Shown piece by piece: positions 1 to 64,000 of a stretch of 64,000 nucleotides of DNA. The position numbers were made by a program, and so were the translations under genes. The stretch spans positions 47,971,222 through 48,035,221 of the forward strand of contig CM023540.1 in the NCBI GenBank assembly GCA_013350335.1, in the 5' to 3' direction. The stretch comes from Chimonanthus salicifolius. Taxonomy: Eukaryota > Streptophyta > Magnoliopsida > Laurales > Calycanthaceae. The notes under the pieces are model-generated. The model was not told where the DNA came from, made no database searches, and saw only the letters and a program-made list of their open reading frames with translations. The first letter of the stretch is position 1. Every line of letters begins with the position of its first letter.

Positions 1-225
1 CATATATGTCTAGATGTAGTGTACATTGAAAGTCAATACAGTAGATTTGTAACTGATTGTAATTGATTAGATATTTAGGTGTATTTCCTTTTTTAGTTCC
101 TTATTTGTATCTCTCTCTTCTATATAAACATTTATCCTCTATGAGGAATATACATCAATATAATTCAGAGAATAATTATTCTCCATATCCCTTATTTTTC
201 CTTTATTTTATTATTTAAATTCTAC
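1..225 (+). repeat. 5' LTR of copia 1 (partial)
   Basis: This segment aligns with 5,165-5,387 at about 93% by eye and ends in CTACA directly before the primer-binding site. It holds a TATA-like TATATAAA near 121-128. Confidence 0.92.
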
Positions 226-237
226 ATGGTATCAGCC
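226..237 (+). promoter_or_regulatory. Primer-binding site of copia 1 (tRNA-iMet type)
   Basis: TGGTATCAGCCA lies immediately after the 5' LTR. It resembles the complement of the plant initiator tRNA-Met 3' end (TGGTATCAGAGCC) with changes near the end. From here to about 1,010 lies the untranslated leader of the element, with no supported gene. Confidence 0.85.
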
Positions 238-1010
238 AGGGACCCTTTTTCTACTCACTAATCTTCCTCTGTGCAACAGTTTTCTTCTCCGGCGAAGATC
301 TCTCTTTCCGACGAAGGTTTTACCGGTTCGGACCCCTCTATCCTACCGTTTTTGCCAACTTTTTCTATCGATTGGGTTGGATTCTTGTTGTGGACGACAA
401 AGCCTTGCCCTCTGCCTCCCTTCTTCTAGGTTGTTTTACCCTTTTTTTTTGCCGCAGTTTTTGGTGTTCTCCTTCGATCTACAAGGATCTACACCCTCTA
501 CACCTCAGCTTCACACCATTACCTTCGCCTCTGGCCCACCTATCTCCACCTAAGGTGGACCTAGGATTTCGCTACACCGTGGGTCCCATTTTTCCTCTTC
601 TTCTGCCGCTGCCAGACGCCCAGATTCAGGTATTTTTGTGTTCGACTGCTTCCATCTTCTTCCTCTTGCAGTTTTTTGGCTTCTAATCAAGCCTCCAAGG
701 ATCGCCCCCTCCCTGTGGTGTCATCCCACTTGGCTTCCCACCATCCATCCGCCGTGGGCCCCACTGTTTGGTTTATTTCCTACTGCCAGAGGCATTTCAG
801 TAACAAAATTTGGGTGTTTTTTACTGGATCTTGTCAGATTCGACCTGTACGCATCTGGATCTACTGTCCCACTGTCTTTATATTGTCTTAGTGTGGTTTG
901 TGCCTTCGATTTTGCTGTGTGGGACTCCCAACAGCCTCTTCTTCTCCGAATTGCAGCGGAATCGTCTCCCTGGGACTCTTTCTGTGCTCTAGCGTTATTG
1001 CCTCATCCTT

Positions 1011-1870
1011 ATGGCATCATCTTCTACATATATGGCCTCTTCTGGGTCTCCACAAATCGGGCGAATCACAACAGTGTTACTACATGAGACCAATTACTTT
1101 GAGTGGTCCCATTCAGCACTGATGTTCCTCACTGCGAGGCACCTTTCTTCATATATCGATGGTACTACCCCTCCACGGGCTAAGATTGATGCTTCATTCT
1201 CTACTTGGACTGCCAATAACTCCTTGGTCCAGGCTTGGCTTCTTCACTCCATGGAAGCTCATGTCCAGCGTCTCGTTTATACACTTCCAACTGCTAAAGT
1301 AGTTTGGGATACTGTGAAGACTCTGTCCTCTGATGCGGATAACTTTGCCCGTACGTATGAATTATCTCAAACCGCTGCCACACTCCGACAGGGGGAGTTG
1401 TCCCTCATCCAGTACTATTCGGCTATGCAATCCTGTTGGTTGGAGTTGGGTCAGCTTCAATCACTTACATTTAAAGACACTGAAGATACTCTGAAATTTC
1501 ACAAGTATGTTCAACAACAACAGATCTTTGCATTCTTAGCTGGCCTTAACTCTGTGTTTGAGCCTACACGAGCCCAAATTCTTGGGCAACGACCTCTTCC
1601 TTCTCTAGATGAAGTCTATTCTGCCTTACTTCGTGATGATCGGCGATGTCTTCTTATGACTCCTATGCTAGCTAAACGCTCTGCTCTGGTCACCACTCAT
1701 CCATCTGCTGCTTCTCCGACTCATGGGCCTCTAGCTACCCATGGCAAAGATCCTTCTTTTGATCCTCGCAAAGACACCAGAGGCTCATAGAAGAAAGGGA
1801 CTCGGTTCTGCACCTATTGCAAGATGACTAACCACACCATTGATTCCTGCTACAAGTTACATGGGCAACC
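1011..1870 (+). pseudogene. gag: copia 1 gag (UBN2-type) with CCHC knuckle
   Basis: The first 259 codons read from the ATG at 1,011 and show the plant copia gag pattern: an N-terminal part with the W(S/A)-containing block (residues about 27-34), a SYIDGT-like segment, and the long helical UBN2 region around residues 60-210. A TAG at 1,788-1,790 stops the frame. The CCHC knuckle (CTYCKMTNHTIDSC) follows in the same frame at about 1,810-1,855, so the stop lies inside gag and the gene is broken. The intact protein would package element RNA in cytoplasmic particles. Confidence 0.85.
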
Positions 1871-2039
1871 TAAGCACGCCAATCTCTTTCCTGCCCCTGT
1901 TGCTCCTCATTCCTCTGATGTAGCATGTGATACCATCCATGTGACTAGATAGAACCTTAACTTCCTGCTGCAACAACTGGAGCGCCTTCACTCCTCTGAG
2001 GTTTCCAATGCTGTCTCCTCTACCCCAGGTACTGAATCA

Positions 2040-3230
2040 TCTGCCCATCATGCCTCTCATCATTCATGGATTGTCGATTCTGGTGTTACTGACCACATGG
2101 CTGGTATATCCACCCTCTTTTCTTCCATTTTCCCCATTTCTTGTGGTCAGGGCAAATTAGCCAATGGCTCATACACTGATATTGTTGGGAAAGGGACGGT
2201 TCCAGTTTCTCCAAATTTGGACCTTCCTTCTGTTTTGCATGTTCCACATCTCTCCCGCAACTTGTTATCTGTTAGTGCCTTGACTAAACATTTGAATTGT
2301 TCAGTCATTTTTTCCCTCTCACTTTGTTTTCCAGGATCTGACCACGAAGCAGGTGTTGGGTGGTAGCCGTGAAGCAGGTGGTCTATATCTTCTTGACTCT
2401 CGTCATGGCAGCTCTGAAGCCTGTTGTACCTCTTCTTCTTCAGATATGTGGCTGTGACATTGTCGTTTAGGACATCCTGCCGACTCTGTTCTTAAACAGC
2501 TTGTTCCTAGTTTATCTTTTACTCATTTTGAATGTGAACATTGCCAATATGGCAAGCATGTTAGACATCATTTTCCCCCATCTATGAAAAAAGTTCATCT
2601 ACTTTATTTTCACTTATTCATTCTGATGTTTGGCAATCTCCAACTGTTTCTCGCACTGGTTTTCATTATTTTGTTACCTTTATTAATGATTTCTCTCGCA
2701 TGACACGGACATATTTGATGAAACAAAAATCTGAGGTTTTTTATCACTTCCAAAAAATTTACTAGTGGGTTCACAATCAATTTGGGTGTAAAATTCAAGT
2801 TCTAAGGAGTGATAACGGGGGAGAATATTTGTCACACTCCTTTCTTAATCTTTTGCAACAACATGACATTGATTCTCAGCTATTTTGTCCTTCTAGACCT
2901 CAACAAAATGGTGTCGCTGAACGAAAGAACCGTCACCTTCTTGAGGTGGCCAAGTCTCTTCTTTTTACTATGCATATTCCACCCTCCTATTGGCCAGAAG
3001 CAGTGTTAACTGCTTGTTATCTCATTAACAGAATGCCTTCTCGCATTTTACAAAACCAATCACCCAAAGCTTGTTTATCCTTACATAAAACCATTCATGA
3101 AGTTCCATTACATGTCTTTGGGTGTGTTTGTTTTGTTCACAATTTCTCTGGCCATAAACTTTATCCCCGGGCTGCGCGGTGTTTTTTTGGGTTACTCATC
3201 TTTTCACAAAGGCTACAAATCCCTTGATCC
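2040..3230 (+). pseudogene. copia 1 protease-integrase region
   Basis: The aspartic protease signature reads WIVDSGVTDHMAG at about 2,066-2,105 (usual form DSG-A/S-T/S-DHM). The integrase zinc-binding start HCRLGHP lies at about 2,457. The integrase core is visible as HSDVW, then RSDNGGEY near 2,808-2,830, then NGVAERKNRHLLEVA near 2,910-2,955, which gives the D,D,E residues. Several stops (for example about 2,455 and 2,763) and frame changes interrupt it. It would have matured the polyprotein and inserted the cDNA; it cannot be translated as one product now. Confidence 0.88.
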
Positions 3231-3377
3231 TATCACTAGGAGAACATACATATCCATGGATGTCACATTTTTTTAGCGGGACCCATATTTTTCAGCCTCC
3301 TCTACATCTTCTCCTTCTCGTGTTCTTCCCATTATCCTTGGAGATCTTCCTTCTCCATGTCCACCTAACCTCTTCAG

Positions 3378-5085
3378 GTGTACCAACGCAGACAATCTCG
3401 GGTACCATCTGCAGCTGACTCCACCCATCCCTCTGCCCGTGCTTCTGACCCACCAGTTTCTGCCTCGTCTAATCTTCCTATTGCGCTTCGCAAAGGTACG
3501 CGCTCTTGTACTAACCATCTCATTGCTCGTTTTGTCTCATATCATGTTGTTTCCCCTTCCTATCATAGTTTTCTCATAGCATTGGACAGTATTAAGATAT
3601 CCAAGAGGATCGACACGGCCTTGAAAGATCCCTCCTGGAAAGCAGCCATGGATGAAGAGTTAGCTACTCTTGAGAAGAACAACATATGGGAGGTGGTCTC
3701 TCGTCCCCCAGGCAAGACTCCAGTTGGCTGCAAATGGGTTTTTGCCTTGAAGCATAATCCAGATGGCTCTCTTGCACTCTATAAGGCACGCCTAGTAGCC
3801 AGAGGCTTCACAAAGACGTATGGAGTTGACTACCAAGACACCTTTTGCCCTGTTGCCAAGATAAACTCTGTGCGCATTTTGCTCTCCCTTGCAACCACTT
3901 ATGCTTGGCCCCTGCACCAGCTGGATGTAAAGAATGCCTTTCTCCATGGAGATCTTCAGGAAGAAGCCTATATGCTTCCCCCTCCGGGATTTGTCAAGCA
4001 ACGGGAACCTCATTCTGCTTGCAGACTCAAGAAGGCTCTTTATGGTCTTAAGCAGTCTCCTCGTGCCTAGTTTGAGAAGTTTAGCAGTGCCTTACTACCT
4101 TATGGCTTCACCCTGCCAATCAGATCATTCAGTCTTTACCTACCGTGTCCGCTCAGTTGTGATGATTTTGGTGGTCTATGTTGATGATATTGTACTCACC
4201 GGTAACAATGATGAAGCCATTTCTTCCTTCAAACAGTATCTTCAACGGACATTTGATATTAAGAATTTTGGGGCCCCTTCGGTACTTTCTTGGAATTGAA
4301 GTTGCTCAGTCCTCTCGTGACCTTTATCTCTCTCAGCGCAAGTATGCCCTGGATCTCCTCAAGGAAGCTGGCTATTCTAGCTGCAAACCTGCGGATACCC
4401 CATTGGATGTCAACACTAAGTAATCTGCTTCTGATGGCACTCTTCTTGACACGCCCAGTTTCTATCAGAAACTTGTTGGTAAACTCATTTATCTGACCAT
4501 CACGAGACCAGACTTATCTTATTTTGTTGGTGTCGTCAGCCAGTTCATGCATGAACCACGGGACACTCACCTTCATGCCGTGTTTCGAATCCTTTGATAT
4601 ATTAAGGCTCATCCCGGCCACGGCTTATTCTATGCACGCCAGCCTACTTAACCAGTTCGCAGTTATTCAGATGCTGATTGGGCCGGCTCTCCAGACGATC
4701 GCCACTCCACTTCTGACTTGGGCTCCCCCTTAGGTGCCTGGCTAAGCAAGAAACAGTCCGTTGTCGCTCGTTCCAATGCTGAGGCTGAATATCGTGCCAT
4801 GGCTAATACTGCTTCTGAATAGTTGTGGTTTCGCCAATTCCTTACTGAATTGGGCTTTGCTCCTGTTGATCCACTCATCATGTTTTGTGACAATCAAACA
4901 GCCATTCACATTGCCTCCAATCAAGTTTTTCATGAGCGGACTAAACACATTGAAGTTGATTGCCACTTTCTTTGACAGCATATCTTAGAAGGGCGAATTT
5001 TTACTCCTCATCTGCAGTCTAAAGATCAGCTGACCGATATCTTCACCAAACAGTTCCCCGAACTCAGCTTGATTCGGTCATGAGA
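3378..5085 (+). pseudogene. copia 1 reverse transcriptase-RNase H region
   Basis: The RT begins near [15 protein letters not shown] (about 3,637) and shows [20 protein letters not shown], [13 protein letters not shown] and [14 protein letters not shown], followed by a TAG where Trp is usual (4,068-4,070). The catalytic YVDD lies at about 4,170 in another frame. RNase H is visible at 4,670-5,000 with ADWAGSPDDRHST and NAEAEYRAMANTA, then stops at about 4,818 and 4,974. Frameshifts and at least four stops make it a pseudogene. Confidence 0.88.
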
Positions 5086-5118
5086 AAGCTAGGTCTATTC
5101 GGCATCTTCGAACCAGCT

Positions 5119-5128
5119 TGAAGGGGAG
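5119..5128 (+). promoter_or_regulatory. Polypurine tract of copia 1
   Basis: TTGAAGGGGAG directly abuts the 3' LTR start TGTTGTGGGACCC, the position where plus-strand cDNA priming occurs in copia elements. Confidence 0.8.
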
Positions 5129-5387
5129 TGTTGTGGGACCCATATGTCTGGAGTGGGACCCACATATGTCTAGATACAGTATACATTGAAAGTCAACACA
5201 GTAGATTTGTAACTGATTGTAATTGATTAAATACTTAGGCATATTTCCTTTTTTAGTTCCTTAATTGTATCTCTCTCTTCTATATAAATATTTTATCCTC
5301 TATGAGGAATATATATCAATATAATTCAGAGAATAATTATTCTTCATATCCCTTATTTTTCCTTTATTTTATTATTTAAATCCTACA
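5129..5387 (+). repeat. 3' LTR of copia 1
   Basis: This 259-bp LTR starts TGTTGTGGG and ends CCTACA. Near its start a short segment containing GTGGGACCCA(C)ATATGTCT is repeated. It is the longer of the two LTR copies because the left one is cut by the window start. Confidence 0.92.
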
Positions 5388-5390
5388 ATA

Positions 5391-6180
5391 GTTAGATTGC
5401 ACAGTGTGCTCAAGTCCATTGTTTTGGACTGGGACACCAAATTTATCAGTCATTTTTTGTTATGTCTGTGGAAGAAACTGGGAACCGAGTTGAAGTTTAA
5501 TAGGGTTTATCATCGTTAGACTGATGGACAGAACTGAAGTGGTTAACAGGTCTCTAGACAATCTGCTTAGGAGCATGGTCGCTTGAAAGCCCAGACGGTG
5601 GGATGCAATCCTACCTCATGCCGAGTTGGCATATAACAGGTCTAAGAGCCGATCCACCAATCACAGTGCAATTGAGATTGTGTACAGCTACAATCCATGT
5701 TCTGCGCTCGATTTGCCCCCCCTTTTCTTTCTTCTTCCAAGGCCCAATGAGCCAGTCAGCAGAAGATCGGGTTGCAAAGATTCGGCAGATCAAGAAGGAA
5801 GTCCACACCAGGATCTATGAAAGCAACTGCAAGTATCAGGCAGCACAGAATCGTCACCGATGACAGGTACGGTTCAACGAAGGTGACCTTGTGTAGGTAC
5901 ATCTGAGGAAAGATCGAGTTCCAACTAGTGCATATGTTAAGTTGAAGATGAAGAGCATTGGACCTTGTGAGGTTCTTCGTTGCATCAACGACAATGCCTA
6001 CAAGATCCAGCTTCAGGACGACCTCAACATTTCTAACACCTTCAACGTGAGAGATATGAAGCCTTACCGAGGTGAGGAACATCTTCAGAGTGGAAAAGAG
6101 CATAACTCGAGGTCGAGTTCTTCTCAGGTGGGAGGAGATGATGAGGGAATCAAGCCCAATGATTCACATTCAATGGACTA
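5391..6180 (+). pseudogene. Ty3/gypsy integrase C-terminal remnant
   Basis: With frame changes the plus strand reads the end of a Ty3/gypsy integrase: RLHSVLKSIV-DWDTKF (catalytic region), LWKKLGTELKF, TDGQ, then AYNRSKSRSTNHSAIEIVYSYNP at about 5,626-5,700. After this comes a C-terminal GPF-like module ending VRDMKPYRGEEHL near 6,095. Stops (for example in YHR*TDGQN and HRR*QVRF) break it. The upstream part must lie left of copia 1, which appears to have inserted into it. Confidence 0.8.
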
Positions 6181-6560
6181 AGTGGACCTTGACCAAATTG
6201 AGGAAATTGCCCTGACCTTTATGGAGCTTTTGGATGATGGTAACCCTCATTGGACACCATCCAATAACCCAACCCAGTTGGCTACCAGAAGCCCCATAAC
6301 CCAATTAGTCCTGAATGGCCCAATTAAGCCAAGGTGTGACCCAATTAAATCCAAAGACCCTATAACCTTGCAAAACCCTAAATCCAAAGACCGAAGGTTT
6401 GACTTTCTTATTGTATCTTCTAATAACATGTATTTTTGTTCTATGGTTTGTTTCTTTCTTGTACATTGCCACTTGTACTTTTTGGGGCTTGTGGACCCTA
6501 TTGTACATTCTCTTTCTATTAATACATTTCTCATTCGTTACTATTCAAAAAAAAAAAAAC
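6181..6560 (+). other. 3' flank of gypsy remnant ending in a poly(A) run
   Basis: No gene is supported. An AT-rich stretch follows the integrase remnant and ends in 13 A residues (about 6,547-6,559). A genomic A-run at the 3' side of a retroelement-derived transcript could mark a retroposed copy, but the 5' end is outside the window. Confidence 0.4.
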
Positions 6561-6589
6561 TCTAGCAGATCTGGGTGCAGAAGAATAGT

Positions 6590-7110
6590 TAAAAACTTAA
6601 AATTGACAACTATTTTGTGCCATACTGTAATAAATTTCAATACTTGGATGCAAAAGGAGGATCTAAGTAGGATACAGCCAATAGAATGGACACTGAATGA
6701 GTTAAAGTGTAGGCAAGCTTGTGGAGTGTTGTACAATATAAAGGTGCCATGCCAATTAAAAGTATGATTCTATCCGATAGCAATCATATTTGGAATGCTA
6801 TAGGGAGCTGAATGTTGGGTGATGAAGAGCAGTAGATAGACTATCCTAGCAAGGATGTGAATGTCAAAATGGATCTGTGGAGTAACATTAAAACATTAGA
6901 ATTAGAAAAAGTTCATTAGAAGAAACCCAAAGGTTACCCAATAAAAGAAAAGATAGTGCAGAATTAGAAACAAGGGCAATAGAAAGAACCTAAAGGTTAC
7001 CCTAACAAACGAGACAACCGAAGATGCCATTTAAGATGGTTGAATAAACAAGCTACATCACAAATAATAATTTTTTTAAAAAAAGTTGAAGGATTAGAAG
7101 TAGAAGGTAC
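6590..7110 (+). pseudogene. LINE (non-LTR) reverse transcriptase C-terminal remnant
   Basis: With frame changes the plus strand gives KF-YLG, CRQACGVLYN-KVP-QLK, a degraded R-AMLYGAECW block, and a final block resembling MLKW-CG--LKH. This is the region after the RT core in plant LINEs of the same kind as 9,265-10,960. It lies in what would be the third intron or 3' flank of the kelch gene, antisense to it. From 7,110 to 7,545 I see nothing coding. Confidence 0.65.
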
Positions 7111-7545
7111 AATGAAGAGACTTTTAAAGCCTTGGATTGAAATAATAAGAAAAAACATGATAGATTGTGGAGCAACAGAGAATCTGATATGATTCTTTAT
7201 ATAGTAGAATGGGAATTTCGAATTCAGAAAACTGACCCAAATGGATGGAAAAGGCTACAATGATGATGAGACTATTAAAAAATACGTCTAAAGACCACCC
7301 ACTACAAGGTAAATAGATGCACCAGTAAAATTGTGGTTGTACAGAGCATTGAATATATGACATTATAGACAAAAAATGGATACTTCCCCAGTTCCCCTAT
7401 ATATATTCTTGTCAGCTAATAGCCTACCCTAAACCACTGCAGCAATACCAACAGAAGGACAGGTTACAAGTTTTTCAGTTCGTAACGACAGAAAGAGTAA
7501 CAAACTAACACAAAGGTGTCCAAACTAAATACAAGTGAAGAATAC

Positions 7546-7713
7546 CTGTGTCCAGTCTGTAGAGATCATTGTAATAGACTTCTTCTGGTTCATCATAAGA
7601 TTTCCCACAGCCACCAAAAATTAAAAGCCACTTATCAACAATTGCTGCACTGTGTCCCTCTCGTGCCTCTGGTCCTTCGCCACTTACATTAGGCGTTATC
7701 CATGTATTGGATG
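7546..7713 (-). CDS. Kelch gene exon 3 (blade 3)
   Basis: This exon has 168 nt. The acceptor is TTCACAG|CATCC and the donor GACACAG|GTATTC. It encodes SNTWITPNVSGEGPEAREG, FGGCGKSYDEPEEVYYND and LYRLDT. No further exon is recognisable between 7,545 and position 1. Confidence 0.8.
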
Positions 7714-10700
7714 CTGTGAACATTCATAAGTTAGCCAGAATTTATCAAATGCATTAGTGAGAAATCGAGGCATAATATAATCCTCAGAATCAAGGTTTTG
7801 TATAGTATCATTGAGCTTTTAGTTTGTGACATAATATGGTGTCAAGACCATCAACCTAGCAACCACAAGCTCAATATGATCCAATAACAAATTTTTAACA
7901 TATCCAATAATCTTAAACTCTCGATCAGATATGTACAAATTCAGTATTGGATGGGAATATAGCAATGGTACAGAATCTATATTCCCTGCAGAAAATTGGA
8001 TATTTCAATGACTAATTCTTCAAAACCAGTATATGTTTCAGATATTGCTCATGAACACAGGCAAGCAGATCAATGGTCTGGATCCCCATAACATGTGCCA
8101 CACACACAATGCTCTAACTTGCAGTTCAGAATCTCAGGTAGAGGATCATATTTCTCATTGTTATAATTACATAACCACTGAATATGAAGTCCAGCTACAA
8201 GCGACCAAAGTGAAATGCAAGCAACCAGTGCTTATTGTCTCAAGGTAAGAGCGGATTGTTGCAACCATATGCATTGCAACTTTCAGTTTTATGAGCATCA
8301 GATAGGAACTGAACCCATGGAACATAATTTGCTAAATCCAATAATGAGAACCAACCCTAGATAGATGGGATAAATTGCTTCAATTATGATGATGACAAAA
8401 ACGCCAATAGAGTAGTCTTATACTTCCGACATACTTTCTTTTTGGATCAGTAAGTTTTAGAAAAAAAGGTTATTAAGCAAAACAAATAAATTAAATGAAA
8501 ATCCATCAGTAAACTCTAGAAAAGGTCATGCAAGAGACAAAATGCAACTTATATACTACCATTCATTTATACAAATATATTTCAGAGACCTATCATTTGT
8601 AACAATTAGGTTTACGAAAAGGTTTTAAAAGGAAACCACTCTTTGAAATGGACAATGTATGCCATTAGAATAAAACTAAAACCCCAACAAGATGACAAAA
8701 GAAAAAACATCTCTCCCACAGTTACGTACCAAATAAGAACAGGAGGGCAGATGACAGTGCCCACAGTTAGGTAGAAATGGTACTTACAGGTATCTAGAAC
8801 ATGCAAATCCTTCAGTGGGTTCTTCCCATCTGTACCACCAAACACAAATAGGTTGTTTCCAACAGTGGTGCAACTATGACTATCCCTTGGAGAAGGTGGG
8901 GTTCCCTTAACCATTGGCTTACTCCATGTCTGCTTAGCTGAAATGACCAAAGTAATATCCAACACCATAAGAAAAACTCCAAACTTGCATTCTAATAATT
9001 CTGACAATAATAATGATGATGATGATAAAAGGTTCTCAAAATATAAACAAAGCCAGAACAAGTCATAGACAACTCCAAGTGCATCAAATATATACTAGGT
9101 ACTAAAAATCAAACACAGGTTAACTAAAAGAGATGTAAACCAGGCAGTAAAGAAAGCTAAGTATGAAGCATGCTGATTTGTACACAAAACTAGAAACCAA
9201 AGAGAGAGAAAAGAGAAAATAAAAGCTTGCCAAGGTTAGAGAGATGAGAAATAGGGACTTGGATCATGTGAAATGTATAAGGGATGAAAATCAAAGGGTT
9301 CTAGTCAAAGATAAGGAAATAAGTGATAAATGAGAAAGGTACTTTAAAGATTGATTAAACAAGAAACGCAATAACAGAACACATACTGAAACTAAAGCAA
9401 ATGAAGGCTGGTAAGTTAAAAACAAAAATAGAAGTAAAATCGACTTTAAAAAAAATGAAGAAAAAAATAGGAGCTTTAGGACCAAACAAAATCCCTTTAG
9501 AACTGTGGATCTGATTAGGTAAAAATGGAATTAGATGGCTAATGTGGTTGTTTAACAAAATCTTAGATTCAAAAACAATGCATGGAGAGTGGCATAAAAG
9601 TACAACGGTCCCATTCTATAAGAACAAAGGAGATGTTCAAAATTGTGACAAATATTGAGGCATTAAACTTATGGGCCATACCATAGAACTTTAGGAGAAA
9701 ATAATAGGACAAAGGTAAAGACAAGAATCAAATGTCTCACAGAATCAATTTGAGTTTATGCCAAGCAGTTCAACAAAGGAAACAACTTTTGCACATGAAG
9801 AAGTTTAGGATAAGAGGAAAAATTTACATACAGCTTTTATAAACTTAGAAAAAACTTATGATAGGATGGGCAAGGCAATTAATTTGATAAACTTTGAAAA
9901 AGACATGCACTCCTAATAAGTATATTGAGGTCATATAGGATGTATATGGACAAGAAACAAGTAGACAGCATGTGGGGAGACGGGGAAGTCCCCCACGAAG
10001 GATCAAATTTGAGCCTATATTTGTTTGTCTTTGTGATGGATTAAACAACATCAACTATACAGGATGCAATGTTGCAATTTATTTGTCTTGGAGATGGATT
10101 AAATAACATCAAATATACAGGATGCAATGTTGCAATGTACGCTATGCAAATAATAAACTATTAATTGGAGAAACAAAAAGTCAATTGAATGTGCAAATGG
10201 AATTATGGAGAAAGCCTTGGAAACGAGTGGGTTGACAATTAGTACAGCAAAGACGGAATATGTGGAATGTAACTTGGTGGTCTAGAAAGCATAGAAGAGG
10301 ATCCAGTTAATATTGGGAATGACTTTGTATTGAATGTGCAAATGGAATTATGGAGAAAGCCTTGGAGACGAGTGGGTTGACAATTAGTACAGCAAAGACG
10401 GATTATGTGGAATGTAACTTAGTGGTCAGAAACCATAGAAGAGGATCCAGTTAATATTGGGAATGACTTTTTATCACAATGTGATAAATTTCAAATTTTT
10501 TTTTTAAGACCAAAGTGTCCAAGCCTCTTAGCACCTGACTAATCCTTTGGGCATGTGCAAACCTCCCTATCCACACACACCAGGTAACACTATGGAGAGT
10601 GGCCCTTTTATGTTGAGAGTAACTTCAAACGCAAGACCTCCCGCATCTCAGGGGGTTCTTGACTGCCAAGCCAACCCTCACGGGTTGATAAATTTAAATA

Positions 10701-11588
10701 CTTATGTACACTTGTCGAACCAAATTGAAAAATAAATCTAGATATAGCCAATAGCATGGAAGCAAGATGGGCTAAGTGTAGGCTAGTTAGCAGAGTACTA
10801 TGTGATAAAAGAGTTCCTTAGAGATTAAAGGGGAGGTTCTAAAAAACAATTGTTAGACCGGCAATGCTTTATGGAGTCTAGTGTTGGGCAACAAAGAAGT
10901 AAACAAGGTAATGGTAACTAAAATGTGCATGTTAAGATGGTCAAGTAACACTGATAAAATGATCAAAATGATAAAATTAAAAAGGGATTGAAAATCAACA
11001 GGAACTATAGAACAGATGGACTACTGCAAGAGCATGGAGAATCACATCAATCTAAAGCCAGCAAGAACACCAGGCGCATGTAACAAAACTCAATGAACAA
11101 CAGCAAAACAAAGAACAAACGGACACAAGATCCAACAATGATCAAAATACACGGATGTTATTTCTACAAGACACCAAAATTCACAGCAAACCAAAACAAT
11201 CACGGGGAAAAACAGTAAACCATTCAACAAAATCTCCACAGGAAATCCATTTAAAAAACAAATCTCAATAATAAAAAAAAAAAAAAACACAAAGCAAGTA
11301 CATGGAAAGATTTAAAAGTACAAAAACGATCAAAATCTATGAAAGAAAAAAGGGAAGCATTGGAAAAGGGAGTGACCCACCAGTGTCAAAGACATGAACG
11401 TCATTGGTCTGGCAGTTATCTTTGCCGTAACCCCCAAAGACGTAGAGAAACCTTCCCCCTTTGACGGCATTGCATGTATGGCCCCACCTCTTACCTGGCC
11501 CCAGAATCCCTCCAATCCTGCCCGGTGATTTCTTCCCTTCAGCTGTCTCCCTTGGTCTGGTATTCAACTGGATTTTCTCCCACCTCAT
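7546..11588 (-). CDS. Kelch-repeat protein gene, 5' part (three exons visible, 3' end absent)
   Basis: Three exons on the minus strand (11,588-11,381; 8,937-8,788; 7,713-7,546) join in one frame to 175 residues. All three introns are phase 1 with GT donors, and both acceptors visible are AG. The product begins MRWEKIQL and contains three kelch blades: RWGHTCNAVKGGRFLYVFGG, then PRDSHSCTTVGNNLFVFGG, then AREGHSAAIVDKWLLIFGG, each with the GG doublet and a conserved aromatic before the next W. Kelch propellers normally need five to seven blades, so at least half is missing. Plant proteins with this start are cytosolic kelch scaffolds, some with C-terminal coiled coils; the partner cannot be told here. 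Remaining exons may lie left of the window beyond the inserted transposons, or the gene is truncated. The start is the second Met of an open frame from 11,612, chosen because MRWEK is the usual beginning of this family. Confidence 0.75.
7714..8787 (-). other. Kelch gene intron 2
   Basis: This is the sequence between exons 2 and 3. It is AT-rich, without a recognisable repeat or coding segment. Confidence 0.6.
8788..8937 (-). CDS. Kelch gene exon 2 (blade 2)
   Basis: This exon has 150 nt. The acceptor is TTTCAG|CTAAGC and the donor ACCT|GTAAGT. With the preceding G it restores Ala, then KQTWSKPMVKG and a full blade ending in LHVLDT. Confidence 0.82.
10021..10138 (+). repeat. Tandem duplication (about 59 bp x 2) in LINE remnant
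   Basis: A segment containing GATGGATTAAA(C/T)AACATCAA and ending AGGATGCAATGTTGCAAT occurs twice, about 59 bp apart, with a few substitutions. Confidence 0.8.
10185..10474 (+). repeat. Tandem duplication (145 bp x 2) in LINE remnant
   Basis: TTGAATGTGCAAATGGAATT recurs at 10,185 and 10,330, and the 145-bp unit runs on through the AGAGGATCCAGTTAATATTG segment. The copies differ at only a few positions, so the duplication is younger than the LINE insertion. Confidence 0.88.
10499..10685 (-). mobile_element. tRNA-derived SINE
   Basis: A T-run at its left end (poly(A) on the minus strand) and a flanking duplication of about 14 bp (TGATAAATTT(C)AAAT at 10,484-10,498 and TGATAAATTTAAAT at 10,686-10,699) delimit this insert. 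Its minus strand starts with a pol III A-box-like TGGCTTGGCAGT and has a B-box-like GCGTTTGAAGTT about 40 nt on. It interrupts the LINE remnant, so it is younger than the LINE. Confidence 0.78.
11381..11588 (-). CDS. Kelch gene exon 1 (start codon, blade 1)
   Basis: This exon has 208 nt, 69 codons plus one base. It starts at ATG 11,588 and ends at a donor reading ACTG|GTGGGT. It encodes RWGHTCNAVKGG and LYVFGGYGKDNCQTNDVHVFDT. Confidence 0.78.
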
Positions 11589-11960
11589 TTCCCCCCTCCC
11601 TCCCTCCCACAATCAATCAAAAGCAAGAGAGAGAAAGAGAAAAGACCCAAAAGCCCACAACCCTCCAAAGATTCCAAGAAACCGTTTTCTTTTCCTATTC
11701 TAGTTTCCTCTGTAAAATGCTGAATGGGTTTTCTTTATGGTGTATCAGTCATGGAAAATCTGAGGTTATTGGTGCAAAGGGAGATATTGTAATTTATTAT
11801 AAGGTAGATGAGATAATAAAGACGGTGACAAAGGAGAAAAGGGCAGGTGACGATGAAAAAAAATATATTGGAAGGTAAAAAGGAAGAAAGAACTGGGCCT
11901 GATACACAACCACTGCGGGAGTAGTTCACTTCTTCGTAAATATAACTTCGTTTTTTTCAA
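11589..11960 (-). promoter_or_regulatory. Probable 5' UTR and promoter region of the kelch gene
   Basis: This is the upstream sequence of the kelch ATG on the minus strand. The first 100 bp are purine-poor/GA-tract sequence on alternate strands, as in plant leaders; no clear TATA box can be assigned. Confidence 0.35.
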
Positions 11961-12956
11961 ACAATTATTAAAAAGAAAAAAGTTCCTTTAATATAGTTTT
12001 GTCTGGTCATAAATGTAACCATTTTACGAATTTTTGTTAAGTGTTTATAATTTGTTCTCTAAATTAAATTAGAGCTGAGACTAATCTACATCTAGACAAA
12101 ATTACTCATAAATCTCATATATTAAATAAGTTTGAAAGAAGTTGAATTAAAGATCTATAAAAAATTCATAATTTTTATTAATTTTATTAGTTGTAAAGAT
12201 AAATTATTATGTGTAGCTCACTGTTATAAAATTAGGTTCTAAAAATTATTTATTGTGAACTTGTTCAAAATGAAAATTAATAAAGCCCAACACAGATTAA
12301 ATGAAAATTGTTATTTCATGGACACTAGAAACAGTGTCCCTCCACCTTCCAACTCATACATCCATTTTCTATTCTTAACTTATTTTTAGATTTTTAAGTT
12401 ATGGGTTAAATTAAATCACCTTCTCAAATACAATCTTTAATCTCTTTTCTATTTTTTAATATCTTTTAACAAAGTTTTTTCTACATGTATGTATGTATTA
12501 TTATTATTATGACAAAAGTAGGTCAAATTATTTTATTTTATTTTTAACATGGGTATGTCGGTCTTACATTGAAGATGAGATTAATTCCACGAGTATTTGT
12601 AAACATTTCAATCCACAAACGCTCTTAAGTTGAAAAAGAGAATCACATCTAGAGTAGTCTATAGGGGTTTGAGCGAATCGAATTCAAGACTCCTCCCTTT
12701 ATAAAGGGAGCTTCTTGACCGTGAGATGAAACTCTTTTAAATAAATCAAATTATTCTAACTCACTAAACTCAATCATAGAGTATTTTTTATTTTCAATTA
12801 ATTTTTATAATATTTTTATTCTTTAGATACCAGCTTGCAAGAGTTTGACACCTCCTTTCAAATACCAAATGCAACCTGAAAATCTTTATTTCTATTTGTA
12901 GCATTTTTATAAATTTTCGTTATTTCCATTTTATAAATTTATCTCAAATATAGATT
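11961..12956. other. AT-rich intergenic DNA, possible SINE relic
   Basis: No coding potential is supported. On the minus strand 12,640-12,740 contains a B-box-like GAATTCGATTC and a CTCCCTTTATAAAGGGAG palindrome, the kind of sequence seen in tRNA-derived plant SINEs. No target duplication was found. Confidence 0.35.
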
Positions 12957-13238
12957 AAATAGATGGCTTCCATCATGTGATGAATGTCGGGAAATTGCCT
13001 CTTGCTTTTTATGTCAATAAGTGTAATTTTTTTTCTTCTCAAGTCTTATTCTAAAAATCTCTTTTTCTATTAAATATTTTTTAAATGAAATTTATTTTAT
13101 TTTTAAGATTTTTGACAAAATAGTAATTGACAAAATCTTTCAACCCGTCAAAATCTAAAATTTGTAAAAAGAAAAACTAAAAAATAAAAATCAAACTCAC
13201 CAAATTGAAGAATATTGATATACCTTGAAAGAAGATTT
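12957..13238. repeat. 282-bp direct repeat D, left copy, flanking the viral insertion
   Basis: It matches 29,010-29,291 along its full 282 bp with no difference that I can see. It does not occur at the internal junction of the two viral units, so it is not part of the viral genome. Without the insert the host would read ...12,956, D, 29,292.... It is best read as a long target-site duplication. The last five bases GATTT are shared with the viral sequence at the junction. Confidence 0.9.
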
Positions 13239-13350
13239 GAATGAAGACACCATTTCTTCAATGCATATCAAGATATTATTATCTAACATTGATGTGACCA
13301 TTTCTTCTACTACTAGCCATATTCCCCCACCAAAAGAGATGAGTCCACTG

Positions 13351-13362
13351 GCTCTGATACCA
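13351..13362 (-). promoter_or_regulatory. tRNA-iMet primer-binding site, viral copy 1
   Basis: The minus strand reads TGGTATCAGAGC and continues CAG, matching the complement of the plant initiator tRNA-Met 3' end over about 15 nt. Caulimovirids start minus-strand DNA synthesis at such a site. Confidence 0.88.
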
Positions 13363-13380
13363 AATTCTGCAGGATCGAAT

Positions 13381-13460
13381 TATTTGATAGGAATCATCTC
13401 AAATCACATCTTCTTTTTCTTATTTGATAGGAATCATCTCAAATCACATCTTCTTTTTCA
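13381..13460. repeat. 40-bp tandem repeat x 2, viral copy 1
   Basis: Two adjacent 40-bp units starting TATTTGATAGGAATCATCTC differ only at the last base. They span the ORF2 stop codon and lie 20 bp from the primer site. The minus strand of each unit carries the purine run GAAAAAGAAGA. Confidence 0.92.
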
Positions 13461-14763
13461 TTAATTCTTTTGCTTTAGCGGAATTCTTTCGGAATAATTC
13501 AGCTAACCGAGATTCCTTTTCGACTTCTTTTTCTTTTCCTTTGTCTTTTGCTGAAGAGTACCAAAACTTTCCACCACGAAGATATTCTGTAACTGAGCCA
13601 TCGGGATTAACATGAGAGTCAGGGTCCCAACGAGGATGGAGATCTTCAAGAGGCACAACTTCATCATCAAGATTTTCATCTGGATCATGATTACTATCCC
13701 AATCATGAATACCAACATTTTTCTTTGGGAGATATTCTTCTAAAATTTGTTTGATCTTTTCTTCAAAATTGACGGAGTCAACAGACATGTCCATCGGTTC
13801 AGGAGATTTTTCTCGAGCAATTTCTTTGGCAATCTTTTTGGCTAAAAGATCAGCCATGAGCGTTTCATTCTCAAAAGACTTTTCTTCAGGAAGAGGAATT
13901 TCTTCTTTAACAGGAGGAGAGATTTGATTCAGAATTCTCTCATAAGAATCATTTTCAATCTTAGACCACCACTTTTGATAAAAAGTCTGATAAAGAGATG
14001 GTAAATTATATAAATCCTTTTTTACTTCAAACTTCCATTGAAAAATATAAGGAATATGAAATTTAGCAAAGAAGCGAAGCATATTGATGGCTTCACATGG
14101 AACCTTTTCTTCAACCTGAGAGAACTTAATAAACAAATATCGAAAATTATCAGGAAGGATTTTCTGAGAAGCACCATAATATGACCACCATGTGAAGAGA
14201 AACCAGGATGGAAAATTGCGATGAATAGGAGTGACATCAGGACTTTCTTCTTTGAATCTGATGAACCAGGAGTGATTATACTGTCGATTTTGTCACATCA
14301 AAGCAAATTTCCAGGCATCAATATAGTCCCAATAATTATAGAACTCAGTCGAATTGTATAATTTGACTGATTTTGTCATATACAAGGGACCATCCCAATC
14401 TTCCTCAGTAAGGATTTTGAGAATAGTGAACTTTGAGTAAGTGATGATACCATTTGCATTTTTGTTGTGGAAGATGAGGACACTTTTCGTCTGATGCAAA
14501 ATATTGAGATACCAATCTCTGGTTTTTCTTTTATCAGGGGAATGATAATGAAGCCCCTTTCCAAAGAGAAAATAAACATTATCTTCAACAGATCTTTCTT
14601 CCATAAGACAATCTGAAGTAACAAGAATTCTGTTACCGGTGTAAAGATATAATTCTGATTGACTTGGGTCTTTTGTTGGAGTAAAACCCTTTTGGCTTTC
14701 TTCTTGATCTGCCAATTTTTCATTCCCTTTTTTCTTCATGAACGGGGAAGAACTACTTGCCAT
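13444..14763 (-). CDS. Pararetrovirus ORF2, copy 1, interrupted by one in-frame TGA
   Basis: ORF2 starts at ATG 14,763 and overlaps the polyprotein end by 11 nt. It reads 156 residues (MASSSSPFMKKKG at the start) to a TGA at 14,293-14,295. The same frame then stays open for a further 282 codons to a stop at 13,444-13,446, with the next ATG at 14,136. Aromatic-rich sequence lies on both sides of the TGA (FYNYWDYIDAW before, FPSWFLFTWW after), and the C-terminal part is acidic then Lys-rich, so this looks like one protein of about 440 residues split by a single stop. Florendovirus-type genomes carry a second ORF of this size whose role I do not know. The TGA is followed by C, a context known to be leaky, but readthrough is not shown. 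The same stop is in copy 2. Confidence 0.8.
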
Positions 14764-17700
14764 TTTGTCGTCCTTGCAGAAATTCTCTAGTAAGAAAGTC
14801 AGGGAGAGAGTTAGCATTTCCATTAATAAATTCAATCTTAAATTCAAACACTGATAAAATGGCTTGCCATCTAGTAAATATTTGCTTAGAGACAAGATTT
14901 TTTACATCTTTTTCCAGAATTTCTTTTGCTGCTTTAGCATCAACTCTGATCAGAAATTCTTTGTTCAATAAATCATGTTGGAACTTTGTCACACAAATAA
15001 CTATGGCAAGAACTTCCTTTTTGATGGTTGAATATTTCTTTTGTGCTTCATTCCATAATCCAGAATTGAATCTTATTAATTCTTCTTTTGAGTCCTTTTG
15101 TTGTAAAAGAATTCCTCCATATCCGACATCAGAGGCATCAGTTTGAACTATTTTGAAAGCTTCTGGGTCAGATAAACATCTACAAGGAAGATTTTTAACT
15201 CTTTCTTTAATCTTTTTTACTGCATTAGTGTGATGGATAGACCATTCCAGAGGATTTTTCTTTAATCTTTCTTGGAGAAGTTTTCTATCTTTTGCCAAAT
15301 CTTGATAGAAAAATCCAACATAATTTAGACATCCAAGAAATCTTTGTAGCATATTTTTATCCTTAATTTCATCTGGAAATTTATCAGCAAATTGAATAAC
15401 TCTATTAGTCGGAGTTATTTTTCTGTCTTGGATTTCAAATCCTAAGAACTTGATTTTCTGCTGAAAGAGATTCATTTTTCTTTTGGATAAAGCCAATCCA
15501 TTTTCTTTTATGACTCTTTTGAAAATATTCAAATGTTTCCAATGTTGTAATACAGATTCTGAAAAGATAAGAATATCATCAATGTAAACAATGGCAAACT
15601 GGGTATAAGACGAGAAGATATTATTCATAATATTCTGAAATTCAGACGGAGCATTTTTCAATCCAAAAGGCATAACATTCCATTCATAATGCCCCATTGG
15701 AACAGTGAATGCAGTTTTATATCTATCTTCTTCTTTTATCTGAATCTGCCAAAATCCTGATTTTAAATCAAATTTTGAGAATATTTTGGCATTGTTTAAT
15801 CTGTTTAGCAAATCCTGAGTATTAGGCAAAGGATACCTAATAGATTGTAAGACTTTGTTCAAAGGTTTATAATTGATTACCAATCTTGGAACTCCTCTTT
15901 CAATTTCAGCAGCCTTTTCGACATAAAATGCCGTACAGCTCCAAGGGGATTTGCTTTTTCTAATTAATCCTTTCTTCAGCAGATCATTGATTTCTTCTTG
16001 ACAGAGTTTCAAATGGGTAGCATCCATTTGAGATGGACGAGCTTTAGTAGGAATATCCTTTTCATTAAAATCTTTTACATATGGTAATCCTACTATGTGT
16101 CTTTTTCTATTCCAAAAGGCTGATGGTAATTCAGAACAGCATTCTTCTTCAATCTGTTTGGTGAATTCTCCTAATTTTGTTTTAAATTCTTTTTTCTCTA
16201 ATTCTTTTGTCATTTGGGCACATTTAATTTCATTTTTTAATCCATTTATGTAATTTTCTCTTGTGGCAATAACCTGATTTATCCTTTGGATTTTTGTCTC
16301 ACAAGGATCATCTATAAAATCAAGATTTACTTCAATTCCTTTGATATTCGTAGAAATTCCTTTTGTTGTTACAGAAAAAGGTTGGATTTGAAGAATAAAT
16401 GGAGATCCAAGGAGTACATCATTAACAATATCTTCTGAAATAATAAAGGGTGAAGTAACACAGACTCCTTTCATGCAAACATGAACATTTGGGATTTTTC
16501 TTTCTATGGAAATAGTCGTTCCATTAGCAGCAGACACAAACTGTTTTGATTCACTAGTAAATTCAATAGGAACAATCCCAAGCCTGATAACATTTAAGTC
16601 AGCACCAGTGTCAATTATGGCATTGACAATCTTCTCAAAGTTTTTTATTTTTATTTTTACCTGAACTCTCCACTGTTGGTAAATACATTTTGTAGGAATT
16701 ACACCAGTAGAGATTTTGCTAATTTCTCCTTTAATTCTTTGGACAAATTTTTCTTCATCATATTTTTCAATAGCACCATCACTTTCTAACCAAGTTAACC
16801 TTTCATCAAGCTCATTTTGTTTTTTGGTTAACTCTATTTTTAATTCTCGAAGTTCTCTCTTTTGATCATTTAATTCTCTTTGTAAATCTGAGAGAGTTAA
16901 GGGTTTATTTATAGTATGAATTTTTTCTGCTCTATTCATGAGGTCAATCATGGAATAGGTTGGTGTATGAAATGTTTCTTTCTCCTTTATCTTTTTTGGA
17001 TAATATGGTGTTTTATTATCATTTTCATTTTCTTCAAAGGAAATTTTTTGTTGTGAACTTTCTCCTTCTTCTCCTCCCCCCAATTTTGAAATCTGATTTA
17101 AAAATTGAACTTTTTTCTCTGGATCAGGTATGTTAGCAATCATTTCTAAAAGTAATTTTTGAGGGGCAGTGAGGACACGAATGTGGATACCAAGATCTTC
17201 ATCAGATGGTATCGACCATTCTCCTTCAGATTCATCTTCATCTGAATGACATGTACATGATTGGAATTGTTTGATGAGCTGAACCTGAGGACTATTTTCT
17301 TCAATGTCAGTTGATGAATCAGATTCATATTCTTCTTCTTCTTCTGAAGAACTTGAATCAGATTGTTCTTTTTCAGTATTTTCGTCATCATTTTTTGTAT
17401 TGATTTTTCTAAGTTTCTTTTTAGAAGGATTTTCTTTTTTAAAACATTTACTTGCATAATGACCCTTTTTTCCGCAATTATAACAAGTCGGAACATTTTC
17501 TTTTATATATTTCTTTTTGAAATATTTTTTGGATTTTCTTTTGAATGGGATGATATCATCGGATTTTCTTCCTTTTTTATATCTTCCGGGTTTATACTTT
17601 CTTATCATTTTATTTCTTCTATCCTGAGTAAATCTAGAACGCGAAAGTTTTCTCTTTGATTCAGGTGTTTGATTTAAACCAAACTGGAAACAAAAATCTC

Positions 17701-20488
17701 CTAATTCTTTATCTCCAGAATATTTTCTCATTTTTTCAGCTTGTTTACTGATCTTTAAATCAGTACAAAGATTCATGCCAACTTTGTTAATTCTTTGTAT
17801 AATTCCTCCGAAAGTCAGCAAACTATAATTAATAGTACCATGCATTTCTTCTCTCAAGGAATTACGCACCTTTTCAGCAAATAAGGGTGGTAATCCTGAA
17901 ATAAATCTTTCTTTCCAAATATCTGAATTACAATCATTCAGTTGGTAGACTTTTGACAAGAATACATCTCTATACCAACGAAATTCTCTTAAATTTCTAC
18001 ATCTCAAGCGATGTAATTGCTGCCTATTTTTCTCCTTAATTAGAGCAATTCCTCCAGTGAATTCATTGAGGATGCATAGAAGCAAGACACTAACACAATC
18101 AGATTGAGTTTCCCAATTATCAGGGACTTGACTAGTACCTGCTTCAAGCTTAACATTTGGATCAACTAAATTTCCTGTGGTTTTGTCTATATAAAGGATT
18201 CTTCCAAATTCATCCATTTTGACAGCACTCTCAATTTCAAGTCTTTGAGCTCCAGTTAATCCATAATTCCACCATCCTCTTAATATTCCATTGAAAGAGG
18301 TGGTTATCATCAGAAAGATATTCCTTGGAGTATTTCCTCTGACTTCACATGCATTACAGTATATTAACATACTGTGAACCATTTGGACAATTTGATATTC
18401 TGTTAATCCATCCAAATTCCACTCATATAAAGAATTTCCTGAATAGGTTAATTCTGAGGTATAAGTGTATGGAGCTTCTTCAAGTTGTAGATCAACAGGG
18501 GTTGGTCTGGGATAATAATTCTTTGTCTCTGGCAATTTTGCCTGAGGATTCCATTTCTTTAGACGATTTATTAATAAATCCTCTGAAGCAGAGACTCTTA
18601 GGATGCTGAATCCTTTTCCTCCCATATTGAGACTTTCCATTCTATTGGATAATTCTTTTTGCATTTCGTCTGTCAATATGAATGGTCCTTCTTGCAGAGT
18701 AATCCCTTTAGGTAATTGTCTGGGAACATAAACTGCATTGGCAGAGCTTTCTTCTAATTTTTCTTTTTTATCTTTACTGAATTCAGGTTTTAATTTGATT
18801 GTTCTTTCTATTCGATCTGTTTGTTCTCCAATGGTTAATAGACACAGATTGGTATAATTATTTTGTTCAATTATTTCCCCAATACCTATACCTATGTCTC
18901 TAGCATTTGGGTCTGATTTTGATTCATAAATAGATGCATTTTTTACAGGCATGGCATAATTCTTGGTTTCTGTATTAGGGACAGAAATATCAAGTTTCTT
19001 CCAAGGTGGATGTGATTTATCAACTTCTTTTCCTTCAGTGTCTTTCCAGGTTCTTGTAGCTTTTCCTATAACTCTTATTTGTTCTGGGCTTTGAGTTTCT
19101 TTTTCTTTGATTTTCCCTTTTTTAAAATATTCCATAAACCAATCAAAGAAAGGTATATTTCTTTCTTCTTCCTCCATTTGGGAATACCATAATTCTCTCA
19201 TTTTATCCTTTTCTTCTGTGTTAAACTTTTTAAAGAACCAATCTTTTAAAGGATGATTTTTCAAATTTTCTCTAAGATATGGTTTATCAATTTGGAATTT
19301 TTTGACAGGTATTTCTTCTGGCTTTTGAATGCTAACCATTCTTATGGCTCCTTGGAGAAAATCACTCTCACTAGGGTTATAAGTTTTTTGTGACGAAGTT
19401 CTTTTATACACGGGGTGTTCGATTCCACTTTCTTTGTTCCTAAAAACTTTTTGATCCATTTCCTCCTTTTCACTACTCCTTTGGTCATCATCCATTTCTT
19501 CTAATTTAAAACTCTTTCTTCCTTCCGTATAACCGGCAAAGCTTCTCCTAGCTTTTTCCATTTTTCTTCTGAAATTGACTTCAACATTACCATTTGGTAA
19601 TTTGACTATACTTTGTAAATCATCTGTGATTTCATTTACTCTTGGGGTGACATCTTCTATTTGCCAATTTCCTGGGAGAACAACTTCTTCCCAGCTGATG
19701 ACTCTTGGGATGAACACATTATTGTTAAAGTTTGTTTCCATCAGAACTGTAGTTTTTTCTTTATCAACCTTATCTCTATAGGCTATCATGGGAAAGACAG
19801 AGATCATGGATTTGTAAAACACACGATAAACTATAGCAAAAGGTTTACTTCTTGGACTCATTTTTAATCCTTTACTTTGAAATCCAATAGTAGCACAATC
19901 AAGAATATCATCATCATGAGCATCAATTGTGATATTGGGAAAGCAGTTAAAATAAGCAGGTCCATGACAGAGACTTGATTCAACCATAGCATAAAGAGAA
20001 TCATCAAATTCATCATGTCTCTGATCTCGCACATAAGCACAGACTGCAACATTTAATCCTAATCGAAACAACGGTTTGATTCCTACCTGAATTAATCCTA
20101 TGTGCAGGTAGTTGTATTTGGTCCTGATTTGTTCAATAATTCTTCTATCAAGGACTTTGATCGTCTGTTTTCCTCTAGAGAGAGAAACAGTTTTTTCAAC
20201 AGTTTTTATGTGATAATCATTTTGCTCTTCAAATGTGCCATTGCTATATATTTCTGTTACAGGCAAGGCTGGCAACTTCCAATTTGATATCGCTTGATCA
20301 AAATTTTCATATATCATTTCTTCTGAATTTTTTGTTTTTTCTGAACTTTCTTTTTCTAAACTATTACGGGTAAAACTAGTTAAAGCAGACTGATAGGATG
20401 AAGAAGACGAATTAGATCTATTAGAAGGATACTGAAATGATTTAAACCAATTCTTAAAAAGTTTTGTTTTTCCCTTAGAATTTTCCAT
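14753..20488 (-). CDS. Pararetrovirus polyprotein, copy 1 (intact, MP-CP-PR-RT-RH)
   Basis: This is an open frame of 1,911 residues. Visible domains in order: a 30K-type movement protein at about 100-300 (HIGLIQVGIKPL at 129 and an ESSL--GP-YFNC-PN block); a basic/acidic linker; a coat-protein region at about 620-1,015 ending in a CCHC knuckle (C1002 to C1015) followed by an acidic Ser/Glu stretch; a coiled-coil-like segment; an aspartic protease with IDTGAD (D1293); a reverse transcriptase with YIDD at 1,635-1,638; and RNase H with QTDAS (D1784). The N-terminus is Ser-rich and the start ATG is the first in frame after the small-ORF region. One continuous polyprotein with MP upstream of CP is the Petuvirus/Florendovirus arrangement of Caulimoviridae. 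The stop overlaps the ORF2 start (ATGGCAAGTAG). Its integrity contrasts with the decayed retrotransposons nearby and suggests a young insertion. Confidence 0.95.
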   Translation of the reverse strand: MENSKGKTKLFKNWFKSFQYPSNRSNSSSSSYQSALTSFTRNSLEKESSEKTKNSEEMIYENFDQAISNWKLPALPVTEIYSNGTFEEQNDYHIKTVEKTVSLSRGKQTIKVLDRRIIEQIRTKYNYLHIGLIQVGIKPLFRLGLNVAVCAYVRDQRHDEFDDSLYAMVESSLCHGPAYFNCFPNITIDAHDDDILDCATIGFQSKGLKMSPRSKPFAIVYRVFYKSMISVFPMIAYRDKVDKEKTTVLMETNFNNNVFIPRVISWEEVVLPGNWQIEDVTPRVNEITDDLQSIVKLPNGNVEVNFRRKMEKARRSFAGYTEGRKSFKLEEMDDDQRSSEKEEMDQKVFRNKESGIEHPVYKRTSSQKTYNPSESDFLQGAIRMVSIQKPEEIPVKKFQIDKPYLRENLKNHPLKDWFFKKFNTEEKDKMRELWYSQMEEEERNIPFFDWFMEYFKKGKIKEKETQSPEQIRVIGKATRTWKDTEGKEVDKSHPPWKKLDISVPNTETKNYAMPVKNASIYESKSDPNARDIGIGIGEIIEQNNYTNLCLLTIGEQTDRIERTIKLKPEFSKDKKEKLEESSANAVYVPRQLPKGITLQEGPFILTDEMQKELSNRMESLNMGGKGFSILRVSASEDLLINRLKKWNPQAKLPETKNYYPRPTPVDLQLEEAPYTYTSELTYSGNSLYEWNLDGLTEYQIVQMVHSMLIYCNACEVRGNTPRNIFLMITTSFNGILRGWWNYGLTGAQRLEIESAVKMDEFGRILYIDKTTGNLVDPNVKLEAGTSQVPDNWETQSDCVSVLLLCILNEFTGGIALIKEKNRQQLHRLRCRNLREFRWYRDVFLSKVYQLNDCNSDIWKERFISGLPPLFAEKVRNSLREEMHGTINYSLLTFGGIIQRINKVGMNLCTDLKISKQAEKMRKYSGDKELGDFCFQFGLNQTPESKRKLSRSRFTQDRRNKMIRKYKPGRYKKGRKSDDIIPFKRKSKKYFKKKYIKENVPTCYNCGKKGHYASKCFKKENPSKKKLRKINTKNDDENTEKEQSDSSSSEEEEEYESDSSTDIEENSPQVQLIKQFQSCTCHSDEDESEGEWSIPSDEDLGIHIRVLTAPQKLLLEMIANIPDPEKKVQFLNQISKLGGGEEGESSQQKISFEENENDNKTPYYPKKIKEKETFHTPTYSMIDLMNRAEKIHTINKPLTLSDLQRELNDQKRELRELKIELTKKQNELDERLTWLESDGAIEKYDEEKFVQRIKGEISKISTGVIPTKCIYQQWRVQVKIKIKNFEKIVNAIIDTGADLNVIRLGIVPIEFTSESKQFVSAANGTTISIERKIPNVHVCMKGVCVTSPFIISEDIVNDVLLGSPFILQIQPFSVTTKGISTNIKGIEVNLDFIDDPCETKIQRINQVIATRENYINGLKNEIKCAQMTKELEKKEFKTKLGEFTKQIEEECCSELPSAFWNRKRHIVGLPYVKDFNEKDIPTKARPSQMDATHLKLCQEEINDLLKKGLIRKSKSPWSCTAFYVEKAAEIERGVPRLVINYKPLNKVLQSIRYPLPNTQDLLNRLNNAKIFSKFDLKSGFWQIQIKEEDRYKTAFTVPMGHYEWNVMPFGLKNAPSEFQNIMNNIFSSYTQFAIVYIDDILIFSESVLQHWKHLNIFKRVIKENGLALSKRKMNLFQQKIKFLGFEIQDRKITPTNRVIQFADKFPDEIKDKNMLQRFLGCLNYVGFFYQDLAKDRKLLQERLKKNPLEWSIHHTNAVKKIKERVKNLPCRCLSDPEAFKIVQTDASDVGYGGILLQQKDSKEELIRFNSGLWNEAQKKYSTIKKEVLAIVICVTKFQHDLLNKEFLIRVDAKAAKEILEKDVKNLVSKQIFTRWQAILSVFEFKIEFINGNANSLPDFLTREFLQGRQNGK

Positions 20489-20714
20489 TTTTGTGGCTCG
20501 TTAGAAACAAGAAGAGTTTTTGTCAACGATTTACTGCCCTTAACGCCTGATCACGGCCTGAAGCGGGACTTACAACGCGACCACACTCTTAGGAAGATGA
20601 ACGAGGCACAGAACTGGAGAATAAGAAGGAAAATAAAAACTCTAAAGAGAATTGGGTAGATAGTTTCAGATCCTGGATAATAAATTTAATTCATCTAAAT
20701 CCCGTTTTTTTTTT
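20489..20714 (-). other. Leader between small ORF b and polyprotein
   Basis: No coding capacity. It contains a 12-A run on the minus strand at about 20,705-20,716 followed by CGGGA, and a pyrimidine-rich stretch. Confidence 0.5.
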
Positions 20715-20951
20715 TTAAATACGAGATAATAATTCTAATTCTTCATTCAATCTATTACAATACTCTCTGATTTGGTTACACAGACGTACTAACATAGATC
20801 TTCTAATAGTTTGGACACGAATAACAAGGTACCCTCCTACAGCTATATTTTCATCAATTTGTCTGATTGCATTTTCTAATCTTCTAAGCTGATGTTCACG
20901 TCGTCTTAGATCACGCAATAGTTCTTCTCTTCTAATAGAAAGAGGTGGCAT
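20715..20951 (-). CDS. Small viral ORF b (78 aa, Arg-rich coiled coil)
   Basis: This 78-residue frame begins MPPLSIRREELL immediately after the stop of ORF a. The pattern RREELLRDLRRREHQLRRLE and a C-terminal NRLNEELELLSRI strongly suggest an amphipathic coiled coil. No Cys/His motif or membrane segment is seen. Its position, 226 nt before the polyprotein ATG, and coupling to ORF a suggest a short polycistronic leader. Function is unknown; virion-associated coiled-coil proteins exist in related genera, which is only an analogy. Confidence 0.52.
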   Translation of the reverse strand: MPPLSIRREELLRDLRRREHQLRRLENAIRQIDENIAVGGYLVIRVQTIRRSMLVRLCNQIREYCNRLNEELELLSRI

Positions 20952-20952
20952 C

Positions 20953-21183
20953 TCAGAAGGCCATAGCTTGTAGTTTTGATTCAGTTCGGAATTTATCTAG
21001 TTGGAAGATAGCATAAGAATGCATTAAGACAACCCTTCTTCTTTCAAATTCAACATGGCGAGGATTATTTCTGTGGGTGCAGATTTGCAGATGTCTCCGT
21101 ATATTGTTTAACAGGAATTCAATTTTTCTTAATATCCGAACATCATCATGGTATCTTTTAAGCAGAGTAAGGCGAATAGACAT
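20953..21183 (-). CDS. Small viral ORF a (76 aa, Arg-rich)
   Basis: The frame opens with ATG at 21,183 and codes for 76 residues starting MSIRLTLLKRYHDD. It is rich in Arg, His and Leu with heptad-like spacing, suggesting a basic helical protein. It ends one base before the ATG of ORF b (TGAGATG), a layout that allows termination-reinitiation. It lies between the TATA-like element and the polyprotein, in copy 1 only because copy 2 lacks this region. I do not recognise a family. Small ORFs precede the polyprotein in badna- and tungroviruses, but similarity is not evident. It may be a real protein or a chance frame in a long leader. Confidence 0.5.
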   Translation of the reverse strand: MSIRLTLLKRYHDDVRILRKIEFLLNNIRRHLQICTHRNNPRHVEFERRRVVLMHSYAIFQLDKFRTESKLQAMAF

Positions 21184-21377
21184 ATTCTAGCAAAAGAAAA
21201 AACATGATTAGATAACTACAAACATATATCATCAAATTTAAACTTAATCACTTACAGAAGATTTGTACAAGACTTTAGACTCTAGCACACTTAAACTTCA
21301 AGCTCTAGCACTCCAACTTCAAACTCACACTTCTCTTTTTTTTTTTTTTTAGATAACTACAAAGGAAAACCTCTGCT

Positions 21378-21387
21378 CCTTATATAG
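21378..21387 (-). promoter_or_regulatory. TATA-like element of the viral promoter
   Basis: The minus strand reads CTATATAAGG, as in caulimovirid promoters, about 195 bp upstream of ORF a. Its position downstream of the primer site is unusual (see findings). Confidence 0.55.
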
Positions 21388-21937
21388 ATGGAGCAAATAC
21401 AGTAAGAGATTCCTCTCATCCGACCATGAGAGGACTTGCAACAAACAAAGGATACAAGCCTCCAAAAGGCATATCAAAAGTTGATGGGCAAGGTACAAAA
21501 GTTGATGGACAAGGTACATGAGTTGGAATATCTTTATGCCATATGGAAAGCAAAAGATAACCATACCCCCCATAACATTATCAACCCATGACACATGGCA
21601 ATAAAACTACATCAACACCAGCACCAACTTTTACAAATGGCAACACAAAAGGCAGCCCCTACTATCTTTGTTTACAAGTGGCAACATGAAAAGGCAGCCC
21701 CTACCAAATATATATTCTCTGATGGATAGAGGACAAATTTTCTTCAAATCAAGCCTTGTCCTTATGCTAGCTTTTTCTTCCAAGCAATGATGACTAGCAA
21801 CTTTTCTTCTCAAGCATCGATTTGAATGAAGACACCATTTCTTCAATGCATATCAAGATATTATTATCTAACATTGATGTGACCATTTCTTCTACTACTA
21901 GCCATATTCCCCCACCAAAAGAGATATGAGTCCACTG

Positions 21938-21949
21938 GCTCTGATACCA
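21938..21949 (-). promoter_or_regulatory. tRNA-iMet primer-binding site, viral copy 2
   Basis: This is the same TGGTATCAGAGCCAG site as in copy 1, 8,587 bp away; the two extra bases over the 8,585-bp period come from a 2-bp AT insertion at about 21,925. Confidence 0.88.
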
Positions 21950-21967
21950 AATTCTGCAGGATCGAAT

Positions 21968-22047
21968 TATTTGATAGGAATCATCTCAAATCACATCTTC
22001 TTTTTCTTATTTGATAGGAATCATCTCAAATCACATCTTCTTTTTCA
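21968..22047. repeat. 40-bp tandem repeat x 2, viral copy 2
   Basis: Identical arrangement to the copy 1 repeat, so the duplication existed before the dimer formed. Confidence 0.92.
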
Positions 22048-23350
22048 TTAATTCTTTTGCTTTAGCGGAATTCTTTCGGAATAATTCAGCTAACCGAGAT
22101 TCCTTTTCGACTTCTTTTTCTTTTCCTTTGTCTTTTGCTGAAGAGTACCAAAACTTTCCACCACGAAGATATTCTGTAACTGAGCCATCGGGATTAACAT
22201 GAGAGTCAGGGTCCCAACGAGGATGGAGATCTTCAAGAGGCACAACTTCATCATCAAGATTTTCATCTGGATCATGATTACTATCCCAATCATGAATACC
22301 AACATTTTTCTTTGGGAGATATTCTTCTAAAATTTGTTTGATCTTTTCTTCAAAATTGACGGAGTCAACAGACATGTCCATCGGTTCAGGAGATTTTTCT
22401 CGAGCAATTTCTTTGGCAATCTTTTTGGCTAAAAGATCAGCCATGAGCGTTTCATTCTCAAAAGGCTTTTCTTCAGGAAGAGGAATTTCTTCTTTAACAG
22501 GAGGAGAGATTTGATTCAGAATTCTCTCATAAGAATCATTTTCAATCTTAGACCACCACTTTTGATAAAAAGTCTGATAAAGAGATGGTAAATTATATAA
22601 ATCCTTTTTTACTTCAAACTTCCATTGAAAAATATAAGGAATATGAAATTTAGCAAAGAAGCGAAGCATATTGATGGCTTCACATGGAACCTTTTCTTCA
22701 ACCTGAGAGAACTTAATAAACAAATATCGAAAATTATCAGGAAGGATTTTCTGAGAAGCACCATAATATGACCACCATGTGAAGAGAAACCAGGATGGAA
22801 AATTGCGATGAATAGGAGTGACATCAGGACTTTCTTCTTTGAATCTGATGAACCAGGAGTGATTATACTGTCGATTTTGTCACATCAAAGCAAATTTCCA
22901 GGCATCAATATAGTCCCAATAATTATAGAACTCAGTCGAATTGTATAATTTGACTGATTTTGTCATATACAAGGGACCATCCCAATCTTCCTCAGTAAGG
23001 ATTTTGAGAATAGTGAACTTTGAGTAAGTGATGATACCATTTGCATTTTTGTTGTGGAAGATGAGGACACTTTTCGTCTGATGCAAAATATTGAGATACC
23101 AATCTCTGGTTTTTCTTTTATCAGGGGAATGATAATGAAGCCCCTTTCCAAAGAGAAAATAAACATTATCTTCAACAGATCTTTCTTCCATAAGACAATC
23201 TGAAGTAACAAGAATTCTGTTACCGGTGTAAAGATATAATTCTGATTGACTTGGGTCTTTTGTTGGAGTAAAACCCTTTTGGCTTTCTTCTTGATCTGCC
23301 AATTTTTCATTCCCTTTTTTCTTCATGAACGGGGAAGAACTACTTGCCAT
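22031..23350 (-). CDS. Pararetrovirus ORF2, copy 2, with the same in-frame TGA
   Basis: It starts at ATG 23,350 overlapping the polyprotein stop and ends at 22,031. The TGA at 22,880-22,882 is at the same codon as in copy 1. The only residue difference I see is Pro for Ser in the EEK(S/P)FENE segment (22,465 against 13,878). Because the copies share the stop, it predates or accompanied dimer formation. Confidence 0.8.
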
Positions 23351-26300
23351 TTTGTCGTCCTTGCAGAAATTCTCTAGTAAGAAAGTCAGGGAGAGAGTTA
23401 GCATTTCCATTAATAAATTCAATCTTAAATTCAAACACTGATAAAATGGCTTGCCATCTAGTAAATATTTGCTTAGAGACAAGATTTTTTACATCTTTTT
23501 CCAGAATTTCTTTTGCTGCTTTAGCATCAACTCTGATCAGAAATTCTTTGTTCAATAAATCATGTTGGAACTTTGTCACACAAATAACTATGGCAAGAAC
23601 TTCCTTTTTGATGGTTGAATATTTCTTTTGTGCTTCATTCCATAATCCAGAATTGAATCTTATTAATTCTTCTTTTGAGTCCTTTTGTTGTAAAAGAATT
23701 CCTCCATATCCGACATCAGAGGCATCAGTTTGAACTATTTTGAAAGCTTCTGGGTCAGATAAACATCTACAAGGAAGATTTTTAACTCTTTCTTTAATCT
23801 TTTTTACTGCATTAGTGTGATGGATAGACCATTCCAGAGGATTTTTCTTTAATCTTTCTTGGAGAAGTTTTCTATCTTTTGCCAAATCTTGATAGAAAAA
23901 TCCAACATAATTTAGACATCCAAGAAATCTTTGTAGCATATTTTTATCCTTAATTTCATCTGGAAATTTATCAGCAAATTGAATAACTCTATTAGTCGGA
24001 GTTATTTTTCTGTCTTGGATTTCAAATCCTAAGAACTTGATTTTCTGCTGAAAGAGATTCATTTTTCTTTTGGATAAAGCCAATCCATTTTCTTTTATGA
24101 CTCTTTTGAAAATATTCAAATGTTTCCAATGTTGTAATACAGATTCTGAAAAGATAAGAATATCATCAATGTAAACAATGGCAAACTGGGTATAAGACGA
24201 GAAGATATTATTCATAATATTCTGAAATTCAGACGGAGCATTTTTCAATCCAAAAGGCATAACATTCCATTCATAATGCCCCATTGGAACAGTGAATGCA
24301 GTTTTATATCTATCTTCTTCTTTTATCTGAATCTGCCAAAATCCTGATTTTAAATCAAATTTTGAGAATATTTTGGCATTGTTTAATCTGTTTAGCAAAT
24401 CCTGAGTATTAGGCAAAGGATACCTAATAGATTGTAAGACTTTGTTCAAAGGTTTATAATTGATTACCAATCTTGGAACTCCTCTTTCAATTTCAGCAGC
24501 CTTTTCGACATAAAATGCCGTACAGCTCCAAGGGGATTTGCTTTTTCTAATTAATCCTTTCTTCAGCAGATCATTGATTTCTTCTTGACAGAGTTTCAAA
24601 TGGGTAGCATCCATTTGAGATGGACGAGCTTTAGTAGGAATATCCTTTTCATTAAAATCTTTTACATATGGTAATCCTACTATGTGTCTTTTTCTATTCC
24701 AAAAGGCTGATGGTAATTCAGAACAGCATTCTTCTTCAATCTGTTTGGTGAATTCTCCTAATTTTGTTTTAAATTCTTTTTTCTCTAATTCTTTTGTCAT
24801 TTGGGCACATTTAATTTCATTTTTTAATCCATTTATGTAATTTTCTCTTGTGGCAATAACCTGATTTATCCTTTGGATTTTTGTCTCACAAGGATCATCT
24901 ATAAAATCAAGATTTACTTCAATTCCTTTGATATTCGTAGAAATTCCTTTTGTTGTTACAGAAAAAGGTTGGATTTGAAGAATAAATGGAGATCCAAGGA
25001 GTACATCATTAACAATATCTTCTGAAATAATAAAGGGTGAAGTAACACAGACTCCTTTCATGCAAACATGAACATTTGGGATTTTTCTTTCTATGGAAAT
25101 AGTCGTTCCATTAGCAGCAGACACAAACTGTTTTGATTCACTAGTAAATTCAATAGGAACAATCCCAAGCCTGATAACATTTAAGTCAGCACCAGTGTCA
25201 ATTATGGCATTGACAATCTTCTCAAAGTTTTTTATTTTTATTTTTACCTGAACTCTCCACTGTTGGTAAATACATTTTGTAGGAATTACACCAGTAGAGA
25301 TTTTGCTAATTTCTCCTTTAATTCTTTGGACAAATTTTTCTTCATCATATTTTTCAATAGCACCATCACTTTCTAACCAAGTTAACCTTTCATCAAGCTC
25401 ATTTTGTTTTTTGGTTAACTCTATTTTTAATTCTCGAAGTTCTCTCTTTTGATCATTTAATTCTCTTTGTAAATCTGAGAGAGTTAAGGGTTTATTTATA
25501 GTATGAATTTTTTCTGCTCTATTCATGAGGTCAATCATGGAATAGGTTGGTGTATGAAATGTTTCTTTCTCCTTTATCTTTTTGGATAATATGGTGTTTT
25601 ATTATCATTTTCATTTTCTTCAAAGGAAATTTTTTGTTGTGAACTTTCTCCTTCTTCTCCTCCCCCCAATTTTGAAATCTGATTTAAAAATTGAACTTTT
25701 TTCTCTGGATCAGGTATGTTAGCAATCATTTCTAAAAGTAATTTTTGAGGGGCAGTGAGGACACGAATGTGGATACCAAGATCTTCATCAGATGGTATCG
25801 ACCATTCTCCTTCAGATTCATCTTCATCTGAATGACATGTACATGATTGGAATTGTTTGATGAGCTGAACCTGAGGACTATTTTCTTCAATGTCAGTTGA
25901 TGAATCAGATTCATATTCTTCTTCTTCTTCTGAAGAACTTGAATCAGATTGTTCTTTTTCAGTATTTTCGTCATCATTTTTTGTATTGATTTTTCTAAGT
26001 TTCTTTTTAGAAGGATTTTCTTTTTTAAAACATTTACTTGCATAATGACCCTTTTTTCCGCAATTATAACAAGTCGGAACATTTTCTTTTATATATTTCT
26101 TTTTGAAATATTTTTTGGATTTTCTTTTGAATGGGATGATATCATCGGATTTTCTTCCTTTTTTATATCTTCCGGGTTTATACTTTCTTATCATTTTATT
26201 TCTTCTATCCTGAGTAAATCTAGAACGCGAAAGTTTTCTCTTTGATTCAGGTGTTTGATTTAAACCAAACTGGAAACAAAAATCTCCTAATTCTTTATCT

Positions 26301-29009
26301 CCAGAATATTTTCTCATTTTTTCAGCTTGTTTACTGATCTTTAAATCAGTACAAAGATTCATGCCAACTTTGTTAATTCTTTGTATAATTCCTCCGAAAG
26401 TCAGCAAACTATAATTAATAGTACCATGCATTTCTTCTCTCAAGGAATTACGCACCTTTTCAGCAAATAAGGGTGGTAATCCTGAAATAAATCTTTCTTT
26501 CCAAATATCTGAATTACAATCATTCAGTTGGTAGACTTTTGACAAGAATACATCTCTATACCAACGAAATTCTCTTAAATTTCTACATCTCAAGCGATGT
26601 AATTGCTGCCTATTTTTCTCCTTAATTAGAGCAATTCCTCCAGTGAATTCATTGAGGATGCATAGAAGCAAGACACTAACACAATCAGATTGAGTTTCCC
26701 AATTATCAGGGACTTGACTAGTACCTGCTTCAAGCTTAACATTTGGATCAACTAAATTTCCTGTGGTTTTGTCTATATAAAGGATTCTTCCAAATTCATC
26801 CATTTTGACAGCACTCTCAATTTCAAGTCTTTGAGCTCCAGTTAATCCATAATTCCACCATCCTCTTAATATTCCATTGAAAGAGGTGGTTATCATCAGA
26901 AAGATATTCCTTGGAGTATTTCCTCTGACTTCACATGCATTACAGTATATTAACATACTGTGAACCATTTGGACAATTTGATATTCTGTTAATCCATCCA
27001 AATTCCACTCATATAAAGAATTTCCTGAATAGGTTAATTCTGAGGTATAAGTGTATGGAGCTTCTTCAAGTTGTAGATCAACAGGGGTTGGTCTGGGATA
27101 ATAATTCTTTGTCTCTGGCAATTTTGCCTGAGGATTCCATTTCTTTAGACGATTTATTAATAAATCCTCTGAAGCAGAGACTCTTAGGATGCTGAATCCT
27201 TTTCCTCCCATATTGAGACTTTCCATTCTATTGGATAATTCTTTTTGCATTTCGTCTGTCAATATGAATGGTCCTTCTTGCAGAGTAATCCCTTTAGGTA
27301 ATTGTCTGGGAACATAAACTGCATTGGCAGAGCTTTCTTCTAATTTTTCTTTTTTATCTTTACTGAATTCAGGTTTTAATTTGATTGTTCTTTCTATTCG
27401 ATCTGTTTGTTCTCCAATGGTTAATAGACACAGATTGGTATAATTATTTTGTTCAATTATTTCCCCAATACCTATACCTATGTCTCTAGCATTTGGGTCT
27501 GATTTTGATTCATAAATAGATGCATTTTTTACAGGCATGGCATAATTCTTGGTTTCTGTATTAGGGACAGAAATATCAAGTTTCTTCCAAGGTGGATGTG
27601 ATTTATCAACTTCTTTTCCTTCAGTGTCTTTCCAGGTTCTTGTAGCTTTTCCTATAACTCTTATTTGTTCTGGGCTTTGAGTTTCTTTTTCTTTGATTTT
27701 CCCTTTTTTAAAATATTCCATAAACCAATCAAAGAAAGGTATATTTCTTTCTTCTTCCTCCATTTGGGAATACCATAATTCTCTCATTTTATCCTTTTCT
27801 TCTGTGTTAAACTTTTTAAAGAACCAATCTTTTAAAGGATGATTTTTCAAATTTTCTCTAAGATATGGTTTATCAATTTGGAATTTTTTGACAGGTATTT
27901 CTTCTGGCTTTTGAATGCTAACCATTCTTATGGCTCCTTGGAGAAAATCACTCTCACTAGGGTTATAAGTTTTTTGTGACGAAGTTCTTTTATACACGGG
28001 GTGTTCGATTCCACTTTCTTTGTTCCTAAAAACTTTTTGATCCATTTCCTCCTTTTCACTACTCCTTTGGTCATCATCCATTTCTTCTAATTTAAAACTC
28101 TTTCTTCCTTCCGTATAACCGGCAAAGCTTCTCCTAGCTTTTTCCATTTTTCTTCTGAAATTGACTTCAACATTACCATTTGGTAATTTGACTATACTTT
28201 GTAAATCATCTGTGATTTCATTTACTCTTGGGGTGACATCTTCTATTTGCCAATTTCCTGGGAGAACAACTTCTTCCCAGCTGATGACTCTTGGGATGAA
28301 CACATTATTGTTAAAGTTTGTTTCCATCAGAACTGTAGTTTTTTCTTTATCAACCTTATCTCTATAGGCTATCATGGGAAAGACAGAGATCATGGATTTG
28401 TAAAACACACGATAAACTATAGCAAAAGGTTTACTTCTTGGACTCATTTTTAATCCTTTACTTTGAAATCCAATAGTAGCACAATCAAGAATATCATCAT
28501 CATGAGCATCAATTGTGATATTGGGAAAGCAGTTAAAATAAGCAGGTCCATGACAGAGACTTGATTCAACCATAGCATAAAGAGAATCATCAAATTCATC
28601 ATGTCTCTGATCTCGCACATAAGCACAGACTGCAACATTTAATCCTAATCGAAACAACGGTTTGATTCCTACCTGAATTAATCCTATGTGCAGGTAGTTG
28701 TATTTGGTCCTGATTTGTTCAATAATTCTTCTATCAAGAACTTTGATCGTCTGTTTTCCTCCAGAGAGAGAAACAGTTTTTTCAACAGTTTTTATGTGAT
28801 AATCATTTTGCTCTTCAAATGTGCCATTGCTATATATTTCTGTTACAGGCAAGGCTGGCAACTTCCAATTTGATATCGCTTGATCAAAATTTTCATATAT
28901 CATTTCTTCTGAATTTTTTGTTTTTTCTGAACTTTCTTTTTCTAAACTATTACGGGTAAAACTAGTTAAAGCAGACTGATAGGATGAAGAAGACGAATTA
29001 GATCTATTA
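23340..29009 (-). pseudogene. Pararetrovirus polyprotein, copy 2 (5'-truncated, one-base frameshift)
   Basis: Nearly identical to the copy 1 polyprotein but broken in two ways. First, it starts at about codon 26 of copy 1 where the viral sequence joins repeat D at 29,009/29,010. An ATG inside D (29,095) happens to read in frame, giving about 29 host-derived residues before the viral part. Second, a T-run of six in copy 1 (16,991-16,996) has five T here (25,579-25,583), so the frame ends at 25,574. It resumes at 25,538, leaving 1,173- and 732-residue pieces. The first piece keeps MP and CP with CCHC; the second keeps protease, YIDD reverse transcriptase and RNase H. One substitution gives Gly for Arg in the SLSRGKQ segment. 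Confidence 0.93.
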
Positions 29010-29291
29010 AAATAGATGGCTTCCATCATGTGATGAATGTCGGGAAATTGCCTCTTGCTTTTTATGTCAATAAGTGTAATTTTTTTTCTTCTCAAGTCTT
29101 ATTCTAAAAATCTCTTTTTCTATTAAATATTTTTTAAATGAAATTTATTTTATTTTTAAGATTTTTGACAAAATAGTAATTGACAAAATCTTTCAACCCG
29201 TCAAAATCTAAAATTTGTAAAAAGAAAAACTAAAAAATAAAAATCAAACTCACCAAATTGAAGAATATTGATATACCTTGAAAGAAGATTT
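29010..29291. repeat. 282-bp direct repeat D, right copy
   Basis: Matches 12,957-13,238 over its full length by eye. It begins AAATAGATGG after the viral ATTA and ends GAAGATTT, then runs on into different host sequence (AAATTTAATAAGG). Confidence 0.9.
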
Positions 29292-30449
29292 AAATTTAAT
29301 AAGGTTATCTGGACAAACTTTAGGCAATACAAAGACTTAATTTTCAACTTCTTTCTTTCTCAAAACTTGTTAAAAATTACATTATGGCATAGTCTTTTAA
29401 AGGAAATCGAGTAAAAAAATTATGTCCTAACAAATTCCACGTCACCTTTAGTTCACCAAATTGATTTAAAAAACCATATTTCTTTTATTTCTTTTGTTCT
29501 GCATAGATTTCTCTATTTCTAAGTGATATGACCATTAGGTTCAATCTTGAAACCCCTTTTCTACTTTTACCTGTTTTTAGACATTTTTTATCTTTTAGTT
29601 GTTAACATAATAAGATCAAGTCAAATCATTTGAGCTTACGAGGTTCATTGACAAATTCATTTTTCTATCTTAGGCCTTTGTTATATGATTTTTTGTTATT
29701 TTTATCTCTTCCATCTAGCTAAATCTAATCTTAAAATCTCTTTTTTTAACCATTTCACATATTTTTAGGTATTAGCATGTCAAAACTAGGATAAGTCAAT
29801 CAAACTTGTCAAATCTGTCATGCCCTAACTTGATGTGGGCTCAAAACATGACTAATTTTTTATATATATAATAACACTTAGTGATGATCTACATGTTGCT
29901 ATTGTTGTCTCCTCTAAGGTCCAAATGTGATGTGTCACACATTCTTTTCATACGTAAACTCAAACGCAAATCATAAGTTCCCATGCATAATCACATAATA
30001 TAACATCACATTATCACATCAAAATAGCGTACGGAAGTATTGCGGTTAATACATGTTTAGGTTTGTTATGCCACAGGAGGCATAATTATTATTAGTACAT
30101 CATTTTCATGAAGATAAAGGTCAGAAATATATTTCTCATCAGTGGGAAAAGTGATGGATTCCATTGGTTCCATCTCTTAAGACAACAATGGAGGTTCCTC
30201 GGTTCCTTCCTCAGATGTAAGTCATGCATTGTAAGGGACGTGAGCTAACCCTTATATCAATATAAATGTCACAGGATTAATATGCACTTATTAAATGTCA
30301 TAAATCAATAAATAATGGTTCATCTCTACCATTCTTAATATTTGTTCTTTCCTTTTCACATAAATCTGGCCTTTTTAAAATTCCACACATTCTCAAATAG
30401 AGGTTCCCACTAAACATCGTCTCAAATCGAGGTTCCCCACTAAGCCTCA
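29292..30449. other. AT-rich host DNA with an LTR-like remnant
   Basis: No gene is supported. From about 29,817 (TGTCATGCCCTAAC) the sequence resembles the minus-orientation end of the long LTR family seen at 46,026. At 30,392-30,446 two copies of TC(A)AAT-GAGGTTCC-CACTAA occur. The other end of that LTR was not found. Confidence 0.35.
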
Positions 30450-30483
30450 TGTAATGACTCGACCCGATATTTTGGAGTCTTAT

Positions 30484-31036
30484 TGTAATAACCCGTTCCT
30501 TAAGCACAATATTGTCCGCTTTGGGCCCCACGTGGGGCGGCTCGCACGGCTTTGCATTGGGCGTAGCCCACAAGATCAGGCCCAAAAGGCCTTGTGCTAA
30601 AGAGAGGGGAGTACCATCTTATAACCCCACACCCCTTCCACCTCATGGGCGATGTGGGACTTTTTTTTTCCCACACCCCCATGTGGGTGGGGTGTTACAA
30701 TCCACCTCCCTTAAGACCAGAACTGTCCTCGGCTCTATAACGTCACACTGACAAGGGGTCTACACAAGCAACATAACACAGAAGGGTAGAGAGCTCACAC
30801 AGTCCGAGTATTGAATCGTGCTCTGATACCAAATGTAACAACCCGTCCGTTCAGCACAATATTGTCTGCTTTGGGCCCTATGTGGGGTGACTCACACGAT
30901 TTTACATTGGGCCTGGCCCAAAAGACCTTGTGCTAAGGAGAGGGGAGTACCCTCTTATAACCCCACACCCCCTCCACCTCATGGGCGATGTGGGACTTTT
31001 TTTTCCCCCACACCCCCATGTAGGTGGGGTGTTACA
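30484..31036 (-). mobile_element. TRIM-like element 1 (two LTRs, TSD CTTAT)
   Basis: Two LTRs (30,484-30,699 and 30,834-31,036) start TGTAA(T/C)AACCCG and end GTTACA. The internal part is only 134 bp. On the minus strand a perfect TGGTATCAGAGC primer site (30,831-30,820) follows the right-hand LTR after two bases, and a purine-rich AAGGGAGGTGGAT precedes the other LTR. The 5-bp duplication CTTAT flanks the element (30,479-30,483; 31,037-31,041). There is no coding capacity, so it depends on other elements. Confidence 0.9.
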
Positions 31037-32032
31037 CTTATAGAGTTTTGTGGATCTCCGAGTTGTATTTGGTGCTTTGGTAGCATTGTGGGTGGTGTGG
31101 GCTCCGTGGTGGGCCCCAGTTTGCTTGATTTCGAGTTCGGGAACTCGAACGACTTTTGATAATTTTGTTATTATAATGTACTCTGTCATGAAAAATGCTT
31201 AAAAATCACACGTTTTCCCGCTCGACATTCAACATTCGAGATTTTTTTGGGTTTTCGACTATTTTCAATTTTTAATTCTTTTGAGAACAAGTTTTGAAAA
31301 GCCTTGATTTTATTTTATTTTTTTAAAAAAGGACCTAAACCCCTAAAAACCCTAAACCTAACCCTTACCATTCAAACCCCCCTCCCCTCTTCATGCGGCA
31401 CCACTATAGTCGTACTGCTACAATGTTCGCACCCCTTCCCTCTTTCCCAGTTTTGACCTCTCTCTTGGAAACCTTAGGAGACCCCCCGCCCCTCTCCTTC
31501 CCGCCGCCGTCGCGCACACCCCCTCTTTCCTCATCTGCGATCTTCTCTCTTTGGTAACCCTCATTTCGCTCTTTCGATCTCTCTCTCTCTCCACTTGCAT
31601 CTCTCAGTTCTATTTCTCTATTTGTTGCTCCTCTTCTCTCTCTCCTTTTTCATTAGTGGTGCAGTTCGTTGCCGACCAGATCCACCTTCTCTTACTCCTC
31701 TGCCGCCGTTCTATTAGTTTTCGCCGCCCCTCAGGTTAAAGCCCAGCCCAGGTATGCCCCTTTTTATCTTTCTCCATTTTTCCTTCCTCCTTCTCTCTCG
31801 GGTTTCCCCTTATTTTCTTTTTATTTTCCTTGATTTTCCTCCATTTTCCTCGATTTTCACTGATTTTCTTTTGCTTTCCTTGAATTTCCCTGTTTTTCAG
31901 TTTTTTCACTCTCCTTTCCCCCTTTTTCCAGACTGAGTGGGTGACTGAGTCGACTTGGTAGAGTCTCCGAGTGAACTTGGTTATGCTTTCGGGTTGACCC
32001 AGCCCTTGGGCTTGGAGTGTGACCCACCTACT

Positions 32033-32167
32033 TGTAACGCCCTGCCCTTTTTCACTGGTGTATGGCCGAACCCCATGAATTATTTTATGGACTATGTGTT
32101 TTGGATTGAAAGAAACATGTATGGATGATTTGGAACCTAAGCGAGTGAAAAAGGGCGGGGCGTTACA
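32033..32167. mobile_element. 135-bp element with 24-bp terminal inverted repeats
   Basis: The ends TGTAACGCCCTGCCCTTTTT and its inverse match at 23 of 24 positions. Flanks (C/G)TACT give a 5-bp target duplication with one mismatch. The termini resemble those of the long LTR at 40,164 (TGTAACGCCCCGCCC), suggesting an LTR-derived miniature rather than a DNA transposon. Confidence 0.75.
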
Positions 32168-32954
32168 GTACTTAGCCCAATGGCCCAGCAGACTGGTGCG
32201 GACCTGGCCCAGACCTGGTCTGGCCCAACCAGTTCTGGTCCAGCCCAGTTTTAGTAGACCTAGTTCTTCGGCCCAGCCCAGTCCGGCTCGTTTCTGGCAT
32301 AGCCCAGTTTTAGGCCCATTTTCAGTCCGGTCTCGTTTTAGTCTGTTTTACCTTATTTACTTATTCGTTATTCCTCGTTTCAACAGATTGAGTTTCCTTC
32401 AACCCATCAAGCCATTTGCTAGCTTCGGATTTTCGACTCCACACATATTGTGAGGAGATTTATCACGATTACCATGCATTTGCAAATCTCAAATATATAT
32501 TCCCGGACATTGAGTGACTCGAACTGGACCCTTTATTTTCTAAGCCACTCGGTAAGGGAAAACTGTTGAAATTGATCATGTGGCAAGGGATCGGTTCAGG
32601 TGTACTCCTGTCAAATTGTGGAAAATTCTAACTGAACAAATGGATATTGAATATGATACTCGGAAGATGTTGATAATGCATTGAGCGTTTATTTATGAGA
32701 TGCAAATATAATCATATGAGACATAGAGATGTGTGTTTAACTAGCTCGTAATATGGTACTGATTTACATGATGGAGTATTATACTGATTTAGGTTAATTA
32801 TATTGGAATGTGTTTATGTTGTTATGCATGATCATGATAACATGTGCAGGTATGAGACGTAATCCGCAAAGGACAGCGTGCCATTGGGTGTCGTAATGGA
32901 GGAACTATTTATATGTGTATATGGTTATGATGATGTGATGATGTTGGTTGTTGG

Positions 32955-33128
32955 GAGGACTTCTCCGTTACGCTCTGGCGGTTGAGACCCCCATAGGAAA
33001 TGCGGTTTTCCCCGTTACGTTCCGGCGGTTGAGGTGCATGCTCTTGAGATTGGCTTCCCCGTTATGCTCCGGAGGTTGAGATCCCATAGGCGATGCGAGT
33101 TTCCCCATTGCATTTCGGCGGTTGAGGC
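32955..33128 (+). repeat. LTR-internal repeats of CCGTTACGCTCCGGCGGTTGAG type
   Basis: Four imperfect copies, about 45-60 bp apart, alternate between two contexts (ACCCCCATAGG and GGTGCATGC). The reverse-complement motif CTACCCGCCGAAGCGAGG occurs in the minus-oriented LTR near 40,870-40,935. Confidence 0.75.
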
Positions 33129-33620
33129 TGTTGTGTATTGTATGGTCTCCCATTTATATTGGTAGGGGGACCGGAGTTGTTAGAGGACCATTGTGAATTA
33201 TGGAGGTGATGTCTCAGACTGGTAAGTGGGACCATTAATTAATAGTATAGTTGAGCACTCATGTACGGAGGCATTTATTCTATTATGAAGTTCACTATAT
33301 GTCATACATGTGATATGTGCTTATGTTGCTTGCTTGTAATATGCTTTATCCCGTCACTGGGCTAGTTTGCTCACCTCCCCACTTACCTTTCATGTGCTCC
33401 GATTGCGAAGGGCCCAAGAAGGCCCCTTGAGGAGGCATCCGGAGAAGAGTAGTTGTAGTTAGTTATTTTACAACAGACATGCTCTAGTTTTGAGAGACTT
33501 TGCTTGTATGGACTCATTATTATGTGCTGTTTATTTTGGATGACTGTACAACTAAATTTGAACAATCTATGGTTGATTGTTCTGTTTCTTAGTAAATTGG
33601 ACTTTGTATAATAATGTAAA

Positions 33621-33995
33621 TCATACAAAACACACAGAAAGAAAATAACACCTAAACATTGTGTTTTAAAGCTGAAAATAAATAAAAATACTCGGTGCAT
33701 GATCTCATATTTCTCCGGTCAACATCCACAGCCTGTATTGATAATTCAGCATAGACGGTACAATGTAGTAAAGTAAATAAAGTACTAAGTGCCTGGTCTA
33801 GTATTTCTCCGGGCAACAGCCACGATGAGTATTGAAAGTTTAGCCCAAAGGGTACAATGCAGGAAATTAAATTGCAGGAGTGTAAATGACCTTTGGACCA
33901 GTCCGAATAGGGTTAACGAGTTAGCAGTTAGTGAGTTAGCTTCAGACTAAGAAAGTAAATAAATACTGTAAACAAAGTACGATTAAATAAACACA
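33621..33995. repeat. Non-coding sequence with a diverged tandem repeat (about 115 bp x 2)
   Basis: TCTC(C)ATATTTCTCCGGTCAACA at about 33,705 and TAGTATTTCTCCGGGCAACA at about 33,801 begin two related units. No gene is supported. Confidence 0.5.
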
Positions 33996-34993
33996 TGTTC
34001 AACTAGAAGCTAAATTTGTCTCCCTGAGTCATACTGATTTGTTAATTCGTGAATGAGTCTGAATGAGTCATGATAGGTCAGTTTGTGTGACTAAGTCGTT
34101 ACCTTGTTCATGTGTCTAAGACCGAGCCTCTGGAAGATCTTCATAGTCAAATCAAGTTTGAAGCTCTAGAAGACGTGTCATTTGGAAGGCATTACACCGA
34201 AATCGGAAAAACTTCTTGAATCCCAACCAACATAGGTATTTATACCTTATGACTGACTTATAAGACCTAAATTTACCATTGGGATAAACCTTTGAATCCA
34301 TGAGTTAGACTTTGGTAAAACTTAATTGGATTTTTAGGTTAGGTGAATTTTGCTCTATTTTGGAGAAACTCTTGCATCTATCATATGTGCTCAAGTATTA
34401 TTAAAATCTTTATTATTTGATAGAGCACTCAAAGAGCTTTCGAAAAAGTCCAAGAACACCCAATTTCAATATGTATAGCTCAAGTTATGGGCATTTCAAT
34501 GAAAAGGTGCAAAATAGAGCAAAACAATTTCGTTATGAATTTACCCTGACTTAGAGAGCTTGTTTTTGTTATCAAATGACATTTAAATTGGATAAAATTT
34601 TGTGAATATATATATCTTTCAAAGAGATTTCCAAAAAGTATAAGAACTTCTAAACCGAAGCTTTACAGCTCAAGTTATGAGTATTTTAGTAAAAGGGTAC
34701 AAAGAGATTCTTGAGCTAGATAAAAATTTCCCTCACTTCGAGAGATTATTTGAGGTATCAAATTAGCTTTAAATTGGGTCAAATTTGTAACAAATATATC
34801 TCTCAGTTATCTTTCCAATGAGCTCAAGAACTCCCAAAACCGAGTTCGGGAGCCCAAGTTATGGCCGTTTTAGTGGCAGTGTGCAAAACTAACACCAATC
34901 AGTCGACTGATTGCTGTAAAATCTGTAAAATTCATCTCAGAAAGTATCAAACAATGTATTCAGTCGACTGATTATCGACTGACCATATCAGTC

Positions 34994-36643
34994 TGTTGGA
35001 CTAAAAGTTAAATCTACCTCCCCTGAGTCAGATTGAGTTATCAAGTGATTGTGTCCGACTGAGTCCTGAGTTATCAATTCCTTTGACTGAGTCGTGACCG
35101 AGTCCATGTGTCCAAGACTGCATCTATAGAAGACATGTATAGTCAAATCAATGTCGAAGCTTCAGAACATGCGAAGATTGAAAGGCAGCGCACTGAAATC
35201 GAAAGATCCTCATGATTGCCAATTATCACAGGTATATGGACTATAGGACTGACCTAGAAGCCTTTTGGTTAAAATTGGAATAATATAAATAGGGTTTCTA
35301 AGTCCACTCTCTGCCTTGCGGAGAGCTCTTGCTATCTACGAAATATCTCCATATTTTCATGTGTACTTGCAATCTAAAATATTCATTATAGTTAAATCTA
35401 ACTGATTATAGAGAACACTTAGTAGTTCTCCACCATGTCTACGTTTTTCACAAAATCTCAAGTTTCCAACACTTGGTGGAAAATGATTTTTTTGGACAGC
35501 TCAAATCTTCCGAGAACATGATCACGGAACGTCCGAGCATTATCCTTCGGACGATCCAAGATGAGACATTCGGTCGTTCCAAACCCCCGAATTCCAGGGT
35601 CCTTCGGACGTTCCGAACATAACTCTACGGATATTCCGAAACATGTCCCAAACAGTCAAATTATCCGTTGCAAGCTCAAAATAGCTGTTGAAATATGACC
35701 GTTGAGAATCCGATCATTGCAACCTCGGAAGGTCCGAGACCCATCTTCGGAAGGTCCGAAGATAGATCCATTGGAACTTTTCTAGCCTATAAAAGTAAGG
35801 CTTTTTGGAGAGGAAAAAGTTGATGACTTGAGCCCAATTTTTGCATACACTCTTTAGGCTTCCCTACTATTTCCAAAGCTTATATATTCCTTAGTCAAAC
35901 ACTCTAAGCTTTGCTTCTTAATTTCAAACACATTCAAAGCTCTCATAGGCATATCTTGAATATCTTATGCTCTAAGTTGAATGTATTACGTGGAGATTCT
36001 CTCTAGGGTCTTAACCCTCATAGGAAAACCTTTGTCTACCCTAGACCTTCTTGCTACCATCTTGGTTGGACTTCATTGGAGCATCTACATCAAGCCAAGA
36101 AGAATAGGATATTCAAGAACAAGTCCAAGCTACTTTAAGTAAGTCAAGGCTAAATTCTTGGTATATTTGAAAGCACAACTTCTTTCTATTACTTGTGAAA
36201 TATTGTAAAGGGTTAGTGTAACCCTATTGGCTTTCAAGAGAGGTGTTCTCTGGTGATTAAGTCGATCTACACCCCGTAAAGTAGATCAAGCATAGTAAAA
36301 TGTTTCTTCTCCACCCGTGAAGAAGAATGTTAATGAAATCCTCAAGTGGTGTACTTGATGTGTAGATGTAGACAAGGTTGCCGAACCTCGTAAAAATCAT
36401 TGTGTCACTATGCTCCATCTCTTATCATCTCCTTAACCTTATTATGTGCACTTGCTTTAACTCACATCTTAGTTTGCCTGAATTTAATCTTCCATGTAAA
36501 TCATATTGGAAAGATAAATTGAGCAAAATTTGTAGTAACCATTCATTTAAGTGCCAAATACTTAAATAGAATTTATAATTCCCCATAGTCCTATTCACCC
36601 CCCCTCTAGGACTATTCTAGACATTTGGCAAACTTGTCCAATA
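34994..36643 (+). repeat. Solo LTR A (copia SIRE-like) nested in LTR B, TSD CAGTC
   Basis: The LTR starts TGTTGGAC and ends GTCCAATA (the usual CA appears mutated to TA). CAGTC flanks it at 34,989-34,993 and 36,644-36,648. TATAAAA lies at 35,788-35,794. Downstream it carries ACCCGTGAAGAAG, GTTGCCGAACCTCGTAAAAA and CACCCCCCCTCTAGG, matching the layout of LTR B. No coding capacity. Confidence 0.8.
35515..35765. repeat. Cluster of TCGGA-N-TCCGA palindromes upstream of the LTR A TATA box
   Basis: About seven imperfect copies of CTTCGGACGTTCCGAAG occur in 250 bp directly before the TATA box, for example at about 35,604 and 35,752. Confidence 0.8.
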
Positions 36644-36647
36644 CAGT

Positions 36648-36775
36648 CTACCATCAATCGACTGATAGGCGACTGATGACTATGAAAACTCTAAAATTCG
36701 TCTCTGAAAGTATCAGTCAATGTAGTCAATCGATTAACTATCAATTTATATTATCAGTCGACTGATTGGGCAGAA
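36648..36775. repeat. Cluster of CAGTCGACTG palindromes upstream of the LTR B TATA box
   Basis: AATCGACTGAT, AATCGATTAA and CAGTCGACTGATT occur here. More copies (CAGTCGACTGATT) lie at 34,900-34,990 on the other side of the nested LTR A. The cluster ends about 90 bp before TATAAATA. Confidence 0.78.
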
Positions 36776-37801
36776 CCTTTCACCATTTTGAGCATTAAAT
36801 GTGTTTCCAACGGCTTTTTTCTTTTGAAAAGTTCTCTCAACGGCTATATTCTTGAGAGGTCTATAAATACATGACCTTGGGGCATTCCAATGGTGATTTC
36901 CCTTTAAACAAAACCTCATCTAATCATCATCAAGCATTTCAAACATCCTTAAGATCCCAAATCTTCCAAATTAAAGCCATTAGCTCTTAAAGTATCTCTC
37001 ACATACTTTCAAAGCTCTCATAGGTAAACCTTGAGCATCTTAGGTTCATTCTAGAGTGTGTATTTGATAGAACCTTTAGGGATAGATTGTCTTCCTAGGT
37101 AAACATTCTATCATTCCTAAATCCTTTCTCCTACATCTTGGTTGGGCATCATTGGAGCATCTATACTTTACCAAAGAGCCAAGCAAGGAGAGAAACTTCA
37201 AGAATGCGTCACGGCCACTTCGACATCAAGATGCGAGCTTTCTTGATAACTTCAAATCTACTTCTTTCAATTTTTGAAATAGTTGTAAAGGGTTGGTGTA
37301 ACCCTAGTGAAATCTATGAAAGGTGTTTTCTTAGTGTTTGTAAGTCATGGTTCGATCTACACCCTTGAAGTAGATCAAAGGTTGTAAATTTTCGATCTTT
37401 ACCCGTGAAAGGGATCAAAAGGTTGTAATAGATTTCTTCGCCACTCGGGAATGAGAAGTTTAGTGGTATTCTCAAATGGTGTACATGAGGCGTAGATGTC
37501 GGCAAGGTTATCGAACCACGTAAAAATCCTCATGTCGAGATTTTTTATCTTTTCTGACTTCCTTACCTTACTTTATGCATTTGTGTTTGTTTCTTATATT
37601 TTTAGCACACTTGTTTGGTGAAATTATGTTTGTTGAGATTTCACTTCACATTTATTATTTATAGTAGATCTCAATATTTTGGAAGATCAATTAGATTAAT
37701 TAGTAAAGATCCAATTTTACTTGACCAAAGTATTACATAAATTTAAAAATTCCGCGAAGTCATATTCAACCCCCCTCTAGGACAATCTAGCTTGACCAAC
37801 A

Positions 37802-40158
37802 ACACACATTACACAAAAGAAAAACACAAATTTATAGATTGATGTGTCCTCGGGTCGGACGTCCAGTATGTAGGTATTGGACTTCCAATGCCTTGAATTA
37901 TAGGACTTTCGATAGCATGGTATCGGACTTTCTGTAATAACATAGAGCAAGAGTGAACAATAATTTTACAGTAATTTGTGTCGGAAGTCATTATCAGACT
38001 TCCGATGAAGACATCATCGGATGTCCGACAGTATGGTTTCAAATATTTGAAATTTTCATCTCTCTGTTTGAGTATCGGACGTCCAATAATGAAGTATTGG
38101 AGTTCCGCTATGGCCCAGAAATCACAGTGATGGGCGAACAACAGTAATTTACAGATCCTCCTTTGGGTGGCCTAAATTTTCTCAAGTTTGAGATTTACCA
38201 GTGTTATGGATTCGATTTTAAGTCCTCTTTACTCTAGAAGAAAGAAATTTAGCAATTAACTAAATAACAATGTGATTTTAAGGGTGTAACTACAAAGTGG
38301 ATAAAATCCATTTTTCTGTAGGTTTTCAAAAACTCAATTTTTATACCACACTTTCATGTCATTTCACTTCTAATCTTTCAGGTGATTTTTGGCCTCTCCA
38401 AAATTTCACCCAAAAACTGAGAAACGAAGAAGGAAGAAATAAAAAAATATAAAGAAGAATGTGATTTGAAGGAGTAGCAACAGAAGAGTTCTGAATGAAA
38501 CTCATCCCTCCTTCACTCTCTATTTATAATGAGTGACGTAGGCATGAAACGGTTAACAATTACAACCAGGTTACCTATGTCTACAAACATAGGTTGATGA
38601 TTAATCGAATAAATTAATAATTTTATATTTTATGTTATTTTCTTAACTCTATCTTCAAAATTTTGGGCAAGAGGAGACCTCATCAGATTAATCCAACTGG
38701 TCCGATGGGTTGGAGAGTAAAAACTGGTCCGACCATAAAAAACATTGAAAGAAGTATATATTGAAAACCCGATGATTTAAATGAAAGCAACGTTTTTATC
38801 AAATTAGACGTAAATTTGAAGTATATTTTAGAGGAAATCTGATTCCGCATATAAGTCGGTTAAATTCGACTCATGCTAAGTTCTGAAGCTTGAAGAAGAT
38901 CCGAGGTCAAAAGTCAATCAATCTAAACGACCAAGTGTTTTGTTAAAACGACGGCTCACTTCTCACGATGTAGATTGAGCGACTTACACCATATTTTGGA
39001 AATCTGAAAACATACAACGTTCGGTCAAAACACGTATTAATCATACATAATTTTCTGTAAATTTTAGACTTTCATATTTATTTTTAAATTAGGTTTTTAC
39101 AGAGCGGGTCGTTCAAAGGGTTTAAAACATATGAAAGTAGAATTAACGGAAAAGTTCGTTAAATTCGAAATTTGAAAATATAGGTTGTGTGCATGTTTGG
39201 TAAACCAATTATCTCGGATAAGTGTTTTCCAAAGGGGAAAAGTTTTATGCTTATTTATTGAAATACATAAATAAAGTTTAGATATTTACGATTTTGCCCT
39301 CCCAAATTTAACGAGTTAGATCAATGAGCTATCGAGCTCAGATTGAGCTAAATTTGGACTTTTCAAAAAGTTCACTCAGTAATCGTCACGATTAACGGAT
39401 CATAAATCACATTTAACAGCTCATAATCACACAATTAAGCCTAATTTAAGATCGGATTGTTACAAAATCTAATCTTAAATCCTTGTCTCTATTTTATCCA
39501 TTTTTGCACCAAATTTCTTTATATTTAAATTACCATAAGTTAATTTCAATAGTACATTAAATGAATGTTCAAGATTTGTTTGAAGATAGTCTTTTTTATA
39601 TAAAGATAAAGTAAAAGTAAAGGATAGGAGCGCATCGTATTGTTTGTAAATACTAGTTGTTATAATTAAATGCTAGGTAATGTTAAAATCAATAAAGGCT
39701 CCAAGTTCAAATTATATGAGAATTAAATAGACAAGTAACCAATGAAAACAATAGAACAAATCTAATTATGAATGTCAACTCAAAATATATTAGTTTTAAA
39801 TTTAAAATTGAATTTTTGAGTTGGAAAGATTAGACCACTTTATCATCTTAACACTAACCATGGCTATAGATTAAAACTTAGAATTATATGATACATAAAC
39901 AATTCCTTGAACACCCCGCCATTTTTACTTCAAAATCGTTGGTTTCACCCTCTTAACTGTCTAACATATCTAATAAAGGCAGAGAGTATTTAATGCCATA
40001 TATGAAGATATTTAAAAATAATTTAAAGTAGATGGAGTTAAACAATTTTAACACTGACTTTCATTGTTAGATGAAGGGGTATACCTCAAATTTCTTGCAC
40101 ATTTGTCTGATAGGAGAGTACTTGATTTTTGACTTCAAATATATAAAATTAAATGATT
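37802..40158. other. Non-coding LTR-type DNA
   Basis: No gene is supported. 37,850-38,110 contains about eight imperfect copies of TCGGACTTCCGATG/TCGGACGTCCA, a third variant of the palindrome clusters. An LTR-like end GGATTGTTACA is at about 39,454-39,464, but I could not find its partner. The rest is AT-rich. Confidence 0.4.
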
Positions 40159-40163
40159 ATATT

Positions 40164-43100
40164 TGTAACGCCCCGCCCTTTTCTACAGCCTAAACGGGTC
40201 GTGGCCCGCTTAACTGCAGACTGAACGAGCGTCACCCAACGTGTCACACATCTAACGGGCCTTACATCACAGATTTGTGGCTGGGGGAAATAGTGTATAT
40301 ATATATTTTTTTAAAAGGTTATGAATGAAATGACAAAGCCATCAAATCCTTCAAGCCCAACTTTACACATTGCATAAATCATAATTTCATTCACAATATA
40401 AAATGAATAACATCTGTTACCAACGTCAAATCTAATCTCACAGATTTACTCACAACCCATTCCATAAAGTAAAACCAACTAATAAATCTCAAATTTCTCA
40501 AATTATTTGAATCAAATAATCAAGTCTCAAAGAATAAGGAGTATCTAATAATTAACTCAATCAACATAGTTCAACACGTAGCTAGGAATTTATATATTAT
40601 CTATATTAACTTTTAGTTTTCAACGTCGTCCTCCAATCCTAAATCCAGAGGGTTACCTGCAATATAAGGGTGTGAGCTCCAAGTCCAGTGAAAGAATACA
40701 ATAGCATATATCCAAAATGTGATCTCTCCAATATACCCAATTTAATACAAATAAAGAAATATTAAAAGCATAAGTAATTGAATATGCATTTAATGTCCAT
40801 GCTTTATGCTATGTAATGCACAATACTCAATACCTCATTCATCCACAACAACACCTACTTTATTTGGTGGTCTACCCGCCGAAGCGAGGCTAACACAACA
40901 TCACATGAAGTGGCCTACCCGCCGAAGCGAGGCTAACACCACCACCAAATAACAGTCTACGTGACCTTTCATGGCTTAATAATCCAAACCTACCACATAC
41001 GTGGTACTACTCACTAAAAGCGAGGCCATACACTACCACTGTCGTGGTCTACATGAAAGATCACGGCTCACACTTCCATATCCATCCCATGAATATGAAG
41101 ATGCCATGCTCAATGACATGCCTACTATGCATTATTTCTATCATCAGGCCACATGTTATGTCTCATATTAACATGCCATGAATTTCGTCATTCACACTAT
41201 ACTCCAAGTAGAATTTTATGATCTCAAATTAACATAAATATCATGTACACATTTTAAAACATCAAAATCAATCTCAACAATATCACACATGTATAATAAT
41301 AATTCATATCACAATATTATTATTATGACAACACTATATCATAAATCCATCTTAATAACATAAAAATAACTCTATAACAGACAATAAAACATCCACCCAA
41401 TACGAACATAATTATTAGACCTTTCAACAAGGTTAGTAGCTAACTTCCAACTATCCAGGCAGACTGAGTCCCTCACGGCCATTAGAACATATAGCCTATC
41501 CCCTTACATTACTGTGAGTAAGTACCGGATTATAACCACTATTCCTACATATACCCAGTCCATATCATAGGTCCAACATTATATTCCCAAAACGCATTAC
41601 ATAAGGCAATATTTTTACATTGTTCAATCACATAAACAAAATAGAGAATATCATGCACAACAAAATATAGTGTATTGTTTTCCCTCACCTCAAAAGCTTG
41701 CGAAGTGTAGGTGATGAATCAAAGCGCATTCCTACTTGAAATCAATCAATAGAACGACCGGGAAGTGCTGCACATTTATTTAAAGGTTCCAAATACCATT
41801 AACACATGAATTATTAAGTCCCTCTTAATAGTTCATATTAAATAATTGTCAGGTATGTTGCTGTCCCAACTATAATCTACGGTCATCCTAAGGTTCAAGG
41901 TTAAAGGTGAAGGCTGAATCTAAACATAGCATGGTCAACCATACCTAATTTGACTTCATGTTAACAAGACAATTAAAATCATGTCTAAGCAATAAGTAAC
42001 TGCTCTTTTAAGTTTACTAATAATTTTACTCAAAATAAAATAAGAAAATAGATAACTAGAGTTATAACTTTAACATATTAAATAATTTAACTTAATGAAA
42101 TGATAACAGGTACAAAGTCGACCGTTGGATGAATGGAGAAAAAGAAACATTGAAAATCATGCTTAATGAAAACTATATTAGTGATGAAAATAATAAGGTC
42201 ATCTAAAATAATTTCTTATTAAAGTAATAATTTTGCTTGAAGTTCAAACTAGTGGAATACATAGACAACAAAAAGCGATTTAAATCCTTGAATACCTTAG
42301 TAAAATGAGAAAAGTATAAAAAGTAAGGTTGTAAATCCAAATCATAACATTAAATGGAGAGAAAAATAACTTTAAAAAAAAATCTACATCATCAAATATT
42401 TTGTCAAAATGAAATCAATTGAACAATTTACATTAGTAGCCCACCCCCAAAGGCCCCTAGCTGATCTGGTCTACATCTGAAATTTTGGTCATGAATTCTC
42501 ACAATAATGCCCCATTGAAGATAATAGTTCCTTTAATATGTGGGTCATGGTAGCAAAAGATCTTGAATGCTTTCCAAAATGAAGAGTTGGTTTAAGCAAC
42601 AACAGTGCATAGACGTCCATAAAGGTGAGTTACTGACTAGCCACCAAGACCTCACAGTCAAGGCATGAAGGAAAACATGTATACTTAAGGGGTATTAATC
42701 GGTCAAGGCATAAGAATCAAGCCCAACAAAGGGTTTACAACATGCTAGTCTGAATCTAGGTTCAAGAGCCTCTAAGGATATTTTGATGGAATTAGAAATA
42801 AGGAAAGGAATGGGACCTGAGGAACGAAACAATGGAAAAAGGGCCTTACCAATGGTGTTTCAAGTCTAAACTGGGCAGCAAAGGTAGGCAATGGGACGAC
42901 GGCTAGAAGAAATCGAGATGCTGCTCGACTCAGCAGGAACCCCAGCTAAAAGCGACAACTCGACGAGAAGAATGATCACGACGAAGGCTGATGAGAAGAG
43001 TGGCAAACAGCTGAAGGAAGAAAGAGGAAGGAGAAGACAAAGCAACACCGGGATCGAGGGATGCGAAGAAGAACTTGGCTAGAATCGCGTGGATTTATAC

Positions 43101-43708
43101 AAGATAGGGTCGGCGAGATTATTCCGAAAATCTTGGGATTGAGAGATGGAGACGGAAGAGGATTCGATGAAGAGGGGGTTTCCGTCTTGGAGAAGGAGAG
43201 AAGAAGGAAGGTTGAATTTGGGGAAATTTCAATCGGTAATTTAGGGATTTGTATGCTACCGTTAGAAAGGGGAGAAAGAAAAGGGAAGAAAAGAAAAGGA
43301 AAGCACTGTGTAAAATATTAAGGGAAGGAGTAGAAAGCATTTAAGGTGTGGGTCTCTAAGGGACCTACACGGGTAGGTTATTTATTTAACTCCTATTATA
43401 AGTGGGATTAAAATTCGAATTAAAATTCTTAACTTTGCAAATTAAAATCTAATTTGATAATTTAAATTTTTATTAATTTAATCTCAACTCGAAGCAGATA
43501 AATTCATAAATTTATAATTAAAGAAAAAAAGGTGTGTGCATTGGAGAACCTAAATTAATTAAATTCTAGGTTTTTGTGTGTTTATTTATTTTATTTTAAA
43601 CAATAAAAAAAATAACATATAATTTCACACAACACAATCAAGAGACCCATTTGCTATTTTAGTTTTACCCGATTCGATTGACCCTCTATTCCAGGCTGGG
43701 TCATCACA
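40164..43708 (-). repeat. Long solo LTR (about 3.5 kb, gypsy type), TSD ATA(T/G)T
   Basis: The plus strand starts TGTAACGCCCCGCCC and ends GGGTCATCACA, with related inverted termini. ATATT (40,159-40,163) and ATAGT (43,709-43,713) flank it with one mismatch. By comparison with 54,083-57,462 it is in minus orientation: an A/T tract (40,290-40,315) lies near the TGTAACG end, which would be the LTR 3' end. It contains repeats of CTACCCGCCGAAGCGAGGCT (40,873-40,935) and a purine-rich plus strand at 42,890-43,310. Short open frames there are not convincing genes. Confidence 0.65.
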
Positions 43709-45041
43709 ATAGTATTGACAATAATGAATATTTAAGCCTTTTGATCAAGGGCTAAGATTATTTGATGGCTCTCTCATAAATGAAAGTCTAGTGCATTTCA
43801 AATTTCAAATATATCCCACCTCCTGCAATTGAAAGTGGTAGATCCTCTTACTTCACTAACAAGAATAAAGAGTATCTAAATTATGGGTTAATAATAGAGC
43901 TCCACTTAATACAATGTGATTCTTTCAAATTGATGCAATAAACATTTCATTTTTTAAAGTGACACGTGGTAGTTTTAGAGGCTATCAGACTGAATATTTT
44001 TTTTTTTAGATTTATTTATGTAATAAGTTTTATCTTTAAAAAGTTTCATCAACTTAGACATAATTCCATGAAGATTGATGAAAAATCTTAAAGGTCGTTA
44101 TTTTTTTTTTAAATGTATATTTCTCATTTGATGTAGTCTAACTTTAAAGAAGAGAATAAGAATTTTCAACCACAATAAAGGGGTTGGAAAATTTAACCAA
44201 GGCTCCAAAATTTAAAAATTTAGAGAAAAATTCCAAGGCAAAGTTCTTCAAATAAATATAAAATTTTACATTCTAAGAAATCAAATTAGAATAGAAGGAA
44301 ATCAATGAATTCATCACCCAAAAACCAATCTAGATTTTGGGAACCCAAATTCGATTGGAGAACCAAAGCAATTTTTACTCACAGAGAAAATTAACAAAGG
44401 CTCAAACCTCACCTTAGGGCAACTTTTCTCTATGGAAATTGAACAAAAGACTTCAAAATTGAAATTCTCAAAGATCAATATTGCAAACAATTAATTTAAA
44501 TGTAAGACTCAAAATTAAATTGCATAAATTAAAGATGTAATAATTAAAATTCAAAAAATATAAAAATAAAAATAACTAGAACTTACAAATTGGAGATCCA
44601 AATAAACTTAGAAACCAAAACAAAGCAACATTTTGGACGTGCAAGGCCTTTTAGTTATGGTATTTGTATAACAAAATTAACAAAAATAGGTTTTCTCATT
44701 TCTCTACTACACCGCATCACAAAGTTGCTCGTAATTTTGTCTTGCTTATCGAAATTGCACAAATTTAAGTTTATTGGAAATTTTGTTCAATAACCTTTCC
44801 AATGAATTTAATTTTGTGGAAATACAACATTGTTTGATATATCAAACATGCAGTTATAACTTATTTGTTACCATCCTAATGTGACATCATTATTATATCA
44901 TTTATCTAATAGAATTATAAAGAAAATTCTAAAGGAGGGTGTGCCCAAATCTATCTTCTTTTTTTTTTGTTATGTGAGAAGCTTCTATTCCCACAACAAT
45001 TCAGTCTCCCTCTCTTTTGGACCCCTTTCCTTGAGAAATTA
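43709..45041. other. AT-rich DNA without recognised features
   Basis: Strongly AT-rich with several short homopolymers; no coding segment, repeat boundary or RNA gene is recognisable. Confidence 0.5.
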
Positions 45042-45873
45042 TGTAACGATCCTGCCCTAACCAACATGATATTGTTTGTTTTGGGCTCACACATATCTTC
45101 AAAGTTTCTGTATTGGGATGTGTGTCCATACACATACTCCAAAATGCCTCATAGTAGTTGAAGGAAGAGCGTCACTTATATCCCAAGATCCAGACAACCT
45201 CCAAGACAATGTGAGATTTTTCCACAAAGAAGCCACACACACCCAACTAGGGTGCAGAACATCACAATCCCCCCACCTTGGACTAGAGCCGTCCTCAGCT
45301 CTGATACAATTTGTAACGACACTTCCCCAACCAACATGATATTGTCCACTTTGGGCTAACACACACCCTCACGATTTTGCATTGCGATGTGCACCCAATC
45401 ACACACCCCCCAAAAGGCCTCATGTTAGTTGAAGGAAGAGCGTCACTTATATCCCAAGATTCCGAAAAACCTCCCAGGCAATGTGGGATTTTTTCCACTG
45501 AGAAGCCACCCTCCTCTTTCTTTCTTTATATTCCAAGCCAGACACACACCCCACTGGGGTGGGGGCCATCGCAACCCCCCTGCCGACGACTAGAGTTGTC
45601 ATCGACTCTGATGCCATCTGTAACGACCTTGCCCCAACCAGTATGATATTATCTACTTTGGCTCACACACGCCCTCACAGTTTTGCATTGGGATGTGCGC
45701 CCATACAACACCTCAAAAGGCCTAATGCTAGTTGAAGGAAGAGCATCACTTATATCCCAAGATCTGGACAAACCTCCCAAGCAATATGAGATTTTTTCCT
45801 CTGAGGAGCCACCGTCTTCTTTCTCTCTCTATATTTCATGCCACACACCCCCACCAGGGTGCGGGTCATCACA
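45042..45873 (-). mobile_element. TRIM-like element 2 with three LTRs, TSD AATTA
   Basis: LTRs at 45,042-45,266, 45,312-45,573 and 45,619-45,873 all start TGTAACGA and end ATC(A/G)CA. They alternate with two internal segments of only 45 bp, each containing a TAGAG-(C/T)GTC-TC(A/G)(A/G)CTCTGAT core with a decayed inverse of the tRNA-Met primer site. AATTA flanks the whole array (45,037-45,041; 45,874-45,878). It is non-coding and related to the TRIMs at 30,484 and 58,810. Confidence 0.87.
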
Positions 45874-46025
45874 AATTATGTGCCCAACCCATATCCATAC
45901 CCATCGTGCCACTTTTTTTTAACAATTTTTGCACCCAAATTTACACCTTAATGGGCCTCTTTTGCGTCCATAAAAAATTGCAGAAACTTTTAGAGTCAAT
46001 TCTTGAATTTTGTTTTAAAATTAAC
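45874..46025. other. Short spacer between TRIM 2 and the next long LTR
   Basis: No recognisable feature. Confidence 0.4.
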
Positions 46026-46609
46026 TGTCATGGCCCGACCCAACGGACACGTGAGAAACAATAACATTCTTTTTTTTTTTTAAAGCATACACAACTCATA
46101 GTCCAAACACGTGATACCTGCACGTGTTACGAGATTCCTACGAATTCCAGCACTTATTGGACCCTTAATTTGATTGAACTGAATTATCAGCTGCCTACGT
46201 ACTCCAATGGAGATCAGATCCTGCATAGTTCTCAATTCATTTATTTCATGGCACTAATCCCGTGTTATTCATGATGTCACATCAAGACACTCTAATTACC
46301 CTATCGTGGGCCTCATCAATAGAATATATCTCATCTATCACGGGTCTATACCAACCATGGGAACATCGTTAACCATGGGGTCAATGTCACACATAGGATA
46401 AACCTCAACCATAGGACCTATACCCGAACATAAATACATCCCTCATCGGGGACAATACTCTAAATATAGGTCCAATCCTCTATAGAATCAATCCCTCCGT
46501 GGGAATATCTATCCACGGTATACAATACTCATCCATGGTCACAAAACCCTCCATGGGAATAACTATCAATGGGAAAATAATATCTATCCATAAAACCATC
46601 ACGTCCACC

Positions 46610-47105
46610 ATGAGACCAATACGTCTATCATGGGACCACTATATCTATCATGGGGTCAACATGTCCACCATATAATCAATATCTAGGCATGAATCCAATA
46701 TGTCTACAATGTGAACAACATCTATGAGATTCATCATCCATCCCTGGTAACTCTTGATCAATGAGTATGATCTATCCATAGGTAATAACTATCCATTAAT
46801 ATAATCACTTGATGGGTATAATCCATCAATGGGCATAACTCATAAATTCGCAGAACCAATATGTCTATCATAGGATCAACAAGTTTAACATAAGACCAAT
46901 ACGTCTACTATGGGACCAACATGTCCACCATAATACCAATACGTCTACCATGGGACCATCATTTCTAACATAAGACCAATACGTCTACTATGGCACCAAC
47001 ATGTCCACCATAATACCAATACGTCTACCATGGGACCAACATGTCTAACATAAGACCAATACGTCTACCATGGGACCAACATGTCTACCCTAAGACCAAC
47101 ATCCA
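46610..47105. repeat. Minisatellite, 20-bp half units in 40-bp dimers
   Basis: GACCAATACGTCTACCATGG alternates with (G)ACCAACATGTC(C/T)A(C/A)CATAA. The regular part is 46,850-47,105, with diverged copies back to about 46,560. There are no spacers of CRISPR type. Confidence 0.88.
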
Positions 47106-47939
47106 AGCACCACCATGGGAACCATCATCCATGGGTATACACATCCATCCTTGGTAACATTCTATCAGTGAGTATTATCTATCCATGGGTAATAATCATT
47201 CATGAATATAAACCCTCTATTGGTATAATCCATCTATGGGAATAACTAATCCAGGGGCATATCATCTACCATAAAATCTTCTATCCATAGGAACAACACT
47301 CAAATGGATCACTACGTGACTGTGGCAATAATATCAAATCATCATATCATATTATAAATATATCACGACCCCTAGTAAGACTTAGGGCCCATGAATTACT
47401 AAGCGGGAGACTCACTGACTAGCGTGATCAAGTCTACCTCGCCTTGCATCCTTCACCTCAAGGGTGATTCGGTCAAGCTCTAAAGCGGTCGGGACCTCGT
47501 CTAACGAAGCTAGCACCACCCCCATGGGGTAAAATAGTATCTAGCTCTGCACATCAACGCACATCAAGTGTACTAAATAGCCGTGAGAACAGCCCTCCAG
47601 CGTGTAGCATTTGAGGGACCTACTCCTCGACGGAAACCCTACGGGACCAAGTCTCTATAGCAGACCCCACCGTCCTGAATATCTCTCTGGAACGGTCAGT
47701 CAACCATCATAATCACGTGAGGGATGTACCCATACCACGTCTCAATATCAAGTGACCAAGTCACATATACATCTCAATGCCACAGTCTCCGTATGTTCAT
47801 ATAGAGGCTCCTACGGTCTCATGGCTACTTTAGGCCTTACTCATGGAATCTATATACTTATCTCATCATTTTAACCATACAAAGGTGAGACAATGATCTA
47901 CTGATAGGATAATTTCTTCTTTCAATAGACTGAGACATA

Positions 47940-48160
47940 ACGTTATCAATATCTCTTGAGGGACATACCCATAGCACGTCTCAATATAGTGAGGAACGCA
48001 CCCATACCACGTCTCAATCATCAATATCACGTGAGAGATACACCAATACCACATATCAATCATCAACATCACGTGAGGGACACACCCATACCACGTCTCA
48101 ATATAATCATCACGTGAGAGACGTACCCATACCACGTCTTAATATAATCAAGTGACCTAG
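47940..48160. repeat. Short tandem array, about 43-bp unit
   Basis: ATCACGTGAG(G/A)GA(C/T) followed by CCCATACCACGTCTCAAT recurs about four times, with the array extending in weaker form to 47,710. Confidence 0.75.
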
Positions 48161-49375
48161 TCACATACATCTCAGTGCCAAATTCCTCATCAGTCCATCT
48201 TAAGAATTTTCACAGTTCTCTAGCCACTATAGGCTTTACTCGAGTAACAAACATATATGTCTCACCAAGGCATCATAACCTCTTCGGGCCGCCTTCGAGG
48301 GATCCAACATCTAACATTAAGGTTTATATTAGGGAAGGTATATCCTACCAATCCCTTTCTACCCTTCACATTTGCTCAACATCTAACATCATCCTTAATA
48401 TAAAGTGATGATACAATGCATCTTTTGATCGAGCTGAGGCACAATAGCTCTCAGTTGCCTACGTACCACACAGTGGATCAAATCAACCGTAGTTCATTAT
48501 TTTCACATTTGGGTTGACATTGGGGAGTGATCATACTTTTACTTTGGGGAAATCAAGAAAGGTTTTCTTAGTATTTACATTGCATTCTATGCATTCTCAA
48601 TCATGCTAGCCCATCCCCATTGTAGCAGAAGTTAACTCCCTTAGGTTTTAAGAAACTTGACCTTAACTCACTCATATCACTTAGTCTAACCCTTTACCAA
48701 GTTCCTCTTCAAATCATGAAAATTCGTTCTACACATGGTTAGGTCAATCCACCACAACCGTTATTAACATAGGTACTCCCTAGTAATATACACATAATCA
48801 ATTAATCCAAGTATGGCATTAAAACACATTCATCATGCTTATTATATGAGTTACCATCTAAAAATTCATAATCATGAAAATTCATTTGATACATGCATTA
48901 CTCATAACCAGACACAAGTATAGGAAGTTATCAAGGCCCTATATTACACATCTTGGGCAATCTTGATTTATCATACATTATATCATACTTTAACACATCA
49001 CAAATCTATGAATTCTCAATTATAGTAAACATATAATCATAGGGAACTTGAGAAACTCATACATATGTATTTGATACAATATATTCATATTAATCACACA
49101 TAGGCATAAAGAGGTCAAACCATAACCTTACCCAACTATGCATTGGAATGTGCATAAGGCAATATTCACTCAAACATATTATCACACACCTGTGAGCATG
49201 AAATTTTACAAATATTCCCAATGCTCTAAGTATATGGCATTCTCCAATTTTACCCAATGTTATCAAACTCGAATCGTATCGAAATTAGTTTAGGGGTGTG
49301 AATTGTGAATCGAAAATCGTACGATTCATATATCCTCTTATTTCCATAACCATTTTGTTGACCTGGGCCATTACA

Positions 49376-50571
49376 TTAATCAAGTATAGCCATGGATGTG
49401 ACCTCATCATTAGATTTGGTCATTTATTTTTTAGCCTTTAGAGATTCAACAGTGAGTTCAATATTGAGTTTGAACAATTTAAAAGAGTAGTGAGGTTGAG
49501 CAGTGATTTGTGGAATCGAGTTGGGTTGAGAATTAAGAATTGGATTGTACATCAATCATTTGGAATTGTGCAAATTCGATTAATCAATGTGAGTGATCCA
49601 ATTGACCATTCAATCTGTGAACTTATCTGGAGAAGTAGTAAATTGTTTTGAGTAAACTTCGACTTTTAGCGTCTCAATGGTCCTGAATTTTATCGGGGTT
49701 CAAGGTTTGGGACCCTACCACTTCTTGATCCACATCATTGCACATAAGAATTTAGAATCAGTTCATGTTTGACCAAGAGTAGTGATCTAAGTGTCTGGTG
49801 CAAGAAAGGCTAGGGAACGTAGTAAAGAGATGCAGATGAATATGAGAAAATCAAATGAAGCTATTGGAGAGCATTCTTCATTCTCAAACGAATAATTCAT
49901 GAATATGAGTTTGGTTGGTTTTCCCCTCAGAAGAAGATAAGGCATTTTCATCAATCTCCCAACAAAAGAGCTAACCAAGGGAGAATTGTAATAGTGCAAT
50001 GATATTGGGGATGCGTAAAAAGTTGGACATTTTATCCCGAGAGTAGTACAATTGAAGATGAAGTTATGGTGTGGAGAATCAACCACCAATTCGTGTAAAC
50101 AATTGTAAAGAAAATAAACCAGGATTTTTGCTATTTCCAGACCACGACAAGCATTGATTGGAGCAAAATGTTCTTTCAGGTGATTGAGAAAGCCTTGGCC
50201 CTACGCATGTGGGAATCTTTTATTTATATCACCATCCTCTATGGTGGGAAGCCTTTTTTAGGAGCATAACTCTTCATGTACTTTATCTTTAAAGGAAACA
50301 AATTGACTTGATGAATGCATATGGCTTGCATGCCAACATCTATAGGTAGTATATGACGCTCTCACAAATTATGTAACAAAATCGGATGATCTAAAGAGAT
50401 AGAACAGAAAAGTCCTCGGGAGAAGAATTGATGACCTCAATGGACCCTTTGGGGCAATTTGCGAGGATCTGGAGTAACACCTCTGCCAATAAGAGTCATT
50501 TTGAGGAACCAAGAGAAAAACTACTTGAGGATCTCACGAGGGTTGATCAAAGTCTTGTTATGACCAATCAA
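49376..50571. other. Unassigned non-coding DNA
   Basis: No convincing gene. 49,800-50,090 has a 100-codon minus-strand frame without recognisable motifs. The last 65 bp (50,513-50,577) recur diverged at 52,956-53,023. Confidence 0.4.
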
Positions 50572-51190
50572 GGAATATCGTGCCATGGCCAATACTGCCT
50601 TTGAGTTACTTTGGTTTCAGCAACTTCTCTCCGATTAAGCTTTACCCATTTTAAATCATTAATAATTTTCTATGACAATTAGACTATTATCAACTTTTCA
50701 CCCAACTCTGTGTTTCATTAAAGGAAAAAACATATTGAAGTTGACTGTCATTTCCTTCGTCATCACATTTCTACAGGACAAATCTTCACCCATTATCTAC
50801 AATCCAAGGATCAACTTGTCGATATGCTTACCAAGTTGTTTCTCATCACAACTCAACCATATTTTTGGAAAGTTGGGTTTAATCATTATCTTCGCACCAA
50901 CTTGAGGGGGAGTGTTGTGGAACCCAGTTCTGGATAGTTGAACACGACAATCCAATTTGGGAAAGTTGACCAAGTTTATGTCATACTTGCAATTAGATCT
51001 GTAGTTGATGTAAATTGATTATTCTTTTTACTCTTTCCTTTTTAGCTCCCGTGAATGGCTCCATGTAATATATTTATACCTATATATACTCTCCTTCAAT
51101 GTCTCAAATGCAATACAAAGAAAAGCTTCTCTCCACTATCATCGATTTTCTTATTCTTCTACTTCTTTTTCCTCATTATTTTCTATAGGC
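50572..51190 (+). mobile_element. copia 3 fragment: RNase H end plus 3' LTR
   Basis: The fragment begins at EYRAMANTAFELLWFQQLLS (50,572) and continues through KHIEVDCHFL and QSKDQLVD-LTK, the C-terminal RNase H of copia, with frameshifts. A polypurine tract TTGAGGGGGAG abuts the LTR start TGTTGTGGAACCCAG at 50,913, close to the copia 1 LTR start, so the two are related families. The LTR end is not sharp; about 51,190 is an estimate. All upstream parts are missing. Confidence 0.78.
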
Positions 51191-53537
51191 TAGTCATCCG
51201 GCGTCTCATTAACCACATATGCAATCCAGTGGGTTGTATGGTAGCACGAGTATGCCATGTGTGGGTCAACCATCAAGATGGTTAGAAATCAATGCACCAC
51301 ACATGATAGTGGAGCAAAAGTTGGAAAAGAATGTGTTTGGTGCAATGGACACATATCGTCGGGACGATGTTCATAACCCCACTTGTTTGTCAAGCTGGAA
51401 CTATTCATTCTGGGATTATGTTGGGGATGACTATGGAGAACCTCGATATTGATGTTTCATATTGTAGAAAGGTAATTATTAGATTTATTATGCATTTCAA
51501 TTGCATATATTGTTTATTTTGAACTTATTGTTTATTTCATTTTAGAAGTTAATATATTCAATGTCTTGCATTTGCTGGAACCAAACATGTGTAAGTGTTG
51601 ACTCGTTGATACATGTACCCTCCCTCGCATCGCCGCTTACTTCCCACTCACCTTAATGCTTGCAATATCTCCTCTCCCTAGTCTGACTTCGTGAGTGCAT
51701 GTGACAATGTCTTTCTTTACTTTACTGCTTCAATTATATACTATTTAATTATTTTGAACTTATGATTGTATTTTATTACAAAGCTATACTCCACAAAAAA
51801 TCATCGAATGCATTGGTCCCCAGTCCCTACGGCATAATCTATCTCGGTCTTGCCACATCCTCAGAAATACGACGTTTCCATGTCACTCGGCCTCAGATAC
51901 ACATCCTCACAATTTAAGGTCTAATCCACCCTAGTATTTGTCCATCTATTTCACTTATTTAACTTCTTAAGCATAGATACTTTCAATTTACTTAACTCAA
52001 TTCATACTAATCATGAAAAAATATCTTATTATGTAAGGATCGACTTGACATACATGGTATATGCATTTTTGGTACACTATACAAGTTTTGAAGATAGATA
52101 CATCCAATACATTTACGCCTACATAAGTACACCTTCAGGAAATGCATTCTTTCATTTATTATTCATTTTTTATGTCTAATTCTTTATTTGTAATTATTTA
52201 TGGTGTCATTTTATTGTTTTCATTTATTAATTTTTTATGTCTCATTCTTGAATTGTAATTATTTTTAGACATCCACTTCATTCATTACAAATTTATTTAG
52301 CGATTTTCATATTTATTTAAACTTTTTCAGAATTATTCATCGTATTTAAGATTTATTTAAACATTTATTCAAAGATCCATAAATTGGCCTTGTATTTGTA
52401 ACAGTTTTCGGATTTATTTAATTCCTTGGTATATTTCAATTAGAATTTTTATTTAACATAATGGAGAAGATATTCCACGAAATTTTACATTATCTTTAAA
52501 TTTATACAAATCGTTTATGAATAATTAATTTTATACATGCATTGCTGTATACTTCATTGTTTATTTGTAGTGTATATGTGAAATTAATTTTACAAGATTA
52601 TTTTCATTTCAATCCATTTTTCCTCATTTTTACTTAATTTGATTAAATATTCAAGTAATTATTTTACATTATAGTCATTTCGTACTAATTAACTGCATCA
52701 ATAACTTAGCAGAAAATTACTATAATTTATTTTCCATTTCTCTAGTTTTTTGGCTATTTTTCAAAATATTTGAAAATCTCAAATTCGTAATTTGAAAAAC
52801 TAACTTTGATATTTAAATATCCATTAAATGATGATACAATTACATAGAAATAAAGCCCATAATTTTCTATAATTTTTTCAAAAAAATTATAAAAAACAAA
52901 AGAAACAGAAACCATAACGACGATTTGTCGCCAATATAGTTTTTAAATCCTTTAGAAAAACTACTCGAGGATCTCAAGAAGGTTGATGAAAGCGTTGTTA
53001 GTATCAATCGAGGAATTATCAATTGACAATTAAAGAAGAAATATTCATTACAGGTGAAGGAAATAATCTTGACCATGAGGTGTTGACATGAAAAAGAGGT
53101 TAACTTTGAATTTTACCAAACTTGACAATTTTACTATATGTCTACTGGCATCTAAATGGGTCTAAAATAAGTTCATCAAGACTTGTTCATGATCCAAATT
53201 GATGCTCAACACTTAATTAAATGGGCCACACTTTGGCCCATCAACACTTACACAAGCCTAAGATACATGCCATGATCATGGAACCTAATATGTGTAACTA
53301 GGCATGGATATGGTCCAATTTATCCAAAGTAATGTGGGAGTTTGATATTATTAATTGATCAACATGTGGGGCCCACCTCATGTAAAATGGACCTTGTTGA
53401 TCAACAGAAGTTTGGAAAATCCATATTATTAATTAAATCAACATGTGGTGACCATCCTTTGATCACGGGGTTTTCATCAACTCACCTTTTGTCTCTCACC
53501 ACCTAGAGGCACTCCATACATTTTTTACTTTGTATCT
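51191..53537. other. AT-rich non-coding DNA
   Basis: A 77-codon plus-strand frame at 51,219-51,452 shows no known motif. 52,100-52,900 is very AT-rich. 52,956-53,023 is the partner of the repeat at 50,513. No gene is supported. Confidence 0.45.
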
Positions 53538-53542
53538 CCCAC

Positions 53543-53760
53543 TGTTGAATAAGGAGAGAGAATTTGAGTGGGAGCGAATTTCCTAATTCAATTAAGAATT
53601 TTGTATGTTCTTTTATAAAGACACCATGTTCTAATTATTTGATACAAAATAATAAAATCTCTCTCTTTTTCTCGTGGTTTTTCCCTTAGGAGTTTTCCAC
53701 ATAAATCTCTTGTGTTATGTTGTTTATGGATTGTTATTCTATGTGATATGTATTTCTAGA
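53543..53760 (+). repeat. 5' LTR of copia 2
   Basis: Starts TGTTGAATAAGG and ends TTCTAGA (3' LTR has CTACA). TTTTATAAAGACACC at about 53,611 is TATA-like. Confidence 0.92.
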
Positions 53761-53774
53761 TGGTATCAATTGTC
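53761..53774 (+). promoter_or_regulatory. Primer-binding site of copia 2
   Basis: TGGTATCAATTGTC directly follows the 5' LTR; the first eight bases match the tRNA-iMet complement. Confidence 0.78.
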
Positions 53775-54082
53775 GGTCTTCGATCTTGTATTTGATCGAC
53801 CAATATCCAGTGGAGAGACACTCGCCTTTCTCGTCAGACCGGGCTTCCCTCGCCTTGGGGCTATCCGTTTGTGATTCTTAAAAGTCTAGTTTTGCGTTGG
53901 AGAACCCACAAATCTCTCGACACTCTCCAATCGCCGTTGAAGATTGCCTCTTGCGTCGCTACTTCTCTTCTCACCAGCATTGGCGTTGCCCAGGCCTAGC
54001 CGTCATTGCTACTGTACAATGAAGAACAAAGGCTATTTTGTTTCTCTCCTCTCGACTTGGTGGTTTGAGGACCACCATCTTC

Positions 54083-57000
54083 TGTAAGGACCCGGAGTTT
54101 TAACTCCCTCTTTTATGTAATTTATTTATCATATAAATGAAATATATAATGTTGGTCCAATAAATGTAAATATTTATTAAAAGAAATAAGGAAAACTAAA
54201 TTCCCCTTAGATGATACATCGACTTGGTCGATGTGTCGGCAAAGTTGAATATTTCCGGACGATACATCGATTGGATCGATATGACGGGGAAAAACTAATA
54301 TCCAAATCTGAGGTATAAGTGATCAAAAGGATACATCGACGTGGTCAATGTCTTGGTGAAAAGAAAATCCAATGGGTCAACACATCGACAAAGTCGATGT
54401 GTTAAGTAGCCAGAACGTCTTCAGCAGACACTCTGTCTACTACCACCCAAACCCTTCATTTTTCTATGCATAGGCATGCACAATGCCTCTTCTGTTTTCA
54501 AGGACTCAATTAAGAGTCTAGGGATAGCAAAAGATTTAGATAAAAAGAAGAGAAAACGAAGGGAAAGGGAAGAAAAGAAAAAAAGAAAAGGAGAGAAAAA
54601 ACAGTAAAGAAAACAGAGAAGAACCAGAGTGCCTAACCACCCCTCTTACTCATCCGAGTACACCCTATCACTTGCATCTCAACCCTCAACTCGACCAAGA
54701 GCCTTTTCACCTCCTCAGAGGCTCCCTCTGTTCGAGAAAGGAAGGAGAGACCAACAAGGGGAAAAAGAAATCGAGCTAGCAAGGAGGGTGGAGAGCAAAG
54801 AGACAAGGGATATCAGATTACATCCATTCACGCACACCTGCGAATCACTCGAGGTAGGTGAATATCTGATAGTTTTGAGTAAATCAATAACACTAGGTTG
54901 TTTAGAAAACTTGTATGAATGGATTGGAAAATAAAAAACCCAAGAACAATGAGCACCTGAGTAAAGGGAAACCACGGATAATGGGTCCCTGACTTCTGAC
55001 TCAACCCAGTCGATGTGTCCTCTGGGGCAAGTATCCAGCAAAAGGACTAAAAAAAAGTAAACCCGGGATGACACATCGCCGAAGTCGATGTCTCGGCCTG
55101 GGTATGATAGAGATGGGAGTCGGAGTGAACGAATGATCCATTAATCCCAGAGAGACCCATCGACAAAGTTGATGTGTCTGTCTGGGTATGACTGGACTAT
55201 AAATGAAATAATCGGTCTAAGTGTACTGAAATAATATATCGACAAAGTCTAGTTCAAGGACGATATATCGATAGAATCAATGTATCGGCTTGTGAACAAA
55301 GATGGAATATAAGTTCAAATAAGCCAAAAACCCAGAGGACACAGATATCGATTTGATCGATAGGTATGGTTCGAGAACAGCGGACGATGCATCGACTATC
55401 TTGACATATCGAATATATACATCTGTGTATGTATCGACTGGGTTGATACGTACTATCGAGAACATAGAATAAACGTAAGTATGAATGGATCATTAACCGA
55501 TGTATCGGCCAAGGCCAACATATTAGCCTAAGTATACTGAAAATGAGATTATAGGCAATGAACTGATTCAAAGTCTATGCATCGACTATGCCGATGTATC
55601 GGCGGAAGAGCACAGTATGAATATATGCATCTATAGATGTATTGAGTGGATCGATACATATCATCAGGTATATGCACCTGCATATGTATTGACTGGATCG
55701 ATACATATGGTTTGAAAACATAAAACCAAAACGAATAGCAAACTCTGAAGAACATGTCGATGTTCTCGCATATCGAACCAATGAAACCATAGAGGTATCG
55801 ACTGGGTTGATACATGTAACCTGAGAACAATAACATGAACTGAAACAGACAGAGCCCAGTTGACATATCGAGATGATCGATGTGTCGACTGTGTCCAGTG
55901 GTGATGTATCGACTGTGTCGATATGTCGGCTTGAAACAGAGACGATTTATCAAGGTTAATATATCTGTTGTTAAAATTAAATATGAATGAAATCTTTTAG
56001 GTCTTGGAAATCATACGATAGACCTTTAGGTCTGGTCTAGACCTACACCGATTAGACAAGGATTTTATGTGTTAATAATCTATAAATTGTGATTTGAAAC
56101 ATGTACATGGACAAAAGGAATCGAGGGTAACTCCGACTCCATTCGGACGAACGTTTGAGTTTTCCTTTAGTTGATCACTTCGATTAGGTAGGAGTTCATA
56201 CTTTATTGAAGCGCAATGAGCTGAATGATTTTATTACATATTATATCTTTTAAAAGCATAAATATAGATTTATGAGATTATGATTTTATTATGTACATGT
56301 TTGATGAGAAATTATTTGATTTATGATTTTGTCATCATGATTGCACACATTACCTCATGCATGGTTGCATGGGAGGGTTGACATTAGCAAGCCAAGAAGG
56401 AAATGTCTGGACTTTGTTTGGTTTTGCATGAGAGTGATTTACAGTATCGAGCTAAGAAGGAATTGTCCGGACTTTGCTTGGTATCGTGTACAATAAGTTA
56501 AATATTAGACTTTGGCCAGGTCCTTGTGTATAAATCCTACAGCAATAATTGCGCCAAAAGAGCTCTCGAGTAGGTCCTGAAACCTTGTGCAGAGGGAGGA
56601 GACCACACTCCACCGATAGTTTCGGTTAATTTGTGGATGGGTAACAGCAACCTAGTGGTCGCTGCCTCAAATGTTGTGGACATAAGTGGCCAATATTGAG
56701 AGTTATTATTTGAAGTGATAGTTGTGATCTGAGGCATGGAAATGGGTGGGCATATCATTGATGCATGACACTTGTGGCATATCATTTTTATGATTTCTGA
56801 GTTATAAAACTTTGGTATTCTCTTATCGTATTTTGAGAAACATGTATTGATCATTACTTGTGATTTTCCTCATTTGTTATTTTTAATATATGTTGTTATG
56901 AGATTTCACACATAGTGCACCTTGTGATCGGAATTTCCTACTGGACAAGTTGACTAAGCCCATATATTTTCCCCTCAGATGTTAATGCAGATCATGATAA

Positions 57001-57462
57001 AGGAAAAGAGGATGGGCCTAGCGGTACCCAAGTCTGATCAAAGGATGGATGCGAAAAGAAGCTTGAATAACAGTAGTTAAATTGTTATCTTTTGAGAATA
57101 ATGTGAATTGTAAGAAGGTCTTCTTTTTGGGGAATGTAATATTGTGACCTTGGACAGTTAGTATTCTTGTTTTGTCTTTGACTCATATAATTGTTGGGAA
57201 TTACCTTGTCTTTGTTTGAATCTCTTTGACTCATATAATTGTTGGGAATTACATTGTCTTTGCTTGAATCGTGATTCCGCAAGTTATGCTAGCACCTGCA
57301 AAATGTAATTGTGGGCTTGTACCACGCATGTGCTAGGTTGGACCAATCAAGGGTCGGGCTTTTCGGACTCGGACTTGACTCGCGTAGTGACGTCTCCATC
57401 CTTTTTCTATAAAAAAAAAAAATTACTTTGATTTATAGATGGAAAAAAGGCGGGTCGTTACA
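54083..57462 (+). repeat. Long solo LTR (3.38 kb, gypsy type) in copia 2, TSD TCTTC
   Basis: Begins TGTAAGGACCCGGAG and ends GGCGGGTCGTTACA; the last 12 bp are an inverted match to the first 12 with one mismatch. TCTTC flanks both sides exactly (54,078-54,082; 57,463-57,467). It contains a purine-only run at 54,540-54,610, many palindromic motifs and an A-run near the 3' end. The end sequence GGGTCGTTACA is the type that precedes the primer site in Tekay/Del chromoviruses. No coding capacity; the 101-codon frame at 54,629 shows no motif. Confidence 0.85.
54205..55935. repeat. Dispersed array of CATCGAC-NNN-GTCGATG palindromes
   Basis: About 20 imperfect copies of ACATCGAC(N3-4)GTCGATGTGTCGG occur at irregular 60-200 bp spacing, for example near 54,227, 54,381, 55,078, 55,580, 55,690 and 55,905. 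Spacer bases vary while the arms stay complementary in most copies. Confidence 0.88.
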
Positions 57463-58809
57463 TCTTCAATGAATTTGCAAGTGATCGATGGTAGATTTTG
57501 AGACTCTAAGAAATGGTTTTTGTTTTTTATTGTTGCTAGTGCAAACCCATCTGGGAATCAACCACCTTTTCAACAGCGGTGGTACTGTCAGGAACCCTAG
57601 TAAGGGTAATTTCGGAGCAATGAATAAAACCTTCATCGATCCATGGCCCCTCATTTTTTTTAGTTCATTCTTTATCTCACTCTGGCCCTACCAAGCCAAG
57701 CCATCCCATTCTTCTTTGTTTCCAATCCCTTCATCTTCCAAACTTCTCAATCGAACCCAACAAAGGCACTTGCATACGTTTCCATTGAACAAGACGTTGT
57801 GAGGCCTTTGTCAACCACCCATCTCTTCACCTTTAATGCATTTAATGCCTTTGGAAGAAACACCTTTTCACTTTCTAAATATACTCACATAGTTTCCCTT
57901 TTGGTGCTCTTGTTGTTCCATCTTTTCCAGTCCAACATATTTCTGTTGAAAAAACTTACAAATACCTTGAAGTGTGATGTTATTTTTACTCCTACTTCTG
58001 TCATTATTCAAGATCGACAGTCGAAAAAGACGATTGGTGAATGCATCTATTCTAATGGGTTATATTTGATCAATTCTACTAATATGACTTGTCATACCAA
58101 CAATTTGGTGGAAAGTAGCATCTTGTATTGACGGCTTGGACATCCTTCCAACTGTGTGTTGTCAAGTTTTTTTCCTTCTATTTCACTTGACTCTAGTGTT
58201 TGTGATGTTTGTCAAGTTTCTAAACAGACTCGTTTACGTTTTGTTCGTTCTGTGTCGACATCCATTGACTTTTTTGAACTCATTCATTCTAATTTGTGGA
58301 GTGCTCCAATTAATTAATATGATAGATTCAAATACTTTATGTCATTTGATAATCATTCACAGGCTACTTGGTTATACTTGCTCTTATCCAAAACAGAGGT
58401 GTTATCTATTTTCAAAGATTTTCATAATTTGGTAGCCACTCAATTCAATGCCCAAATTAAGGTTTTCAGGTAGACAATGGTATAGAATATACCATGACTC
58501 ATTCTTAGAATATCTTCGTGGCAAATGAATTATTCATCAAACTAGTTGTGTAGGAATCCCCCCAATAGAACGGTGTGAGAGAAAAAATCTCCATATCTTA
58601 GAAGTTGTGAGAGCTCTTCTGTTTTAGATGCATGTTCCAAAGAGGTATTGGTCTCATGTAGTTTTGAACACGATTTATTTGATTAATTGACTTTGCAATC
58701 GAATACTACAATTTAAGTCTCCATTGGAGATTTTGAAAAATAGATAGTTTGATCTCTCTCATTTGCATCAGCAAGCTATACATCCTGATAAGTTCAATGC
58801 TCGGTCTAC
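57463..58809 (+). pseudogene. copia 2 protease/pre-integrase and integrase remnant (part 1)
   Basis: From about 57,945 the plus strand reads KKLTNTLKCDVIFTPTSVII and GLYLINSTN, the pre-integrase segment. A degraded HP-S-CVLSSFF zinc part and FFELIHSNLWSAP (first catalytic Asp changed to Asn) follow, then FKYFMSFDNHSQATW and GI-P-ERCERKNLHILEVVRALLF. Multiple stops interrupt it. The TRIM at 58,810 splits it after KFNARST. Confidence 0.78.
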
Positions 58810-59464
58810 CTGTAACGACCCATCCCGCTAGCACAATATTGTCCGCTTTGGGCGCACACACACAAGCCCGCACGACTTTGCTTTAGCGAGCCAACTCACT
58901 GTTGCTCCCAAAAAGCCTTATGCTAGAAGGATGAAGGGGCCCACTTAGACCCCCTCTGGGGCGGGGTATTACAATCTACCCCTTAAACTCAGAGTCGTCC
59001 CCGGTTCTATACATACATACAATAACCAATCCCACACCCTCAGGCAGAGAGTTGAACCATGCTCTGATACCATTTGTAACGACCCGTCCCGCTAACGCAA
59101 GATTTTCCGCTTTGTGCCCATGTACACGGGTCTTCACGGCTTTGCATTGGCAAGCCAACCTAATGTTGCTCCCAAAGGGCCTTGTGCTAGAAGGAAGGCT
59201 ACCATTTATATATGAGGTAATTTCCAACGTAACTAGCAATGTAGTGAGACTTTTTTCTCCATACCCTTAGGTAGAGAGTTGAACCATCCTTTGATACCAT
59301 TTTTAATGACACATCCTGCAGCACAATATTGTCCGCTTTGGGCCTACACACAGAAGGCCGCACGGCTTTGGTTTAGTGAGCGAACCCATTGTTGCTCTCA
59401 ATGGTCTTGTGCTAGAATGAGGAAGGTTATCACATATAGATCCCCTCTAGGGCGGGGTATTACA
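58810..59464 (-). mobile_element. TRIM-like element 3 with three LTR copies, TSD CTAC(C/A)
   Basis: LTR copies start at 58,810, 59,075 and 59,302 with TGTAACGACCC (the third decayed to TTTAATGACAC) and share GCACAATATTGTCCGCTTTG. The first ends GGGTATTACA at 58,973 and the third at 59,464. The first internal segment is 101 bp and ends with the inverse of the tRNA-iMet primer site (GCTCTGATACCA, 59,061-59,072). The middle LTR has lost its normal end. CTACC and CTACA flank the array. It lies inside the copia 2 integrase. Confidence 0.85.
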
Positions 59465-59471
59465 CTACAAG

Positions 59472-59472
59472 G

Positions 59473-59494
<22 letters not shown>
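59472..59494. repeat. TA microsatellite
   Basis: About eleven TA units followed by a T-run, just after TRIM 3. Confidence 0.9.
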
Positions 59495-59503
<9 letters not shown>

Positions 59504-59519
59504 TATATTCCTCTACCAA

Positions 59520-61500
59520 GAAGGGATAGATTTGTTACAACCCAACTTCTCATAAGATTTTTATTTCTTGTGATGTACGATTTGTTGAATCTAAAGCTTA
59601 TTTTCAAGCACAAGGTGATTCTAGGAATTTGTCCCAGGGGGGCACTTATCTGATTTGGTACCTCTTCCTATTATAACTGATGATGTCACTGCCACTCAAA
59701 ATACATAGATTATATATCTAGAAAACCATCCAATTTCTGCAACAACTGAAATATTGGTACATTTTATTGAGATTATACCTCCATGAAATCAGTCAATTTC
59801 TACAGCAGCTGAAATATCGGCACCTCCACTTCCCTCGCGAAGTTCGAGTAGAGAGACTCGTTCTCCAAAAAGAATGAAAGATTTTTTCACTTATCATGCT
59901 GTATCATATCCTATGCTGGCCTATATGACATATGACAATGTTAAAAGGTCTCATTTGGCTTTCTTGAGTGCAGTATCTAGTGAACAAGAGCCAAAGACGT
60001 TTCGTGAAGCTAAATCCATTCATGTTTGGTGGCAGGCTATGAAAAAAGAATTGCATGCACTTGATGATAATAAAACTTGGAATATTGTCAAATTGCCTCC
60101 TAGAAAGAAGACAGTTGGGTGTCGTTGGATATACAAAATAAAATATAAAAGTGATGGAACTGTGAAGCAACACAAGGCAAGACTTGTTGCCAGAAGATTT
60201 ACTCAAACTTATGGAAAGGATTATAAAGAGACATTTGCACAAATTGCAAAGATGAACACTTTCCAAGTGCTTCTCTCTTTAGCAGCAAATCAGGGTTTGG
60301 AATTATATCAGATGGATGTTAAAAATGCGTTCCTACATGGAGATTTAGAAGAGGAGGTTTATATGAGTGTTCCACCGGTTCATCCACAAAAATCCAAAGT
60401 TGATTTTGTGTGCAAACTAAAAAGGTTATATATGGGCTTAAGCAATCTTCTCGTGCTTGGTATGATAAGCTCAGCTCTGTTCTCATGAGTAACGGGCTTA
60501 AAAGGAGTATTGTTGACTCTACTTTATTGGTCAAGAAAGGTACTTCTGGCACAACTTTTGTTTTAGTTTGTGCTGATGATATAGTGATCATAAGCGATGA
60601 TCAAAATGAAATTTCAAGGCTTAAGACTCTTCTACACAAGATATTTGCCGTCAAAGACCTGAGAGTATTAAAGTATTTTCTTGGATAAGAAGTTGCATAT
60701 TCAAAGAATGACATATTTCTCAATCAAAGAAAATATGTGTTGGACCTTGTTACAAGATACTGGAAAGTTGGGAGTTAAACCATCGGATACTCCAACTGAC
60801 AGTGGCGGTAAGCTTGGTTATGATGGTGAATTATTATATGATATTGGTGAGTTTCAAAGGTTCGTTGGTAGATTGATTTATTTAACCATTACTCGACCAG
60901 ATATTTCATATGCAATTAGTCTAGTCAGTAGATTTATGCATGTGCCAACATTTACTCACGTCAATGGCGTCAACAGAATTTTGCAGTGTTTGAAGGGTTC
61001 ACTAGGAAGGGTATATGAATGCGTAAAAATGGAAATAGTTTCATTATTGCTTACACTCATGCTGATTGAGCAGGTTGTCCAGTTGATCGACGATCTACAA
61101 CAGGATATTGTATCTTTATAGGAGGTAACCTAGTAATTTAGAAAAGTAAAAAGCAGAGTGTTGTTGAAAAATCAAGTGTAGAAACGGAATATCGTCAATG
61201 GCCTCAACCACTAGTGAAATTATTTGGCTTCGTTCTTTATTACATGATTTGGATTTTGGTTCTACTCAACCAACACAAATGTTTTGTGATAATCATGTTA
61301 TCATATTGCCTCAAATCCAGTATTTTTTTTAACGGACTAAACACATTAAGGTGGATTATCACTTTGCTCGAGAGAATTTACAAGCCAATATTATTTGTAC
61401 TTCACATGTTCGCAATGATCAACGGTTAGCAGATATCTTCACAAAACCCTTCATGTTGCCAAATTTAAAGAGTTATTGTCCAAGTTGGGATCCATCAATA
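59520..61500 (+). pseudogene. copia 2 RT-RNase H remnant (part 2)
   Basis: The longest open piece (59,874-60,488) covers WWQAMKKELHALDDNKTW, VGCRWIYKIKYKSDGT, ARLVARRFTQTYG and [19 protein letters not shown] one-base shift near 60,420 moves the frame to LKQSSRAWYDKLS and to ADDIVIISDD, the catalytic YVDD with Ala-Asp-Asp. RNase H follows (VGRLIYLTITRPDISYAISL at about 60,870, then a degraded NAEAEY block as VETEYR). The end lies next to TTGAAGGAGAG before the 3' LTR. Confidence 0.86.
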
Positions 61501-61524
61501 TTTTCGCACAAACTTGAAGGAGAG

Positions 61525-61742
61525 TGTTGAATAAGGAGAGAGAGTTTGAGTGGGAATGAGTTTCCTAATTCAATTAAAACTCTTTTATGTTCTTTTATAA
61601 ATACACTATGCTGTAATTATTTGAGACATAATAATAAAATCTCTCTCTTTGTCCCATGGTTTTTTCCTTTAGGAGTTTTCCACGTAAATCTCGTGTTATG
61701 TTATTTTATGTATTATTATTCTATGTGATATATGTTTCTACA
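61525..61742 (+). repeat. 3' LTR of copia 2
   Basis: 218 bp, starts TGTTGAATAAGGAG after the polypurine tract TTGAAGGAGAG and ends CTACA. Confidence 0.92.
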
Positions 61743-61747
61743 CCCAC

Positions 61748-63427
61748 CATCACTCCTAGCTTTATGCCTTTCACTACTCTAAGTCCTAGGCCATCAAGAG
61801 AATATATTCCCTTTAACTCCTCATTGGGTTAAGAACATAACAAATTGATACCAGCAACAAACCTTTGTAAGTGATCATAACAAGTCACTCACAATGTCGT
61901 ACAGTGGTCTAATAACCATAGAGAATATTTTAGTTAGAAAGATTACGTAGACACCTAGCTGTTGACTTATTAAGTTGATCAAAAAACCTTAAGCAACTCC
62001 CTCTCAAATGGCCACCTCGAATATCCTTTTCCTCCTTCACCTCTGTATCTCTGTATTCTTTTGTATCTCTACTCTTTTGAGAAGAAAAACGTCTTTCCTA
62101 TTACACAAACAACAATATCAAAGAGAAAAGCAGAAGGAAGAAAATGATTGCAGATTAGATCGACAATATGTATATGATAATTAAGTTCCACAGAACTTAA
62201 CATTCTCCACATTTTCTCGATGAAGATTGTACACTTTCCATCTTACCCAAAAAATAAGGGATGAAAGACTTGCATTCTTTTTGAATATTTGACATAGTAT
62301 ATCTCCTGATAATTTTTCCTTCTTTTATTCAACCACTGATAAAAATGAATTAGTTTTTATTTCTTTCATCATCTTCTCTTTCTTTTGATTTTTCTTTAAT
62401 TGAGCTAACAGTTAAAATGAACAACCAAAAATGTTGAACGATTCAAATCATTAATCCTTTTTATGTTAGCCATGTACGTAGGCTTTCCAATTTTGAAATT
62501 TTGGTTTTTAGATGTTGTATTAAATTATTAGGTAGAAATAAACCATAAGTCTTACATATTAAGTTAATTTGCACATATCAGATGGTTCATATATGAAAGG
62601 ATATTTTGTTCTTCTTAATTTATCTATAATTATATTTATTCTTTTTTTATTTTGATGTAAGAATGTAGACAAATATTTAGGGTACATAGGTTTTTTAATG
62701 AAAAAGTGATCTGTTATAAAATTGAAAACTATGTTTAATGATAAATAATTTCAACTGTTTGCCATTGGACATGTAAATCTATACTTCTCAATTTAGGATG
62801 AGTCTATCATATTTTTCTTTTACTCGTATTCTTTCACATTTTTCTTCTTTTTATATTTTTTTTTCTAGATAAATCATCATTTCGTGTTTTTTTTTTTAAT
62901 TTTTTTTTCTTATGCATGAGCACAAGTCTTCTTCTTTTTGAGAAACTCAACTGTATATAGGTATATAATATTTCTATTTTGAAGTATATTATATACCAAT
63001 TGCATCTAATTGCCTTCGTCATATGAGTTTGGCCCTTAGTAATTTAAAAAAAAAAATCATTTGGACTCTACTATTATAAATCAACAAAATTTTTTATTTA
63101 AATAATTTATAAAAAACTTTAAAGATGATTTTTATTTATTTAGAGAAAGCCCGTGACGGTTCCAAGAAATTAATTGCACAAATATTGAAAAGAAAATGGT
63201 ATGAAATTATGACATGTTTAAAAGGTTGAGAAACTACATGTTAAAGACTACATGTTCGAGTCCCCATGTCCTAACTTTGATGTGCCTCAAAGGTAATGGA
63301 CTAATTCATAAAAGTTTTAATAGAATTGTGTCTAAATTTCCCATACGTTAATCAAAAATAAAATTACCAACTCTATATAGATAAGAAAGTGGTAATGGCT
63401 ATATAATGATTAAAACAAAGTGACCCA
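61748..63427. other. AT-rich intergenic DNA
   Basis: No coding segment is supported. 63,209-63,300 contains GTTCGAGTCCCCATG, a pol III B-box-like piece that could be a SINE relic; no A box or target duplication was identified. Confidence 0.4.
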
Positions 63428-63535
63428 AATAGATAATCATGACTCTACAATGTATCTTGTAGAGTGAGTGTAAAAGTAGATGAACATGATTCTACAGTAT
63501 GTCTTGTAGAGTGAGTGTAAAAAGTGTACAATTGA
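63428..63535. repeat. Tandem duplication, about 53 bp x 2
   Basis: AT-AAC/CATGA(C/T)TCTACA followed by TCTTGTAGAGTGAGTGTAAA occurs twice in succession with few differences. Confidence 0.85.
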
Positions 63536-63575
63536 AATTTGAAACGATAACTTATATACATTAGTGTGTATAATA

Positions 63576-63740
63576 TTCTTCCTGTTCTAATTTAGTTGTC
63601 TCTTATGTATTTTGGGACTGTTCCAAAATAATTACCTCGTATGTATTTTGGAAGAGTTATAGGATGTTGGAGAGAAGTTTATAAGCCTTTTGAAAGAACT
63701 TTCTTAAAAAATTAAAAATTTAAAATAGAACAGAGGGAGT
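63576..63740. mobile_element. Stowaway-like MITE
   Basis: About 165 bp with inverted ends: left CTTCCTGTTCTA and right TAGAACAGAGGGAG, the latter the inverse of the common CTCCCTCTGTTC Stowaway terminus. TA dinucleotides flank it. Non-coding. Confidence 0.75.
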
Positions 63741-64000
63741 ATTACTTTACAGATTTAAACATCGAGCTCATTAATTAAGACAATGACAGATTTTCCACCA
63801 AGAGTTACCTTTATTAAAAGCCCTAATTTTATGCTTTAGAAAATTTGATCATTTTAAAGTAATTTTTAATATTTAAAGTTTATAATTTTAAAAACATGTT
63901 TTGATTAACCTGATTAAGATGATACATCTCATACTCAAACAAAGACTTTCTCATTAGATCTATTATCACTCTCTCGTGGAACTTATGTCTCCATGTGTAG
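63741..64000. other. AT-rich DNA to window end
   Basis: No feature recognised. Confidence 0.5.

What the first reader, a model, noticed from the sequence alone, without database searches (positions are those of the whole stretch)
12957..29291. Pararetroviral dimer flanked by an apparently perfect 282-bp duplication of target DNA
The same 282 bp flanks the viral insertion on both sides and is absent from the internal unit junction (around 21,819), so it is host sequence duplicated on integration. Retroviral-type target duplications are 4-6 bp. A duplication this long suggests repair of two distant nicks with fill-in, or synthesis-dependent repair that copied the target. One junction shares GATTT between host and virus; the other shows no clear overlap.
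Basis: partly seen in the sequence, partly recalled or inferred. Interest (0 to 1): 0.9.

Follow-up and report, generated by a model that had tools for sequence, protein, structure and literature searches.

The report
Viral insertion flanked by copied host DNA
A plant virus that brings no integration enzyme became lodged in this plant chromosome, and the host DNA at the site was copied so that the same 282 letters lie on both sides; a second copy of the virus in the same genome shows the same thing with 2,095 letters, which points to repair of a broken chromosome by copying as the way in.

Summary
12,957-13,238 and 29,010-29,291 match at 282 of 282 bases and exactly flank a caulimovirid insert on the minus strand. 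The insert is 1.84 units (8,585 + 7,186 bp), not a full dimer. The repeat is not viral and, apart from one weak 56-bp match, was found only at these two places in the 852.6-Mb assembly.

New evidence: another copy of the virus (C2:3.15 Mb) is exactly flanked by a 2,095-bp direct host repeat with 7 substitutions. Paralogous host loci align continuously across each edge of that repeat, so each edge is ancestral and the empty site held one copy. Both loci have 4-5 bp of virus-host overlap at one junction and none, or one added base, at the other.

Best reading: a broken chromosome end was joined to viral DNA by microhomology; the other viral end re-entered host DNA upstream and was extended through the break, as in the 'Z-pattern' of Merkel cell polyomavirus (PMC7470373, passages). 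Staggered-break fill-in remains possible. Besides the window only one locus was readable. No reads or empty allele were available.

The parts
12957..13238 (+). Left copy of the duplicated host segment D (282 bp)
   Evidence: 282/282 identical to the right copy, absent from the viral unit; genome place C9:47984178-47984459
29010..29291 (+). Right copy of D
   Evidence: C9:48000231-48000512
13234..13238 (+). GATTT, 5 bp shared by host and virus at the left junction
   Evidence: overlap of 5 or more in 1.07% of 200,000 random joins
13239..21823 (-). First viral unit, complete, 8,585 bp
   Evidence: continues without a break into the second unit; 99.92% identical to it over 7,187 aligned columns
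21824..29009 (-). Second viral unit, truncated to 7,186 bp at the right end
   Evidence: right junction has no host-virus overlap
14753..20488 (-). Long open frame of the first unit, 1,911 aa: movement protein, coat domain, zinc knuckle, protease, reverse transcriptase, RNase H
   Evidence: Pfam on three separate pieces
23340..29095 (-). Same frame in the second unit, broken into two ORFs by a frameshift and cut off near its start by the right junction
13350..13362 (-). tRNA-Met primer-binding-site motif, first unit (13-nt form; motif recalled)
   Evidence: the 13-nt form occurs only here and in the second unit, a 12-nt form also at 30,820 and 59,061 in host DNA
21937..21949 (-). tRNA-Met primer-binding-site motif, second unit

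Best explanation
An endogenous caulimovirid, captured as a 1.84-unit concatemer during repair of a chromosome break, with the host segment next to the break copied. Proposed order: (1) the chromosome breaks at the right end of D; (2) the left broken end, ending ...GATTT, is joined to viral DNA by about 5 bp of microhomology; (3) the other viral end re-enters intact host DNA (sister chromatid or homologue) 282 bp upstream of the break and is extended through D; (4) the new strand meets the right broken end. Result: D-virus-D, the 'Z-pattern' of virus integration. Shown here: the D-virus-D structure, that D is non-viral and otherwise essentially unmatched, the junction sequences, and a second case of 2,095 bp in the same genome with ancestral edges. 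Inferred: the order of the steps, the copying synthesis, and that D was single at this site before insertion.
For: Exact 282-bp direct repeat meeting both viral borders; D not viral and found only at the two flanks plus one 56-bp match. At C2 a 2,095-bp direct repeat meets both viral borders, differs at 7 sites, is full-length only at these two places among the matches scored, and both edges are continuous host sequence in paralogues: 476 bp past the right edge on C8, 95 bp past the left edge on C3. Its right edge lies between two copia domain matches. 5-bp and 4-bp overlaps at the D-to-virus junctions and, at C2, an inverted viral fragment joined through 11 shared bases, a template-switch or microhomology-joining sign. 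The same architecture, including about 1.7 viral copies between duplicated host DNA, is described for a Merkel cell polyomavirus line with a break-induced-replication model (PMC7470373, passages). No integrase match in the polyprotein pieces and two further ORFs.
Against: Only one readable locus besides the window, which was itself chosen for its duplication. A short overlap at one junction is only suggestive, and the second junction shows none (window) or one added base (C2), whereas invasion by microhomology would predict some. 282 bp is short for break-induced replication; in the polyomavirus paper most duplications exceed 17 kb. At C5:31.0 Mb, the one other locus with host DNA on both outer sides, no duplication could be read, because the flanks are tandem host repeats. 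No reads, no empty allele.
Confidence: 0.55

Rival explanations
1. Staggered break with fill-in: two nicks on opposite strands 282 bp apart (2,095 bp at C2) open into a break with long overhangs; both are filled in and viral DNA is end-joined between them as filler.
For: Paired nicks and breaks with overhangs give tandem duplications, with fill-in synthesis followed by end joining shown in mouse cells (PMC8355091, passages); rice insertions of 10-1000 bp are read as duplications from asymmetrical nicks (PMC7407515, passage). 282 bp is within that range, and a second junction without overlap fits end joining.
Against: 2,095 bp at C2 is beyond the 10-1000 bp range quoted, and the inverted viral fragment joined through 11 bases there suggests template switching.
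Confidence: 0.28
2. Bridging of two broken sister chromatids or homologues: viral DNA joins the left part of one chromatid, broken at the right end of D, to the right part of the other, broken at the left end of D.
For: Gives D-virus-D of any length with end-joined junctions, as seen.
Against: Needs two nearby breaks on two chromatids; no independent sign of it was found.
Confidence: 0.08
3. A tandem D-D was present before insertion, or a circle carrying virus plus D recombined into D by a single crossover.
For: Both give D-virus-D. Local tandem duplications do occur nearby (10,019-10,136 and 10,184-10,474).
Against: The first needs insertion exactly at the D-D boundary at both loci; the second needs earlier capture of the same host segment. 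At C2 the paralogues show a single passage across each edge, though they are not the orthologous empty site.
Confidence: 0.04
4. Assembly artefact: one D copy is a false join.
For: The insert holds two nearly identical units, a known difficulty for assemblers; no reads were available.
Against: No N in the window, unbroken sequence through both D-virus junctions, no separate empty allele found in the assembly, and a second case whose repeat copies differ by 7 substitutions.
Confidence: 0.05

Closest known systems
Z-pattern integration of Merkel cell polyomavirus (PMC7470373, passages read)
   Same: A viral concatemer with one partial copy (about 1.7 copies in line WaGa) lies between direct duplicates of the host segment; end joining at a break plus invasion and synthesis through the break is proposed.
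   Different: That is a mammalian polyomavirus in tumours, with duplications mostly above 17 kb (one of 6 bp). Here it is a plant pararetrovirus fixed in an assembled genome, with 282 and 2,095 bp.
Paired-nick or patch-mediated tandem duplications (PMC8355091, PMC7407515, PMC7464560, passages; the original rice and Arabidopsis papers not seen)
   Same: Direct duplication of a short host segment during break repair, including in plants.
   Different: In the passages read no viral concatemer lies between the copies; sizes quoted for rice are 10-1000 bp.
Endogenous caulimovirids: florendoviruses and others (PMC4241990 passages; PMC10377300 passages)
   Same: Caulimovirid DNA, tandem units, break repair favoured as the way in.
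   Different: At florendovirus empty sites short stretches gained or lost are reported, and TA repeats are common; here the gain is 282 and 2,095 bp, and no TA run of three or more units lies in D or in the 400 bp next to it on either side.
T-DNA insertions in Arabidopsis (PMC8348815, passages)
   Same: Foreign DNA captured at breaks with microhomology and filler; target-site duplications are mentioned.
   Different: The 160-162 bp case in those passages is an inverted duplication.

Membership tests
Caulimoviridae (endogenous) | Movement protein, coat domain with zinc knuckle, protease, reverse transcriptase and RNase H | tested here: met
   Pfam matches above curated cut-offs on three pieces of the long frame
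Caulimoviridae (endogenous) | No integrase | tested here: met
   no integrase family at E <= 0.01 in the three pieces, two further ORFs and one small ORF
Caulimoviridae (endogenous) | tRNA-Met primer-binding site | tested here: met
   13-nt motif once per unit (motif recalled)
Caulimoviridae (endogenous) | Genus assignment | tested here: inconclusive
   homologue database switched off; no relative found in viral contigs for two pieces
Z-pattern virus integration | Direct duplication of host DNA abutting both viral junctions | tested here: met
   window and C2
Z-pattern virus integration | Duplicated segment single at the empty site | tested here: inconclusive
   both edges ancestral in paralogues at C2; no orthologous empty site held for either locus
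Z-pattern virus integration | Microhomology at both junctions | tested here: inconclusive
   5 and 0 bp (window); 4 bp and one added base (C2)
Z-pattern virus integration | Host copying by break-induced synthesis | not testable with these tools
   needs genetics or intermediates
Integrase-type insertion (retrovirus or LTR element) | Target duplication of 4-6 bp and fixed element ends | tested here: not met
   282 and 2,095 bp; viral ends differ between the window and C2
Flanking repeats as LTRs | Repeat is a dispersed long terminal repeat | tested here: not met
   D only at the two flanks plus a 56-bp match; D2 full-length only at the two flanks and ending between two copia domains, though parts of D2 are dispersed

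The most novel reading that the evidence does not exclude
Z-pattern integration (virus joined at a break by microhomology, then host DNA copied by break-induced synthesis) is the usual way in which solitary copies of this caulimovirid, and perhaps of plant pararetroviruses in general, enter chromosomes; long direct host duplications of 0.3 to several kilobases are its signature and have gone unnoticed because most copies sit in arrays or have decayed.
Probability: 0.35. Interest if true: 0.8.

Novelty: new variant of a known kind. Interest (0 to 1): 0.62.

Why it matters
[quoted passage not shown] Two insertions of one virus with host duplications of 282 and 2,095 bp give a readable scar that separates copying repair from simple end joining, and a test that can be run on many young insertions. 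The duplicate also gives a dating pair independent of the virus. I saw no report of long direct target duplications at pararetrovirus loci in the listings (titles and starts of abstracts) of searches; the library is open-access only.

Tried and rejected
Taking the 282-bp identity as a sign of great youth: rejected, since only 0.12 differences are expected. A complete dimer: rejected. Insertion beside TA repeats: no run of three or more TA units in D, in the 400 bp to its left or in about 400 bp to the right of the right D; a run of five units starts at 29,861, 570 bp from the right D. A fixed viral end 58 nt upstream of the primer site looked recurrent, but at C5:31.0 Mb the viral match continues past it; it is at least partly an effect of one versus two copies of a 40-bp repeat. 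The first tiling dropped matches spanning the unit boundary and was replaced. One search printed at most eight hits per pair; one search repeated the test on all hits. Seven of 14 pairs then had some hit within 20 bp of a viral border on both sides: C2 (2,095 bp, 99.7%); C5:32.0 (410 bp, 92%) and C4 (329 bp, 99.7%), which fill the same gap in the viral leader in several places and which I read as divergent viral leader, not host; and C10:67.4, C6, C5:31.39 and C5:31.0, with hits of 65-82% within repeated DNA. Only C2 and C5:31.0 had more than 34 bp of non-viral DNA at both outer ends. C5:31.0 has tandem host repeats on both sides and is not counted. C6 is a viral cluster. No 10-bp period in the DNA between viral fragments. 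No viral relative in IMG/VR for two polyprotein pieces and no match for a 24-base D-end pattern. No tRNA or Rfam match in the window.

Full report
What was checked. The two copies of D (12,957-13,238 and 29,010-29,291) are identical at 282 of 282 bases, and the bases just outside differ on both sides. Repeat finding reported the same pair as 286 nt. Between them lies viral DNA without interruption, 13,239-29,009, on the minus strand: one complete unit of 8,585 bp and a truncated one of 7,186 bp, 1.84 units. The units are 99.92% identical (3 substitutions, one 2-bp and one 1-bp indel).

Identity of the insert. Three pieces of the long minus-strand frame of unit 1 (14,753-20,488, 1,911 aa) match Pfam models for movement protein, caulimovirus coat domain, zinc knuckle, retroviral protease, reverse transcriptase and RNase H; no integrase was found. 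The best PDB sequence match of the third piece is 8r0s, 'Enzymatic polyprotein' (that this is a caulimovirus enzyme is recalled). A tRNA-Met primer-site motif occurs once per unit (motif recalled). This is a member of the Caulimoviridae; the genus was not settled. In unit 2 the same frame is split in two by a frameshift.

D is host DNA. The longest word shared with the viral unit is 13 nt, and only weak AT-rich alignments of at most 50 bp are seen. Its GC (23%) is below all 416 viral windows of that size tested but within the range of the flanks (7 of 72 windows as low or lower). The window lies at C9:47,971,222-48,035,221 of an 852.6-Mb assembly, in which D was found at exactly these two places plus one 56-bp match of 82%. 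So no separate empty allele was found in the assembly, and D does not look like a dispersed repeat or an LTR.

The perfect identity is not informative by itself. At the divergence of the two viral units, 0.12 differences are expected in 282 bp and P(0) is 0.89. If the units were identical at insertion and the rate is 7e-9 per site per year (recalled), the insertion is about 30,000 years old (95% range 6,000-87,000). Since units may differ before insertion, this is an upper estimate.

A second case. The RT piece gave 41 matches in the genome, 97-100% identical, two of them the window's own; 40 of 1,291 first-look candidates were scored. Most of the 41 lie in clusters with other matches. I fetched flanks for 14 loci or clusters, tiled the viral parts against the window and compared the non-viral parts left and right. 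At C2 a 2,095-bp direct repeat (7 substitutions, no indel) ends exactly at both viral borders around 8,638 bp of insert. Of the other 13 pairs, six also had a hit within 20 bp of viral borders on both sides: two are 329-410 bp stretches lying at one and the same place in the viral leader, which I read as divergent viral sequence, and four are hits of 65-82% within repeated DNA. Only C2 and C5:31.0 Mb had more than 34 bp of non-viral DNA at both outer ends; at C5:31.0 Mb the flanks are tandem host repeats, so neither duplication nor its absence can be read. The count is therefore 2 of 2 readable loci, of which the first was chosen because of its duplication; the independent evidence is 1 of 1.

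The C2 duplicate is ancestral at both edges. It was found full-length only at the two flanks; the next best genome match covers positions 578-2095 at 88%, and its first 390 bp belong to a dispersed repeat of about 77-85% identity (40 of 1,080 candidates scored). A copia paralogue on C8 aligns through the right edge and 476 bp into the right flank; a paralogue on C3 aligns through the left edge and 95 bp into the left flank. The right edge lies between a Pol beta-barrel domain match inside D2 and a GAG-pre-integrase domain match to its right, with a copia reverse-transcriptase match further on. Hence left flank-D2 and D2-right flank are both original sequence, and the site before insertion most simply held D2 once. 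The 7 substitutions give about 240,000 years at the same recalled rate (96,000-492,000), so the two insertions differ in age.

Junctions. Window: 5-bp overlap GATTT where D runs into virus, 0 bp where virus runs into D; 1.07% of 200,000 random joins have an overlap of 5 or more, and about half have none. An alternative register at the right junction is ATTA with a slipped A. C2: 4-bp overlap ATGA where D2 runs into virus, one added base at the other end, and an inverted viral leader fragment joined through 11 shared bases (no null model was run for C2). In both, the overlap is at the junction where the downstream end of the duplicate enters the virus. Two cases cannot establish a rule.

Mechanism. 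The structure is that of Z-pattern integration in Merkel cell polyomavirus: a partial concatemer (about 1.7 copies in one line) between direct host duplicates, explained there by end joining at a break, invasion of host DNA by the other viral end and synthesis through the break (PMC7470373, passages). The chief rival is fill-in of a staggered break, for which tandem duplications are described in plants and mouse cells (passages). 282 bp fits either; 2,095 bp with a switched viral fragment fits copying better. The order of steps is inference.

Known context. The passages I read of a 2023 review call the integration mechanism speculative, give break repair and retrotransposon help as the two hypotheses, and note tandem arrays and TA repeats (PMC10377300). 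The florendovirus paper reports short stretches gained or lost at empty sites (PMC4241990, passages). Endogenous hepadnaviruses of the zebra finch are stated not to be flanked by direct repeats (PMC2946954, passage). A T-DNA paper mentions target-site duplications and a 160-162 bp inverted one (PMC8348815, passages). In the listings of searches I saw no paper reporting long direct target duplications at pararetrovirus loci; the library is open-access only.

Limits. No reads, no second accession, one genome, scored lists capped at about 40 copies, and repeated failure of the genome search to answer, so the wider survey was not done. The species was not identified.

Noticed in passing
13380-13459 and 21967-22046: A perfect 2 x 40-bp tandem repeat just upstream (in viral sense) of the primer-binding site in each unit; the copy at C5:31.0 Mb seems to hold one 40-bp unit.
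   Followed up: partly
about 21431-21780: Part of the viral leader is divergent between copies: matches of other copies often stop at its edges, and stretches of 329-410 bp fill the gap there in the C4 and C5:32.0 loci.
   Followed up: partly
L013:1440-1879: At C2 an inverted viral leader fragment is joined to the 3' part of the insert through 11 shared bases.
   Followed up: yes
1-226 and 5161-5387, with 1011-1790 and 3378-4070: A copia-type element with direct end repeats of 92-97% and gag and reverse-transcriptase matches.
   Followed up: no
10019-10136 and 10184-10474: Local host tandem duplications of 58 and 145 bp, 91-95% matching.
   Followed up: no
L010, L014-L019, L024-L029: Many copies of this virus lie in clusters of broken fragments, in both orientations, mixed with repeated non-viral DNA.
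   Followed up: partly
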